NCBI GenBank assembly: GCA_014904985.1
Contig: MU129084.1
Location: forward strand, 38,551-102,550
Direction: 5' to 3'
DNA from: Hydnum rufescens UP504
Taxonomy: Eukaryota > Basidiomycota > Agaricomycetes > Cantharellales > Hydnaceae
DNA length: 64,000 nt
Position numbers and translations under genes: made by a program. Below are positions 1-64,000 of the stretch, piece by piece (positions within the stretch are counted from its first letter, which is position 1; the number at the start of each line of letters is the position of its first letter). Below the pieces are notes generated by a model. That model made no database searches. It saw nothing but the letters and a program-made list of their open reading frames with translations, and was not told the DNA's origin.

Positions 1-226
1 TTAAATTACATAATATATTGATGATATAATTAATATATTATAAAATACATATTACTTAATATACATGATATCCTAATTAACTATTATCTAATTAATTACA
101 GAATCCAGGTTGCGTGACCACACCAGCAAGAGGGGGCACCCCTGCCCCAGACCAACTAGAGGGTGGGGAGGGGGCTAGGAGGCCACCAGAGGGGAAGGGG
201 GGCCCAGGGTGTGCACTTGGGGGATC
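1..226. other. AT-rich leader, no gene
   Basis: The first ~105 bases are almost pure A/T with repeated TTAATTA/ATATAAT words, followed by a G-rich stretch. A similar AT-rich tract precedes another hairpin-repeat unit near 18,110-18,235, so this is probably part of the same repeat landscape. I see no coding region or RNA gene. Confidence 0.5.
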
Positions 227-369
227 CTATAATGGGGAACAGTTGGTTAGTTGAAAAAATCAATAGTAGTGCAAAAAGGGCAGCCAGAGGCAGCCCTTTT
301 TGCACTAGAGTAGCTAAAATGCAATAACATACCTTAACACCACCACCCAGTCTATACTGGGTGTGGTGG
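227..369 (-). repeat. Double-hairpin intron-like repeat, copy 1
   Basis: Hairpin B (267-307) pairs AGTGCAAAAAGGGC with GCCCTTTTTGCACT. Hairpin A (340-369) pairs CCACCACCCAG with CTGGGTGTGGTGG, with a small bulge. Read on the minus strand, hairpin A is followed by a donor-like GGTATGT (GT ending at 332). Then come hairpin B, a CTAAC branch-like motif (246-250 on plus) and an acceptor-like ATTATAG ending at 227, giving a 106-nt intron-like segment. The layout matches the other copies in the window. Confidence 0.75.
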
Positions 370-659
370 CTTGTCCTGGGCTCTTGGTAGATGGAGTGTG
401 GTGTCGCACAACAGAAAAAAATTGCCGGCAGTTGCCAGTAAATTGAACCCAGGACTCAACGCCGGCAGTTGCCCAGTTTCAAAGGCAAGCCACCTGCTGC
501 TATGAAAAAGCCTAAATGCGGTAACTAGTAGACCAATATAAAAGGGTAGATTAGATAATACTCCATAGATCATATCCCATTACATAATACAGTGATTCCT
601 ATTCAAAAAAGCCTAAATGTGGAAATTGGATGAGGCACACCAACTAAATATGGAGCAGA

Positions 660-1092
660 TCATTCTGAAATTTGGTACATAATTAGGGTATTACTTCTAA
701 GCAAGATCATATCAAACTTTCAGCAAATTAGTGCAGGGGTTATGGAGATATCAGGAAACAAGTCTGAACATTGAAAATTCATTTCTCCCCTTGCAGAATA
801 GCTAGGGAGACTTGAAAATTTGCAAAAAGCCATACAATATAATGTACAAATATGTGCCAAAATCTGCCCAATCCATGCACTTTAAGGGAAGAATCTACAA
901 TAGGTACCAGAAGCACTGGAATTGCTGAAATGTAAGAGTGTGAGGATCATTCTGAAATTTTGGCACATGATTATATACTGTTTTAGGTGAGAACATATCA
1001 AAACTTTAGCCAGATTTATGCAGTAAATCACAGGAGATTATAAGGAAACAAGTTTTAACATTGAAATCAATTTACTCTCCCCACAGACAGGT
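660..1092 (+). repeat. Two diverged direct repeats upstream of the transposase
   Basis: Segments ~660-800 and ~948-1,092 are recognisably the same sequence about 285 bp apart. Both contain TCTGAAATTT, a GGCACAT/GGTACAT word, ATATCAAA-CTTT, GGAAACAAGT and a CTCCCC tract followed by ACAG/GCAG. They are too diverged to be recent. They may be sub-terminal repeats of the DDE element that starts at ~1,220, but no matching copies were seen on its 3' side. Confidence 0.5.
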
Positions 1093-1219
1093 ATGGACTT
1101 GAAATTTGACATGGGGTATTAATCATATAATTAAATGGAACATGTGCCAAAAATCAGCATTATTCTGTTTACTTCTTAACGATACAACTCCTCTTTTTCC
1201 TTTTTTTTATTTTGGTGCT

Positions 1220-3552
1220 ATGGAGGGAGTGAAAGGATCATACTCTGGCTGTAAAATTAATGGTCAGAGAGCTCCGCGCTCCATCTATAGGGACAGAAAA
1301 CGTGTTCTAGAGGAACAAAAAGCTGCTGAGGAGAACCATAGGAACCCATTGAGCCTATACAATTGGCTGCAGCACCTCCCACCAAAAACACAAACTCGGA
1401 ATCCGAATGTAACCATAGACCTCACAACAGAGTCTGGCGCTGACAATGATGACACAATAACATTTGTCCCTGCACCATCTGTCATGTCATTGTTGGTGCC
1501 AGAATCAACCGCTGCCTTGCCATCAGAAATAGGCAAGACTCGTCTTGACACCTGGGTGGCATTATCCCCAGATGGCAACAGGACCTCTCACGATGAAGAG
1601 GTTCACTCACTTTATGAAAGTCCATCTCACAACACATCCACAGCATCCTCATTGATGACGAGCACATTTTGAACTCACCCCTCACAACAAAAACACACCA
1701 ATGGCGATTTGTCCCATCTCCAACAATCAAAGAGGCTCAAGCTGCGGCAAAAGGCCTTGAAAAAATCCTCCGACCACCTTCGTCCCACTGGTGCAGGTCA
1801 TATGGACCCCAACCTTGACCTGCTTACCCAGGGCCGCCTCGAATTGATGCATATGTTTCTGAATATATATGCAAACGACTCTGTGGCTTGGGGCAATGGT
1901 TGGATTGTGGCATCACTCGTAGCTGCCACAGCCGCTGGAAAGGGACAATGGTTAGCCCGACGCCTCCGAGAATGGTGTCATGCTTACATTAAGGACTCTA
2001 AAAACCTTCCGACAAATGCATATGGGAGGTGGAATGTTTCGATGCTTGTTTCCGACGAGGATCTGGCCCAAGACATCACACTCCATCTTCAAGGTCTTGG
2101 GCCATTCATATCTGCTCTGGATATTGTTCGGTATCTTCGATACACCAGAAATAAAGACTCGCCTTGGCCTCGAAAGAAGTATCTCACTCAAAACTGCTTC
2201 ACGGTGGATGCGGCTTATGCAGTACCGCTGGGGAAAGGAGCCAAAGGGACAATATGTTGATGGCCATGAACAGGATGATGTGGTTACGTACCGACAATCA
2301 ACTTTCCTCCCAGCATGGGCCGTAGTCGATGCAAAGACCCGCAAATTTGATGATGGCAGTAATCTCGACCCGTTGACACCTGTATCAAGTCGCCCAACCG
2401 TCATCTGGAATCATCGATGAGTCGATCTTTTATGCACATGATAGACGAACGTTACGATGGGTCCATGCCAGCGAAACTGCAAAGCCTTATGCAAAGGGCA
2501 AGGGTACATCCCTTATGGTTGCCGATTTCGTTTCCCCCGATTATGGTTGGCTTCGAGAGCCAGGTGACGCCGATGCTGATGGGGCTCGAGTATTTCTAAG
2601 GCCTGGAAAAGAGCGCGATGGCTATTTCATGTGCGATGAAGTTCTTGCCCAAGTGACGAAAGCAATGGACGTCCTAGACAAGCACTATTGGACGGAAGAT
2701 CATGTATTCGTATATGACAATGCGACAACCCACAAAAAGTGTGCCGACGATGCCCTTTCTGCTCAACATATGCCCAAGTATCCACCCAATCCCAATGGGA
2801 AAGGGAGGAAAAAGGGCGAGAACTGGGGTGTTAAAGTCCCACTATTGGGTCCCAATGGCAATGTGATTCACGGTTCAGATGGGAAGGTTGTCAAAATTTT
2901 CAAGAAGATGGCGGATGCACAATTTTCCGACGGGAGACCCCAACCACTTTACTTTCCGGATGATCACCCACAATACCCTGGCTTATTCAAAGGGATGGCA
3001 GTGATTCTAGAAGAGTGTGGGTTTTCCAATGCAAGGTCCCTCAAAGCCGAGTGCAAAGGGTTCAAATGTGCACCTGGGATAACGGATTGCTGCTGCCGAC
3101 GTATCCTCTTTAACCAACCCGACTTTGTTGGGGTAAAATCCCTTCTGGAAGATGTGTGTGAAAGGCGGGGCTATAGGGTAATATTTCTACCAAAATTTCA
3201 CCCGGAGTTGAACTTCATCGAGATGTGTTGGGGGTATGCAAAGCGGGTATATCGCCAGTTTCCTATTTCATCTGATCCAATGATATTGGAGAAGAATGCT
3301 CTCGCAGCCCTGGAGTCCATACCGCTGTTGTCCATGCGATGGTCAGTCTTCTTGTATTTAACCTCTATTGTCACTAACATTCTGTTTAGGTTTTCCAACA
3401 GGTCCCTTCGCTTTATGGATGGATATAGACGTGGACTTAATGGGTCCGAAGCCATTTGGGCAGTCAAAAAGTACCGCGGCCACTGCTGCCTCCCACCTGA
3501 ATTAGTACATGAGATAGAATTCGAGCGGAAAAAAGCTGCTGCCACCTCATAG
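1220..3552 (+). pseudogene. DDE transposase (IS630/Tc1/mariner-like), frame-broken
   Basis: A DDE-superfamily transposase of a type common in basidiomycetes. The N-terminal region starts near 1,220. The catalytic part has VADFVSPDYGW (first Asp, ~2,521), YDNATTHKK (second Asp, ~2,713) and PKFHPELNFIEMCWGY (~3,190-3,240), resembling the PxLNPIExxW block of IS630/Tc1/mariner. The protein is not continuous: an in-frame stop lies at 1,670, and the frame changes near 2,130 and at ~2,415, where one extra base separates IWNH from DESIFYA. Joined by eye, the segments read as one ~700-residue protein, so the element is either decayed or hit by indel errors. No convincing terminal inverted repeats were found. 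The exact superfamily is uncertain; the DDE call is firm. Confidence 0.75.
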
Positions 3553-4466
3553 AGCAATAAAATATGGTTTTACTGGGGCTGTTTGCCGTTCTAGCGCATA
3601 ATTTAGATCATAGGGCCATAAGCGCGACTTCGATGATTGTGGCGACGAATTTTGGCCTCACGTGACAGCTTACATAAGTGAAATGGACAGTGGATGAGTA
3701 TGGGTGTCCACTATCTTAGATGTATTTGGATGATCCAAGTGTGCATTTTCAGGGCAATTACATGGATGGAAGGCTCTGGGGAGGAAATTGTTGTTTAGGG
3801 GGGAGGCCTGTGGAGCACTGCCTAAATGGAGTCCAGTTTGGCTGATATCTTGCATGTACGATCCCCATATATGTATTAACTCAGTGGTGCAATATCAGAG
3901 CCACCTCTGGTCTATATTTTATGTAATTCACTTTTGATCTTCCTCCCCCTCCCCCACAATTCCAGCCACTCCCACACATCCAATTCATTCCATTTTCAGA
4001 TATAGTCAGGGTTATAATATTATAAGCCTATTCCACCTAGTTCAGGTCTATTTTGAACTGTTTAACATTCATGATAGCTTTTTGTTCTCTTTTTACCTGA
4101 AAAGGGGGTTGAATACCTAGAAGTAAACAGAATAAGCTGATTCTTGGCACATGTTTAGCACCTTGGTCAGTCACCTAAGCCTACCTAATTAGGTACATTT
4201 CCGGGCCAGATAATGGACCTAACTAGGTCCCTTCATTATTACGGCTGAAATCAGCCTTTTTATGATTTTCACTTCAGTCAACCTTCTCGCCCAGAGTTGG
4301 CCGAAACTGGGACTTAAAAGATCTTAGACTTGCAGCGGACTATCTGGGCTTATCAGGGGTGACCACGATTATTTATTATTATCATACCAGTTGTGGGGTG
4401 GTGGTTCTGTTCTTATTTACTTGTATATTTATTTATTTATTTAAAAATTCAATAAACAAAAACACG
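3553..4466. other. Intergenic, no gene recognised
   Basis: No coding region is supported. The sequence holds the palindromic words GGACCTAACTAGGTCC (~4,216-4,231) and CCTAATTAGGTAC (~4,185), which recur near 10,030 and 19,757. It becomes AT-rich toward 4,440. It is probably old transposon sequence. Confidence 0.4.
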
Positions 4467-4494
4467 CCACACACCTGCTAGGGCAGGTGTGTGG
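4467..4494 (-). repeat. Orphan hairpin A
   Basis: A perfect 12-bp stem (CCACACACCTGC / GCAGGTGTGTGG) with a short loop. It is the hairpin A half of the double-hairpin repeat, but no hairpin B lies at the expected distance on either side, so it is a partial copy at the edge of the 4.5-5.5 kb array. Confidence 0.7.
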
Positions 4495-4566
4495 TACTAT
4501 CCACCATTCAGAGGCGGGTTCAGGGAGGGGGCACAGGGTGTCAGGCTGTATCTGTTGTATGAGAAT

Positions 4567-4714
4567 CTGGAATAAGTTATAATATATAAGTTAGAAATTC
4601 AAAGCAGTGTGAGAAGAGCAGCTATTGCTGCTCTTTTTGCACTGCTTGCATATACAAGTCCAAAAAAAAATACTTACTTAGTAGCACCACACACCCATCC
4701 TAATGGGTGTGTGG
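4567..4714 (-). repeat. Double-hairpin intron-like repeat, copy 2
   Basis: Hairpin B spans 4,604-4,645 (19-bp stem, three mismatches, GCAGC-ATTG-GCTGC tip). Hairpin A spans 4,684-4,714 (ACCACACACCCAT / ATGGGTGTGTGGT). On the minus strand a full GTAAGTA donor (plus 4,671-4,677), TTCTAACTTA branch motif (plus 4,588-4,597) and TTATTCCAG acceptor (ending at plus 4,567) bound a 111-nt intron-like segment around hairpin B. This is one of the best-preserved copies. Confidence 0.8.
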
Positions 4715-4857
4715 TGCCTTGCATTGTTTCATTGGGGGTTTGGCCAGCTTGTCGATTGCCACTGAGGGGGGCATGGCTTGGCAGTTCGCCGTTGGATGGG
4801 TTGCAGGTTATCATTCGGGTGGGTTGTCATTTCAGTTTGGATTTAAAAAAAATTTGA

Positions 4858-4963
4858 AGTGACACAAGGAGCAGCACAAGCTGCTCCTTTTGCATCACTG
4901 TACATATAGAAATTTAAAAAAAAAACCTTGGAGTACACCCACTTTGGTGGGTGTGTGGTACTC
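4858..4963 (-). repeat. Double-hairpin repeat, copy 3 (splice-like signals lost)
   Basis: Hairpin B spans 4,858-4,899 (AGTGACACAAGGAGCAGC / GCTGCTCCTTTTGCATCACT, two-base bulge). Hairpin A spans 4,931-4,963 (GAGTACACCCA / TGGGTGTGTGGTACTC). The donor position reads AAGGTTTTTT and no acceptor is clear, so the intron-like signals have decayed while both stems remain. Confidence 0.65.
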
Positions 4964-5123
4964 ATTTTGTACCCCGGTTGCGTAGGTTGTATTCAGGTTT
5001 GCGTACAGGGCCTGGTCATCATTTATGCATGTGGTTTGTTTGGCATGTGGGTTGCCGGTCTTGTGTGTTTGTTTGGGGGGTGCGGGTCTTGATTGGGTGT
5101 TGGTTGGGGTTCAGATGAAAATC

Positions 5124-5250
5124 TAGGATCATAAATAATATGTTAGTAAAAAGGGGAGGGGAAAGAAAGCCACACAAAAGGAGCAGTGTCTGCTCCTTTG
5201 CGTGATCATACTTAGCTTAAAATTACCACACCCACCGAAGCAGGTGTAGT
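5124..5250 (-). repeat. Double-hairpin intron-like repeat, copy 4
   Basis: Hairpin B spans 5,171-5,204 (CACACAAAAGGAGCAG / CTGCTCCTTTGCGTG) and hairpin A 5,225-5,250. On minus, a perfect TACTAAC branch motif (plus 5,143-5,149) and TCCTAG acceptor (ending at plus 5,124) are present. The donor reads AAGCTAAGTATG instead of GTAAGT. The same variant donor occurs in the copy at 18.5 kb, suggesting a subfamily. Confidence 0.7.
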
Positions 5251-5395
5251 TCGTCTGTTGTTGTTGGCAGGTTTCGTTTGGCGTTTGTTGGTTTGGTGGG
5301 TCGCATTTGTGGCTTTCGTTTCATTATTTTCGGGGGGAGGGGGTGGGGCAGGGGGCTTTGCTCAGTGGGTCTTCATTTTGCTGTTAGTTGATAAC

Positions 5396-5512
5396 CTATA
5401 ATAGATGTATTAGTTCAGTAAATTAAAACCAGCACAAAAAGAGCAGCATTTGCTCTTTTTGTGCTGATGGGGATGCACTTATCTTATATTGAACCACACA
5501 CCCGCTGCAGCG
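5396..5512 (-). repeat. Double-hairpin intron-like repeat, copy 5 (hairpin A truncated)
   Basis: Hairpin B (5,430-5,466) has a perfect 16-bp stem, CAGCACAAAAAGAGCA / TGCTCTTTTTGTGCTG. Hairpin A starts at 5,494 but stops at the loop (CCACACACCCGCTGCAGCGG), where the repeat ends. On minus the acceptor ATTATAG (ending at plus 5,396) and branch AACTAATA are intact; the donor is AAGATAAGT, one base off GTAAGT. Confidence 0.7.
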
Positions 5513-6150
5513 GTATAGAAGAAGGATTGGGAGCTCCGATGACTGTCAAATCAAACTCTGGTTCAGCCAGTGTGTAGATGGGAGACTGTATTTCTGTTTT
5601 TATTCAATGGGCTGGTTTGCTCTGATGGTTGATCACTCTCTAACAAGTTAGGTATGGTATTCAGTGGAGGATAAGATTGTGGTATGGACTAGCTATAGTC
5701 AATGATATATCGTGGGATGCTTGTGAAAGGCTTATACGTGTTGTATTGAACTGTTTACTGCTATTTGTGGGTACCTATTTGTGTCCTCCTGGTCAAAATG
5801 CGGATTCTAAAAAGGACTCTAGACTAGTTTAAGCTTGATTTAGTATGTCAATGTGTTTCTTTTTTCTTCTGACCTAACTTTGTTTTTACTCACCTTTCCT
5901 TGGATGTCCAGCAACTCTAACCTTAGGTCCTGCAACTATCCTTGGCTCAGTATTTCGCATAGAGGGCTTCCAGTGACTTAGTCTTAACAACCTTGTATAT
6001 GACTTAGCTCCAGATGGCTTTAGATCAGTACTCTCTTAAGATGCAAGCAGATTTGTAGACAGTAGTATATTCCAGTAGTGAGAAGATGATGGGGGGATAC
6101 AGGAAAATCTACCAGCTTTTATACCTTTCTGAAGGTGGCTGTGTTTAAAG
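5513..6150. other. Intergenic, no gene recognised
   Basis: No coding region or repeat recognisable from the rest of the window. The sequence is of ordinary composition. Confidence 0.4.
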
Positions 6151-6154
6151 AATA

Positions 6155-6376
6155 TGACTCACTCCTAGGTGAGTCATATGTGAGAACAATAGGGTTGTCA
6201 AGGAGGGTGAGTCATTCATAAAGTGGTTGCATGATAGGTGAGTCATTCATAAAGTGGTTGCAAGATAGGTGAGTCATTCATGAACAGAACAAAAGGGTTG
6301 CTAAGAAGGTGTTATCTCTCATAAAGTGGTTGCAAGGAGGGTGAGTCATTCATAAACAGAACAAAAGGGTAGTCAA
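6155..6376. repeat. Tandem repeat carrying six TGAGTCA sites
   Basis: Degenerate ~31-bp units of the type GTGAGTCATTCATAAAGTGG followed by TTGCAAGATAG, with a longer variant containing AACAGAACAAAAGGG. The 7-mer TGAGTCA (or its complement TGACTCA) occurs at 6,155, 6,170, 6,208, 6,239, 6,270 and 6,342. The first two form a palindrome (ATATGACTCA...TGAGTCATAT). TGASTCA is the classical Gcn4/AP-1 bZIP site, but nothing here shows regulatory use. Confidence 0.75.
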
Positions 6377-6559
6377 GGGAGTGTTATCTTTCTTATCTGT
6401 GAGGTTCTAGAAGTTATTTGTGGCAATGGGAGATGAAATAAAAGGATATTTCCGAGTTCTTGGAGATTAATTTGTTTGTAGTCCAGTGGTTAAGATGTTT
6501 TTGTTGCTGGTTGATAATGGGGACAAGTGCATGGGATGGGATTTGATGCAGAAACAACA

Positions 6560-7005
6560 GTTTACATCCGTAATAGACGTTCTTGGTATCATTCGATGCG
6601 GATTTCTAACAGCTTTCTGGGCGTGGTGGTTCCGAGCAGATCCAGTGTAAACTGACAGAGAAATTCGTTTTTTTACTGATGGGTGTTGATTCTGATAGTA
6701 ATATTGTTCTGTAGAGTTCAGTTTTGATCTGTTCTTCACGTGCTCAGTACCGTTGGATGCGGAATTTTTATATCTTTCCAGGAGCAGTTGTTCCGAGAGG
6801 ATTGGATGCGAACTGACAGAGAAATTCGTTTTTTACTGAAAATCCCGGATTTTGACAGTAATATTGGTCTGGAGAGTGCATTTCTGGTCCGTTCGACTTG
6901 TGTTTGGTACCATTCGAAAGGTATGAATCGTGGCTTTCTGAGAGTTATATGGGTGTACCTCTCCGATCAAAACTGACGGAGTTATAGAACGAATTCGATT
7001 TCTGT
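6560..7005 (+). repeat. About three degenerate ~160-bp tandem units
   Basis: Recurring blocks in order: GGTATCATTCGATGCGGA, GTTCCGAG, AACTGACAGAGAAATTCGTT, TTTTTACTG, and GATAGTAATATTG or GACAGTAATATTG. They start near 6,590, 6,750 and 6,908, with the third copy shortened and diverged. No open frame is conserved between units. This is a decayed satellite-like array. Confidence 0.6.
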
Positions 7006-7231
7006 GCATAGCCATAATTGATTTCGTAATAGGTCACATGATCATTCCAATGGCTGGGATCAATGGATATTTGCATTTTCTGATACTGGATGTTTTTATC
7101 TTCCACAGCGGGTGTGTGGTTCATGTGGGCACCTCTCGCACTTTCTGTTGGCATCATTTCGTTGGGCGTTGTCTCATTGGGTATGGTGTCGCTGGGTGTG
7201 TGCTGTCATTGGGTTTGGTGTGGTGGGGTTT

Positions 7232-7511
7232 GGCTGGGTGTTGTTTGGCTGGGTGTTGTTTGGCTGGGTGTTGTTTGGCTGGGTGTTGTTTGGCTGGGTG
7301 TTGTTTGGCTGGGTGTTGTTTGGCTGGTGTTGTTTGGCTGGGTGTTGTTTGGCTGGGTGTTGTTTGGCTGGGTGTTGTTTGGCTGGGTGTTGTTTGGCTG
7401 GGTGTTGTTTGGCTGGGGTGTTGTTTGGCTGGGTGTTGTTTGGCTGGTGTTGTTTGGCTGGGTGTTGTTTGGCTGGGTGTTGTTTGGCTGGGTGTTGTTT
7501 GGCTGGTTTTT
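7232..7511 (+). repeat. 15-bp minisatellite, ~19 copies
   Basis: Unit GGCTGGGTGTTGTTT repeated about 19 times. Variants of 14 bp (GGCTGGTGTTGTTT, near 7,322 and 7,441) and 16 bp (near 7,411) shift the phase. Because the unit is five codons and stop-free, open frames run through it in several frames on both strands; these are artefacts, not genes. G/T strand asymmetry is extreme. Confidence 0.9.
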
Positions 7512-7670
7512 GGCTGGGTGTTGTTACTTGGGTTTTGTTTGGCACGGTTCTGTTTGGTGCAGTTTCGTTGGGTGTGCCTTTGTTTGGTGCGTTCAGGGTT
7601 CACGTGTTGTCACTGGGGTCCTGACCAATCAGGGCTCATTGTCGGGGGGTTCTCATTTGATGCCATACTA

Positions 7671-8539
7671 TGACCTAGAATAAAAGTTGGTCAGTAAAGA
7701 ATTCAAAGTAGTGCAAAAAGAGCAGCTTTCGCTGCTCTTTTTGTGCCATTGTATCTACTAGCATAAAAATAAAAATAAAACTCACCTTTTGACCACACAA
7801 CCCGCAGCAGCGGGTGTGTGGTCATTGGTGTCTGCCTTTCTAGGTGGTTGCCTCTTCAGTTTGGTGGGTGTATGCAGTCAAGGGGGAGTGCAACTCAACA
7901 CCGGCAATTGCCAGAATTCAAAAGGTGCCCAAGTGCTGGCATGGCAAGCAGGATATGGATGAATAATAAGGAGACAAATGAGCAATAGATGTTAGATAAT
8001 AAATATTTTGTGCCAAAAATGATAGAGAACAATAATAATAAGGCAGACTTCCATAAGGCACTATATACCAACATTGCAAAGTGGGTTGGATCATTTCTGT
8101 GGGCCAGAATTGAGCCAACCCACTTTGCAATGTTGGTATATAGTGCCTTATGGAAGTCTGCTTTATTATTATTGTTCTCTATCATTTTTGGCACAAAATA
8201 TTTATTATCTAACATCTATTGCTCATTTGTCTCCTTATTATTCATCCATATCCTGCTTGCCGTGCCAGCACTTGGGCACCTTTTGAATTCTGGCAATTGC
8301 TGGTGTTGAGTTGCGCTCCCCCTTGACTGCATACACCCACCGAACCGAAGAGGCAACTGCCTAGAAAGGCAGACACCAATGACCACACACCCGCTGCTGT
8401 GGGTTGTGTGGTCAAAAGGTGAGTTTTATTTTTATTTTTATGCTAGTAGATACAATGGCACAAAAAGAGCAGCGAAAGCTGCTCTTTTTGCACAGGTTTT
8501 AAATTTTTTACTAATACTTTTATTTACTATTCTAGGTCA
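7671..8539. repeat. Large palindrome (~430-bp arms) built on two hairpin units
   Basis: The left arm from TGACCTAGAATA (7,671) to GCAAAGTGGGTTGG (~8,089) is the reverse complement of the right arm, CCAACCCACTTTGC (~8,115) to TATTCTAGGTCA (~8,539). Only scattered mismatches separate them, with a ~25-bp central loop. Each arm carries a complete double-hairpin unit. Left arm: hairpin B 7,711-7,746, hairpin A 7,791-7,823. Right arm: hairpin A 8,381-8,413, hairpin B 8,458-8,493. The intron-like limits are 7,675-7,785 (minus) and 8,419-8,535 (plus), both with GGTGAGT donors and TATTCTAG acceptors. A transcript through it would form a >400-bp duplex. The ~106-residue frames found in each arm are mirror images and unlikely to be genes. 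Confidence 0.85.
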
Positions 8540-8663
8540 AGCTGTCCTACCCATGAATGACAACCACATGAATGGAAACATGCGAACGAGTGAACAAGCA
8601 AGTGAATGAATGAACAATGACAACACCCACAGGAAGCCATGACGAAGAGCAGGAAAACAGAGA

Positions 8664-8786
8664 GCCACACACCCGCCTCAGTGGGTGTGTGGCCATATAA
8701 GGTATGTATTATGTTTTACTGGTTTTAGACACACAAAAAGAGCAGCAGCAGCTGCTCTTTTTGTGCAACCTTTGATTTCAACTAAC
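8664..8786 (+). repeat. Double-hairpin intron-like repeat, copy 8, split by solo LTR
   Basis: Hairpin A spans 8,664-8,693 (GCCACACACCCGC / GTGGGTGTGTGGC), followed by donor GGTATGT (GT at 8,702). Hairpin B spans 8,731-8,766 and the branch motif AACTAAC ends at 8,786. The LTR at 8,787-9,400 lands exactly after CTAAC. The 3' remainder (ATATGCCATTCTAG, ending 9,419) continues after the duplicated CTAAC, so the unit was intact before the insertion (~99 nt intron-like segment). Confidence 0.8.
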
Positions 8787-9400
8787 TGTCAGGGCCACGC
8801 TGCGATGAGAGCACCAAACAAATATAAACACAGATAACTCCGACTAAGTCCGGTGCGAGTCCAGCTAAGTCCGGGAGAATCCAGGCAAGAACAAGATAAT
8901 GAGATTGAGACGGAGAGGCAGTCCAGCAGCGCGGAAGGGACTAGGTGGAAATGAGCACAGTGGTCCTTAAGCTCATGGAGTCGACTGGGAAGTACTTGGA
9001 CTGTAGTCTGGAGTAGAAGCGGAAATCCTGAGATTAACATTAAGGGAATAGGTACAGTGAGGCTAACCTGTAGTCTGGAGTAGAAGCAGAAATCCTGAGA
9101 GACCAAAGCTGAATCTCTGGATTTCGCCCTGGACTACTTATACATAGTTCCTATACTACGAGGGATTGATCACTTAATGAGAGGTGGTTACAGGGGGGCA
9201 GGCACAAGAGGGGGAGCAGGCAGGGGACGGGAAAGTGGAGGGGACAGGGACAGGGCCAGGGGTAAGTGTGTGGGAACTGGAAGTAAAGGAAATGAGGAAA
9301 TGAAGGGGAAATGAAACGGAGACAGGGACAAACCGGAAACAAACCAGAACAAATCCGGAAACAAATCTGGAATTAACCGGGAAACGGACGAACTCTGACA
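8787..9400 (+). mobile_element. Solo LTR (family 1) with 5-bp target duplication
   Basis: Starts TGTCAGGGCCACGC and ends CGAACTCTGACA (TG...CA ends), 614 bp. It is flanked by CTAAC on both sides (8,782-8,786 and 9,401-9,405), a perfect 5-bp target duplication typical of LTR retrotransposons. It has no internal coding region. It contains two spaced copies of a TGTAGTCTGGAGTAGAAGC / GAAATCCTGAGA block and a CTTATACATA stretch after GACTAC. Related copies are at 12,980-13,651 and 18,668-19,019. Strand is inferred from the order of these blocks by comparison with family 2, whose CTATAAATAC looks like a TATA box. Confidence 0.85.
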
Positions 9401-9574
9401 CTAACATATGCCATTCTAGGTCAACATATCCCACCCTAATGCACGAAATCATGCAGCCACAAACCTAAACCCACGGGCCTGCCAAGACCCCATGAAACCC
9501 CGCACCCCATTACACATGAATGTGCCAACGAACAAAGGACAACGCACACCTGAAGCCACAGGGGAAATGAGGGA

Positions 9575-9707
9575 GCCACACACCCGCTGCGGCAGGTGTG
9601 TGGCACATAAAGTATGTGTATTTTCAGTAGCTACAAATGCACAAAAAGAGCAGCAGTCACTGCTCTTTTTGCGCAAGTTTTCTAAACTAACTTATCTTTT
9701 ATTTTAG
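9575..9707 (+). repeat. Double-hairpin intron-like repeat, copy 9
   Basis: Hairpin A spans 9,575-9,604 (GCCACACACCCGCTGC / GGCAGGTGTGTGGC), then AAAGTATGT (GT at 9,612). Hairpin B spans 9,639-9,674 (GCACAAAAAGAGCAG / CTGCTCTTTTTGCGC), then an AAACTAACTT branch motif (CTAAC 9,687-9,691) and acceptor TTTATTTTAG ending 9,707. The intron-like segment is 96 nt. The segment before hairpin A is similar to the one before copy 10, showing tandem origin. Confidence 0.8.
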
Positions 9708-9843
9708 GCCAAGACGCCCCACCCCAGTGCGCAAACCATGCAATCGTGAGCCCAAACCCTGCATACGAACATGTACCGCAATGAGAATGAAAATGGGTGA
9801 AGGACCGAGGATGTGCACATGAAGCTGCAGAGGAAATAAAGAG

Positions 9844-10003
9844 GCACACACCTGCTACTGTGGGTGTGGTAATCTTTAAAGTAAGTATATTTACATGTCC
9901 GACCATGCAAAAGGAGCAGCATAGGCTGCTCCTTTTGCATTGGTTTTCTTTTATTTTTATTTTTATGAACACCTCGGTCAGCCAGTTATGACACCTACCT
10001 TAG
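9844..10003 (+). repeat. Double-hairpin intron-like repeat, copy 10
   Basis: Hairpin A spans 9,844-9,870, donor GTAAGT is at 9,881, and hairpin B is a perfect 16-bp stem (ATGCAAAAGGAGCAGC / GCTGCTCCTTTTGCAT, 9,905-9,940). The acceptor CTACCTTAG ends at 10,003. The branch motif is weak. The upstream spacer (9,708-9,843) aligns by eye with 9,420-9,574: both start G(T/C)CAA, CCCACCC, ATGCA and AAACCC in the same order. Confidence 0.75.
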
Positions 10004-10300
10004 GTCGAAAAATGAGGCATTTTTAATACCTAACTAGGTCCCAAGCAATATGAAACATAATTGGGTCCAACTCAGGGTCTTTGATACCTGGTGGCTTACA
10101 GTCTTTGGGCCCAACTGTGCCCAACTTGGGCCCATTTGTGGCTACCTTGGGCCCAACTTGGGGAACTTGCACACTTGAATGGCAGATCCTTAAACCTCAC
10201 TAGAAACCTAACATTCATGTTGAAAACTTAGAACACTATTAACGATGACAAGAGCAATGTATTATGATAGGAATGGAATGATATGGACATGAGTAGTCTC
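10004..10300. other. Intergenic, no gene recognised
   Basis: Contains ACCTAACTAGGTCC (~10,030) and several CCCAACTTGGGCCC-type palindromic words. No coding potential was seen. Confidence 0.35.
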
Positions 10301-10765
10301 GTATCTACAAGAGCCCAGCACCATTTCCTGCCCAAGTAGCAAAGCTCATTTGAAGTGTGTCAAAGTCTGCAGCACTGAGATGAACCTGTGCACTGGGCAG
10401 TGAAAATGAGGCCTGCGAGGGTCCATTTGGGTGAGTGCTCATCATGTCAGGACCAGAGTTGGGAGTGGAAGATGATGACGCTGAGCTATCCCTAAGAACT
10501 TGTATAGGTGGAGACGTAGACGTAGGGAAATTATCCAAGGGTGTTGAGGCCCTGAGTTCATTGAATATGTTGGCATCCTACATAGTTGTGCGACCCAGCT
10601 GTTGACCAAAGGTACTGTGGCTCCCACATGGCTTGATGCAGAAGTTGTCATGAGAAAAGGTGGAGGGCTCTGGTTAGCCTGAGCATGGATGAGCGAGTTG
10701 GGAGAAAGAGGAGTTGGTGACTTGTTGAGTTCATCTGGAATTGTAGATGTCGATCTTCTTGGGAG

Positions 10766-12430
10766 TCATAACTTCCTTCTCCTTCTCACTGGCCTCTCAT
10801 CCTCCTCTATGTCACTGTCATGCTCCCCAGCATCCTCAGCCACATGACCAGGCCCAATTCCTGTAGAGTCCTGACTTCTACCCAATTCACTATACTTCCG
10901 TTTCCCCATTGTGCTCTCCACATTCTCCTCCCGGACTTCATCCAGAACTGGAATGTTGATTCCTTCTCCCCCCAGCATGGCACCCCCAGACCAGTCGTTT
11001 GAAGCTCTAGCATGATCTACACTCCTGATGGTATGCTGGACTCGCCCACGGTGATCGATCATGACTGGCAACATGGACTCACCAGAGTCGAGAGGAGACT
11101 CTGGGAGTTCTTCTAGGTGGATTTGATGATCTTCAGGACGAGTAAAGGCCTTGTACATCTTGTTCCAGTGGGACGTTCGTACTTATTGGCTATCCAACTC
11201 CCTAAGAGTGGGAATTCATCCACAGTAGGAAGCCCCTCCAACCGAAGTCGATTAAGCCTCAACAACTTTGGTATCTCCATCCACTTCATTACTTTGACCT
11301 TCGCCGGCATATAGGGGCCCAGGAGCTTGCGCATTCTCTGTGCACAAGCAGCTTTCGTACGGTGCATGTCTTGTGTTTCCATTATACACTGCCGGTGTGA
11401 CTCTCCTTCTTCCCAAGCCTCAACCTCCTTCGACCATAGTTGCTGAGCAAGAATGTATTTGTAGACGTCACCAATGTGCTGGGTGGGTCAAAGTGAGACT
11501 TGTACCATGATTCCATTTGGGGTGAGTTCATAGAGGAGGTATTCTGACTATGAGCAGCCGACAAAGACGCCATATTGGAGACCATCATGTAGAAGGTATG
11601 GATGCCGGTGTTCAGCAAAGTTTTGCCATCCGCATTCCACCAGCACTGTGTCTGTTCCATGAGCTTTGCCACATCCCCTCCTGATTCTCCTTTCTTCTTT
11701 CCTACCACAGTCTTCCTCCCACGAAGTTCAGATGTCAAACACTCTGTCTCTGCTGCCCAGGCTTCAGTATCACTGCCACCCATATTGTTTTTGAGTTTTG
11801 CATATGAGTTGCGCACTTCTGACTTTGACACAAACTCATCTTTCTCTATGTTCCAGAGATCAGAATGAGAAATGAAGGGAAATTGTGACATCAAGATCAT
11901 GAACCTTTGAGAAGGTTGAGGTATGCATTCCAAGGATTCCCATGCTGTCGGTGCTCACTCGTATTCAGTGACCATTTCCCAATTCTCATCAAGTGTGTGA
12001 CAGTACAACCCAGGTGCTGGGCACATGGTTTAACTTTCGTCTCTTCAAACTGGCGGAACATTTCTACAACTTCATTGATTTCGTCATTCCGGAATTTGTG
12101 CCTTCGACGTTGTATGTCTGCAGTATCATCTCCATCCTTGCCATCTTCATCACTATGATCATCATCCTCATCGCAATCATCAAGGGAATCATCAAATGAC
12201 ACCATTTGGCATTGAGATTTTTGAGACTGGGAAGGGGGTGATTGCCAACCAGGGTTCGATTCATCAGAATCATGGTCTCGATGTCCTCTGGAGTCTTTCA
12301 CCCTAGGGCGGTCAGGGGGTTCCAGCAATGGTCGGTGAATGGGGATGGAGTGGTCAACTGGGGACTCAGGGGACCATCCATCCCACAAACCGAAACCCGG
12401 ACCAGAGGGTGGGGTGACTTCCCGAGCCAT
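10766..12430 (-). pseudogene. Uncharacterised transposon-associated ORF, frame-broken
   Basis: Not recognised by family. Read on minus from the first well-placed Met at 12,430 (MAREVTPPSGPG): a Pro/Asp-rich start, an acidic run (DDSLDDCDEDDDHSDED), a helical segment (NDEINEVVEMFRQFEETKVKP) that could bind DNA, and NPWNAYLNLLK. The frame then slips near 11,935, again near 11,385 and again near 11,165. Continuing pieces include ACAQRMRKLLGPYMPAKVKV, then an acidic tail ending in RPVRRRRKL at 10,766. The pieces are collinear and lie directly downstream of the KDZ-type gene on the same strand, so it is probably a second gene of that element or its neighbour. Frame breaks may be decay or sequence error. 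Confidence 0.4.
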
Positions 12431-12516
12431 GATTTTATCACTCGTTGCATTGGTGGTCTCTAGTCTGGAGTACCGGATAATAAGCAACAGTGTAGATATA
12501 ATCTCCAATAAACTAC

Positions 12517-15342
12517 TCACTTAATTCGCACTTCCAGGGCCTCCACAAGACGTTGTAACTTGGTTCCAAAGTAGACTGGATTCAAGCTATGCTTTTCAAC
12601 AAAGAAGATGAGCCCTTCTACAATCTCGAGAGTACCACTGGATCCTCTCCTGATGCCTTTCACAAGTACATCCATTGGTACATCCACATGGAGCACATGA
12701 TTAAGAACTGGATCCAGATTCTCCCAGTCCTCATCACAGTCTTCGCCACCACCTGTGAAGGACAAAGGTATAGTCTCCGGGTGTCTCGCATCCCAGAGAC
12801 ATGTAGCCCTATCGTCCTTCTGATCCCATTCAGGGACTTTCAGAGGAAGTTGGTGGGATAGTTTCTGGCCTTGATCAAGCAACGCTAATACATCAGCAGA
12901 TGTGAGGGCACGGTCTTTCTTTGCAGATGTAATATCCAGGGATTTGGCAAGTTGGGTGAAGACGAGGGCAGAATACGCCTGTCAGGGCCACGCTGTGACG
13001 AGAGCACCAAACAAATATAAACACAGATAATTCCGGCTAAGTCCGGTGTAGGTCCGGCTAAGTCCGAGAGAATCCGGGCAGGAATGAGATAACGAAGATA
13101 GGAGGGGACGGAGAGGCAATCCAGCAGCCCGGAAGGGACTAGGCGGAAATGAGCACAGCGGTCCTTAAGCTCGCGGAGTCAACTGGAAAATACTCGGACC
13201 TGTAGTCCGGAGTAACAGCGGAAATCCTGAGATTATGTAATACGAATACAGAATACATGAAGGCTGACCTGTAGTCCGGAGTAACAGCGGAAATCCTGAG
13301 AGACCAAAGCTGGGGTCTCTGGACTTCGCTCTCGGACTACTTATACATGATGACTATACTATGGGGAGTGATCGCTAAACTGGAGGTGGTTACAAGGGGG
13401 ACAGGAACAGGAACAGGAACAGGAACTTCGGCCAGGGGGTGAACCGGAAGCAATGGGAAATGAAAGGGAAATGAAAAGGAAATGAAACCAAGATAGGGTT
13501 GGACCGGAGTCAAACCGGAATCAAGCCGGAAGCAAAGTGGACTTGGGCGAGGGAAATAAGTGGAGAACCGGACTGGAGGTGGGCGGACGAGGACCGGAGT
13601 TGACCAGAGAGTTAGACCGGAGTAGACCGGAGTTGGGGGCGAACCCTGACAATTCCAGGGATCGTAATCCATACTCTTGCTTCTGCTTTCTGGCCAATAC
13701 AACTGCACTATTCACAACTTCCTCTGCAGAACTGACCAAGACCTGATAAAATTGCAGTGCTTTCCCAAAGCGACGCCATAGTGTATCCTAAGAAAAGCAT
13801 GTAAATTGCAGTAGACCTTAGAAAATTAAAATGCGCTACATACATCACCACCCAAGACATATCCTTGCTTGTGCAAAAATATTTGTAAGGAGTCCGTCCA
13901 TCCCTGGATATCTGGTTGCTGTACCTGGAAGACTGTTGATGTGAAATCAAGAAGATCCAGATTGACTGCGAGTGTTGGATATACTGGGGCAGATGGGAAA
14001 AGACTGAGTTCGAGTAGAAGGAACACTGCAGGGCGACAGTTGCAAACGGTTAAAGTCATCTCATGAATACCTACAAAAAAAAGACATGAGATAAGGGCAT
14101 GAACTACGAATTTACATGTTGACCCATACTTTTGACATGAATGCAAGTAATACTTAGTGTCCTGGCAGAACATTGAGCGCTGCCATCACACACTGGTAAA
14201 GGGACATCAAATGTGTCAGCAGCATCCCAATTTGTAGCTGCAACTTGTCTCAAGAATGGGACAATAAGACAAGGAATGAGTTCATTCCACTGCTGAGCTA
14301 GGGCCACACGTGATGTTGACGCATGCGACTTGTGTTGCTTTATGGGTGCTGGAGCATTAGCCACGAATGGCTGATTTAGTCCGTCATCTTTGAATGTCAT
14401 AATAGGGTCCCAGGAAGCAGAATTGGCATGGGGCAATGAAGAATCAGTGGGAGTGGGGTTGGCATTATCGAAGGGTGCCAAAACTGGATCCTTGGCCTGG
14501 TCTGATGACGAAGTCAGGTGGGGAGATAAACATGCAGCATCCTTGATCCGATATAGCCATGTCTCGCCAAAATTAACATCCTGTTGTAGTTGACCATGTC
14601 TTTCATGAAGCCTTGGTTTTCGAGGTAATATAGGTGGAATGCAGATTTTATCAGCTGGGATGGTATTGGGAGGGATTATAGGATCAGGGGACTCAATAGG
14701 GATGCCCATTGTCTCGAAAAATGTTGAGCCGAAGCCAAGTCATTCAAGTTCTGAGTTCGCATTGATACCATTGGAGCATCGTGGACGTTTTTGGCTCCGA
14801 CGAGAACGAGCTGTGTCTGTCAATGGAGGGGCCTCTTGCAGATAATCGGTAGACAGTGAGTGGCATGCATTACGAACTAAGTCAGGAACCAATGGGTCAT
14901 TAGACCCAGCACTCCCAAGTTCACGCCTTCTCTTTCGAGATCAATACAATGAAGGCTGCGTTGCAGGATGGGATAGCGAGGCTGCAATAGCCAGAGTTTC
15001 CTGGTAGTGGGGGGCGGTGTGTGGATTAGACAAGCCACTGGCTGAAGGTCGGATTGTTGAAGTGCAAGGGTTTGATATGTGAAGGATATGGTTTCCATCC
15101 TCTGGAACACGTGGGTGCTTGGCGATTTCCCTATGCCAACAAGATGACTTCTGTAGCTTTGATGAGGCAGCAGCAGCAGGTGGTAGTGTCTCAGACATAG
15201 ATGAATTTGAGACGGGGAGGTTATGGCTTCCATTATGTTGCGTGTGCAGATTCTTGTTGATGGGTACCCATTCGAGGGAGTTCGAGCTTCCTACATGACG
15301 CCACTGGCCACCCCCTCGTTGTGGATGACTGCTCATAGACAT
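12517..15342 (-). pseudogene. KDZ-transposon gene with CxC1-like cysteine cluster, split by an LTR
   Basis: Read on minus. The N-terminal part (from ~15,342) is low-complexity Ser/Pro-rich with stops between pieces. At 14,709-14,104 come RVALAQQWNELIPCLIVPFL and a cysteine cluster (VCDGSAQCSART...). At ~14,060-13,835 come TVCNCRPAVFLLLELSLFPSAP, VYPTLAVNLDLLDF and LQIFLHKQGYVLGGD. This order, with Leu-rich LFPSAP and PTLA blocks, is the pattern of the CxC1 cluster domain of basidiomycete KDZ (Kyakuja-Dileera-Zisupton) transposases. The coding part then runs into the solo LTR at 13,651 and resumes after it with AYSALVFTQLAKSL to a stop near 12,517. The downstream catalytic half of a KDZ transposase was not found, so the gene is interrupted and incomplete. 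Confidence 0.6.
12980..13651 (+). mobile_element. Solo LTR (family 1) inside the KDZ-type gene
   Basis: Same family as 8,787-9,400: starts TGTCAGGGCCACGC and ends CGAACCCTGACA, 672 bp. It holds the GTAGTCCGGAGTAACAGCGG block twice (~13,203 and ~13,269). Flanks are ATACGCC and ATTCCAG, so no 5-bp duplication is visible; flanking mutation or inter-element recombination could explain this. It interrupts a reading frame that resumes on the other side, so it is younger than the KDZ copy. Confidence 0.8.
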
Positions 15343-16860
15343 AGTTAAGGTTGATGCTGATACTCATGCACGTGAGTCCAACAATACAGAACTCAACTAT
15401 GAGCAAAGCCAGCGCATTTCGCAGCAGCTCTCGATAAGGTGGACTGAACGGGGTACAACCACCCATTGTAATAAGGATGCTTGTGAATCAGTGAGCAGTG
15501 GGCAAAACAAGATCGCATGAAAACGAGAATGCAAGGCAGGTACAGAACACATGAGAAGACATAGAGGAATGCAAGAGAGATTTGAGCAGTATTTAGGTGC
15601 CAGAGCACCAAGGAGTTAAGAAAATGGTACGCAGACGCAATTGACAAGGCAATGAGGCAAACACAATGTTGCACAACTGATTCCGCCGGATTTTGCCCTC
15701 ACCAAACAACACGCTACTCATCATAGGAACCCGAGAGGATATCATGGATCTCTCCAACATCGCTCCACAACACAGATATATCCCGGTGTACCCCAGAGAC
15801 CTCATGACGAAGTGTGGATAACTCCAACCACACAGAAGTGAGCTCAAGTCTTAATTGTTCCAGCGCCATTAGCACCTATGTATCATAGAAATAGTGAAAA
15901 ATGACGATAGAAATTATCAATGATAAGAAATTCACACCTTAGACATGTTTGTGTCCGTTTCCATCATAGCGGAAGGCAACGGTAATGGCATACTAGAGGT
16001 AAACCTGACCGCAGACTTGACAGGGGATGACGACTTCGGGGTTGGGTGGGATGGTAACGATGGCACAAAGGACCGGGGCATGTGCCTCGAGGGGGAATCT
16101 ATATGGCAATAAAGAGATCCTTGTTTAGTCGAAACTTCAAAATGACGATGACGAACGTATACATACTGGGGTGTAGAAGGTCCTGATCACACCTGGCTCC
16201 ATCATGACTGCCATCACCTGTAGCCAACCTCCCGGCTTCTGATGGATTATCATCGGATGGTTGGTGAGCCTAGTTGGTGGGGGATTGATCATTGAACACG
16301 GCGAGTGTCATGCAATGGCACAAACCCAGACTGAGCGCATGAAATATTAGCAGATGTGAGAGGTGTAAAAATAGTGGCAACATACATAAGAATCCGCATG
16401 GATTACTTTTACCACAGGCATAGAAGCTTTTCCCTTATTCTTGCCCTTTGCAATTAAGCAGAACTTTGCTGTTGCATGAGCTTGAATCAGGATCAAAGGT
16501 CTCAGAAAATCCACAGTGATAAGATACTTGCCAAGAACAGTCACAATGGCACAGCGGCTCATTGTTCATAAATTTGACATTGTGCTTCAGTACCAAGTTC
16601 CCATGGTCAGAAGGACGTGTTGAGGGAAAAAGAACATACAACATTTCTAATTTTGCATCCACTTGAATGGATTTCGAATGGAGGGGGTTCAGCAGGCAGC
16701 TCTAGAATAGTATACGGTGGCTGGAGTGAAAGTAATGGTTCATATTGCCTCAAAATGGGGCCTAGGTGATGGACTCACAAGCAAGATGTAAAGCAAGATC
16801 GGCAAGATGTGTCCTAGGTTCAGGAACTCAACCAAAAAAACAACGAACATGGGGCAAGTG
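15343..16860. other. Unassigned, possibly upstream part of the KDZ element
   Basis: No open frame here resembles a known family. Short minus-strand frames (15,593-15,847, 16,435-16,662) have no recognisable motifs. This may be the 5' region of the element to its left. Confidence 0.3.
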
Positions 16861-16869
16861 GTCCTATAG

Positions 16870-17056
16870 TGAGGCTAGTTATTCATAAACACAATATTAG
16901 TATAGCAAACCAGACAGTAGGATTCTTTTATTGCAAAGGAGCACCCAGACAGGTCAGGGAAGGTAAAGTTAGGGGGGGTAGGGATTGGCCCCCTCTAAAA
17001 CCGTCCTTCAGCTGGTCAGACCCATCCTTTGGCCTGTTGGACCCCAACTCCAACAC
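16870..17056 (-). mobile_element. Probable 3' LTR start of the copia remnant
   Basis: Immediately after the polypurine tract (GCTTGAGGGGGAG on minus) the sequence begins TGTTGGAGTTGGGG, a usual LTR start, and contains AATAAAAGAAT (~16,930). The far end is not defined and no 5' LTR is present in the window. Confidence 0.45.
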
Positions 17057-17062
17057 TCCCCC

Positions 17063-18000
17063 TCAAGCATGACCTAATCCAAGTCCAACTGCATGAAAAT
17101 CTGATTTCATCAGCCTGAGGGCTTTTGTGAGAATGTCAGCCATCATTTTGTCTGTGGGACAATAAGTAAAATTGAAGGTTCCATCTTTGATCATCTTGTC
17201 GGATAAAGTGAAACCATATATCAATATGTTTCGTTCAGGTGTGATAATTGTCACCCATTGCAAGTCTTAATGCTGACTGATTGTCACAATAGAGCACTGT
17301 TGGCTCAAGTGAGAGCCGAAACAATTCATTAATTAGCTGCCAAAGCCATATACCTTCTTTGGCTGCATGCGTTGTGGCAACATACTCTGCCTCTGCCATA
17401 GATAATGTGACCAGCTCTTGTTTTCTTGAGCTCCATGAGATGGCACCACCATTGATTAGAAATGCATATCCAGAGATTGCATGTTGGTGGCTCTGCATGG
17501 CTCTGTTGGCATCCGTGAAGCCAAGTAGATTGTGACATTCAGTACCATACACTAGATTAACATCTTTGTACCTGCCAAATATCAGATGATTTGTTTGGCA
17601 GCCTCCCAGTGTACTGGTCCAGGTTGTTGAGGAATTGTGATAGGGTCAAAACAGCAAAGGTGATATCAGGGTGGGTGGCTACAGATGCATACATAAGGCT
17701 GCCGATAGCCTCATGATATGGAGTCCGTTTCATTTGGTTGACATCTGTAAGATTGGTCAGGCAGTCTGCCCATGAGTATGTGGCCCTGGGCTCCATCAGC
17801 ATAGTAATGGGCTTCACATCATTCAGGGAGAATCATCTGATGATAGAGTTGATGTAAGAAGTCTGTGAGAGTTGAATAACTTGGGATTTGCAATCTTGCT
17901 CAACCTTAATTCCAAGTAGCCAGTGTAGTGGCCCGAAGATCAGTAATAGAGTACTTAGCATTTATTTTCTCCTTATATGCATCAAGCAGGCCATGTTGTA
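17063..18000 (-). pseudogene. Ty1/copia polyprotein remnant (RT end + RNase H)
   Basis: Read on minus from ~18,000: a reverse-transcriptase C-terminal piece (INAKYSITDL, LGIKVEQDCKSQV, YINSII), then PYHEAIGSLMYASVATHPDITFAV. RNase H follows: GFTDAN, SGYAFLINGGAISWSS, MAEAEYVATTHAAKE, YCDNQSALRLA. It ends with YCPTDKMMADILTKAL and a stop at 17,063. Frames change near 17,550 and 17,250. After the stop comes GAGGGGGAG, a polypurine tract, then TGTTGG, the likely start of the 3' LTR. Gag, integrase and most of RT are missing, so this is a 5'-truncated inactive copy. Confidence 0.85.
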
Positions 18001-18455
18001 GTATAGATGTATCAAACACAGCATGGTACCATCTAATTCATGCATAAACATGGTAAGTTACCACTGGCAAGTTACCATGCCTGATATATCAGGATATAAT
18101 TACTACATTAGGTATTTCCATATTGGGAATTATTAATTACACAATATTAATTATATAATTTACTGTTTAATTATACAATATTCACTATATTATTTACAAT
18201 TTAATATTAGATTAATTCTGAAAGTACTATACCTTAAGATGTGGTCTAAAGCAGGCAGATTGACTCACCTCTGGTTGCACAAGTACCATCATGCAGATGT
18301 GGAGTTCCAGGTTTCAGTCACGCAGTCACAAGTGTTGGTTGTGTGGCTATGGGCTTCCTTTGCTTGGCTGGTTGTGTTTTGTGCACTGGGGTCACAGTTC
18401 CGTTTGCTGGGGTTCCAGGTCTTGGGGTTCAAAGGAAAACCAAAATAATAAATAT

Positions 18456-18588
18456 GTTAGTAAGGAAAAAAGAAAAGAAAAGCCCCACAAAAGGAGCAGC
18501 ACATGCTGCTCCTTTTGCATGTGACCATACTTGTACATGAATACTTAGCTTAAAGATCACCACACACCTGCTGAAGCAAGTGTGTGGT
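18456..18588 (-). repeat. Double-hairpin repeat, copy 11
   Basis: Hairpin B spans 18,486-18,523 (CACAAAAGGAGCAGC / GCTGCTCCTTTTGCATGTG). Hairpin A spans 18,559-18,588 (ACCACACACCTGCT / AGCAAGTGTGTGGT). On minus a perfect TACTAAC (plus 18,456-18,462) is kept, the donor reads AAGCTAAGTAT as in copy 4, and the acceptor appears mutated to TTTTGG. Confidence 0.7.
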
Positions 18589-18667
18589 TGTGGGTTGTTG
18601 CTTGAGGGGGGTGTTGTTCACAGGTTTGGTTTGTAGATTTTGTTTGTGGGTTTTGTTTGTGGGGTTT

Positions 18668-19019
18668 TGTCAGGGCCATGCTGCGACGAGGGCACCAAAC
18701 AAATGTAAACACAAATAATTCCTGGCTAAGTCCAGTGTAAGTCCGGCTAAGTCTGCAAGAATCCGGGCAAGAATGAGATAAGGAGGTTAGGGGTGTTGGA
18801 GGAGTGGTCCAGCAGCCCAGAAGGGACTAGGTGGAAATGAGCACAGTGGTCCTTAAGCTCATGGAGTCGACTGGATAATACTTGGAGCTGTAGTCTGGAG
18901 TAACAGCAGAAATCCTGAGATTATGTAATATGAATATGGAATACATGAAGGCTGACCTGTAGTCCGGAGTAACAAGTGTGTAAAATCCTGAGAGACCAAA
19001 GCTGGGGTCTCCCTGGACT
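18668..19019 (+). mobile_element. LTR (family 1), truncated by assembly gap
   Basis: Starts TGTCAGGGCCATGC and follows the family-1 LTR through both GGAGTAACA blocks to TCCCTGGACT, where it runs into the N tract. About half the LTR is present. Sequence beyond the gap does not continue the LTR. Confidence 0.75.
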
Positions 19020-19044
19020 NNNNNNNNNNNNNNNNNNNNNNNNN
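19020..19044. other. Assembly gap (25 N)
   Basis: 25 consecutive N. The sequence changes abruptly from a family-1 LTR to unrelated DNA, so the true gap length and even the join are uncertain. Confidence 0.95.
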
Positions 19045-22000
19045 CGGTTTTAAATTTTCATACATAACCATTCTAGCTGGAAGAAGTGGGGATGAAGTAA
19101 ACCCTAGGCCATAAAACCCGGCGGTTAGACATTTAAATGGATTCATTTCAGCATAATGTTCCCCGTATTTATCTTTTGCTGGTGAATCAACTGATATTCC
19201 TGACGCTTCAAAATATCTTGGCGATCGTGTACACATTTTGAGTTGACGTAATTTAGTAGGAATCAGACAATAACGTTCAAGAATGCCATCTGGATGTTTC
19301 CCCTCCACACTGCGGAGGCACGGACGATATGCCTCATGTATTCCTCAGTGCATCATCAGTGTTCATTTTGAATCATTATTGTGAGAAGCATACACACCAG
19401 TCACTCGATCACCTACTCCCGGGACTCATCACTAAATCAGAGGATAAAATTGCACATCAAAGAAAAAATGAAATAATCCATCGCATGCTTTAGTGCTCAC
19501 ACGCATGGGTCAAAACTCCGCTATGTTCATGGGCATATTCAACCAGGCTTAATTACGAGGTACCCTCATAATTTGGACCGAGCTTCACATATCTCTTGTA
19601 GTAGCATATCTCTTATAGTGTCAAAAGAAAAAAAGAAGGAATTTGTACAAAATTAATCCAAAAATGCATACATACTCAAGTCTTGTCCAAAAGTCTTCTG
19701 TATGTACACAAGATTAGCACAATGTTCTTTATCCCTCAGGCAATCAACCAAAGGTACCTAGTTAGCTAGGATATTCCCTATAGGCATATCTTAGCTAACT
19801 AGGTCTAATCTATATGAGCTTACCTTGGATCACCGTCCTTCCTTGCTTGAAAAATAGGGCTTGCCAGGCCATATTTTTTAGCCCTGGGTCCGCACGGAAA
19901 AAGGTGGGGGTTCAGGGGCAGTAGCCCCCAAGAAGCCCTGGGGTAGCTAGGTTGGGCCAGCCCAATTTAGCCCTGGGAAGCCACCAATTTTAGCTTGGGT
20001 AAGCTGAAATTAGCTTCAGGCAAGCTCCGCTAGCCCTTGGATAGCCCACATCGGAATCAAATCAGGTCACGCAAACTTGGCTCACTCACACCTACGCGCA
20101 GATTACCCTATTTGGTAATCACATTGGATTCAAGCACATCTGCTGCATTCGGCAGATGTCTCCTAGGTCCATGAGCAGTTTCCTGTGCCCATGGACCACT
20201 AATATAATTTGTCCTGTATTCTCTTTAGTACATCTCTGTGTTTCTACTTGTAACTCCTGTATTTTCTCCTATCCTGTAGGCCATAAATTGGCCTGTACTT
20301 CCAAATACCACAGTCTCTTCTTGCTCCGCCCACCCTCACTCCGCTCAAGCATTTAGGCTCCCCTACAGATCTATCTGCCCTCATCATCAGTTCCCGAGTC
20401 CTTAGGTTTTACATAGCCACAATGACCCATGTGGTATAGTTGCCGTTTGTAAGTTTCATGAACAGCAGGGTCTCAAATTTCTGTGGTGAGGTCATCTTGG
20501 CTTAGTGGCAAGCCATGGGTCCATAATTTAATAACAATAGCAGCTACATTGGAGTGATCAAAGGGAATCAACGGTAATAGAGGGGGGTGACTTTACCTCA
20601 GCCGCGACATAGCGGACTGAAGAAAAGAGACCCGCGGGCGAATCCGGAAGGCAGAACGCGGTGCCGGATGCTAACGCTGGGGGGTTCATGTGTCTGCTTC
20701 GTTAACACTATGTTACTATTGTGACTGATGTTATGAGTTTGGTGAGTCTAGGACGTCCTGAAGACAGGCTAGTAAGCATCAGCAAACTCGCTGTCCCGAT
20801 CCAAGGGGCATGCATAGAATCCGTGAACTTATCAAGGCCTCCCGATCGAAAGATTTTCTAACCAGACGTTTACTGGAAGCCAGGGCAGAGGGCCTTCAAC
20901 ACCTGCGGGATAGGTCTGCTATTACTGTACGGATAGCCTGACATCCACCAAATTGCCGAGTGTGACGAGCCCGAAATTCAATCCAATGATATTTTACGCC
21001 AAATATATTGGTACCTCTGCACCCGTTGGTGAATACCTCCAAGCGCCAGCAGCGCCTGGGCCACTCTGGGCCAACCCCACAAATAGTCGACAACGATTAT
21101 ACTCATCCAGCTCTGCTCCCCGGATATTTAAACTGGCGGGGCTACTGTATATTGAAGTGTGGATCTTCCACTGGAGGTGATTGCGACCCTTGACCCAGTT
21201 GGTCCCATCTGAGGCTCATCCCACCATTTATCCACCGCCTTGTTTATTGAAACATATTGCAACTGTGCTACCTTCTCTGTACAATCCAAAGCGACCCGGG
21301 ACCTCTGGAATTATGAAATATATGAGAAAATTGTCCTTTATTATGTAGTGGGCCCTCGACGCAGGCAGCCTTACAGCAATAATCATATCGATAGGGAAGT
21401 TTGATTTTGTTGCGATAGAAAAGCGGGTAATGAGTTATTGTCCGGGGTCCCATCCCGTGACTGTACGTGGGACCGCCCCACGCAGGTGGTCACAATGACT
21501 GAATTGCCAGACCAGCTCCAGTGTCATCCCCAAGGGACTTCCGAATGTCAGGAGCGTGGCGACAGCTTTCAGGAATGGGTTGTAAAGTGCAGACTTCGGA
21601 CGCGAGTATCCAACATGAGAAACTATGGAGATCGACATTTAGCACATGACCTCTTAAATTTTATATGGACCCCGGATACCCTCGCCGAGTCGTCTCGGGT
21701 CAAATCAGCCACAAAAAATGGATTTCCTTATCGATATGAGTATTGCTGTCAATGCTTTCTTTCTGAAAGGACTAGATACCCGGTTGCATCTTGGCTGCAT
21801 TTTGAGGCCTGGTTCAGGTACGCGGGGCTAATATTACGCGGGGGCCAGAATTTGGGACGATAATTTCCAAAAACGGTGCTAATAATAGGAAATGAAAATA
21901 CTTAGGTAGGCGAATTCTGGCTGTTCACTCATTTCCCCAGCTTTAGCAGGTACTGCCGACTTAAGTTGGGCCAACCCACGACTGGACAACGGTGGTGTAT

Positions 22001-22253
22001 TATATAATGTCAGACAAGCGGTGTAGGACGACAATATCAAAATGGAGCGTAACGTGAGTGGCCATGATGGGGAACAAGAATAGGATTCGCGAGTCGTGGC
22101 TGGAGGGTGGGAGTGGCCAAAGGGCTACCGCCTAGGGAAATTGATCTACAGGGAACTGGGAGATCGCCCACTGAATGAGAGTGCATGTGAACTTTCCCAA
22201 GTTGGAGTGAAAAAAAAAGAAATTACTCAGACGGAAGAATGACCTGTCGGCGG
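19045..22253. other. Unassigned region after the gap
   Basis: No gene could be supported. A minus-strand open frame from 19,308 to the gap (LRQLKMCTRSPRYFEASG... FTSSPLLPARMVMYE) has no motif I recognise and is cut by the N tract. At 19,757-19,803 an 18-bp near-perfect stem (CCTAGTTAGCTAGGATAT / ATATCTTAGCTAACTAGG) resembles words at ~4,216 and ~10,030. Near 21,360-21,410 and 21,720-21,770 a short imperfect inverted similarity (CTATCGATATGA / TTATCGATATGA) hints at a decayed element. Confidence 0.35.
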
Positions 22254-23416
22254 TCATCGTCTGTGTCCAGGCACGACGCGTCTGACAAGCTGGTCAACCT
22301 GCATGAGACCGGGTCCTGGAAGACGTCCCGTCCAGGAGGCAGGGTGATAGGGATGCTCGGGCGTCGTGGGATCATATGAATCCCGCTCTTCGATACGTTC
22401 ATAGCGCGTGAGGCCGTCGAGACCAACCACGGGCCTCACATCGGTCAAATCTACTTGGCTTGTGTTGGCGTGTGACGAGAGAGGAGGGAGAGATGATTGG
22501 GTATAAGAGGAAGAGGGGACGGGCGGGAGTGGGATGGTAACGTGAACACCAGGCAGGATGAGATTGTTCTCTTTGGCACGTGTGTAGTCGGAGGTGAGCG
22601 TGGCCGCATTCTGGAAAGAGGCGAGGGAGCCTGGAAGCCAGTACTGATGCTGAGTGGATGGGGAACTCTGGTTCTCGGGAGAGATAGTGTGGGGGATGCT
22701 TGGATGGGAATGTTGGACCTGGTGGGTACGTTCGCTGGAGGAGGGGGAGGTGGGCATTCCTGTGATGAGCTTGCGTTTGTCGTCGCCCTCCTGACAGGAC
22801 TTGACGTGTCTGCGTAAATTGCTGATCACGGAGAACCGTCTGGAGCACTTTTGGCAAGGATGAGCTGTTCGGGGAAGGAAGAAAAGTACAAATGACAAGG
22901 AAAGAGGTTCCAGCAGAGTCAAAACAGGATGATGATGAGATGTGATTCATTGCATCAGTAGTGGAAAGGAAAAACACCGAGGTGGCTTGGATTAGAATTC
23001 TGAATGGGAATAGTACTGACGCTTTTCACCGGTATGGGTCAGCATGTGCTGAGGAAATCGAGGAAAGCAAGAGGAAATTAATGGTGGTTTTAGAGATCGG
23101 GGAGGGCACATACCTGTCTGAGGGAGCTGGGGCGCTCGAAGAGGGCGTCGCAGCATGCGCAGGGGAATTTTTTCTGTTTTGGAGATTTAGTGAGTTTCCC
23201 TGGGGGATGCCTAGAGGTGTCAGAGACGGGGGAGGAAGCGACAGAAGTAGTGCTGGCTTCGGAGGGAGGTGAGATAGGGACGAAGTGGGAGGGCCAGAGA
23301 CGGACATCAGTGGAGATGTCAGGAATGAGCGCGTCAGGTGTATTGTTGCCCAGAGAAGGCCCAAGAAGATGGCTGTTCTCGCGCTCGTCCATGAATTTCG
23401 AGTCCCGGAGAGACAA
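22254..23416 (-). CDS. Two-zinc-finger protein, paralogue of the divergent neighbour
   Basis: Exons on minus: 23,416-23,114, 23,048-23,021 (28 nt) and 22,864-22,254. Start at the first Met of the frame (MSLRDSKF); an upstream start is possible. Finger 1 spans the introns: CACCDALFERPSSLRQ then HMLTH (C2H2). After the TGEK linker, finger 2 is CQKCSRRFSVISNLRRHVKSC, ending in Cys rather than His (C2HC). A long Ser/Pro-rich middle follows, then YWLPGSLASFQNAATL and a C-terminal block EERDSYDPTTPEHPYHPASW / RLPGPGL. These two blocks, the finger sequences and the 28-nt middle exon are shared with the gene at 24,053-26,004. Probably a nuclear DNA-binding protein; no target can be inferred. Confidence 0.75.
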
Positions 23417-24052
23417 ATAGGAGGGAAGGAGGTTGAGCTCTCTCCTCGATCACGTGTCTGTCTCCCGAGGACAGAAATGCCAGGAATGGGCACGCTTGGC
23501 GTGCAAGATTGAGCCAGAGAATTGAGCCATTCCCTGCGCGTCGCGGTCGCGTGGCGGTTAAGTCCGACGGCGTGGCGTTTATCTCCGCCAGGGCGGGTTT
23601 ATGTCCGAGGGTGAATATATCCGAAGGAGCCCCCTGGTGGCCCCATGGTGGCCCTACGCCGGGCGCCCCAGTTTAAGCGCCGGCTGGGACGCCCAAGTGG
23701 CTCGGTTGCCATGCTACCGGCTTGATCCGCAACCCAAAAAGGTAAATGCGAGGGCAATCAATATACAGTGAGCCTGCACGCGAATTGCGATTTGGGCGAT
23801 TGCGCTGCGAATGGGACCTGCAAATGGACGGGGAAGTCACGGAAGTGGTCCCTTGAATTGGAGCCGATTACTGCTCCTTAGAGCTACCTATAGCTACCTA
23901 TAGCTGCCTATGGCTGCTTATAGCCCCTTGTGAGCCACTATTTCGCTCCAGCTCATAAACGGTTTCCCTCTCTCCCCCCCAACTCCCAGGCCGTCCCCGC
24001 AAATCCCCCTGGAAAGGCTTATATCTCTTCATTCTCCGGGCTGTCATCCTCC
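23417..24052. promoter_or_regulatory. Shared upstream region of the zinc-finger pair
   Basis: 636 bp between the two divergent starts. It holds GC-rich palindromic words (GGCGCCCCAG, GCGCCGGCTGGGACGCC) and a short tandem array of TATAGCTACC-type units at ~23,885-23,925. A common promoter is inferred from the arrangement only. Confidence 0.4.
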
Positions 24053-26004
24053 ATGGCGAATACAGATAACAGACAACTTCACCAACTCCCTAGTCTCTAC
24101 ACCCTTCTCCCTGGTCTCGCTCCTACCTCCCTCTATTTGTCCAATAATAATTCTCCTGGAAAGCCTTTTCGCCCTCTCTCCACTAGGCCCTCTCTCCCAC
24201 CACCACCACCTCAGGCTCCTGCACCAGTGAACCACGAGCATGATCCACCATCCAAGGGAAAACGCAAGGACGAGCGTGGCTCCCGTGCTCGTCTCATCCC
24301 ATGCATTGGATGCGATTCCGTCTTTGACAGGCCCAGCGCCCTCAGGATGGTGGGATATTTCTCTCAGGCCCTTATCGTTCGTAACTCCATCTCACCCTAC
24401 CATTCCCTAGCACATGCTGTCACATACTGGAGAGAAGCGTTGCGTTGCCTCCTCTGTCGTATGCGAAATAACTCGCGCCTGACTCGTATGATACAATAGC
24501 CCATGTGTGTTCAAAGTGTCAACGCCGCTTTTCAGTCGTGAGCAACATGAAGCGCCACTACAAGACTTGTGGCCTTGGAAAGCGAAGTATCCACCGCTCC
24601 ACCTTGTCCAAATCACACGTCCAGTCTTACCCACCACAGTTCATCCACGCCCCCAACGCCTCCCACCGTGGTATCGACCAACAGTCCCTTTCCCTCCCGC
24701 CCATCGCTTTGTCTCCTGTCACCGCCGTGTACCCCTCAACAAGCATTCTTTCCAGCATCACAAGTCAACACGGTATGTCCTGGTCCGCTCCTAGCACATC
24801 TCTTGCTCGTCTCTCCCAGACAAGCACCCCATATTCCACCAACAATTCCCCGCACGATGCGGACGACCATACCTCTCGCTCCTCTCATTCTATCTCTCCC
24901 ACATCATACGTTTCCAGCCCCGACCACGATAAGAACCCATACATGGGCTATACGAATACGAGCATCCAATCTCAGGGCCATCCCTCTTATGTCCCTCCTG
25001 CCCCCCGGATTGTCTATTCCGATGGCACAATCGCCCCCTCCCTCGCCTCCCTGCCTCCCCTGCGCTCTCAGATACCCGTCCTTACCCCCCCTCACCCCCA
25101 TTCTCACCATAACAGAGCCCTCATCCCTCTTCGTACACATCCTTCCACTTCATCTTATAGCCCGCCAACTCCCATTGTTGTGGCCTCCCCTTCTCATGTT
25201 CCCGCTGCAGACCTCTCTCCTCCTGGATCTCTCCCGCCTTACTCATCCCTGCCTCAAAATTGCCCAATCGATAACAATTATAACGACGACAGACGGTCTC
25301 CCGAGCCCTATCATCATCCATTCTCCGGCAGGGTTGGCGGAGCTTCTCTGTCCTCCTCTCCTCCCCCACCTCTCCCAGCTCACCTCCAACAGCGCCGTTC
25401 CATGCCCATTTCTAATGACGCCTTTCCAGGACCGACGCTCGCATCTCCACTACCCCATCTTCAGCCTCCTCTCCACTCACTTCAAGCCGCATCATCTCCC
25501 ACATCCCCTTTACCTACCCCAGTTTCGGTCTTCCAATCCAAGTCCCAATCATCCAAGTCCAAAACTGCTAAAGAACAGGCACAGCCTCGTACACGACGTC
25601 GCTGGATTCCCCACTCTCTTTCCCATTTCAAGAATGCCGACACGCTCTCCTCTTCTGGTCCTTTCAAATACAAGCCATCGGGAGGACCCGGGACAAGTAC
25701 GATCACGGCGCCACTTCAGCCTATCAAACCACGTGGGAGACCCATCCCCCTGGGTGGCCCAGGTTCTGTCGTTTCTGGGAATAATCATGCAGTCCAGATT
25801 CATGACGGTGTTCAAGGGGAAAATACTCCAGAACAAGGGCAGGGTGAAGAATGGGAAGAACGCGACTCATACGATACTACCGTCCCTCGCGAGCCTTACC
25901 ATTCCAAGTCGTGGAGGGAAAGATTACCGGGTCCCGGTCTCCTCCCCGCCGACGAGTTTGTCAAAGACGCCCGTCGTGCGAGGAATTGGGTTGTACTCAC
26001 ATGA
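24053..26004 (+). CDS. Two-zinc-finger protein, paralogue of the divergent neighbour
   Basis: Exons 24,053-24,349, 24,411-24,438 (28 nt) and 24,500-26,004, ~609 residues. Start chosen at MANTDNRQLHQ because there is no upstream in-frame ATG. Finger 1 is CIGCDSVFDRPSALRM/HMLSH (C2H2), then TGEK, then PHVCSKCQRRFSVVSNMKRHYKTC (C2HC). The remaining ~450 residues are Ser/Pro-rich and low complexity, except RRRWIPHSLSHFKNADTL and the C-terminal EERDSYDTTVPREPYHSKSW / RLPGPGLLPADEFV. Both match the neighbour at 22,254-23,416, including the 28-nt finger-linker exon. The pair arose by inverted duplication. A transcription-factor role is likely by domain; specific function is unknown. Confidence 0.8.
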
Positions 26005-26601
26005 AGGATCGTCTATACAGGAGATGGGCACGTTCATTTGCCCTCATTCTTATTTCTTGCACATCGGCCTTCTCTTGGCATACACCTACAGTTTCCTTAT
26101 TTCTTTCACCGCCCCGCATATCCCACACAATCACCACGATTACTTTATGCCGTCATTCTGTTCATTTTATGGGACTCTGTCTGGTAAGGGTGTACATGAG
26201 TACCCGTAACCACAGTCTCTGACCAACCCAAGTACACCCCATCGTTTCCTGCTCCATTGTACCATTTATTATATGTAAATACCCTCGCTCGTTTCTTTTC
26301 GATCTTCTTGCCTTTTGGCGATCTATATTCACCTCTACTTCTTCATTTCCTTGAGGCATTCTTTCATAAAGCCGAGTAGATGTCTAGACTCTTGGTTGAC
26401 TCTTTCCCACCGAGTAGACTAGCTATGCCCCACCTTCTTCCAGCCCTGCAGTAAGTTGCCCTATGCTAACTGAGGTTAGATCTATACCATTATGATGAAT
26501 TCATTGTACCGGCCAAACCCGGCGTTGAGTGTAACCTCCCGAACGTTCTCGAAACGAGTTCCTATCCCAAACGCAAACAACCTCCAAGAATAAGTTGAGG
26601 C

Positions 26602-27901
26602 ATGGTCACTACCCTCCACCCAGAACTCCTCTGGGCTCAAAGAAGCTCGGAATCAGATGCAGATAAGGTAGGCTTCTCTTTCCTTCTCCGTGGATTTGGG
26701 ACAACGCGATGGCGCTTATCGTCATGGCGCTCTCTACGCGTGTGTTGGTGCATCCATTTTTTGATGCATGATGCTGATGTCGTTTGTTTTTTCAAAGAAT
26801 ATCGTTTACCTTACTGTCAATCTCCCAGACATCGTCGAGACCACCCTCAAGTACCAGCTAACTGACGCCGGATTTAGTATCACTGCCAAAACCGGAAAGT
26901 ACGTATAGTACATTCCCAGTATACCTGCCATTCCCTTATAGAAACTCGCGTTGACACTGATAATACTTTTTTTTCTCGTTTGCTTTCAACCGCTATTCGA
27001 TGGTTTTTCAAACCACATTCAGTCCTAGCCAGGGCATTCCTGAGAAAGAATATGCTGCTTCGATCGAGTTTTTTGCCCCAGTCGAATCAGATGTGGGTGT
27101 TCCTTTAGCCAATCTCTCAGATTCGTGGAAATTGAGCTTGTCATCCCCCACCCTTCATGTTTGTGTCTTTTACATCTATGCGATCAGTTGACCAGGAAGT
27201 CTTTCTCTTCCCGTTCTCTTGCCTTCATCCTACAGAAGAAGGAGAAAAATTCGGAGTATTGGCCTAGATTGACTAAAGACTAAGGTCAAGGTTTCCTTTA
27301 TCAAGACGGATTTTCAGCAAATGGGGTGAGTTTTGAAGTTAGCTTTCTAGGGTTCCACGAATTCTGTCAGCTAAGTCCCCCTTTTGTCCTAGTCGACGAG
27401 GATGAGCAAGACGGTATCATCGAAAGTGTGTAACATCTAAATGTCGTTCTCTAGCATTGGTGATGTTGATGAGCTTTTCAGTTCCTGAGGATGATGGTCT
27501 CGGTGGCATGGGCGGCATGGGCGGTGGAGGATTGGACCCTTCAATGCTTGCTGGGTAAGTTTCGCTCTCCCACATCCGAGACAACATCAGGGTTGCATCA
27601 CTCCATCACTTCGCCTAAGATTTTCAGATCCTGATTGTTCTCTTTTCTTTCCAGTCTCGGGGGTGGTGCCGGTGGTGCTGGCGGAATGGATTTTGCAAAG
27701 GCAAGTTTCTTCCGAAGTCTGTCTCGCCGTAACAGGAAACCGATTTCTTACTCTTCTGTGCAGATGATGGAGTCCATGGGTGGTGCAGGTAGTGCGGGTG
27801 GCTTTGACCCATCATCCCTCGGCTCTGGTCATGACTCCGATGACGATGACGGTGACGAAGGCCCGCCACCACTTGAGGCTGTTGAGGACGAGACGAAGTA
27901 A
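26602..27901 (+). CDS. Hsp90 co-chaperone p23/Sba1-like
   Basis: Exons by homology: 26,602-26,667; 26,798-26,898; 27,023-27,092; 27,188-~27,327; 27,393-27,425; 27,482-27,554; 27,655-27,700; 27,764-27,901. The CS domain starts HPELLWAQRS, with VYLTVNLPDI, GIPEKEYAASIEFFA, FILQKKEKNSEYWPRLTKD and the Hsp90-contact KTDFSKW. The tail is Gly/Met-rich (GGMGGMGGGG), then acidic (DSDDDDGDEG), as in fungal p23. p23 stabilises the ATP-closed form of Hsp90 in the cytosol. Oddities: two single-base insertions in exon 4 (~27,281 and ~27,315) break KDKVKV and TDFSKW, so the frame is not continuous as given. The last intron (27,701-27,763) is GC-AG, 63 nt and stop-free in frame. Confidence 0.85.
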
Positions 27902-28229
27902 AAGATTCCGCCCCAATTATCTACCCACGTCCCAACCACAACCACAATCAACCAAACTCAAGTCTTTTGTGGAGGCGCTTGTTCGTCTGCTCCTTTATCC
28001 CTGTTGTCTCTAAATTTGAGCCATTTTTGGATCCTCGCTATTTGACCGCAAGCCAATTTAATGAGCTTTGTCCTTCAATACTGCAATATAACTAGGCGAA
28101 GAGAGGCAATGAGGCTATGATTGATGGGTACTTCGTACTCTACATGGTGAATGGGTAGGAGAGTAGGTGGACAGCAAGACGTGGCCCTAAAACAAACATG
28201 GCTACGGATGGGGGGTGCTTACACCGTCC

Positions 28230-31200
28230 CTATGTATCCCAACTTGGATTAGGTGCATAGTGTGATCGTGGGACACCGTTTGCAGAAGTGTGGCCTGGTC
28301 CATTCTGTAAAGGAGGCCGAAATTGAGCAGGGCTAGATGGGCTGAAAGCCGGAGAGGCTGGACCTGCAGGGAATGAAACTGAGATCGCGAATTACCAATT
28401 TCAATTATACATACTATAGGCTGGTGACGCCGGAGCTACAACAAATAATGATTGAGAAACAATGGACATAGTTCCCAAGGCTAGAACATGACTTACAATA
28501 CGCAGGCGCTGAGGACGGAATGCAACCATATTCAGTGGGTATTAAATCACCATTTGAACAATAGACGTACAAGTTGGAGAATAGTGTGGGGATGTAGGAG
28601 CTGAAACAAGGCCGTTCAGTTGGAACACAGCGAATACCCAAGGCAGAAGGCTCACAATACTTGGGCGATGAAGGGGAGACGGGCGATGTAGGGGAGTACT
28701 TGGGTGACATCGGAGATCCTTGCGCAGGAGCTGCGAATAGATATACTAAGGGTCAAATACGGTAAAGCACAGAAGACATAATTCATACATGTCGGGGAGT
28801 CTATAAGAAATGACCGGGAAAAATGATTGTCAGTCGCGTCACGCTAGCTCCGAAGTCTAGGAAATGTCTTACATCGTGGAGACGCGGGGCTGAAAGATGG
28901 ACTAGTAGGGGAATATCGGGGGGAAGTGGGACTGAAGGACGGGCTAGTAGGCGAGTATCGTGGTGATGTGGGGCTAAAGGACGGGGACTGAGGGCTGTAC
29001 CGTGGGCTTGTTGGGGAGAAGGACGGAGAAGTAGGGGAGTAGCGAGGACTCGCTGGTGAGAAAGCCGGCGACGTTAGATTGAGCATAGGTGATGTTGGCG
29101 AGTACGTAGGCGACGTTCCGGCGCCACGAGAACGATCGAAGAAAGGCGAGGTTGCGAAAGGCGAAGTGCCAAAAGGCGAAGTTGCAGCGGCACCAAATGG
29201 TGAAGTAGGCGCGTAAGGCGAGGTAGGCGAGTAATGCCCGGGGGAACTGGGGCTGTATGGCAATGCACCAGGTGACGCAGAACCTGACCCAGCTCCAAAT
29301 GGACTCTGACCGAAGCCCGGCAGATACGAAGCGAAGCCGGTAGGATCATCACCACCACTCTGAGCTAGTGGCGAGAACGCCACCGCATCACCTTTGAATG
29401 CCTCGTCGTACATAGGGGAGCTGGAATCATATGGCGTCATGCCCCCCGGAGTAGCGACCCCATCACCAGCGTGAGCAGCTAGCATATTTTGAACCGGAAG
29501 GCGATGATCGACGATGACATCTTTGAGCATGTCCATATCCAGAGCGATGTCGAAGGCGCCAGTCCCCATCGGTGCCATTTGCCCGAACAATACATTTTCT
29601 GCAACTCCATGACAGTCGTCCTTCTCACCCAGCATTGCGGCTTCTGCCAAGATTTCCACCGTTTCCTCGAAAGACGAACGCATGAGGGCACCTGTGTCGG
29701 CTCGATTGATGCCATGACGAGTTATAGCCATGAGACGTCCGCGATTCGTCATGAGATCACAGAGTAGGGACAGATGCCGGTAGTTAACATAGGAGCCGTC
29801 AAATTCTATGACACCGCGGAGTTCGCGCAATAAAGCCGCCCGAGCTGCTTCAATGCCGAGTGTTGCGAAAATCTCGACGCAATTGTTCGAATACGTTCGG
29901 GTAAAATCGACGCCATCGACACACATCACTTTTTTCATGTTGACACCATCTGTCTCTAACACCCACTCCTTGTCAGAATTTGACCGAGTAGCAAACTCGC
30001 CAGCCGCATTGATTGTGATCTTCTCGTGTTGTACCATGAAAACTCGCCGGATACCTTCGACTCCACGAAGACTAACGCTATTGAGCATGGTATTCTCGAT
30101 CTGGCGCAAGAAGATGTCCTCTTCAGTTTGGAGGTCAGTTTCTTCTTCCTTCTCGTTGGCGGGTGTCAAACATCGACATCGGATGACCAGCTTCTCTGCG
30201 TTGTCCTCGCTCCAAATGACGAACAGATCAGTGGAGAACGCATCAGCGATGCAACTAGCGACATAGCTCATCTCGAGCTTCTTGTCAAGCATTTTTGCCC
30301 GGTCAAGCTCGAGACGCAAGAGCCAAGGAGATTGTCGATGAAGGTTATTGGTGACCTCATCATCAGGTATAGCGAAGAAGGCCTCGACGAAGTCCCGATC
30401 TTCTTCAATAACGGTACTGGATGCATCAGGGTCATAGATGATCTCCGTTGAAGCAGTAACGGTGCGAAGGGTGGTGTGTGCGAGCTCGGTCTGAATTGCC
30501 TTAGCCTTGGCCTGATCTTGTGCCACGTCGGGATCGAGATACACAGTGAGAGACGGGGTCTTAATATTGGTCGCAACATTGATGATCTCTTTGAGGCGAG
30601 GGACACCAAGTGTGACATTCTTACTGGAGACACCCGCATAATGGAAAGTGTTCAATGTCATCTGGGTCGCTGGTTCTCCAATGGACTGCGCCGCAAGTGT
30701 CCCACACATTTCGCCGGGATTCACTAATGCTTGATTGAACTTCGCTTCGATCTCGCCAATCACCCAATCGAAGGCCTCCCGATTGAGATGATGTTCTTGG
30801 AGTACGGGACGACAAGCCAGACTGCCACGCATGTGCATCAAGAAAAGTAGCGTCGCATTATATTGCAGTTCCTTCGCAATATCATCGTTTCCGCGCACAA
30901 TGACTAATCTTTCTCCCAAATCACGTACTTCGGCAATGATGTGGATTGGATCGAGGTCGCTGGCTTTCCGGCGATCGATGTGAAAAATTTGTTGCGAATT
31001 TTGGATGATACGGCGGAGGTTAACAGGAAGGTAATGGGGACGACTGGGGTCTGAGTTGCGGAAGACGAACTCCCGCAACATTTTCCGATCGGCTTGTAGT
31101 TGCTCCCATTCCATGTCCAGCTCGCGTTGGAGCTCTGGCGTGCTATTGTCGAGTCCAATCTGAAGGATCCCTGGGGAGAAACCACTAGCGAGATCCTCGC

Positions 31201-34200
31201 CAATGACGTCTACGCGGTATTTCCGGTAGAAAGCACGATTCGAGAGATGATACGTGTCTACACGCTGTCGCTCAATAAATGCACCATCCATGCCGTCCTC
31301 TCCATAGATGAATTGGAGGATGTCGCCGAGTGAGTTGCGGACGGTACCGTCGTAACAAACAGCAACGTCCTCCAGGGCCTTGACTAGACGACGCTGGATG
31401 TATCCAGTTTCGGCGGTTTTGACAGCGGTATCGATGAGACCTTCTCGACCGGCCATTGCATGGAAAAAGAACTCTTGGGGAGTGAGGCCACGAAGGTACG
31501 AGTTCTCGACGAAGCCCCGCGCTTCTGGACTGTAATCGTCCTTTGCAAAATGAGGGAGTGTCCGATGTTTGAAGCCGAAGGGAATACGCTTCCCTTCTAC
31601 GCTCTGTTGGCCGACACAAGCAGACATTTGGGAAATATTGATGAAGGATCCCTTTGAACCTGCCACAACCATCTGTTTGACATTGTTGTCGTTCTTCAGG
31701 CTCTTTTCCGCATGTCGACCAGTGTCGTCACGACAGATATTAAGCTCGGCGTTGACTTCACTCTCGAACGATTCGCGGATGGTCATACCGGGCTTAGCCT
31801 TGATCTCGTCGCGTTGGCCTTGTTCGATATACTTGTACACCTTCGCCTTGGCCAATGCAATGCGGTTCGTTATGTGGTCCATGGTCTTCTCGTCTGCGAT
31901 CGTATCTCCGATGCCGATACTGAAACCATTGTGGAAAAGCCAATAGTTGACGACCATCTGCAACCCACTGAATAGTCCCCGACAAGCTTCGGGGCCCTTT
32001 TCGCGAAATACAACATGAACAAGGCCCCCCTGAGCAGCGCCGACGGTTTTTTTGTCGACAATACCATAAATGATCTCGCCGTTCTCGATTAGCATGCCGT
32101 CGTCTTCGACGGGGTTTGGAGAGGAAACTTCGGGGGCACGGACAATGTTTATCCCAACGGGTATTGTCATGCTCAGAATTTGTTTACCAGACCACAGTGG
32201 CTTCGGAGCGAGAATGGCGGGAATGGGAACATTGCCGTCCCAATCAGGAACCCACATAAGGATGTTCTGCACAGCAGACCAATCCAAGAAGGTGTCCCGC
32301 AATGTGAACTTTCGAATGCCACAAAGAGTATCCTGTACAATACCCATCACAGGCTTGTTGGCCTGTGGAGAAATGATCTGCCGGAGAATGAGGATGGCTT
32401 AAGATCTCACAGAAAAGGGAGCGACCCACCTGGCGTGGAACCCATGCGATTTGGCTAAGTTCAGCTCGAGTTTCCTCGCTCTGCGGGACACTGCGGTGCT
32501 TATGAGAATCTAGGTCTATTAAGTCAGCACAGGGAAAATGAACACGCACTGCATGTTCATCTCATCACCATCAAAATCGGCATTATACGGCGGCGTTCTT
32601 TAAGAAGATTCAGCCCGCAAGTTTCACCAATAAGGTGCACTGTTGCAACTCACACAGAAAGATTCAATCGGAAAGCTGGGAAGGAGGGGTCAGGAACTGA
32701 GATAGAAGTGCGAGAACAATATGCGCATACTAGAATACGGCATTAGCTTGACTCGGTGACTCATCATGCTCATCTTGTGCAAGCTTGGCTGTCGATTGAA
32801 AAGCACATAACTGCACGAAAATGGTGAACAGAGAGTTAAAGGACAACATTCTGAATAAGACTGACTCCCCGTCTCTGAGATGTCGCTCGACGATCCAGCC
32901 GTACTGCAAAAAGGCATCTGCGCGCTTATTATACCGGAGATCGATGCGTTCGCCAGTGTCTCGTACTACGTATCGAGCACCCGGATATTCGCGTGGACCG
33001 TTCCGAACGAGCTCTTGCAGCTGCGCAATGTTGTAAGGAGTCACTACACGCAGAACATGAGGAGTCGCACAAGAAGCTGAAGGTTTTGTTAGAATACCTC
33101 GTTCTGGGTACGTCAGAGTCATTGCGATACTCTTTGGCACACCGACTTCATCAAGCATTATGTTCGGATCGCCTGTAATTACGGTGCGAGAAGAGAAATC
33201 GACACGCTTGCCCATGAGATTTCCCCGCAAACGACCTTCTTTTCCCTTTAATCGAGACCTTATGGCCTTTACAGGGCGGCCGGACTTCTGCATGGCTTGG
33301 GGTATACCTGATATATCATTATCCATGTACGTAGCAACATGAAACTGGCCAATGAGAGGTGAGTGATGTCCTGGACCTTAAGGCCCACGTTTGGGAAGAA
33401 CGCACCTGCAACAGTTGCTCGTATTCTGTGATGACATGCGGTGGCGCCCCTTCTTGTTCGCATTTCCTAACACTGGCACTGGCTTTCAAGACATCTCCGA
33501 GCTTGAAGGTCAAATCGTCTTCACTACGCATGGTGCCACCATCCACAGATATACTGGGTCGCACGGGTGGAGGGGGAACAGGCAAGACCGTGAGAATCAT
33601 CCACTCAGGACGAGCATACTCGACGGACAGGCCCATAAGTTCAAGATGCTCTTCTGAGATCTTCTTCAATGTGTTGTAGACATCCGACGCGGTGAATTGG
33701 CGTTTGTCTGGCAATTGAGTTCGGATATCCTGGTGGAGATTGTTCAGGGTAGGTATCCCAGTTTCGGGAGCTCAAAGCCTACCTGTTCATCGTCATCTTT
33801 GACTTTCTTGTACACCAGGAACAACTTCAAAGCCTCCCTTCGAATGAGAGGCTGAACATGCCCACAGCCAGTCTTTTTGAGCGCATCAGGGATCGTGTTT
33901 TGATCAGCCTCGGTATCCATGTCTGGCTCAGTGGCATCACAGATCATCTTCCCTTTGCAATGATCGTGGACTTTTGTCATGCGAACTTTGACATCACGGA
34001 TGTGCTTGAGCTTCTCGACGAAGGAAACGTCCGACTAACGGCATGAGATACACATGTGGAATAAAACGGTCAGCGATGGTCTCGCCAAACGGTCCGACAA
34101 ACCAGTGGAATAACAAAGGGAAAAATGGGGTATGTATACAGGAAGATACGGGACAAGCATCCGCAGTGGAAAATCTACTAGGAGCGACGTTTCGGTAACA

Positions 34201-34967
34201 GCACCAGTCAAGGTTTTGCCACCGCTCGTCTTCTGCTCCCCTTTTCACCGCCACCAGTGGCCCAACTACCAACGGAGCTGCAAATGTCCGGCGCACACCG
34301 CACTACGATCAAGCGATCTGGCAGCCACGGCACGGTTGGACACACTCCGAAGTGAAGGTACCAATCTGAGTGGGGTTGGAGGTTCCCATAGAAAACAGGG
34401 AGAGCCACCAGAAAACAAGGAGAGTGGGGAGCGAAGAGAGCATTAGGTCCAACTCACGAAGTCAATCTTTAACCGGCCACACTGAACGCAAACACACTCC
34501 AGGATCTTCTTGACTTTGCCAAGAAAACCTAAGGGAGTCAGGCGTGTAAGTAACTGAAGTAGGGAAGATACATCAGCTCAACGGACCAACGTGGAAGACG
34601 GGTCGGGCAAGTTCAATGTGTCCGAAGTGGCCCGGGCACTCAGACATCCCTTCACCACATGTTTGACACTTGAAATTGCGGTCGATGGTTCCCATGCGGG
34701 GATCCATAAGACCACTCGTCTTGACCTTCTGCCCGGATTCATCCATGACTTCAGGGTATTCTATTTTTGCAACGGAATGCGCTTTCTGCAACGTGAAAAA
34801 ACCGAAGGATCAGATGAGTCATCGGCACCGGGGGCTTGGCAGCACCTTGCCAGTGCAGGGCCGCACGAAAGATGACCTACAATTTCTTCTGGAGACAGAA
34901 TCCCAAACTGAACTTCACGGACCCTGCGCACGGGTGCAGATGAATATGCGAACTGATGGCCTAACAT
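28230..34967 (-). CDS. RPB1: RNA polymerase II largest subunit (RPB1)
   Basis: Catalytic largest subunit of nuclear RNA polymerase II. Exons on minus, high to low: 34,967-34,881; 34,785-34,587; 34,528-34,458; 34,034-33,783; 33,729-33,406; 33,344-33,098; 33,043-32,870; 32,810-32,731; 32,675-32,654 (22 nt); 32,597-32,550; 32,490-32,430; 32,377-28,873; then CTD exons 28,800-28,789, 28,730-28,656, 28,600-28,571, 28,508-28,497, 28,435-28,415, 28,363-28,230. Landmarks: [21 protein letters not shown] start, clamp zinc motif [17 protein letters not shown], active-site [12 protein letters not shown] (~32,570), bridge-helix/trigger-loop region [20 protein letters not shown]. The C-terminal domain has alternating [14 protein letters not shown] heptads, then irregular repeats (KYSPTSP, AYSPASP) and a short non-repeat tail. 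No frame break was seen. The Met at 34,967 gives an N-terminus matching fungal RPB1. Confidence 0.95.
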
Positions 34968-35406
34968 CGTGATGGGTAGACGGGGTTGATGGCAGAAAAA
35001 AAAACTGGCACAAGCAGTCAGCCCGGCAGAACAGACGGAGCGCTTTCCAGATAGGGACTATAAGAAGTGAAAGCCCAAGTTTCACAAGTTTCACGAGGCA
35101 GCGACGAGCACTGGCCGATTTGAACAACTTTTCCCTGTGAGGCTGCGCGAGTAAGGAAGAGAGAGACGGTGTCAAGAGCACCGCGATATTAGAACCGCAC
35201 GAGGACCACGAAAGTGCTGGGGTTTATTCCGAAGTTCGCAGTTGTTGAGGGACCGGTGAAGGGATAACAATGAAAACCTGGTGAGGAAGGGGTTTGTGTG
35301 CAAGGCAAGTGCCGATAATCTCCGTAAACTCCGCTTGTTTTGTAGCGTAACTGCGTAGTAAAGACTAATCGCTCAAGCACGCCCTCGAGCTTGCCAGTCG
35401 TCTGTG
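34968..35406. promoter_or_regulatory. Divergent promoter region RPB1/VPS35
   Basis: 439 bp between the two start codons, transcribed outward on both sides. No clear TATA box was seen; shared promoter use is inferred from spacing. Confidence 0.5.
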
Positions 35407-38400
35407 ATGGCGATGCTGCCCCTTCCTTTGCCTCTTCCGGTGGAGGACACGCTTGTCGCAAGTCTGAGCGTGGTGAAAATGCAATCCTCCGTAATGAGGA
35501 AGTATCTGGTATGTAGTCAGTTTTGTTTGAACCTAGCCCTGGACGAAAAGTGCTAAATGGCTTGTGAGATCACCAGGAAGCCGATCAACTCATGGATGCC
35601 CTTAAGAGTGCGAGTACAATGCTCGCCGAACTCAGGACGTCTTCATTGACTCCAAAACAATACTACGAACTATGTATGGTCTGTCGTATTCTTCTTGTGG
35701 CACTCTTGACCCATCTCGATGTCCATTAGACATGTCGGTTTTTGATGCCCTGCGACATGTTTCAAACTATCTCTACGACGCACATACAACAGGAAAACAT
35801 CATCTCGCTGATCTTTACGAACTCGTGCAATATGCTGGCAATATCGTCCCCCGTCTGTACCTGATGATCACTGTAGGCTCTGTGTACATGAGCATACCCG
35901 ATGCACCCATCAAAGAAATCATGAAGGATATGATGGAAATGTCTCGGGGAGTTCAACACCCCACAAGGGGTCTCTTTCTTCGACATTACCTTAGTGGCCA
36001 GACGCGCGATCATTTGCCAGTCGGTGATGATCACGGGTGCGATGCTCTTCGCTCCTTGCTGTCAATCCACTTCTTTTAACTTAGTTCCCCTGTCTAGGCC
36101 ATCCGGTAATCTGCAAGACTCGATTGCGTTCGTCGTTACAAATTTCATCGAGATGAACAAGCTTTGGGTGCGTCTTCAGCACCAAGGACATTCCCGTGAT
36201 CGAGAGAAGCGTGAGGTGGAACGTCGGGAATTACGCATTCTTGTTGGCACAAACTTGGTCCGTTTGAGCCAACTGGAGGGCGTCGATCTGGCAATGTACC
36301 AAACCACAATTCTCCCAAGCATCCTCGAACAAGTGGTCAACTGTAAGGACGTCATAGCACAGGAATATCTTATGGAGGTTATCATTCAAGTCTTTACCGA
36401 TGATTTCCACCTTCACACCTTGGGTCATTTCCTGTCTGCAACCGCTCAACTACATCCCAAGGTCAACATCAAGCAAATCGTCATCGCATTAATTGACCGT
36501 CTTGCAGCGTATGCGGCTCGCGAAGCAGAGAATGAAGATCCGGAAGAGACTAAGCGCCAGGAGGAAGCCGCCGCAAAACGTTTGGCCGATCGCGTGAAAC
36601 TCCAAAAGGAAAAGGTTCGCGAACGGGAACGCGACAAGGATAACCCAATATCGAGTGCCATTGATACCTGGGGAAAGGAAGAGCCTATAGTTTCCGCCTC
36701 TGTGGAGTTCTCAGGAGCGGTTGGTGCAGTCGATGCCGATCCAGAGTCTGTTGTCCAAGGGAGTGATGCAGTAAAAAAGTTCCGAGGAATTCCAGAAGAT
36801 GTCAAACTGTTCGAGGTTTTCTGGCATCAAGTTGTGGAGCTCATAAAGGTGTGTATCCACCGTAGTATGATGCCCGGAGATGTGATCCACCGATATTCCA
36901 ATGCTCTAGGCTCGACCAGATTTGTCTATACAAGATATTACTGCGTTACTGGTTTCTTTGGCTAATCTTTCGTTGAGTTGTTACCCTGATCGTCTGGAAT
37001 ATCTTGACCAAGTACTTGGATTCGCCCGGGACAAAGTTCGCGAGTTCTCCGATAGGTGAGTCCACAGTCGACCTCAGCTTCTCTTTACCAATCACACTTG
37101 CAGCCCCGACTTACATACCTCTACAACAACTTCCCATATCCTTTCGTTGCTGCTGGCACCAATCAATTCGTATCAATCCGCCCTGACGCTCCTTGCTATA
37201 CCAAACTATGTCCCGCTCCTCATTCAGCAGGCGTTCGCGACCCGGCGTTCCATCGCGACTTCTATTATATCATCTGTACTGAAGAATGAGACGTATCTAG
37301 AGACGCCAGAAGATGTGGCTGGGATTTTGGAGTTATGCCATGTCCTGGTTCGAGACCAAACTGACGCCGGGCTTGGCCCGAGCAGTATGGGCCCATTGGG
37401 TGGGCGCAGTATGAAGATGAATTTGGAAGATCTTGCAGAGGAGCAAGGATGGGTGGCACGAATGATTCATCTCCTCCGAGCAGAGGACCTAGATGTTCAA
37501 AACGAGGTGAGACGCCCTCCCTGATTCTCGAAATTCCGCTCCTGAATTAGGTTCAGCTTCTCCAAACGGCTCGGAGGTACTTTGTTGAGGGAGCAGAACG
37601 AATGCGATATACTTACCCCCCGCTAATCACGGCATCTATAAACCTCGCGCGGCGATATAAACTTCGAGAATTTGTTGTGAGCTCCGAAGTCCACCCATTC
37701 CATCCCATGAGATCGTAACCCACACGACTCCATAGGAAGTGGACTGGCCTCGAAAGGTTACAGCGTTGCTCAAGTCTATCCACCAGACAATATCTGTTCT
37801 CAATACCAAAGTCGAGCTCCTGCGATAAGCCTTCGACTTTTCCTCCTCGCAGCCCAAGTCTCAGACGAATGTGGCTTTGAAGAGCTCACCTACGAATTCT
37901 ATGTGCAGGCTTTCTCAGTGTATGAAGAGTCCATATCAGACAGCCGTGCCCAACTGCAGGCAATAACGACCATCATTGGGACACTGCAGGGTGCGACTGT
38001 GTTTGGAAATGATAATTACGATACCCTTGGCACGAAAGCGGCACTGCACGCCGCAAAGTTACTGAAAAAACCCCATCAGTCCGCTGCTGTCCAAATCGCT
38101 AGTCATCTGTGGTGGCAAACGAAACCGGTCCTTCCTGTTGCTGAGCTGCCTGAGACTGCAGCAGAAGATGGTGTAATGGCCTTGGGAGAAAAGAAGGTAT
38201 ATATCTCAGCACTACCTCGCTACTGAGGTTCTCATCGGCGTTTCCTTAGCCAATGGAGGACGGGAAACGTGTGTTGGAATGTCTACAACGGTCTTTGCGG
38301 GTTGCTGGATCCAGTTTCGAGGAAATTATAAGCCTGCAATTGTACTGCGATGCTTTGGATCGATACATATATTACTTCGATCGGAAAGTGGAAGAGGTAA

Positions 38401-38713
38401 GCGTTTCCTACTTGTTCTTTGTCTTTGGTTTTAGTGAACAGGATTGGTATACTAGGTCACGTCAAAATATGTCAATACCATCATTGAATTGATTGTAAAT
38501 CAAATCGATATCGCGTCGTCGCCAGACCTGCATCCAACGGCTCGAGCTCCACCAGGATTGATCGAAGGGGTGCAAGCACCCGAAATGATCATTCGTCACT
38601 TCCGGAATACGTTGGATTACATTCAGGGTAAGAAGGATGACGCGCAGAATCGTCGAAAGTGGGCAACGATCGACGTCGCCGGTGCGCTCTTAAAGATGGG
38701 GATGGTGTCATGA
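35407..38713 (+). CDS. VPS35: Retromer core subunit VPS35
   Basis: VPS35 is the cargo-binding alpha-solenoid of retromer, which retrieves membrane proteins from endosomes to Golgi. Exons: 35,407-35,508; 35,577-35,673; 35,730-36,036; 36,098-36,848; 36,910-37,055; 37,104-37,506; 37,551-37,676; 37,736-38,196; 38,250-38,396; 38,456-38,713. Landmarks: [37 protein letters not shown] (split by an intron), [35 protein letters not shown] (the PRLYLM and GLFLR motifs bind Vps26/Rab sites), a charged linker, then [17 protein letters not shown] and [16 protein letters not shown] near the C-terminus. The start MAMLPLPLP precedes the usual [10 protein letters not shown]. At ~37,817 a net +2 (or -1) shift separates NTKVE from [12 protein letters not shown], probably a sequence error. 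Confidence 0.93.
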
Positions 38714-38843
38714 CAGTTCTATGTATCACTCGACTCACATAACGTAATACTATTCATTAGCGAACGCGGATCCTGGGAATATACAAAGTGGATACAACAA
38801 TTCCAGTCCTGGCACGTACCCAAGGTACATGGGATGACATTCG

Positions 38844-41156
38844 TTAGTCAAAGGAGATAAGCATGGCCTCTTTCTGTTCTACGGGAGCCCGATACGCTGG
38901 GGACGGCAGAGGCGCTGTAGGGACGGATGGGAAGATCGGAAATGAATGTGGTGCAGGCTTGACAGGCGCCTGCTGCTGGGAGACGATTGGGGGAGACGAT
39001 AGAGGCAAAGGTATGTGAGGACTACTCATCGAAGAGGTGAAATCACCAGCGGTGGCCTGGCTGATGGGATGATACGTTTGTACTGGAGGTGTTTCTCGCA
39101 ACGTGAGGGATTGAAGTTGCTCCGCAGAACTGATATAATCATTGGTATTGGAATAAGTCTGGGGAGAAAGACCCGGAACATGAGGTTCTTGGCGCGGTGT
39201 GCTGGTCTCCCAAGATGCAGGGTATTGTAGTAATGTTTGTGGGTAAGAGTACTGTGTTGAGGATGATACTGTATTGTGGAATGACTGTGTTTGATAAGGC
39301 CGACCAAGTGCTGGAGTCGAGTTATATAGAGTTGGAGATGACACTTGAGTGGTCAGAAGATGGTCGTAAAGCCTCGCCGCCTGTGACAATTTCTCATTCA
39401 TCTCGGCCAACAATTCTGTAGGAAAGACTTCAACTCAGTATTCTGTGTGCGGGAACCCGCCAAATATACTGACGTTCTTTGCGTCCTGTGTCGTCCAAAC
39501 TTCGAACAAGTTTGGGTCTCGCGCCATTGGCTCGATCATACAGCTCATTCACCCCCTGTTGCCGCACAAGGTCCGTAACCCCACGGGCATGAGCAGCCTC
39601 TATCGTCTGGCTGAATGTTAAGATCGCATCCGATTCGAAGGGATTGAGGTCGAAGTTTTGCGAAGACTGGGAAGTCACATAAGTAGTCATCCCTTGGTTG
39701 ACCATAAACCACAACTGACCTCCAACTCAGCAGGAGTAGAAACATGGGAATCGGAACGAGTAGCTGATTCATCAGCCACGGGTGCGCTTGGCTTGGGAGC
39801 GTTCGCTTCCCTGAGACTGGCTTCGATGGCAGCATGCAGCTCGGGGTCATCATCAGCCGGATTTGTCGCCGGGATTTCTAACATGGGAGGCTCAGACACA
39901 AGGGAAATAGGAGAGGTGGCGTATTCGGTCCTCCGTGGACCATGCTGTTCCCTAAGCCCCGCCTCCTCCAGTGAAAGTTGAATGGCCCTTTGTAACTCCT
40001 CATCCATAAGCTCGTCTGCCGATTTACGTCCTAGGTGCTCTGTCACTCGGCGCGACAACTTCCGTGAAAGGCGAGAAGGCGCCCCAGGTTCCTCACTTGA
40101 GTTCGACAGCGTTAGTAGTTTTGGCAAATGAAAGAAGGAGTGGCTTACGGAAAGGGGGCCGTCTTGGTTCTTCCTGCCTTGATGAAACAGCTATCACACA
40201 CACGGACGGGCTGCATGATGCCAAGGTGCGGCAATGCCATCACTTTGCTCGAACATTGTTGATCGAACACAAGACCGCAACTCCGACAATGATGTTTTCG
40301 ATTAGTAAAAGAGAATGGTGTTCGGCATCTCAAACAAACGTCAGAATCTATCCATTCCGGAGGCTAGAAGGGCAAGTAAGCAAAGACTTAGGGGCGAGAA
40401 TCACGCAACGAATACTTACTGTCTTTGTATCTACCATTGCCGCACTGGCGGCAACTACATCCTTAGGAGGAAACGAAAAGCCTAGACATACGCTAAGGAC
40501 TTGGGACTAATTCCTGGCTAACTGACTTGTGCTCACCGTCTTTCTGGAGTGCCTTGTACACCTCTGTCGCGTATCCAAGGCCGGTCTTGCTTTCGAAAGC
40601 CAGTGCCCAGTTCTGGATAAGACGGAGAATCTTCTGTTTCACATCAGAATTCACACCCTGTTCGAGATCGCAGTTGGTTGGTGAAACGGAACATGGAGGA
40701 GGAAAGCGTACAGGAATCTTCAAGATTGAGACGAGGTTGTCCATGAATTCCCGCGACGCGACCTCGACCAAAAAATGGTCTCCCCCATTCTTCACACACG
40801 TATCTGCCAACTGAAAAAATGGTGAGGTAACCTAAATAATAGTATGGTAGTATGAACCCGATGGGCAATAACAACATACAGTCAAGGCGAAGAGTTGCAC
40901 ATTGGGATTTTTGTGGTTCACGCGGCGTTTGATGCTGCGCATAGCTTCCTTCGCTGGGACAGTCTTCGATCTGATACAGTCACTAATCTCAAAATTGAGC
41001 TCGAGGTTCTCCCCCCCGTAAGGTAGAGTCTCTGCGGTCGCTTTGTCTACAAATGGGCCTAACCGTCAAGAAGACCGTGGCAACCAAGCACTCTGATAGG
41101 CGCATACCGATGTCTTCGTCGAACTTGGACGTCGACGCCCAGAAGAGGCTGGCCAT
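38844..41156 (-). CDS. VPS27: ESCRT-0 subunit VPS27 (VHS-FYVE-UIM)
   Basis: Sorts ubiquitinated cargo at endosomes with Hse1. Start [17 protein letters not shown] at 41,156; stop at 38,844. Domains in order: VHS (~41,156-40,540: [55 protein letters not shown]); FYVE zinc finger (~40,370-40,145: [19 protein letters not shown] and RVCDSC, so the RKHHCR and RVC motifs that bind PI3P are present); two ubiquitin-interacting motifs ([15 protein letters not shown] and [15 protein letters not shown], ~40,000-39,790); a helical Hse1-binding-like region ([43 protein letters not shown]); and a Pro/Ser-rich tail ending LISFD. Several short introns, one with a TACTAAC branch site (~40,103). Convergent with VPS35, 130 bp apart. 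Confidence 0.93.
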
Positions 41157-41252
41157 ATTTCACCGTTGTATCGAGATCCACTAAGTGGCTGAGTCAATGG
41201 GAGGGGCGTCCGTGGTCAGTCTTCGGATCCAAATTTCCCAAACCGCACCACG
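41157..41252. promoter_or_regulatory. 96-bp divergent promoter VPS27/ArfGAP
   Basis: Only 96 bp separate the two start codons, so core promoter elements must be shared or overlap the 5' UTRs. No TATA-like motif stands out. Confidence 0.5.
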
Positions 41253-42640
41253 ATGTCGAAACAGGAAAAGTCGACAACAGAGAAGAATACGAAAACATTG
41301 AGGGAGCTTCTCAAACACCCAGAGAACAAAACTTGTGCGGATTGCAAGCGCAATGGTTAGTGCACATTCACGTGCCATGCGCCGCAAATCTCATCCCTGT
41401 ACTCTGCAGATCCAAGATGGGCGTCTTGGAATCTGTGAACTCTTCTATAATGCGTATGCCTATACTTTGACTCATTCTGATTATAGGGGCGTGTTCCTCT
41501 GCATTCGATGTTCGGGCGTCCACCGTAGTATGGGTACACACATCTCCAAGGTGAAGTCAGTTGACTTGGACGTCTGGACCCCTGAACAGATGCAGGTGGG
41601 TCGAGGGGAGATCCACATCTCTATTTGTTATCCCTGAGTCCTCGTCTTTCTAGTCGGTGATGAAATGGGGTAACGCAAGGGCGAATATTTACTGGGAGGC
41701 CCATCTCAGAGCTGGGCACATCCCCCCAGATCACAAAATGGACTCATTTATCCGCTCCAAGTATGAATCGCGTAGATGGGCCATGGAGGGTCCACCGCCT
41801 GACGATCCATCCGTTTTGGACAACCCTCCTACACAAGTCGAGGCCCCCTCGGTTGGTGCTGGTCTGTCTTGGATATTTCAAGGCCCTTTCTGATTCGTTG
41901 CGCCTAACAGGGACATGCTGCTCCCTCGCCTGAAACAATTCCCGCCCCATCTATCCCCTCGAGTATTGGTGCCACAGTCTCAGCTCCTACACAGACGTCC
42001 ATATCTCTGCACAGCTCGCACACGTCACCCCGACGCTGCAGTTCATGGGCCATTGATCAGCCCAAAATCTGCGACCACTTCCCCAGTATCCTCTGTGCAG
42101 CAGTCCGATATATTCAGCTTAGATTTTTCCCCTCCAATGAATCCCCAACCATCCGCAGCCACGAAAGACGTCAAGAACGATATTCTATCCCTCTTCGAAG
42201 CAACAGCATCCCCGTTGCCTGCAGGCGAAACTCCGGCAAGCTTCGTAGGTCAGAATGGTGGGGGGATGTGGGGTCTGCAACCGGGTTGGAGTGCAGCAAC
42301 TGCCAAATCTCCTATAGATTCGTGGGGATTGTTCTCGAATGCACCTGCGGCTGCTGTACCCACGGACCAAAGTGATGAGCTCTTTTCCGCACACGGATTC
42401 GCGAGTTCCACTCCTCAGAATGTTTGGGCAGCTTCGGCAGCACCTGCCCCCCTGGTTTCACGCAATGCTCTCGTTGACACCAATGGTGGGTGGCACTCCA
42501 CCAATTCGATGGGGGACAATGGAATTGATGGTGGTACTTCTGGTGGATTTGGAGATTTGTCCACTATGCCTGGGGTGACTGCTAATATTCAGGCAAAGAA
42601 AGATGATGTTTTTGGCAATCTCTGGGCTGGTCTCAATTAG
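41253..42640 (+). CDS. ArfGAP-domain protein (Age2/SMAP-like)
   Basis: GTPase-activating protein for Arf, acting in vesicle budding at Golgi/endosomes. Exons 41,253-41,355; 41,410-41,434 (25 nt); 41,487-41,595; 41,654-41,851; 41,911-42,640. The ArfGAP zinc finger is [24 protein letters not shown] (split by two introns), matching C-x2-C-x16-C-x2-C, followed by [20 protein letters not shown], in which the Arg after HRS is the catalytic arginine position typical of the family. WTPEQMQSVMKWGN and ANIYWEAHL follow. The C-terminal half is low complexity with FSLDF, DSWGLF and a final [14 protein letters not shown]4 run at ~42,027 needs one base fewer to keep [11 protein letters not shown] in frame with [12 protein letters not shown]. 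The family call is certain; assignment to Age2/SMAP is by layout. Confidence 0.85.
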
Positions 42641-42930
42641 GAGGAATATGTATAAACTTCTTTGTGGCGGCTATTTTAGATCCGTTATTTTCTTCTTGTC
42701 CATTTTTCTTCAGTCATGATGAACCTAAGAATTGTCTGCCTGAATTGACTTGCCAACCACATTGGTCATGCAATTTGAACTGGGGGCTCCATGGTCCAAA
42801 TCTCTAGTTAAGTATAATAAATGTAAGGCTCAAAGCATCTGACTTGATCAGGAAAAGTAGTTGACTGGGCTAATTTCTTGCTTATGCATAATTAGTGTTG
42901 CCAAAGTTCAGGTTCACAGCTGGTGGCAAG
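42641..42930. other. Downstream region, no gene
   Basis: 3' flank of the ArfGAP gene; no further feature was recognised before the MITE. Confidence 0.4.
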
Positions 42931-43315
42931 TAGCCTCGCTCAATTCTGTTCGGATGGGTCTGTTCAGGTCACAAAATATATATTTTTTGAGTTAGCCGTG
43001 ACTAAAAATAAGTGTCAGGCACGAAATTTTTGTGCAAGGTGAACAGAAAGCGCGAACAGCCCAAACCTCTGTTCATGTCGTTGCGAAAATATTTGTTCGA
43101 CTTTTAGCGTCCGCGACCCTGACAGTTCGTTGTAAAAGCTGTCATCCGTCAGTCGAAATTGAAATGCCAAGCGAAAATGGCGGTTCACTGAAAAACCCCA
43201 CTCATTTCTGAAGCCTGTTCACCCTCAACTTTTGGTAGGGAAGTTGCCGTTTTCCTAATTATAGATGATCAAAAAAAAAAAGTTGCAACAACCTGAACAG
43301 AATTGAGCGAGGCTA
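42931..43315. mobile_element. MITE with 19-bp perfect TIRs and TA ends
   Basis: GCCTCGCTCAATTCTGTTC (after TA, 42,931) is perfectly inverted at 43,295-43,313 (followed by TA). Length is 385 bp with no coding capacity. TA at both ends fits a Tc1/mariner target duplication. The interior has CTGTTCAGGT on both sides, extending the inverted similarity. Confidence 0.85.
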
Positions 43316-44049
43316 GTGCTTGCATTGGCTCAAGTCACAGTTTGAACTTGTGTGGTGCATAATATCCATTTCAAGTGACACTCTGTGCCTAGTCACACAT
43401 CAGGATATTGACTATCAATGTCTCAGCAAGTTTGGGTTTGAGGCTCAGGACTTGGCCTTAACACATCAAGGGGAACAGGTACAGGTGTGTGTGGACAAGC
43501 AAAGTCTAATAACTTGCCCAGAGACTGATCTGTTGACTTCCTGGCCTTGAAAATAGTAAATTTGGGGTCTCCTTGCATTTCAAAAATGCTCAATATGAGG
43601 TCATGTGACCATTTTTTGGATTGGCCAATTTTTGAGACCCAATTTCTGCAACTTTATATGCTTCCCTGGGTGAGTCAGAGGCTTTGTGAGGGTCCTATGT
43701 GATTGTATGTTAGAGTACAAACATGTTCTAACCATGGGTGCTAATGTATACATAGCTATAAATACAATAGACTCTCCCTACTTCCTCTTATTTAATTCCA
43801 AATCATTCACAATATATTTAATAACAAGCTTAGCTTGCTGGGAGATGGCACAATGTCTTTTTTGTTTTTAACTGCCAATTAAGACTTCATATGATAGCTT
43901 GCATAACCCTAATCAGTCCTACCAAGTCATATCACTGGCTAACTCTGCAGTCTTGTGAATGTAGTTAATTCTAGAACAGAAGTTAATGATACTATAATTC
44001 CAGTGGAAATTAAAGATAAAATCCAAAAAAAATTTAAATCTGATCAATG
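43316..44049. other. Intergenic, no gene recognised
   Basis: No coding region or clear repeat boundary was seen. Confidence 0.35.
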
Positions 44050-44286
44050 TTGCCAAAAAGACCAGAGATAACCACCCACATGACAGAAGGGCAACAATAA
44101 TAACTAGAATGCTGATAACCACAGCAAGGATGATGGGAACCCCATGACTGAGCTGGGGGAGAGAAGAGGTGACAGCATATGAGGATATACATAGGTGTCA
44201 TCTGTGATAAAATTGATGGGGGACAAAACATGAAAGTCTGATGGGTAGCTCCAAGGGTAGAAGCAAATGTCAATTCACTCCTGACA
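44050..44286 (+). mobile_element. LTR family 2, 3' fragment
   Basis: Matches the 3' end of the complete element at 59,654-60,501: GGGCAACAATAATAA..GAATGC, GCAAGGATGATG, CCCCATGACTGAGCTGGGGG, GAAGCAAATGTCAATT, ending CTCCTGACA. The 5' part is missing. Confidence 0.65.
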
Positions 44287-44287
44287 G

Positions 44288-44728
44288 GTGTATGGTTGCC
44301 ACAGTCAGGTTTGGGCCAGATTTTGTCCAATTTGGGAAAAACCTGAACCTGACTGAGGTTCAGTCCCAGATCAGTTTGGTTCAGATTTAAACCCAGTGTA
44401 AACCTGAAACTTGAGATATGGCAGAAGTGAAAATTTTCATCAGTTCTACACAATATCTAGACCCTCTGCTTGAGTCCTTGCCTCTGCCACTGCCTTTTCA
44501 TCCCAGTTAGCATCCACATCTCACTCACATCCATCCTTCACATCTATTTGTTGCTTACACATCTTCAGTGGATAGGATTTAGCTAGCTGCATTGTGTCAT
44601 GTGACTATGATTGCCAAAGTCTGGTTCAGGTCTGGTTTTGCCCCATTCAGGCAAAACCTGAACCTAACCTCAGGTTAGGTTCTGGTTTAACCCAGATTTG
44701 AACCTGAAACCATAGATGAGAGATATCT
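44288..44728 (+). repeat. Two copies of a CAGGTT/AACCTG-rich repeat
   Basis: Copies at ~44,290-44,418 and ~44,625-44,728. Each contains GGTTGCC or GATTGCC, AGGTTT..., AAAACCTGAACCT, GGTTCAG and AAACCTGAAAC, in that order. Inverted copies lie at 58,300-58,445 and 58,768-58,882. No open frame. It is built from overlapping AACCTGA/TCAGGTT words, giving many small palindromes. Confidence 0.6.
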
Positions 44729-44985
44729 GACCTGAACACTGATGTTAACAACAATCTGGGATGAGTCATCAATTCTGGCAAGTTCCTAGATTATGTAAGC
44801 AGGTTCCTTGGTGGAGAAATATATTGCTTTGAATGAAGCTAAACATAAAACCTCATGCAAAGCTTACACTGACTATACATAGTCCTTAAAAACAACAGCA
44901 CTCAGCCTATGACTCATTGAAGAGCCTGTTCCATCTAGTGTTAAGGCTCCTAGAGGTTCAGATTCAAACCCAGGTTTGAACCTGG

Positions 44986-45177
44986 CAGGGCAACACTGCC
45001 ATTGAAGCCACAAGCAGAAAGAGGAAAGAGATTAATTAACCACATGCCTATCACAGTGGGAATCCTGAGAGATCAAAACTAGTGATCCCCCAACTGCAAA
45101 GGGCTATAAGTACTACTTCCTGCACACAGCCACCACAGCCACCATGGCCCATCAAGATGATGTTGGAGGGATAAAAC
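44986..45177 (+). mobile_element. LTR family 2, 5' fragment
   Basis: Begins GGCAGGGCAACACTGCC and follows the 5' part of the family-2 LTR: GAAGCCACAAGCAGAAAGAGG, AGATTAATTAACCACATG, GGGAATCCTGAGAGATC, GGGCTATAAGTACTA. After ~45,177 similarity is lost; the 3' end of the same family reappears at 46,051, so the two may be one LTR carrying an ~870-bp insertion. Confidence 0.6.
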
Positions 45178-46050
45178 CCTATTATGTGCAGACCTCATCT
45201 GTGCCCAACTACCTCCTCAAACAAAACCATTCTTTTACAATTTCCTCATATCCATACCAGTGATTCCTTTGGTCATCATGTAGCATGGATTCCACAGCAT
45301 GGGAACCATGGCCTCTTTACTTTTCCTCTACCCTACATACAAGACATTTATTTGTCTGTCCATGGCATTTCAACAGGCCATACAAAATTGTACTTATTTC
45401 AAGCCAGCTCAACATGGCCACAGCAATTCAACTTGCTTATGTTCATCCACCCATTATATCACTATTGGCATATTCAATTGCCTCAAGGGAAATACTTGAC
45501 TCTGGATTATGTAACACAATCCTTGCCTTGACTCATGGACTAGTCACATGTTAAATAGGGCTATTGCAATACTCTCAAGGAGTAAATGTGGAATATCTCC
45601 CCCAGTTTAGATCAGATTGACTTGGAAAACAGTTCCCAGAAAGCTGTGATTAATACCTATCTAACAGTACCAAACATGCATTTATCAGATGCAAACTGCA
45701 CCCTCCAGGTCAATTTTACCTTGTACTTCACACTGTCCTTCAGTATTTTTCAAATTTCTCCACCATTTTTGATTCAATTCATTCACAACAACTGCCCCTG
45801 GAAAGATGTTGAAAATTTGTGTTGAATAGTACCAAGTGAAAAATGAACAGATTAGAACTCAGGCTTCTGTGATTTAGTCTCCTCATCCACTTTTCTGATT
45901 AGGAAAGGCAATTATGATTCTGGCACCCTATATCTGATGGAGGGTACATCTAGGGTGACCAGTTCTACCTTGCCCTAAGGGATTCTGTTCAGTAGGAGAG
46001 AAGGAATAGTTTGGTTAAGTGATATTCCTCTATTCTCACTTGATATTTAA
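45178..46050. other. Insertion-like unassigned segment
   Basis: Lies between the 5' and 3' parts of a family-2 LTR. No coding region with recognisable domains. Confidence 0.35.
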
Positions 46051-46369
46051 ATAGGAGTCTGGATAGGCAACTGCATGGACTCCCATGGGGAGTGAGGTGA
46101 CAAGGGGTGCTGATGAAGCCTCAGATGCTGCCACTGATCAATTACCCAGTCCACAGCCTGCTGGCCTAGGCCCAATGACACAAGGGCAATAACAATAAGG
46201 AGAATGCCAATAATTATGGCAAGGATGATGAGAACCCCCATCACTGAGCTGGGGGAGAGAGGAGGCAAAAGCATTTGAAGACATAGGTGCCATATGATAA
46301 GATTGATGAAGAATGGTACTCTGATCAGTAACTCCAAGGGCAGAGGCAAATGTCAATTTGTTCCTGACA
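46051..46369 (+). mobile_element. LTR family 2, 3' fragment
   Basis: From GAGTCTGGATAGGCAACTG to GTTCCTGACA. The antisense strand encodes a hydrophobic segment (VLIILAIIIGILLIVIALVS) also present in the other copies. Confidence 0.65.
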
Positions 46370-46639
46370 ATTCAAGCAACATATTGTTACATTTTTAATT
46401 TGTTCATTGGAAAACTCAGGATTGAAAGAGGATTCTATGTGGCAGGGATTTTTCCCTCCAACAATGGGTACCCCAAAGGTGTCAAAGGATCATAGTGATG
46501 ATGAAGGAGCAGGGATCTATAACAGAATGGGGTTAGGTCAAGGATTACCTCATCTTCAGAGTTTCAATTTCACTTAGCTCATCTGCAGAGTTTGAACTGG
46601 CAGCCAGCACATCCCATGTGATGAGAGCCAAGGTGCCAA

Positions 46640-46735
46640 AAACAAATACCCTCACTCAGGTTTGAACATGGGACCTCTCAATGCCAATACAGCAGCAGTC
46701 TACCTCAAGCAGTAAGACTAAGGAGATTGCATATT
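46640..46735 (-). ncRNA. tRNA-like (SINE-head-like) segment, copy 1
   Basis: On minus: TAGTCTTACTGCTTGAGG (box-A-like), then GAGAGGTCCCATGTTCAAAC (box-B-like GTTCAAAC). The cloverleaf does not close (T-stem and acceptor mismatched), so this is a tRNA-derived relic, not a working tRNA. The same segment recurs at ~47,985-48,080. Confidence 0.35.
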
Positions 46736-46799
46736 CACTTGGTAATTAGAATCCTATGTACTGGCACTTCTAAGTGGTACCGAAGGAGTCTAATCAATC

Positions 46800-46990
46800 C
46801 ACTTGCCCTGGGGGGTTGTTAAATGGGGGGGGAGGGGATTATTACCTTCAGAGGGGGGGGTATTACCAGCAAGGGAGGGGGGTGTTATCAATAAGGGGGG
46901 GGGGTATTACCAGCAAGGGAAGGGGGGGTACCAATAAGGGGGGGGTATTACCAGCAAGGGAAGGAGGGGGTGTATTAGCAGGGGGGGCAC
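46800..46990 (+). repeat. G-rich array, short version
   Basis: Irregular units GGGGGGTATTACCAGCAAGGGA and variants with runs of 6-9 G. Potential G-quadruplex sequence. Open frames through it (GGGITSKGRGG) are artefacts of the repeat. Confidence 0.8.
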
Positions 46991-47984
46991 TGGATGAGGA
47001 TATGGGCATATTCTGTAGAGTGCATATGGGGAGCATTGTCTTGATTCTACATCTGAATTTGACATCCTCAGAAACAAGTGTATTGGCCCCAGAGTCCCAA
47101 ATGCTATTCTAATATGAATTTCCATTTAAAATACCTTGATGAAATGCATTTCAATTTGGCATAATCAATGTGGTTATCTCATGAAAATACAGATTATATC
47201 ATTTTTTAAATGCAGGCATACAGACTTATGGCTGTTAGTGAGAGAAAAACTTAATAGGAGATCAGGAAATCCTGAGCTATATACTGTACATCATGTGGAT
47301 TACATAATCAAGATGAGACTGATCCAATCCCAACAACAGAGGACAGGTCTCAATCAGAACAGAAAAAAAAGTCCACCAGGAACAAATGAAAAAAAAAAAG
47401 AGTGGCAGGGTTGGTTACATAAGGGATATCTTCACTGGCAGTACAAAGGAATGGAGGGTGTGCATGTGATAGGTGAAGATGGGGTGTAACAGCATCATCA
47501 GTTATGGATTGCAGTCAAGGGTTCGGGTTATGGGTGCAGGCCAGCCACAATACAGTCAGGTAACTTTTGCAGAGTACAGGTATGGTTTCAGTTTCAGTTG
47601 CAGGTTAGCCACAGGGGCCATGGGGTTGAATATGAGTTTGGGTTTGGTCATGTGATGACTCCACACACATGGTGGGATTCATGGACACAAGGAGGGTGGT
47701 GCATGCAGCATGGGGACATTAGAGCCAGGGAGACAGGAACACCACTTCACTGTGGGTCAATCTCCAGGTATCACAGAGCTTAATTGGGGCCCATAGCCTG
47801 TTGGCAAAAGAAAAATGTGATAGGAGATCAGGAATTCCCAAGCTATATACATCATGTGGATTATCTATAACAGAAGGGAGTTAGGTCAAGGATTACCTCA
47901 TCTTCGGAGTTTCAATTTTGCTTAGCTCATCTGCGGAGTTTGAACTGGGCAGTGAGCTGGCAGATCCCATGTGATGAGAGCCAA

Positions 47985-48080
47985 GGTGCCAAAAACAAAC
48001 ACCCTCACTCAGGTTTGAACATGGGACCTCTCAATGCCATTACAGGAGCAATCCACCTTAACCAATAAGACTAAGGAGAC
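47985..48080 (-). ncRNA. tRNA-like (SINE-head-like) segment, copy 2
   Basis: On minus: TAGTCTTATTGGTTAAGGTG (a better box A than copy 1), TGCTCCTGTAATGGCA where an anticodon arm would lie, and GGTCCCATGTTCAAACC. Closer to a tRNA than copy 1 but without a closed acceptor stem. Confidence 0.35.
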
Positions 48081-48167
48081 TACACATCTACTTAGTAATT
48101 AGAATCCTATGTACTGGCACTTCTAAGTGGTACCGAGGGAGCACAATCAATCCACTTGCCCGGGGGG

Positions 48168-48582
48168 TTGTTAAATGGGGGGGGGGGATTATTACCTTCA
48201 GAGGGGGGGGGGTCTAATTCCAAGGGGGGGTTTGTTAGGGGAGGTTGGTAACTCCAGAGGGGGGGTATTACCAGGAAGGGAGGGGGGTATTACCAGGAAG
48301 GGAGGGTATTACCAGGAAGGGAGGGGGTATTACCAGGAAGGGAGGGGGGTGTTACCAATTAAGGGGGGGGGTGTTACCAGCAAGGTGTTACCACCAAGGG
48401 AGGGGGGTGTTACCACCAAGGGAAGGGGGAGTGTTACCAGCAAGGGAAGGGGGAGTGTTACCAATAAGGGGGGGGGTGTTACCAGCAAGGGGGGAGGTGT
48501 TACCAACAGGGGGAGGGGGTGTTACCACCAAGGGAGGGGGGTGTTACCACCAAGGGGGGGTTGTTTCCAGCAGGGGGGGTGT
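48168..48582 (+). repeat. G-rich array, expanded version
   Basis: More than 15 units of GTGTTACCA(G/C)(C/G)AAGGGAGGGGG or GTATTACCAGGAAGGGAGGG. Same array as at 46,800 but about twice as long, so the array has expanded or contracted since the duplication. G on the plus strand, C on the minus strand, with almost no exceptions. Confidence 0.85.
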
Positions 48583-49533
48583 ATTCTGTAGAGTGCATAT
48601 GGGGAGAATTGTCTTGATTCCACATCTGAATTTGACATCCTCAGACACAAGTGTATTGGCCCCAGAGTCCCAAATGCTATTCTAATATGAATTTCCATTT
48701 AAAATACCTTGATGAAATGCATTTCAGTTTGGCATAATCAATGTGGTTATCTCATGAAAATACAGATTATATCATTTTTTAAATGCAGGCATACAGACTG
48801 ATGGCTGTTAGTGAGAGAAAAACTTAATAGGGGTCAGGGGATCCTGAGCTATATACTGTATATCATGTGGATTACATAATCAAGATGAGACTGATCCAAT
48901 CCCAACAGCAGAGGACAGGTCTCAATCAGAATAGGAAAAAAAGTCCACCAGGAACAAATGAAAAAAAAGAGTGGCAGGGTTGGTTACATAAGGGATATCT
49001 GCACTGGCAGTACAAAGGAATGGAGGGTGTGCATGTGATAGGTGAAGATCAGGTATAACAGCATCATGGCTTATGGGTGCAGGTCAGCCACAATACAGTC
49101 AGGTAACTTTTTCAGGGTACAGGTATGGTTTCAGTTTCAGTTGCAGGTTAACCACAGGGGCCATGGTTGCAGGTTACAGCTTCAAGTCAATACAGGCTAT
49201 ACTTTCAGATACAGTGTCATGGGGTTGAATATGAGTTTGGGTTTGGTCATGTGATGAACCCACACACATGGTGGGATTCATGGACACAAGGAGGGTGGTG
49301 CATGCAGCATGGGGACATTAGAGCCAGGGAGACAGGAACACCACTTCACTGTGGGTTAATCTCCAGGTATCACAGAGCTTAATTGGGGCCCACAGCCTTG
49401 GCAAAAGAAAACTTGATAGGAGATCAGGAATTCCCAAGCTATATACATCATGTGGATTATGTAATAAAAACAAGATTGATCCAATCCTCTCATACTAACA
49501 ATGGCAGGCTCAAAGCTGGCACCATAGGCTCAC

Positions 49534-49645
49534 AGCAGCCACCTAAGGCATGAGTACAAGCCATGTATGGACAAAGCAGCCAGCTAAGGCAAAAGTACAA
49601 GTCATGTATGGACAAAGCAGCCACCTAAGGCAAGAGTACAAGCTG
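49534..49645 (+). repeat. 41-bp tandem repeat, ~2.7 copies
   Basis: AGCAGCCACCTAAGGCATGA... followed by GTACAAGCCATGTATGGACAA, starting at 49,534, 49,575 and 49,616, with few substitutions. Confidence 0.85.
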
Positions 49646-49712
49646 GCATGCATGGGTGATGGCCTTTACTCATTGTGACAGGTGGTGAGGGTTCAGGCAT
49701 TGGGGGAGGAGT

Positions 49713-50029
49713 AGGGGGAAGAGGAGTCTGGATAGGTAACTGCATGTGGGGGGTGAGGTGACAAGGGGCGCTGACAAAGCCCCAGGCACTGCCACTGATT
49801 GATTACCCAGCCCACTGCCCACTGGCCTAGGCCCAATGACACAAGGGTGATAACAATAAGAAGAATGCCAATAATTATTGCAAGGATGGCAAGAACCCCA
49901 TGACTAAGCTGGGGGAGAGAGGAGGCAAGTGCATTCAAGGATGTAGGCACCATGTGATAAGATGAATGAAGAATGATAATCTGATGGGTAACTCTGAGGG
50001 CAGAAGCAAATGTCAATGTGTTTCTGACA
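49713..50029 (+). mobile_element. LTR family 2, 3' fragment
   Basis: From GGAAGAGGAGTCTGGATAGG to GTTTCTGACA, matching 46,051-46,369 and the end of 59,654-60,501. The antisense frame VLAILAIIIGILLIVITLVS again encodes a membrane-like helix. Confidence 0.65.
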
Positions 50030-51705
50030 CCTAGCTGCAATGAACTGCACAGTTGGAGCAGAGTTTGAGAGCAGGAAAACCTGGTGCCTGGCCCAATTTT
50101 GGTTTTTTAAAACTGACAGTTTTGCCTCTCTTGGGCCTCCAGAGGTCCAAGACAAAACTGGCAGTTTTGTGTCAGTTTTGCCAAGATTTTCCTGTTCTGC
50201 TCCAGTTTTATTTTTCACTTTTGTCTCAGTTTTGCTCCAGTTTTCTTACTGTGAAGCCCCCTATTTATATGGTCAATTTGAGTTCTTGGGAACATGGTTT
50301 GTCAATGGAGGTGCAGGTTGGTGATGTGTGATCATGGGAAACCTTCAGCTTAGGAAAGGATGGGGGGGTTACTTGTTGTATCCTATTCCAAGCTTTCCAA
50401 TAGGGTCAGGCTTACAAGTGTTGCCAGTCATACAGGTGGTTACCTCTGCCTTGAGTTTCTGTCTTTTCAGAGACACTCATCAGATTTTATCTTTAATTTC
50501 TGCTGAAATTGTCATTGACTTCCATTCTAGCATTAACCACATTCATGAGACTGCAGAGTTAACCACCTGTTCCACTGTGTAGGAGTCTGTGTTGCAGACT
50601 TAGGATGCACAGTGACATTAGTAGCCTCAATCTGGCTTATATACACAAAGGAGGTGCACTATGTGATCATGGGAAATATCAAAGTGCACTCAGAGGAACA
50701 AAGAGAATGGACCATAGCATGCATTGAGGTGGCAGAGTTTGATCTACCACAATAGTCTGAACCCCAATACTAAATATTGCAAGCATGTATTTAGTGGGGA
50801 GGCCCAGGTGTTGCCAATCTTTGGTCCAGCTGAAGCCTGAAGAACAATTTGCTCATTCATGGGCTCCAGGACAGTGAATATCACTAGGGGATGCCAAAAT
50901 CATGATATATGCTGTTTTACCTACATTTTGGTGCCCATACTGACTGTGGGCACTTGAATTTTGGTCACTGGCCAATTTATGGACCTTCACCAAAAAATAA
51001 ATCCTTATTTATGGGAAACTAAGCCTTTATTGAGGCTGCCAGAGCACATTCTGAAGGTTTGATGCAAAGTTGTAACATAATTTTAGACCCTGGAAAAGTT
51101 ATCAGACTTTGCATATCCACAACTGTACTTCTTTTCTGACTTCATTGGAAATTCCTACTGGCTTTTAGTACAGCACAAAGATAGACTCACTACTTGTACT
51201 AGCAGTGAGAGGTTTGAGGCAAGCTGCCAAATAATTACTCAGGTGAGTACTCCACAGCCTATTGATATTTCCACTGGGCACCCAGCTGAAATTTCTGGCA
51301 GTTCTCAGTGTGGTTACTTAGCACTTTGGACTTTCCCCTGTTTCTTGGGGAAAATGCATGTGAACCCACAACTGCATACAAGACTGGTAATTCTGAAATT
51401 GAAGACAGAATTTGAAAGTGCGGTTTGGAAACTCCTAAAAGTCAGCGGATCAGCTTCAATGATGATCTTCATCTTACATGAAGTTGACTGCCAGGGTGAG
51501 ATCCCAAATGGTTTTTTGGATATGTGGGTGCAGATGAACATGAGTACACATGACATACAGTGCTCTTCCGTTTTTCACCTCGATTCAGTCCGGTCTCCTT
51601 TTCCCCTATTCATAACGTACGGAATAACCGGCACTTTCAAAGCATGATTAAATCATCGAAAAAGTGAAGATAATTTACACAACTATTTGACTCGAGAAAG
51701 ACATG
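50030..51705. other. Intergenic, no gene recognised
   Basis: A few short frames without recognisable motifs. Around 50,100-50,250 AAAACTGGCAGTTTTG-type words (AACTGACAGTTTT, AACTGGCAGTTTTGTGTC) recur, probably repeat debris. Confidence 0.35.
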
Positions 51706-52187
51706 TCACTCGAGATCACTCCCCTCCTGATCCCTCGTTTTCTTGAAAGGACTCCCACTATCATCATTATGATGTGAGTTACGAGTCGTATTTCGGGCTC
51801 TCCACTCCCCGCCAATGATCCTCCTCGGATTCGAAGGGCGCTCGAAAGGGGAAGAGACGCGAAGCGAACGATTAGGATCCTCTGCTGCATTTTTTCCAGC
51901 TTTGTACATGAGGAAGTAACCGCCTAATCCCACCGTTCCAAGCATGATGGCGAAGAGCTGTGTAAATATCAGTGTCGGAGCAAACGACAGGCGGACAAGA
52001 AAAGAATAGAGAAGAGGCCACTCACGGGATACAGCTGTGGATCGCGTTTAGCGAAACGGTTCAGTAATGACACTGGGTTACCTCGGCGCTAAACATATTG
52101 ATACTGAGAAACAAGGCGAGCAATGGGAACTCAGAAAACAAGAAACATTACAGGCATTTGAGTGTTTGGATTGGCGGGCGAAGACAT
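51706..52187 (-). CDS. Small single-pass membrane protein, not identified
   Basis: Three exons on minus: MSSPANPNTQMP (from 52,187), an intron from ~52,151, then RRGNPVSLLNRFAKRDPQLYP, an intron, then LFAIMLGTVGLGGYFLMYKAG and a hydrophilic tail to a stop at 51,706. About 115 residues. One helix of ~17-20 residues follows a basic, Arg/Lys-containing segment, a layout typical of small mitochondrial inner-membrane proteins (NDUFA4/MLRQ-like accessory subunits have a similar build), but no diagnostic motif is present. Introns have standard GTAATG/GTGAGT donors and CAG/TAG acceptors, supporting a real gene. Downstream of, and co-oriented with, the Rsc1/2-like gene. Confidence 0.6.
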
Positions 52188-52302
52188 TTGAGACTGAGTT
52201 TCAACTCTGACGTCATTCTTCATATTATTTAACGGGTGGCCCCGGACTCATCTGCATTATGTAATAAGGAAACACAATCACAGTACTTACGCTACCAACA
52301 TT

Positions 52303-55300
52303 TTAGAAAGCCCTTTGAAATGAATCTAGTTAATTGCCCAAGATTGGAATATTTGACAACGTAGCTTACCTTCCATTCTGCGCACGAGAACCTCTTGAGC
52401 TGCCCCAGCACCAAAGCCCCCACCACGGACGGCAACGTCGCGAGTACCGAAAGGTAAGACCCTGTGCACACTCCCATCGGAAATAACTCTCCACTCGTCC
52501 AACAGCTGCCCCTTCGTGCAGACTAGTGCAGACTTTTCGCTCATACACCTGGCGACTTTACCCTCATCGCCCCCGTCGATCTTCCGCCGCTTCACGTCCT
52601 GTCCATCTGTTCCCTCAGTTCCACTGTCACCAGGATCATTGTGGTTTTCGTGTCGAGGGGATTCAGACCCTCGTCCACTCATTGCTGTTTCTCGCTTCTG
52701 TGCCAAGAAGTTAAGGTAAGCGAGACTGTGCCGCGGTTTGTATGCTGTGGGAGGTGTTATATCTATGGGTGCACCAGAAAACCAGAGTATATGCCCTGTT
52801 TTTGGATCGCGGTCGAACTTCGAGGCTGTGGGATTTTGATTTCAGTGGAGCGGGAATGATGAATGGGGAAGCTGACCAAGGACTTTGGACTCACCCGTTT
52901 CTTTGGGCAGCGTATCGATCTTTGCACCACTTAAATATGCCATCCCTCCAGCGGCAGTGATGATGCTCCGATCGTCAATGCGCCTCTTATGTTGATGATG
53001 AGGTTTTGGGGTATTTTGGTATGCCGTCGCCGGAAAGTTCTGGAATGACAGGTTTATAGTCGAGCCAGCCGGACCAAGCCCTGACTCCGAGGTATCGAGC
53101 GCTTGACCCCCTAGCATCTTTGTTGATGGATCCCTCATGACTGGGGTCGACGGGACTCCGGGCATGCCCTTTATCGTCCCACGTTTGGTGTAATGTCGTT
53201 TCGGCTTGTTGATATTTGCACCCACTTCAGTTGTACTACCAAGGTCGACGGTAATCGCAGCGGCGCCATTGGCAGCATCCGCAGTGGCATTGGAACCGGA
53301 ACCGCCACGGGTGATGGAAGAATTGAGAAATGATCCACCATCTTTGACCGGACGTGCCTTCTCCACTTTTCCCTCCTCTCCAATCATCCCAGGTCCCTTA
53401 ACACCTTTCAAGAAGGGGCTTTTGACTTTCCGAGGTGGAACAGTCCGATTCTGACCCGTCTCGTCAAATAGCTGTATAGGCATGAAGTTCGCGCTGCGAA
53501 TTTCCTCGGGAATGCATGATGCCCAGTTTTTGATTCTAACGAATGCACGGTCTCTATCGTTATATCGTTGATCACAGACATATAGGGGCCATCCAGGGTG
53601 CCATAACGGCGGAAGTGGTCGGCCGCGAATGTGCTTCGTAAGGAATTGACAACCAATTTTTTCGAGGATGTCCTCGATTGTATGATCGGCGAATTGGCCT
53701 TTAAGATTAGATGCACAGAGAAAAGCAAATAAGTACGACGAGAACATGATGAAAGGGTGGACCAGACCTGTTTTAAGCACTTCATTCTCATAGAATGTTC
53801 GGTTCCGTGAATGCACTGTTTGTTCGGGGAGATTATACCAGCATACCGAGACGCCTTGAGATCCATGTTTCCTGTTCAATTTCCATCAGATGTTAGACGA
53901 TATCAACCCTGGTTCGCCTTAGGCACGGATGAAGGCACCTACCCACGAGGAATGAACGTACGAAAAATGTGCCCGACGATTGGCCTTGAAGCATCGTCCG
54001 GATTGATTAAATGAACATAATCCCCAATTTGGTATGTGCATCCTTTATACACAGCCTTTTCGGTAAAGTCACGATCTTTGGATGGTATTCGAAAAGTAGT
54101 TACGCTATCCTTTGGGGGGAAGCGGAGGTTGTGTGATTGTGTTGAACCAGGATTCGAGGAGCCGGAAGTGGCATTCACTGCGGTCTCTTCCGTCGAAGGG
54201 GAATTGCTTACTCGATCCGATGGATTAGTGGTAGGACCAGGACCACTTCCCCAGTCAGCGGAACGATGTGCTTTCGCTGTGCCTGGTCCAGCGGAGATAC
54301 TTGCGAAGTTCGCGTGAGCTCGTGTCATTGCCGGAGTTGAAGTTGCATGGGGCGATGTGAGATGTTGCCACATGCGCTAATTTTTTAGCGAGGATTTTAG
54401 TGGAATCAAACAGAGACTAGGCGATCACGGAAAGAGTGGCTTACTTGTAATAATAACACACGACCGTAGTCATCCCTCTTCAAGGGATCACCTTGATATG
54501 TCCGTCTTCCCTTCTCAAAAAGCCTAAACAAGTCAATGTCGTAGCTCTGCGCGTTGCCGTAAAATTTTCCGTGGGCCCTCGACTCGATAAGGGCGAATGA
54601 TATGGGGTCCTAAATACCTCACGATCAGTCAGGGAGCGAGAGGTGCAGAGAACACGGCGAATACGTTGTGATAGAGGAATAGAATATTCGTCGATTCCGG
54701 GAGTTTCTCCAATGCGTCTGCAGGTCTATCCCCAGTGCTACGCAGGCATGATAAATTAGAATTGAATGTTGGGGTCTTAAAGGAAGGCTTACGCGGCAAC
54801 GCGGTAGTTCTTGAGAAGACTGATAATCTCCAGATATCGGGCATGTGGATCCTATATCCAAGTGTGATGAATCCTTGATAGAGCTCAAATCACCTCCTGT
54901 AAACGTACCGCCTGTTTAATGGGCGCCATCCATCCCATACCCTCCCCACCCACAGGACCAGCCCATATTTCCATCTTGGCCTCTGTGCGACGGACCAGGA
55001 TTTCTAGATTCGGGTCCATCTCCTCGTCTTGCGGGGCCGGAGTGCCCGCAGACATAGGAAGGGTCTGCGCCATATTTGACTGCGACCCTTGTGGTAAGCC
55101 AGGAGGGGGGGTCCTGGAGCTAACGTCCGAAGGCCGGGGCTGAGTATGGGTGCTGATACGCGCACTCCCGCGGGTGGGCTAGTGGTGGATGCAGTAGAAG
55201 CTGGATTCTTCGCCGCAGGTCTTTGAAGGGAGGGCTGGTTCGACCAAGTGTGTTCGAGGACACCCTGTTGCCCGAGTTAGTGAACCACTCCCAAGGTCAG

Positions 55301-55741
55301 CAAGGCGAATATGCACCTGGAGGGTTTTTGCATCAAGAGATATCACGGATCCTTCTTCATTGAAGTGTAGGCTATCGTGGAGCTCAAGTTTAGATGCAAT
55401 ATGCACATCAGATGTTTCAACTTACGCATTGGCAAATATGAGTTCTAAATCTGAGCGAACGTCATCGATATTGCGGAACTTGTCTTTCTCCACAGCGACC
55501 TATTCCCAACAAACACAGTATTTAATCGAACTGGCTATGGACCATTTCGGGAGCAATCCTCCCAAACCTTGACAGTTTCGAGACTGCGAGGCTGAGGTAT
55601 CACCTCATAATAAGCCGGCCACGCCTGGGGATCCGGGAGGTCTTTGAACATGGCTGATAAAGTGCGTCGCCCTACAGAGTAGGTATACAGCATGTCAAGG
55701 ACCTGAAGGATTTCTTGCTTTTGAGTAGCGTTTATGGCCAT
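52303..55741 (-). CDS. Rsc1/Rsc2-like chromatin remodeller subunit (bromodomains + BAH)
   Basis: Subunit of an RSC-type (polybromo-like) SWI/SNF remodelling complex in the nucleus. Start MAINATQKQEILQVLDMLYTY at 55,741. Bromodomain 1 (~55,741-55,330): PDPQAWPAYYEVIPQPRSLETVK, KFRNIDDVRSDLELIFANA. A linker follows. Bromodomain 2, degenerate (~54,880-54,430): ADALEKLPES, DPISFALIESRAHGKFYGNAQSYD, DLFRLFEKGRRTY. BAH domain (~54,060-53,490): YKGCTYQIGDYVHLINPDD, PIVGHIFRTF, NRTFYENEVLKTG, GRPLPPLWHPGWPLYVCDQRYND, KNWASCIPEE. C-terminal signature: KTGHILWFSGAPIDI then YKPRHSLAYLNFLAQKRE. The likely last exon ends at 52,303. A frame change in the low-complexity linker near 55,170 may be an indel. 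Exact exon edges there are uncertain. Confidence 0.85.
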
Positions 55742-55798
55742 TGTAGATTCCCTCTGACTCGTGACACTTGGTCGGGGCGGAAATAACCGACCAACGTT
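55742..55798. promoter_or_regulatory. 57-bp divergent promoter (Rsc1/2-like / E2)
   Basis: Only 57 bp between two outward start codons. It contains CTCGTGACACTTGG and CGGGGCGGAAATAACCG. Transcription start sites probably lie within or beyond this stretch on each side. Confidence 0.5.
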
Positions 55799-57798
55799 AT
55801 GACTGCTCGGTGGAGACAGCCTCTCTTATCCTGTTGGCGTACGGCGCGCTCTCTTCACTCTTCGACCTTTTGGAGGACCAAGACGCTTCGGTCATTCCTA
55901 CTTGCCGATATTGGGGAGGGTATCACTGGTGAGTCGGCCGCTTCTCCTCGATATTGACATGGGTATTCATCACTGGAGGGATAGAATGTGAGATTCTGAA
56001 ATGGCGAGCTGCTCTGGCATTTGTCCATGGCCCATATTCTAATTTATCTTTCCTTCACAGGTCTGTTCAGCCTGATTCCATTATAGGGGCATTCGACCCG
56101 CTTTGCGAAGTTCAATCGGACAAAGCCAGCGTGGAAATTACTTCCCCGTTCGACGGAGTAGTGAAGCAAATTCTCGTACAAGAGGGCCAGATTGCGAAAG
56201 TTGGCCAGGGCCTTTGTACTATAGAAGTTGAGGAGGATGATCCTTCGAGTGTGAATATTGGAGGTCCCGCAGTCGGGAGGATGGGTGAGCCATTGGATAT
56301 CTCACTACCTACGACTTCAACATTGGGGGTGAATGCCGGGCCTTCGTATACTCCCCCGGCGGCTGGATCGGGTGAAGAATTCGTCACACGATCTCGGCCC
56401 CATCCCCTTGATCCATCCCATCAAGCCCCAACTTCATCACGATTATCTTCCACTCCTCTGGACTCCAACTCTCTCTCCACCAGCAAATTTTCTCCCGCGG
56501 AGAACACTCTTGCCCCCCCTCTGTGCGACGATTTGCACGCGCAAAAGGAATAGACCATCTTTCTGTGATTGGGCTGGGATCTGGGAAGGATGGGCGAATC
56601 GAGATAGGTGATGTTGAGGCATATCTGAGACGCATTGAGCCAAATGCTTCAGTGGAGATGAACCCACTTCCGACTGCAGCTGAACCTCGAGTCATTGACC
56701 TGGGGAGGACTAGGTGGGCAATGTATCAAGCGATGACTAAGGTTTTTTTTTCTACTTCTCCAGTACCAGCCCTTAACATTTTGGCTGATGTCACCTTAGA
56801 GTCTCGAGATCCCCCATTTCGGGTCAGTGGGGGTATGGGCTCTCTTTCAGATTGTCATATTGACGCAAATATTCCAGATACTCTACAGCCCTTGATCTAA
56901 CATCTCTTGTGACGGCTTTACCGATACTCAATGCACACATACCGCGATCTTTGGACCCTTCTCCCCCCGTATTTGGCCCTGTTTCCCCACATTCAATACT
57001 CTCTGCCTCATCCCCGGTATTTCCAGCCCACGTGGAGAAGGACACCTCCCGACAATACAGGCGCTTGACCATTCTTCCTCTGCTTATCAAGGCGCTTTCG
57101 CGTGCGATGATTGAATGGCCGCTTTTTAGGACGTCTCTCAATCTCAATCCTCCAGGCACGACTACGTCTGTTTCTTCTACCCCGACGAGTTCACCCCAGA
57201 AGCCCACTCTTACCCTTCGACCCCACGCTGACATCTCCCTGGCACTGAGCACTCCAACGGGATTGTACACGCCGACGATAATGTCTGTAAATACCTTGTC
57301 CGCCTACGAGATTGCGGGTGAGATTCGGAGGTTGGGCGAGCTGGGAAGACGAGTTCCTACTGGTTTGACTGCGAAAGAGATGCCGAAGCGTGGGGGGACA
57401 GTCAGTGTCAGCAACATTGGCGCCATAGGCAAGGGTGGTAAGTGTGACGAGTGTCTCTCCAAACTATGCTATATTTGATTCTAAAACTCCCTCTGGATAG
57501 AATGGGCTACCCCGGTACTCGTTCCTGGCGGAGGCGTGGCCATCGTGGCTATTGGACATGCTAAGTGGGTGATGAGGCCCCCCAATGAGGGGACCAGTGA
57601 CCTGCAAAGGCGGTTTGAGGTGGGTGTTAGTTGGAGTGCCGACCATCGGATTGTCGAAGGTACGTCCATTCAGGTGTTTGTTGTGCAATGGTACTCATCA
57701 TGCCCGGCGGTCAAAAAGGGGCCGAGCTAGCCGCGTTTGTGGAGTGTTGGCGTGGATGGGTTGAGCATCCTGTGCGGATGGCAGCTGATGGGCGATAG
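55799..57798 (+). CDS. Branched-chain 2-oxo acid dehydrogenase E2 (dihydrolipoyl transacylase)
   Basis: Mitochondrial E2 of the BCKDH complex, which moves acyl groups from lipoate to CoA in Leu/Ile/Val breakdown. Exons: 55,799-55,928; 55,979-56,003; 56,061-56,741; 56,800-56,822 (23 nt); 56,878-57,437; 57,501-57,659; 57,719-57,798. N-terminal Arg/Ser-rich presequence (MTARWRQPLLSCWRTARSLH), then the lipoyl domain (LLADIGEGITG, CEVQSDKASVEITSPFDG with the lipoyl Lys in SDKA), the E1/E3-binding domain (VRRFARAKGIDHLSVIGLGSGKDGRI) and the acyltransferase domain (TVSVSNIGAIG, VGVSWSADHRIVEGAEL). The catalytic His is present, but the usual HxxxDG reads HRIVEG. A C7 run (~56,512) breaks the frame between NTLAPP and SVRRF. 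The intron 56,004-56,060 has a GC donor. Assignment to BCKDH rather than pyruvate or 2-oxoglutarate E2 is by overall layout. Confidence 0.88.
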
Positions 57799-57893
57799 CA
57801 GCGGCTATTGTACCTACCAGGCTGATCAGTGTCTGAAGACGGAAACAATACTCCGTCTCATATAAGAGGACTGGTTCAGTAAGGTTGGCACTC

Positions 57894-58224
57894 GTGACCA
57901 GTCCTTGAACCAAGGTGTCGAGGGACTGGTATAATGGGGATTGCTGGCAGGTTGTGTCTGACAACCAATCACAATCCAGCAAAGGCTGGCAGTGACTTGG
58001 TTCTGAGTTTTGATGAAATACAAGAGCCTTAAATCATCTGTGACTTTCAATGATTCAGAAAGATGCTTAGACAGCAGTGCACACCCTCTGCTGCATTTGG
58101 AAATCAACTAACTGGAAACAAAATCTGTATTAGCACTGCCAGCCTTGCTGGATTGTGATTGGTCCATCAGACAGAAACTGCTGGCAATCCCCATTATCAA
58201 CAGCTCAGTCCAAGGACTGGTCAC
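57894..58224. mobile_element. MITE-like element with ~100-bp inverted arms
   Basis: GTGACCAGTCCTTG (57,894) to AAAGGCTGGCAGTG (~57,992) is the imperfect reverse complement of CACTGCCAGCCTTGCTGG (~58,131) to CCAAGGACTGGTCAC (58,224). Matching blocks include ATAATGGGGATTGCTGGCA / TGCTGGCAATCCCCATTAT and ACCAATCACAATCCAGCAA. No coding capacity; no clear target duplication. Confidence 0.8.
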
Positions 58225-58299
58225 AAGTCTATAACATACATAATAATCATCATGTCTTTGGTACTTGCAGAGCATGTTCACTGTATGCACTATGTAAGA

Positions 58300-58445
58300 C
58301 TATGGATGCTGCAGTTCAGGTTTAAACCTGTGGAACCTGAGTTTAAACCTGAACCTGACCAGGTCAGGTTCAGGTTTTGCCCTTGCTCTGAATCCAAAAA
58401 CCAGTCTGAAACCAGGTTTAAACCTGAACCTGAAAGGTAGGGTGT
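58300..58445. repeat. CAGGTT/AACCTG-rich repeat
   Basis: CAGGTTTAAACCTG palindromes, AACCTGAACCTGACC and GTCAGGTTCAGGTTTTGCCC. Same family as 44,288-44,728. Confidence 0.6.
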
Positions 58446-58767
58446 AGGTTCCATCTCATGTAAATTGACCATTATTCTGGCACCAAATCTGGCAATTTAC
58501 AGATGTGACTATAGTTCTGGAGTCAGAAGTCACATTGCTCAGCAATCAAATGAGGTAATTGGTGCAGGTCACAAGTCACATGACAGAATGTAGTGACTAA
58601 ATACCATCTCCAGAAGATGTGTGAGCAATAAATTGGAGTGAAAGGGGGCTAGAAAGGAGATGTGGATCTAAAGCAGGATGCAAAGGCACTGGCAAAGGCA
58701 GAGACTTGAGTAGAGGGTCTATATATTCTGTAGTACCCCCTGAAAATGTTGACTTCCCCCATACCTC

Positions 58768-58882
58768 AGGTTTCAGGTTTAAACCTGAACCTGACCTGAA
58801 TGGAACTGAACCTCAAGTCAGGTTCAGGTTTTGCCCAATTGGGCAAAACCTGACCAAAACCTGACCATGGCAACCATATGTA
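58768..58882 (-). repeat. CAGGTT/AACCTG-rich repeat, inverted copy
   Basis: On minus: ATGGTTGCCATGGTCAGG, TTTTGCCCAATTGGGCAAAA (a 20-bp perfect palindrome), ACCTGAACCTGACTTGAGG, CAGGTTTAAACCTGAAACC. Same order as the copies at 44.3 and 44.6 kb. Confidence 0.65.
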
Positions 58883-58955
58883 AGACTGCTGGATGATAGA
58901 TCAAAGTCTTATCTAGCAATTTGCAGCAAAAGAATTTTGAAAAAAGGTGCTGGGT

Positions 58956-61195
58956 GTAATATAGTGTATTACATAAGGGAGTTCAGACTCAAAAGTCATG
59001 TATATACAGCAGATGCCAAGATTGAATAAGAACTCTTTTGCCTGGACTTCTATGCCTAGTGAGAACTGTGAATCTCTGTCTCTGCCTCTACTCATTCTAT
59101 TGGGCTATCTGGCTGGCTTATCTAGTGGCCATTAACTACTAGTCTTCCCTGGATCTTGGAGTTGCACCTACAGACCCAAATAGGGAAACAGTGAGTAGAA
59201 CCCTGTTCTTCTTGCTGACCTGCTCTTCTCTCCTTAGGTAGTGACTGTGCCACTTGGCCAGTCACTACATCATACCTCTTCACCATCATCCCCATTCCCT
59301 TGCATCCTTTTCTCCTGTGCTCAGGGTGAAGCCAGTGTTTAGCCCTGTGTGCAGCTCCTCTGCCCAAAGCTAGTGCTGAGGGCAGCATGATTGCCTCTTC
59401 TCACTCTCCCCTTATTCCCTCCCATCTGGCTCCCAACCTGTCAACTCTGCTTTGTCCAAGTATGACAACAAGTGTCCTCCTGAATCTGGGAGGCACTTCA
59501 TTACACTGGGAAGGAGGAGATATATGCAGAAAAAGTGTGAGTATGGAAAGCACTTAGAATCACATTCTGAGCAACTATATATTTGGCATAAAACAATTGA
59601 GCACTTCCAAAAAAGGCAATTGAATCTTGCCAGATATTGGGGATCCCCAAAACTGTCAGGGCGACACTGCTGTCGAAGCCACAAACAGAAAGAGGAAAGA
59701 GATTAATTAACCACATGCTATCACAGTGGGAATCCTGAGTATACACCACACAACAAGGGACACACAAGTCTCGCACCTATCGCAGTGGGAATCCTGAGAG
59801 ATCGAAACTGGTGATCCCCCAACTGCGAAGGGCTATAAATACTATTTCCTGCACACAGCCTCCAGCCTTCCAGAGCCTTCTGCTATCTTCCATAACCTTC
59901 CGGATCCTCCTAGAATGCTGGCTCCACAGCCCATCAGTCAGCCTCCACAGCCACCATCACTAAGCCTCACTAAGCTGATGCAGCCATGTTACGAATCCTG
60001 TGCACACCTCCACATGGCTATGCCCCAACTTCCATATGTATCCCCCTTAGCATATGTACTTCCAAGGCAGTGTACGCCTGGGTACTCCAAAGGTGTCCAA
60101 AGTGTCAAAGGACCATAATGATGTGGATGGAGTATGGATTGGGACAGGTGATGTGGATTCAGGGACTGGGGGTAGAGGAGGAGGAGGGGGAGTCTGGATT
60201 GGCAACTCCATGGACTCATGTGGGGAATGAGGGAATGACAGGTGCTGACAAGGGCACCAATGCTGCCACTGGTTGACTACCCAGCCCATAGCCCACTGGC
60301 CAAGGCCCGATAGAACGAGGGCAATAATAATAAGAGAAATGCCAATAATGGCAAGGATGACAATAACCCCATGTAGTGAATGGAGGGAGAGAGGAGACAA
60401 GAGCATTTGAGGAAGTAGGGGCCATATGATAGAGTCAATGAAGAATGATACTCTGACGGGTAAGTCCTTAGGTGGAAGCAAATGTCAATTTGATCCTGAC
60501 AAAAACTGCCTTTTCAGGGATAGTCCTTGACCTACAGTAGTGGACAGGAAAAGTCATCAATTGTATCCAGGGCTTGATTGGGCCATTTTTAGACTTAGAT
60601 AATGGCAAACCCAGGCTCATTGGGGCCCAAGGACCCCAAAACCACCTTCATTTGACTGTAACAAAGTGCCTCCCAATTCAGGAGGGCACCTGTTGTCATA
60701 CTTGGACAAAGCAAAATCAACAGGGGAGGGAGTAGGAACAGGGAGAAGAGGAGAAGAGGTAATCACACCACCCTTAGCACTGGCTTCAGGTGGGGGAGCT
60801 GCAAACAGGGCTAAGCACTGGCTTTGCCCTGGACACAGGAGAAAGGTTGTGAGAGAGAGGTCATGATGAAAGGCATAAAGAAGTAGTGACTAGCCAAGTG
60901 GCACAGTCCCTACCTAGGAGAGGAGGTGGGGTCAGTAAGAGGAAGGGGTGATCCTGCTTACTGCTTTCCCTGCTAGAGTCCAGTGGTGTTGTTCCAGATC
61001 CAGGGAAAGTCCTGGTAGTTAATGGCCACTAGATAAGCCACCCAGATAGGCAGATAGAAGCAGCAGAGACAAGGGTTTCACAGTTTCTCACTAGGTGATG
61101 AAGGTCAGGGCAAAGGTTTTCTATTTAAATCTTGGCAACTGCTGTATATACATGACTTTTGAGTCTGAACTCAATTATGTAATACACTAGATTAC
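58956..61195. repeat. ~2.2-kb inverted repeat (arms ~550 bp) with an LTR in the loop
   Basis: Left arm 58,956-59,506 and right arm 60,658-61,195 are diverged reverse complements. The outer ends are GTAATATAGTGTATTACATA and TATGTAATACACTAGATTAC. Inside each arm are AAAGTCATGTATATACAGCA / TGCTGTATATACATGACTTT, AGTGGCCATTAACTAC / GTAGTTAATGGCCACT and GCTTTGTCCAAGTATGACAAC / GTTGTCATACTTGGACAAAGC (shortened). The loop (59,507-60,657) contains the family-2 LTR. A foldback-type or large-TIR element is likely. Confidence 0.75.
59654..60501 (+). mobile_element. Solo LTR (family 2), 848 bp, with 5-bp target duplication
   Basis: Starts TGTCAGGGCGACACTG and ends TTTGATCCTGACA; AAAAC flanks both sides (59,649-59,653 and 60,502-60,506). 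Two copies of a GTGGGAATCCTGAG block (~59,727 and ~59,789) precede CTATAAATAC, a TATA-like box. The antisense strand (60,481-60,047) has a 144-codon open frame with a hydrophobic helix VIVILAIIGISLIIIALVLS, conserved in the fragments at 46.1, 49.7 and (weakly) 44.1 kb. It lacks integrase, RT or gag, so solo LTR is the simplest reading. Confidence 0.8.
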
Positions 61196-63930
61196 AGTGA
61201 CTTCTAGGAGAAAAATTTGGGTTGGCCAAATTTTTGAGCTGATTTTGACCAAAGTCACACTACCTCAGAGGCCACCATAGTGGCACAAAGATGTATTGGT
61301 GTCATATTTACCTCTAAACCATAGGCTGGATGAACTAAATGATAATTATATACATATAAAAACTATCTACTGGCAAGTGTATGGACAGTTAGTTGAGAAT
61401 AGATTCTACTGCATAGCAAGTATGGCTCTCTGGGAAACACTACAATGGGACTTTTGTTTCCTCACTGCCCACTCTGCTGCTCTTCCTGTGAGGTTGATGT
61501 GGTAGGCAGACATGAAGCACCAAGACCAATTGATGAAGCAACAGATGGTTCCTATGGGACATGAATCAGACTGTCCCTTGCAACCTGCTTTGCCTCAGCA
61601 AAGGTGGTTTTGAAAACCTCACAGTAACAATATTTGGTGTACCTAATACTATGGAAATAAACATATGTCAGCATATTTCCTCAAGCAGACTAGTGAACAC
61701 CAGAGATTTCTGAACATGACTCTGCATGGGGGGTGACTTTAAATGTTCATTTTCTGCCTCTCTGGATGCAGCTAGTCACCTGTTTGTTACAGAATCATGT
61801 TCTCCTCATCTATACCTACATTTTGGTACCAAAGCCAAGTACAGGTGCTGAAAAAAGACCATCTGGCCAAATTTTTCACCTAAATGTCAATAATTTTTAG
61901 AATTTACACTAGCTGAGCATGTAGCTAGCTTCCTATGCCATTTCTAAGACCATTGGTATGATTTCTAAACAATCTCAATGATTATTTTGGACTCAAAGGT
62001 AAATTAATGGCTTTGGCTGTCCACTAACTGTAATAGCTTCAGCCCCTCCCCTGACAATAGGCAGGAACTACCTAGAAATGATGTTCTCCTAATCAGGAAG
62101 AATGTATCTGTTTCCCTTGATCATGGACCCCACCACTCAAGGGGAATGGATGCCAGAAAACCCCATCATACTGTGATACATTTACATAATCCACTTGAAA
62201 CCCAGTTCAGGAAAACTCATTATATCAGACAATTTCCTTTTTTGGTATCCAGCATCTTGGCAGGATCCATGCATCCAATTACCATATTGGGTGTGATATC
62301 TGTGTATCCAGTTCACAGGTGCTTGTGATGCATGAGAATAGGCTGTTTCAAGTTCAGTTCATGACCACATGTGAAGCATGACTTGGTTGAAATAGTACAG
62401 TATCTGAAATGTTGAGAGATGAGCTATGGAAGTGACTGACAAGAGTCTTAGAGTGGAAGGCTACTTGATGTAAATACATGTAAACAGTCTCCTCTCAACA
62501 CCCTCAATCCAATACATGAACAGAGTGAATATGTGGATTGAAATCTAGAATATATGAGGAGATCCAGAAAATTCCAGCTCATTGGTATCTACAGTCATGA
62601 TCCTGGCAGACATTGCAGATGGGGACTTGTAGTCATGCAGAGCAGTAGTGAGGTTTTCCATTGCTGTGGCCAATCTATCCCCTCCCTGAACTGGCTGTGG
62701 GCACTTGTTTGCAAAGTAGCCAAGCTGGTGGCAGTTGTGGCATTAGTCTCCATACTAAACTTTGAACAGGTGGCATATGCAGGGGTGGATGGTTCAGGTT
62801 CAGGCTCTCCAACTCAGGACTCCTGGTCCACTAGTGCCTGGATTATGGCATTGATGCTGTGCTTGTTGTCATAAAGGGCTGCCAATTGGACAATTACTGC
62901 ATCATAGCAGTCACCCACACCTTGTGTGAGCATGACAAATATCTCATTGGCCCATAATGTCATGTTGAGGGCTAAGAGGATGCTGGCTTGGGAACAGACA
63001 GCTGCACACCAATCTCACAATGATTGGAGGGGGACTTTAGACATGTTATTGGCCAAGCTTGCAAGGTCCTATTTACACTTCTGGCCTTTGTTTATAGTGC
63101 ATTTTCTTCCTCAGACTAAACAATACCAACCCTGTGGGAACTGATTTGTAATGTTGTGCATTTGAGCATTTGCTTCCATGGGGGCCATGGGAAGAATGGC
63201 CACCCTGTGGCAGCACATTTGGTTCCTTGGAGCCACATTTGGCTCCTCAGAACCAAACCAGCTTCTTTGGAGCCAAATACTTAACTTTAGTAGAAGTGGC
63301 CATGTAAACTGTGTCAGTGCAATATATACATACATACATCCAAACCATTGTATGGATGGCCCTTGCAGCCTCTGGCCCCACACTGGATAGGTTTTGGGGT
63401 TCCTGTAATGCAACTTGAATCAAGGCTGGAAAATACTGGAAAACATGAGGTTAAATCCTTCCAGTGACTCTCTGGCAGTGCTTTCTTCTGAGTGGTGCCC
63501 ATGCTTGCATTCCTGGCAGTGGAACTGTGGAAAAGATCCTATTTTGTCCAACAAGTGACTCTAAACATGATCTTCCTGCTGCCATTCTCACTTTCCAGGA
63601 CATACTGGTATACCATTTTCTTTTATGCTAATACAATTCATCCATAAAACTTGAGCATGTTTACTAGGACCACTAGATGAACAATGGCAAGCATTTAAAT
63701 CCTCAGACCACAATGATCCTATCATACCCATCCCTGCATTCAAAACATGGGACAAAGGAAACAGCACTTGCTCTTGACTTCAATTTTCCTCAACTCTTGA
63801 ACATGCTGTAATTGACCTTGGTGCAAAGGACTTTGCATTAGGCCTTGCTTTTGTCGCTATTTCAAGGGTGAAGATTCTGGCAGGCATTGCATTTTGTTCT
63901 TCATTTCCAATTGTCATTTCTGAAAATTGT
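61196..63930. other. Intergenic, no gene recognised
   Basis: 2.7 kb without a supportable gene. Short frames (61,296-61,505, 62,554-62,874) have no motif I recognise and no splice partners. It probably consists of old repeats. Confidence 0.35.
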
Positions 63931-63936
63931 GGTGGA

Positions 63937-64000
63937 ACCAGTGTTTGAACCTGGGACCTCCTGCCTTCTAGTCGGGTGTTCTACCAACTGAGCTATCCCT
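63937..64000 (-). ncRNA. tRNA-like sequence at window edge
   Basis: On minus: AGGGATAGCTCAGTTGGTAG (D-arm/box A), CTAGAAG where an anticodon loop would be (anticodon AGA), then GAGGTCCCAGGTTCAAACAC (box B) and a partial 3' acceptor strand TTCCACC. The T-stem has 4 of 5 pairs (invariant C61 replaced by A) and the anticodon stem has mismatches. The first two bases lie outside the window. Either a decayed tRNA or the tRNA-derived head of a SINE; it shares GAGGTCCCA.GTTCAAAC with the copies at 46.6 and 48.0 kb. Confidence 0.4.

What the first reader, a model, noticed from the sequence alone, without database searches (positions are those of the whole stretch)
4467..10003. Dispersed double-hairpin units that look like introns with built-in stem-loops
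Seen directly: ten B-A units in the window (267-369, 4,567-4,714, 4,858-4,963, 5,124-5,250, 5,396-5,512, two in the palindrome at 7,675-8,535, 9,575-9,707, 9,844-10,003, 18,456-18,588), plus one split by an LTR at 8,664-9,419. Each has hairpin A (ACACACCCGCTGC-type stem), 5-15 nt later a donor-like GTRNGT, then hairpin B (GCAAAAAGAGCAGC / GCTGCTCTTTTTGC), then CTAAC/CTAAT/CTGAC and a YAG. Seven units keep a full GT donor; eight keep the branch motif and acceptor or most of it. Stem sequences vary by compensating changes (GAGCAGC vs GGAGCAGC on both sides). Spacer 'exons' of 150-190 bp are similar between neighbours but have stops. Splice-like signals kept in order through such divergence suggest a spliced non-coding hairpin RNA, or introner-like mobile introns. 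Functional meaning is inference.
Basis: partly seen in the sequence, partly recalled or inferred. Interest (0 to 1): 0.88.

Follow-up and report, generated by a model that had tools for sequence, protein, structure and literature searches.

The report
Transposon built of hairpin-bearing introns
A mushroom genome carries hundreds of copies of a jumping element without a gene of its own, whose two arms read outward from a central palindrome and look like strings of small introns and exons, each with its own RNA hairpin; if these RNAs are really made and spliced, it would be an unusual cargo for a transposon.

Summary
The double-hairpin units are real, and their splice-like signals are not chance. 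In 139 A-B units (window 1-20,000 and 24 loci), a 5' splice motif lies between A and B in 103 (antisense 8, shuffles 17.0) and branch plus acceptor motifs follow B in 114 (antisense 7, shuffles 18.8). Stems covary (0 of 500 shuffles). Strict splice sites are changed or gapped in 7.3% of comparisons, other intron sites in 25.2%. The genome has about 5,400 A and 6,400 B hairpins. They form two outward-reading arms of a non-coding DNA transposon with a central palindrome, ends CASSYTGGTCAGYCA and 8-bp target duplications (perfect in three elements). Some of its end types resemble ends beside KDZ transposase genes, so a non-autonomous KDZ-type element is likely. Exons are U-poor and show no clear coding signal. 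Best reading: divergent, multi-intron, hairpin-studded non-coding RNAs carried by a transposon in a Hydnum-like mushroom. No RNA data were available, so transcription and splicing are inferred, and the benefit to the element is open. The introner reading is not supported; the spliced hairpin RNA reading is.

The parts
4159..9969 (.). hairpin-intron transposon copy of the window; left end CACCTTGGTCAGTCA at 4159; right end not found, broken at 9970 by the end of another element
   Evidence: end motif scan, (no target duplication found for this copy); arms by R1
4159..4235 (+). left terminal sequence of the element
   Evidence: same type of end as in L032 and L020
7696..8508 (.). central inverted repeat (arms 404 nt, 96% complementary, 5 nt between), origin of the two arms; the 22-nt core palindrome of other copies is absent here
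   Evidence: one search finds no core in the window; other copies
4414..4498 (-). partial unit at the outer end of the left arm
   Evidence: R1 43.4 bits
4561..4718 (-). A-donor-B-branch-acceptor unit, left arm
   Evidence: R1 109.1 bits
4818..4962 (-). unit, left arm
   Evidence: R1 54.5 bits
5117..5253 (-). unit, left arm
   Evidence: R1 67.3 bits
5390..5522 (-). unit, left arm
   Evidence: R1 67.5 bits
7669..7825 (-). first unit of the left arm, in the central inverted repeat
   Evidence: R1 119.8 bits
8379..8541 (+). first unit of the right arm, in the central inverted repeat
   Evidence: R1 127.2 bits
8661..8799 (+). unit of the right arm, its intron interrupted by an LTR-like insert; acceptor beyond the insert at about 9401-9420
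   Evidence: R1 97.4 bits; read
8787..9400 (+). LTR-like insert (TGTCAG...CTGACA) at the branch motif, flanked by CTAAC on both sides
   Evidence: related copies from 12979 and 18668
9572..9713 (+). unit, right arm
   Evidence: R1 113.1 bits; row of alignment A1
9840..9982 (+). last unit of the right arm; where its acceptor would be lies the end of another element (9970)
   Evidence: R1 82.7 bits; end motif
221..370 (-). unit of another, fragmentary copy
   Evidence: R1 79.5 bits
18434..18591 (-). unit of another, fragmentary copy
   Evidence: R1 97.8 bits
9970..10050 (+). end (CACCTCGGTCAGCCA) of a second element of the same end type, with a gene transcribed toward it

Best explanation
It is a non-autonomous DNA transposon, most likely moved by a KDZ-type transposase acting in trans. 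SHOWN by sequence: defined ends, 8-bp target duplications, a central palindrome, and two arms that read outward from it. Each arm is a row of modules: U-poor exon without clear coding signal, hairpin A, a 5' splice site about 8 nt later, about 28 nt, hairpin B, about 18 nt, a CTAAY branch site, about 20 nt, YAG. Splice sites and stems are held by constraint while the rest drifts. INFERRED: the central palindrome is a two-way promoter; each arm is transcribed outward and spliced; B folds out between donor and branch, so that a 105-nt intron works like a shorter one of the usual fungal size (size recalled); A marks each exon end. INFERRED WITH LESS CONFIDENCE (about 0.25): the gain for the element is efficient serial splicing, which keeps its transcripts from stalling spliceosomes and feeding RNAi and keeps the locus transcribed and open to transposase. 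That the hairpins are docking sites for a protein is about as likely.
For: Splice motifs strand-specific; among 75 non-redundant units selected for having donor and acceptor, GTGAGT/GTAAGT/GTATGT in 71; intron median 105 nt over 87 units. Strict splice sites changed or gapped in 48 of 656 comparisons against 1170 of 4634 at other intron sites, p = 8e-6 even against half the rate. Covariation 0 of 500 on all five measures. Loops differ by strand: four-base B loops GNRA 28 sense, 2 antisense of 107 (non-redundant 15 and 1 of 57); A loops UNCG 19 and 4 of 110 (12 and 3 of 62). Both hairpins in the predicted fold of 73 of 75 units. Genome counts within 3 mismatches: A 5,386, B 6,408, reversed controls 0; core palindrome 152 + 176 within 1 mismatch, control 0; ends 634 + 661, controls 1 and 2. 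Perfect 8-bp duplications in L011, L022, L032, 7 bp in L020. All 32 units over 60 bits in L011, L022 and L032 read outward. The end beside a KDZ gene, L035, matches 9 of 17 other ends tested at 67-75% over 63-93 nt; of 40 genome places like that end, 9 have a listed KDZ gene inside within 6 kb, all 9 with the 3' side toward the end, and 1 has one outside.
Against: No transcript, junction or small-RNA data. 36 of 139 units lack the donor motif and 25 lack the acceptor motif. G-U mismatches do not significantly exceed A-C mismatches in the stems (A 29 to 21, B 24 to 17), so the stems alone do not show selection on RNA. In single-sequence folds the donor GT is unpaired in only 5 of 75 units and the acceptor AG in 15, though with no consistent partner. 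The KDZ link rests on ends: the ends of L020 (both), L032 (both) and window 4159 do not match the L035 end beyond the terminal motif; no hairpin element with a KDZ gene was seen; and the two ends around the C2 KDZ gene share no target duplication. Pairs overlap, so their p values are optimistic. Most copies look decayed.
Confidence: 0.68

Rival explanations
1. The hairpins act as DNA: palindromic binding sites or cruciforms for a transposase or recombination factor, and the splice-like words are incidental or inherited.
For: Stems are nearly perfect palindromes; no significant G-U over A-C excess; other transposons carry arrays of binding sites (recalled).
Against: Splice words are strand-specific, in fixed order and constrained; loops are strand-biased; exons are U-poor (11.6%) and introns U-rich (37.6%).
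Confidence: 0.15
2. Host-gene-like array: each intron releases a small hairpin RNA (B) after splicing, as snoRNA host genes do, or feeds a small-RNA pathway.
For: One structured RNA per intron in tandem exon-intron units; loops of stable type.
Against: No Rfam family matches the arrays in the window and 8 loci searched; B stems are short for Dicer (recalled); A hairpins stay in the exon and need another explanation.
Confidence: 0.2
3. Introner-like elements: the unit itself is a mobile intron.
For: Fungal introners have internal symmetry (PMC8469720, passages); units are many and similar.
Against: Units lie in transposon arms, A is outside the intron, none found in 18,643-64,000 of the window. 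Host genes elsewhere in the genome were not scanned.
Confidence: 0.04
4. Decayed protein gene with repeated exons, or a passive array of young repeats without constraint.
For: Copies decay by CpG mutation (200 of 251 changes between L011 and L013). In one search the L020 right arm had a stop-free stretch of 221, above its shuffle maximum of 172; after correcting donors the longest printed is 165, and no shuffle was run on that.
Against: Internal exon lengths fall 8, 10 and 8 of 26 in the classes 0, 1, 2 mod 3; in the other arms the longest stop-free stretch stays within the shuffle range; splice sites evolve slower than their surroundings.
Confidence: 0.1

Closest known systems
KDZ (Kyakuja-Dileera-Zisupton) DNA transposons
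   Same: CA..TG ends, 8-bp duplications as in Zisupton (PMC12730594, passages), terminal sequence of some hairpin elements shared with KDZ-gene copies here
   Different: no transposase gene; palindromic centre and hairpin-intron arms; the word hairpin does not occur in the main text of that paper
Fungal introner-like elements and Hypoxylon stwintrons
   Same: many similar spliceosomal introns with internal symmetry in a fungus (PMC8469720, passages)
   Different: those sit in host genes; these sit in non-coding transposon arms, with a second hairpin in the exon
Tm1-HH elements of root-knot nematodes
   Same: transposon copies without coding potential, one with a known mature transcript, that carry a conserved RNA hairpin (PMC3169594, passages)
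   Different: one histone hairpin, Mutator/Foldback-like ends with 9-bp duplications; no arrays described in the passages
Foldback transposons
   Same: long inverted repeat, internal repeats
   Different: here the inverted repeat is central and the terminal repeats are short or imperfect
Intron-hosted small RNA arrays (snoRNA host genes; recalled)
   Same: tandem exon-intron units with one structured RNA per intron
   Different: no Rfam match; mobile; hairpins also in exons

Membership tests
KDZ DNA transposon (non-autonomous member) | 8-bp (Zisupton) or 7-bp (Kyakuja) target duplication | tested here: met
   three elements with perfect 8 bp, L020 with 7 bp
KDZ DNA transposon (non-autonomous member) | CA..TG ends | tested here: met
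KDZ DNA transposon (non-autonomous member) | terminal sequence shared with KDZ-coding copies | tested here: inconclusive
   met for L010, L011, L019, L022, L029, L031 (67-75%; KDZ gene beside 9 of 40 such places); not met beyond the terminal motif for L020, L032 and window 4159
KDZ DNA transposon (non-autonomous member) | encodes KDZ transposase | tested here: not met
   no KDZ in the selected ORFs scanned; 2 of 100 listed centres have a listed KDZ gene within 5 kb, and in the one fetched (L031) it lies beyond the element's end. So not filed as an autonomous KDZ
hAT transposon | hAT transposase linked to these ends | not tested
   90 hAT dimer matches in the genome, linkage to ends not examined
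Introner or introner-like element | whole intron inserted in host genes at new positions | tested here: not met
   0 units in window 18,643-64,000; units in transposon arms; rest of the genome not scanned for this
Foldback element | long terminal inverted repeats with subrepeats | tested here: not met
   inverted repeat is central; the two ends share about 15 nt, or a longer imperfect stretch in L011 and L022
snoRNA or other known RNA host array | match to a described RNA family | tested here: not met
   window and 8 loci: no array match at gathering score
Spliceosomal intron | 5' splice site, branch site, acceptor in order on one strand | tested here: met
   87 of 139 units have all
Spliceosomal intron | observed splicing | not testable with these tools
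   no RNA reads held

The most novel reading that the evidence does not exclude
The element's working product is a spliced, non-coding, hairpin-studded RNA made in two directions from one palindrome, kept by selection because the RNA (exon hairpins A, intron hairpins B, or the act of serial splicing) helps the transposon persist. That would be an RNA-cargo class of DNA transposon.
Probability: 0.35. Interest if true: 0.9.

Novelty: new variant of a known kind. Interest (0 to 1): 0.72.

Why it matters
About 6,400 B hairpins in a 63-Mb genome, many of them in decayed copies, are a large natural set of near-replicate introns with compensating stem changes. If they are spliced, it becomes directly testable how RNA structure placed between splice signals affects splicing, and whether introns protect transposons from RNAi or expose them to it. 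It would also show a DNA transposon whose conserved content is spliced non-coding RNA and not protein. In Cryptococcus poorly spliced transposon transcripts trigger siRNA (PMC5851062, passages), so strong introns could be an escape.

Tried and rejected
Coding arms: in-silico spliced arms gave no convincing long frame. Searches picked some donors inside hairpin A (GTGTGK); one search corrected this, so intron and exon lengths of 17 and 44 are not used. The exon and intron base composition was made with those donors and is slightly blurred. reran 17 of the 22 arms and added L022 and the two window arms; the five dropped had 0, 0, 0, 1 and 2 introns.

Selection on RNA through G-U tolerance: not significant. 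A conserved pairing of the donor: single folds pair it often, but the alignment fold shows no such pairs.

An autonomous copy with hairpins: the C2 region between a CAGG-type and a CACC-type end holds a KDZ gene and a second gene family but no unit, and its two flanks share no 8-bp repeat, so it is not shown to be one element.

Known RNA family: none for the arrays (one tRNA in L020). Other hosts: no exact match of the A or B patterns in viral contigs; two matches of B in bacterial metagenome bins, one place each, in a collection of 257 billion bases, taken as chance and not followed. Seven literature searches for this combination listed no description of it; only titles and abstract beginnings of the first 1 to 15 papers of each list were seen, and the library holds open PMC papers only.

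Protein gene models crossing the junctions were not searched: no suitable frame. No structure prediction was run.
Full report
OBSERVATION. The window lies in a 63.19-Mb genome of 539 contigs.

ANATOMY OF A UNIT. In the first 20 kb of the window and 24 loci, a script found 170 A and 251 B hairpins and 139 neighbouring A-B pairs. A donor motif GT[AG][AT]G[TG] lies between A and B in 103 of 139 (8 on the opposite strand; 20 shuffles: mean 17.0, maximum 28); none of the 103 is a word of hairpin A itself, and without such words the antisense count is 4 and the shuffles 13.3. A CTRAY...YAG motif follows B in 114 of 139 (7 opposite; shuffles 18.8, maximum 30). Both are in 87; 75 of these are non-redundant. 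In these 75 the donors are GTGAGT 36, GTAAGT 20, GTATGT 15, others 4; branch CTAAC 36, CTAAT 29, CTGAT 6, CTGAC 4; acceptor TAG 70, CAG 5. Over the 87, medians are: A to donor 8 nt, donor to B 28, B to branch 18, branch A to acceptor 20, intron 105. The 87 and 75 were chosen for having the motifs, so their base frequencies are not a test; the sense, antisense and shuffle counts are.

CONSTRAINT. For 82 directed pairs of related units in different loci, each unit with its best partner by shared words in the downstream exon, splice-motif sites outside CpG-like contexts differ in 44 of 879 (5.0%), other unpaired intron sites in 455 of 3180 (14.3%). With strict sites only and gaps counted: 48 of 656 (7.3%) against 1170 of 4634 (25.2%). 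Because the first unit of a pair was required to have the motif, the fair bar is down to half the background rate; the difference still holds (p = 8e-6; decoy words under the same condition 11.7-25.2%). Pairs overlap, so p is optimistic. Stems: 95.5% of cells paired, 18 of 30 pairs with changes on both sides, 0 of 500 shuffles as high on all five measures. G-U versus A-C mismatches do not tell RNA from DNA, but the loops lean to one strand: four-base B loops are GNRA in 28 of 107 on the sense and 2 on the antisense strand, A loops UNCG in 19 and 4 of 110. Shared descent of units weakens this as an independent count.

NO CLEAR CODING SIGNAL. Exons are U-poor (11.6%) and introns U-rich (37.6%). 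Internal exon lengths under 420 nt fall 8, 10 and 8 in the classes 0, 1, 2 mod 3 (26 exons). The longest stop-free stretch stays within the shuffle range in all arms but one (L020 right, 221 against a maximum of 172; 165 after donors were corrected). Exon pieces fold no better than shuffles (mean z 0.05, 74 pieces), units far better (mean z -8.93, the first 30 of 75 units).

THE ELEMENT. Many loci hold a central palindrome with core CAATTCCCTAAATAGGGAATTG; 152 + 176 matches genome-wide within one mismatch, reversed control 0. In 8 of 11 centres the two sides stay 85-100% alike in each of four blocks of 80 nt outward and then fall to 34-71%; the second centre of L016, L020 and L033 fall earlier. 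TATA-like stretches lie some 70-110 nt out on both sides. The first predicted donor is 412-458 nt from the centre in 13 of 19 arms with a known centre (the others 316, 317, 511, 769, 812, 1304). The ends carry CASSYTGGTCAGYCA: 634 + 661 exact places, controls 1 and 2. Among 24 loci and the window, three elements have both ends and a perfect 8-bp duplication: L011 2211-7519, L022 271-6441, L032 1115-5650 (up to 3 mismatches allowed in the end motif). L020 1509-8377 has both ends and a 7-bp duplication, GATGTTC. All 32 units over 60 bits inside the first three read outward (11 in L011, 10 in L022, 11 in L032; L022 has no core match, and the gap between its arms is taken as the dividing point). 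Loci such as L016, L030 and L033 also hold truncated and joined copies where arms of neighbouring elements break the pattern. Alignments between copies are collinear over several units (75.6-79.6% over 1.1-1.9 kb, L011 against L009 and L016).

ABUNDANCE. A pattern: 5,386 places, B pattern: 6,408 places within three mismatches, reversed controls 0. Copies decay at CpG: L011 and L013 differ at 251 aligned sites, 200 of them CpG transitions, and keep 237 and 64 CpGs, which points to DNA methylation.

RELATION TO KDZ. The genome has 154 KDZ (PF18758) matches among 150 scored of 584 candidates, 0 in 14 control genomes. The end beside a KDZ gene on contig C2 (L035) was compared with 17 other ends: 9 match at 67-75% over 63-93 nt (L010, L011 both ends, L019 two, L022 both ends, L029, L031), while the ends of L020, L032, L018, L036 and the two of the window do not. 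Of 40 genome places like that end, 9 have a listed KDZ gene inside within 6 kb, all with the 3' side toward the end, and 1 has one outside (the KDZ list is partial, so 9 is a floor). Kojima 2025 (PMC12730594; abstract, passages, section 3.2.1) gives 8-bp duplications for Zisupton and 7-bp with CA..TG ends for Kyakuja.

MECHANISM. Shown: ends, duplications, divergent arms, constrained splice signals, covarying hairpins. Inferred: two-way promoter, transcription, splicing, mobilisation by KDZ in trans. Guessed: benefit through efficient serial splicing, or through protein docking on hairpins. In Cryptococcus, introns are needed for expression and poorly spliced transposon RNAs are turned into siRNA (PMC5851062, passages), which makes a splicing-based escape plausible; nothing here tests it.

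VERDICT. Observation right, spliced-RNA reading favoured, introner reading not supported, and the larger frame is a transposon. Interest is high because the arrangement was not found described in seven literature searches (listings only) and because one RNA-seq mapping decides its central claim.

Noticed in passing
window 8787-9400, from 12979, from 18668: Three related LTR-like copies (the first TGTCAG...CTGACA); the first sits exactly at a branch motif with CTAAC on both sides.
   Followed up: partly
window 7228-7543: 21.5 copies of a 15-bp unit inside the left arm, outward of its first unit; its reverse strand is A/C-rich like other exons.
   Followed up: no
window 1103-3552: Frames of a broken transposase, one with a DDE_3 match, outside the hairpin element.
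   Followed up: no
window 9970-15700; L014, L018, L027: Coding elements with ends CACCTCGGTCAGCCA and a gene family without a Pfam match, transcribed toward that end; 150 matches or more genome-wide. By eye, without count or control, several copies lie 11-26 kb from a KDZ gene in divergent orientation; others lie in the same or convergent orientation.
   Followed up: partly
L014:4100-5530 and L027:3505-7249: Hairpin arms next to that gene: after it in L014, before it in L027. Chimeras, nested insertions, or a sign that arms can be untranslated parts of coding transcripts.
   Followed up: partly
L011:2211-2700 and ends of L010, L013, L019, L029: Terminal module with GGGGCCCC palindromes, an AT-rich stretch with AATAAA-like words and a variant B hairpin (AAGAAGAGCAGC).
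   Followed up: no
L020:3261-3333: A tRNA gene (Rfam) within the span of a hairpin element.
   Followed up: no
L037, L038: One match each of the B pattern in two bacterial metagenome bins, probably chance.
   Followed up: no
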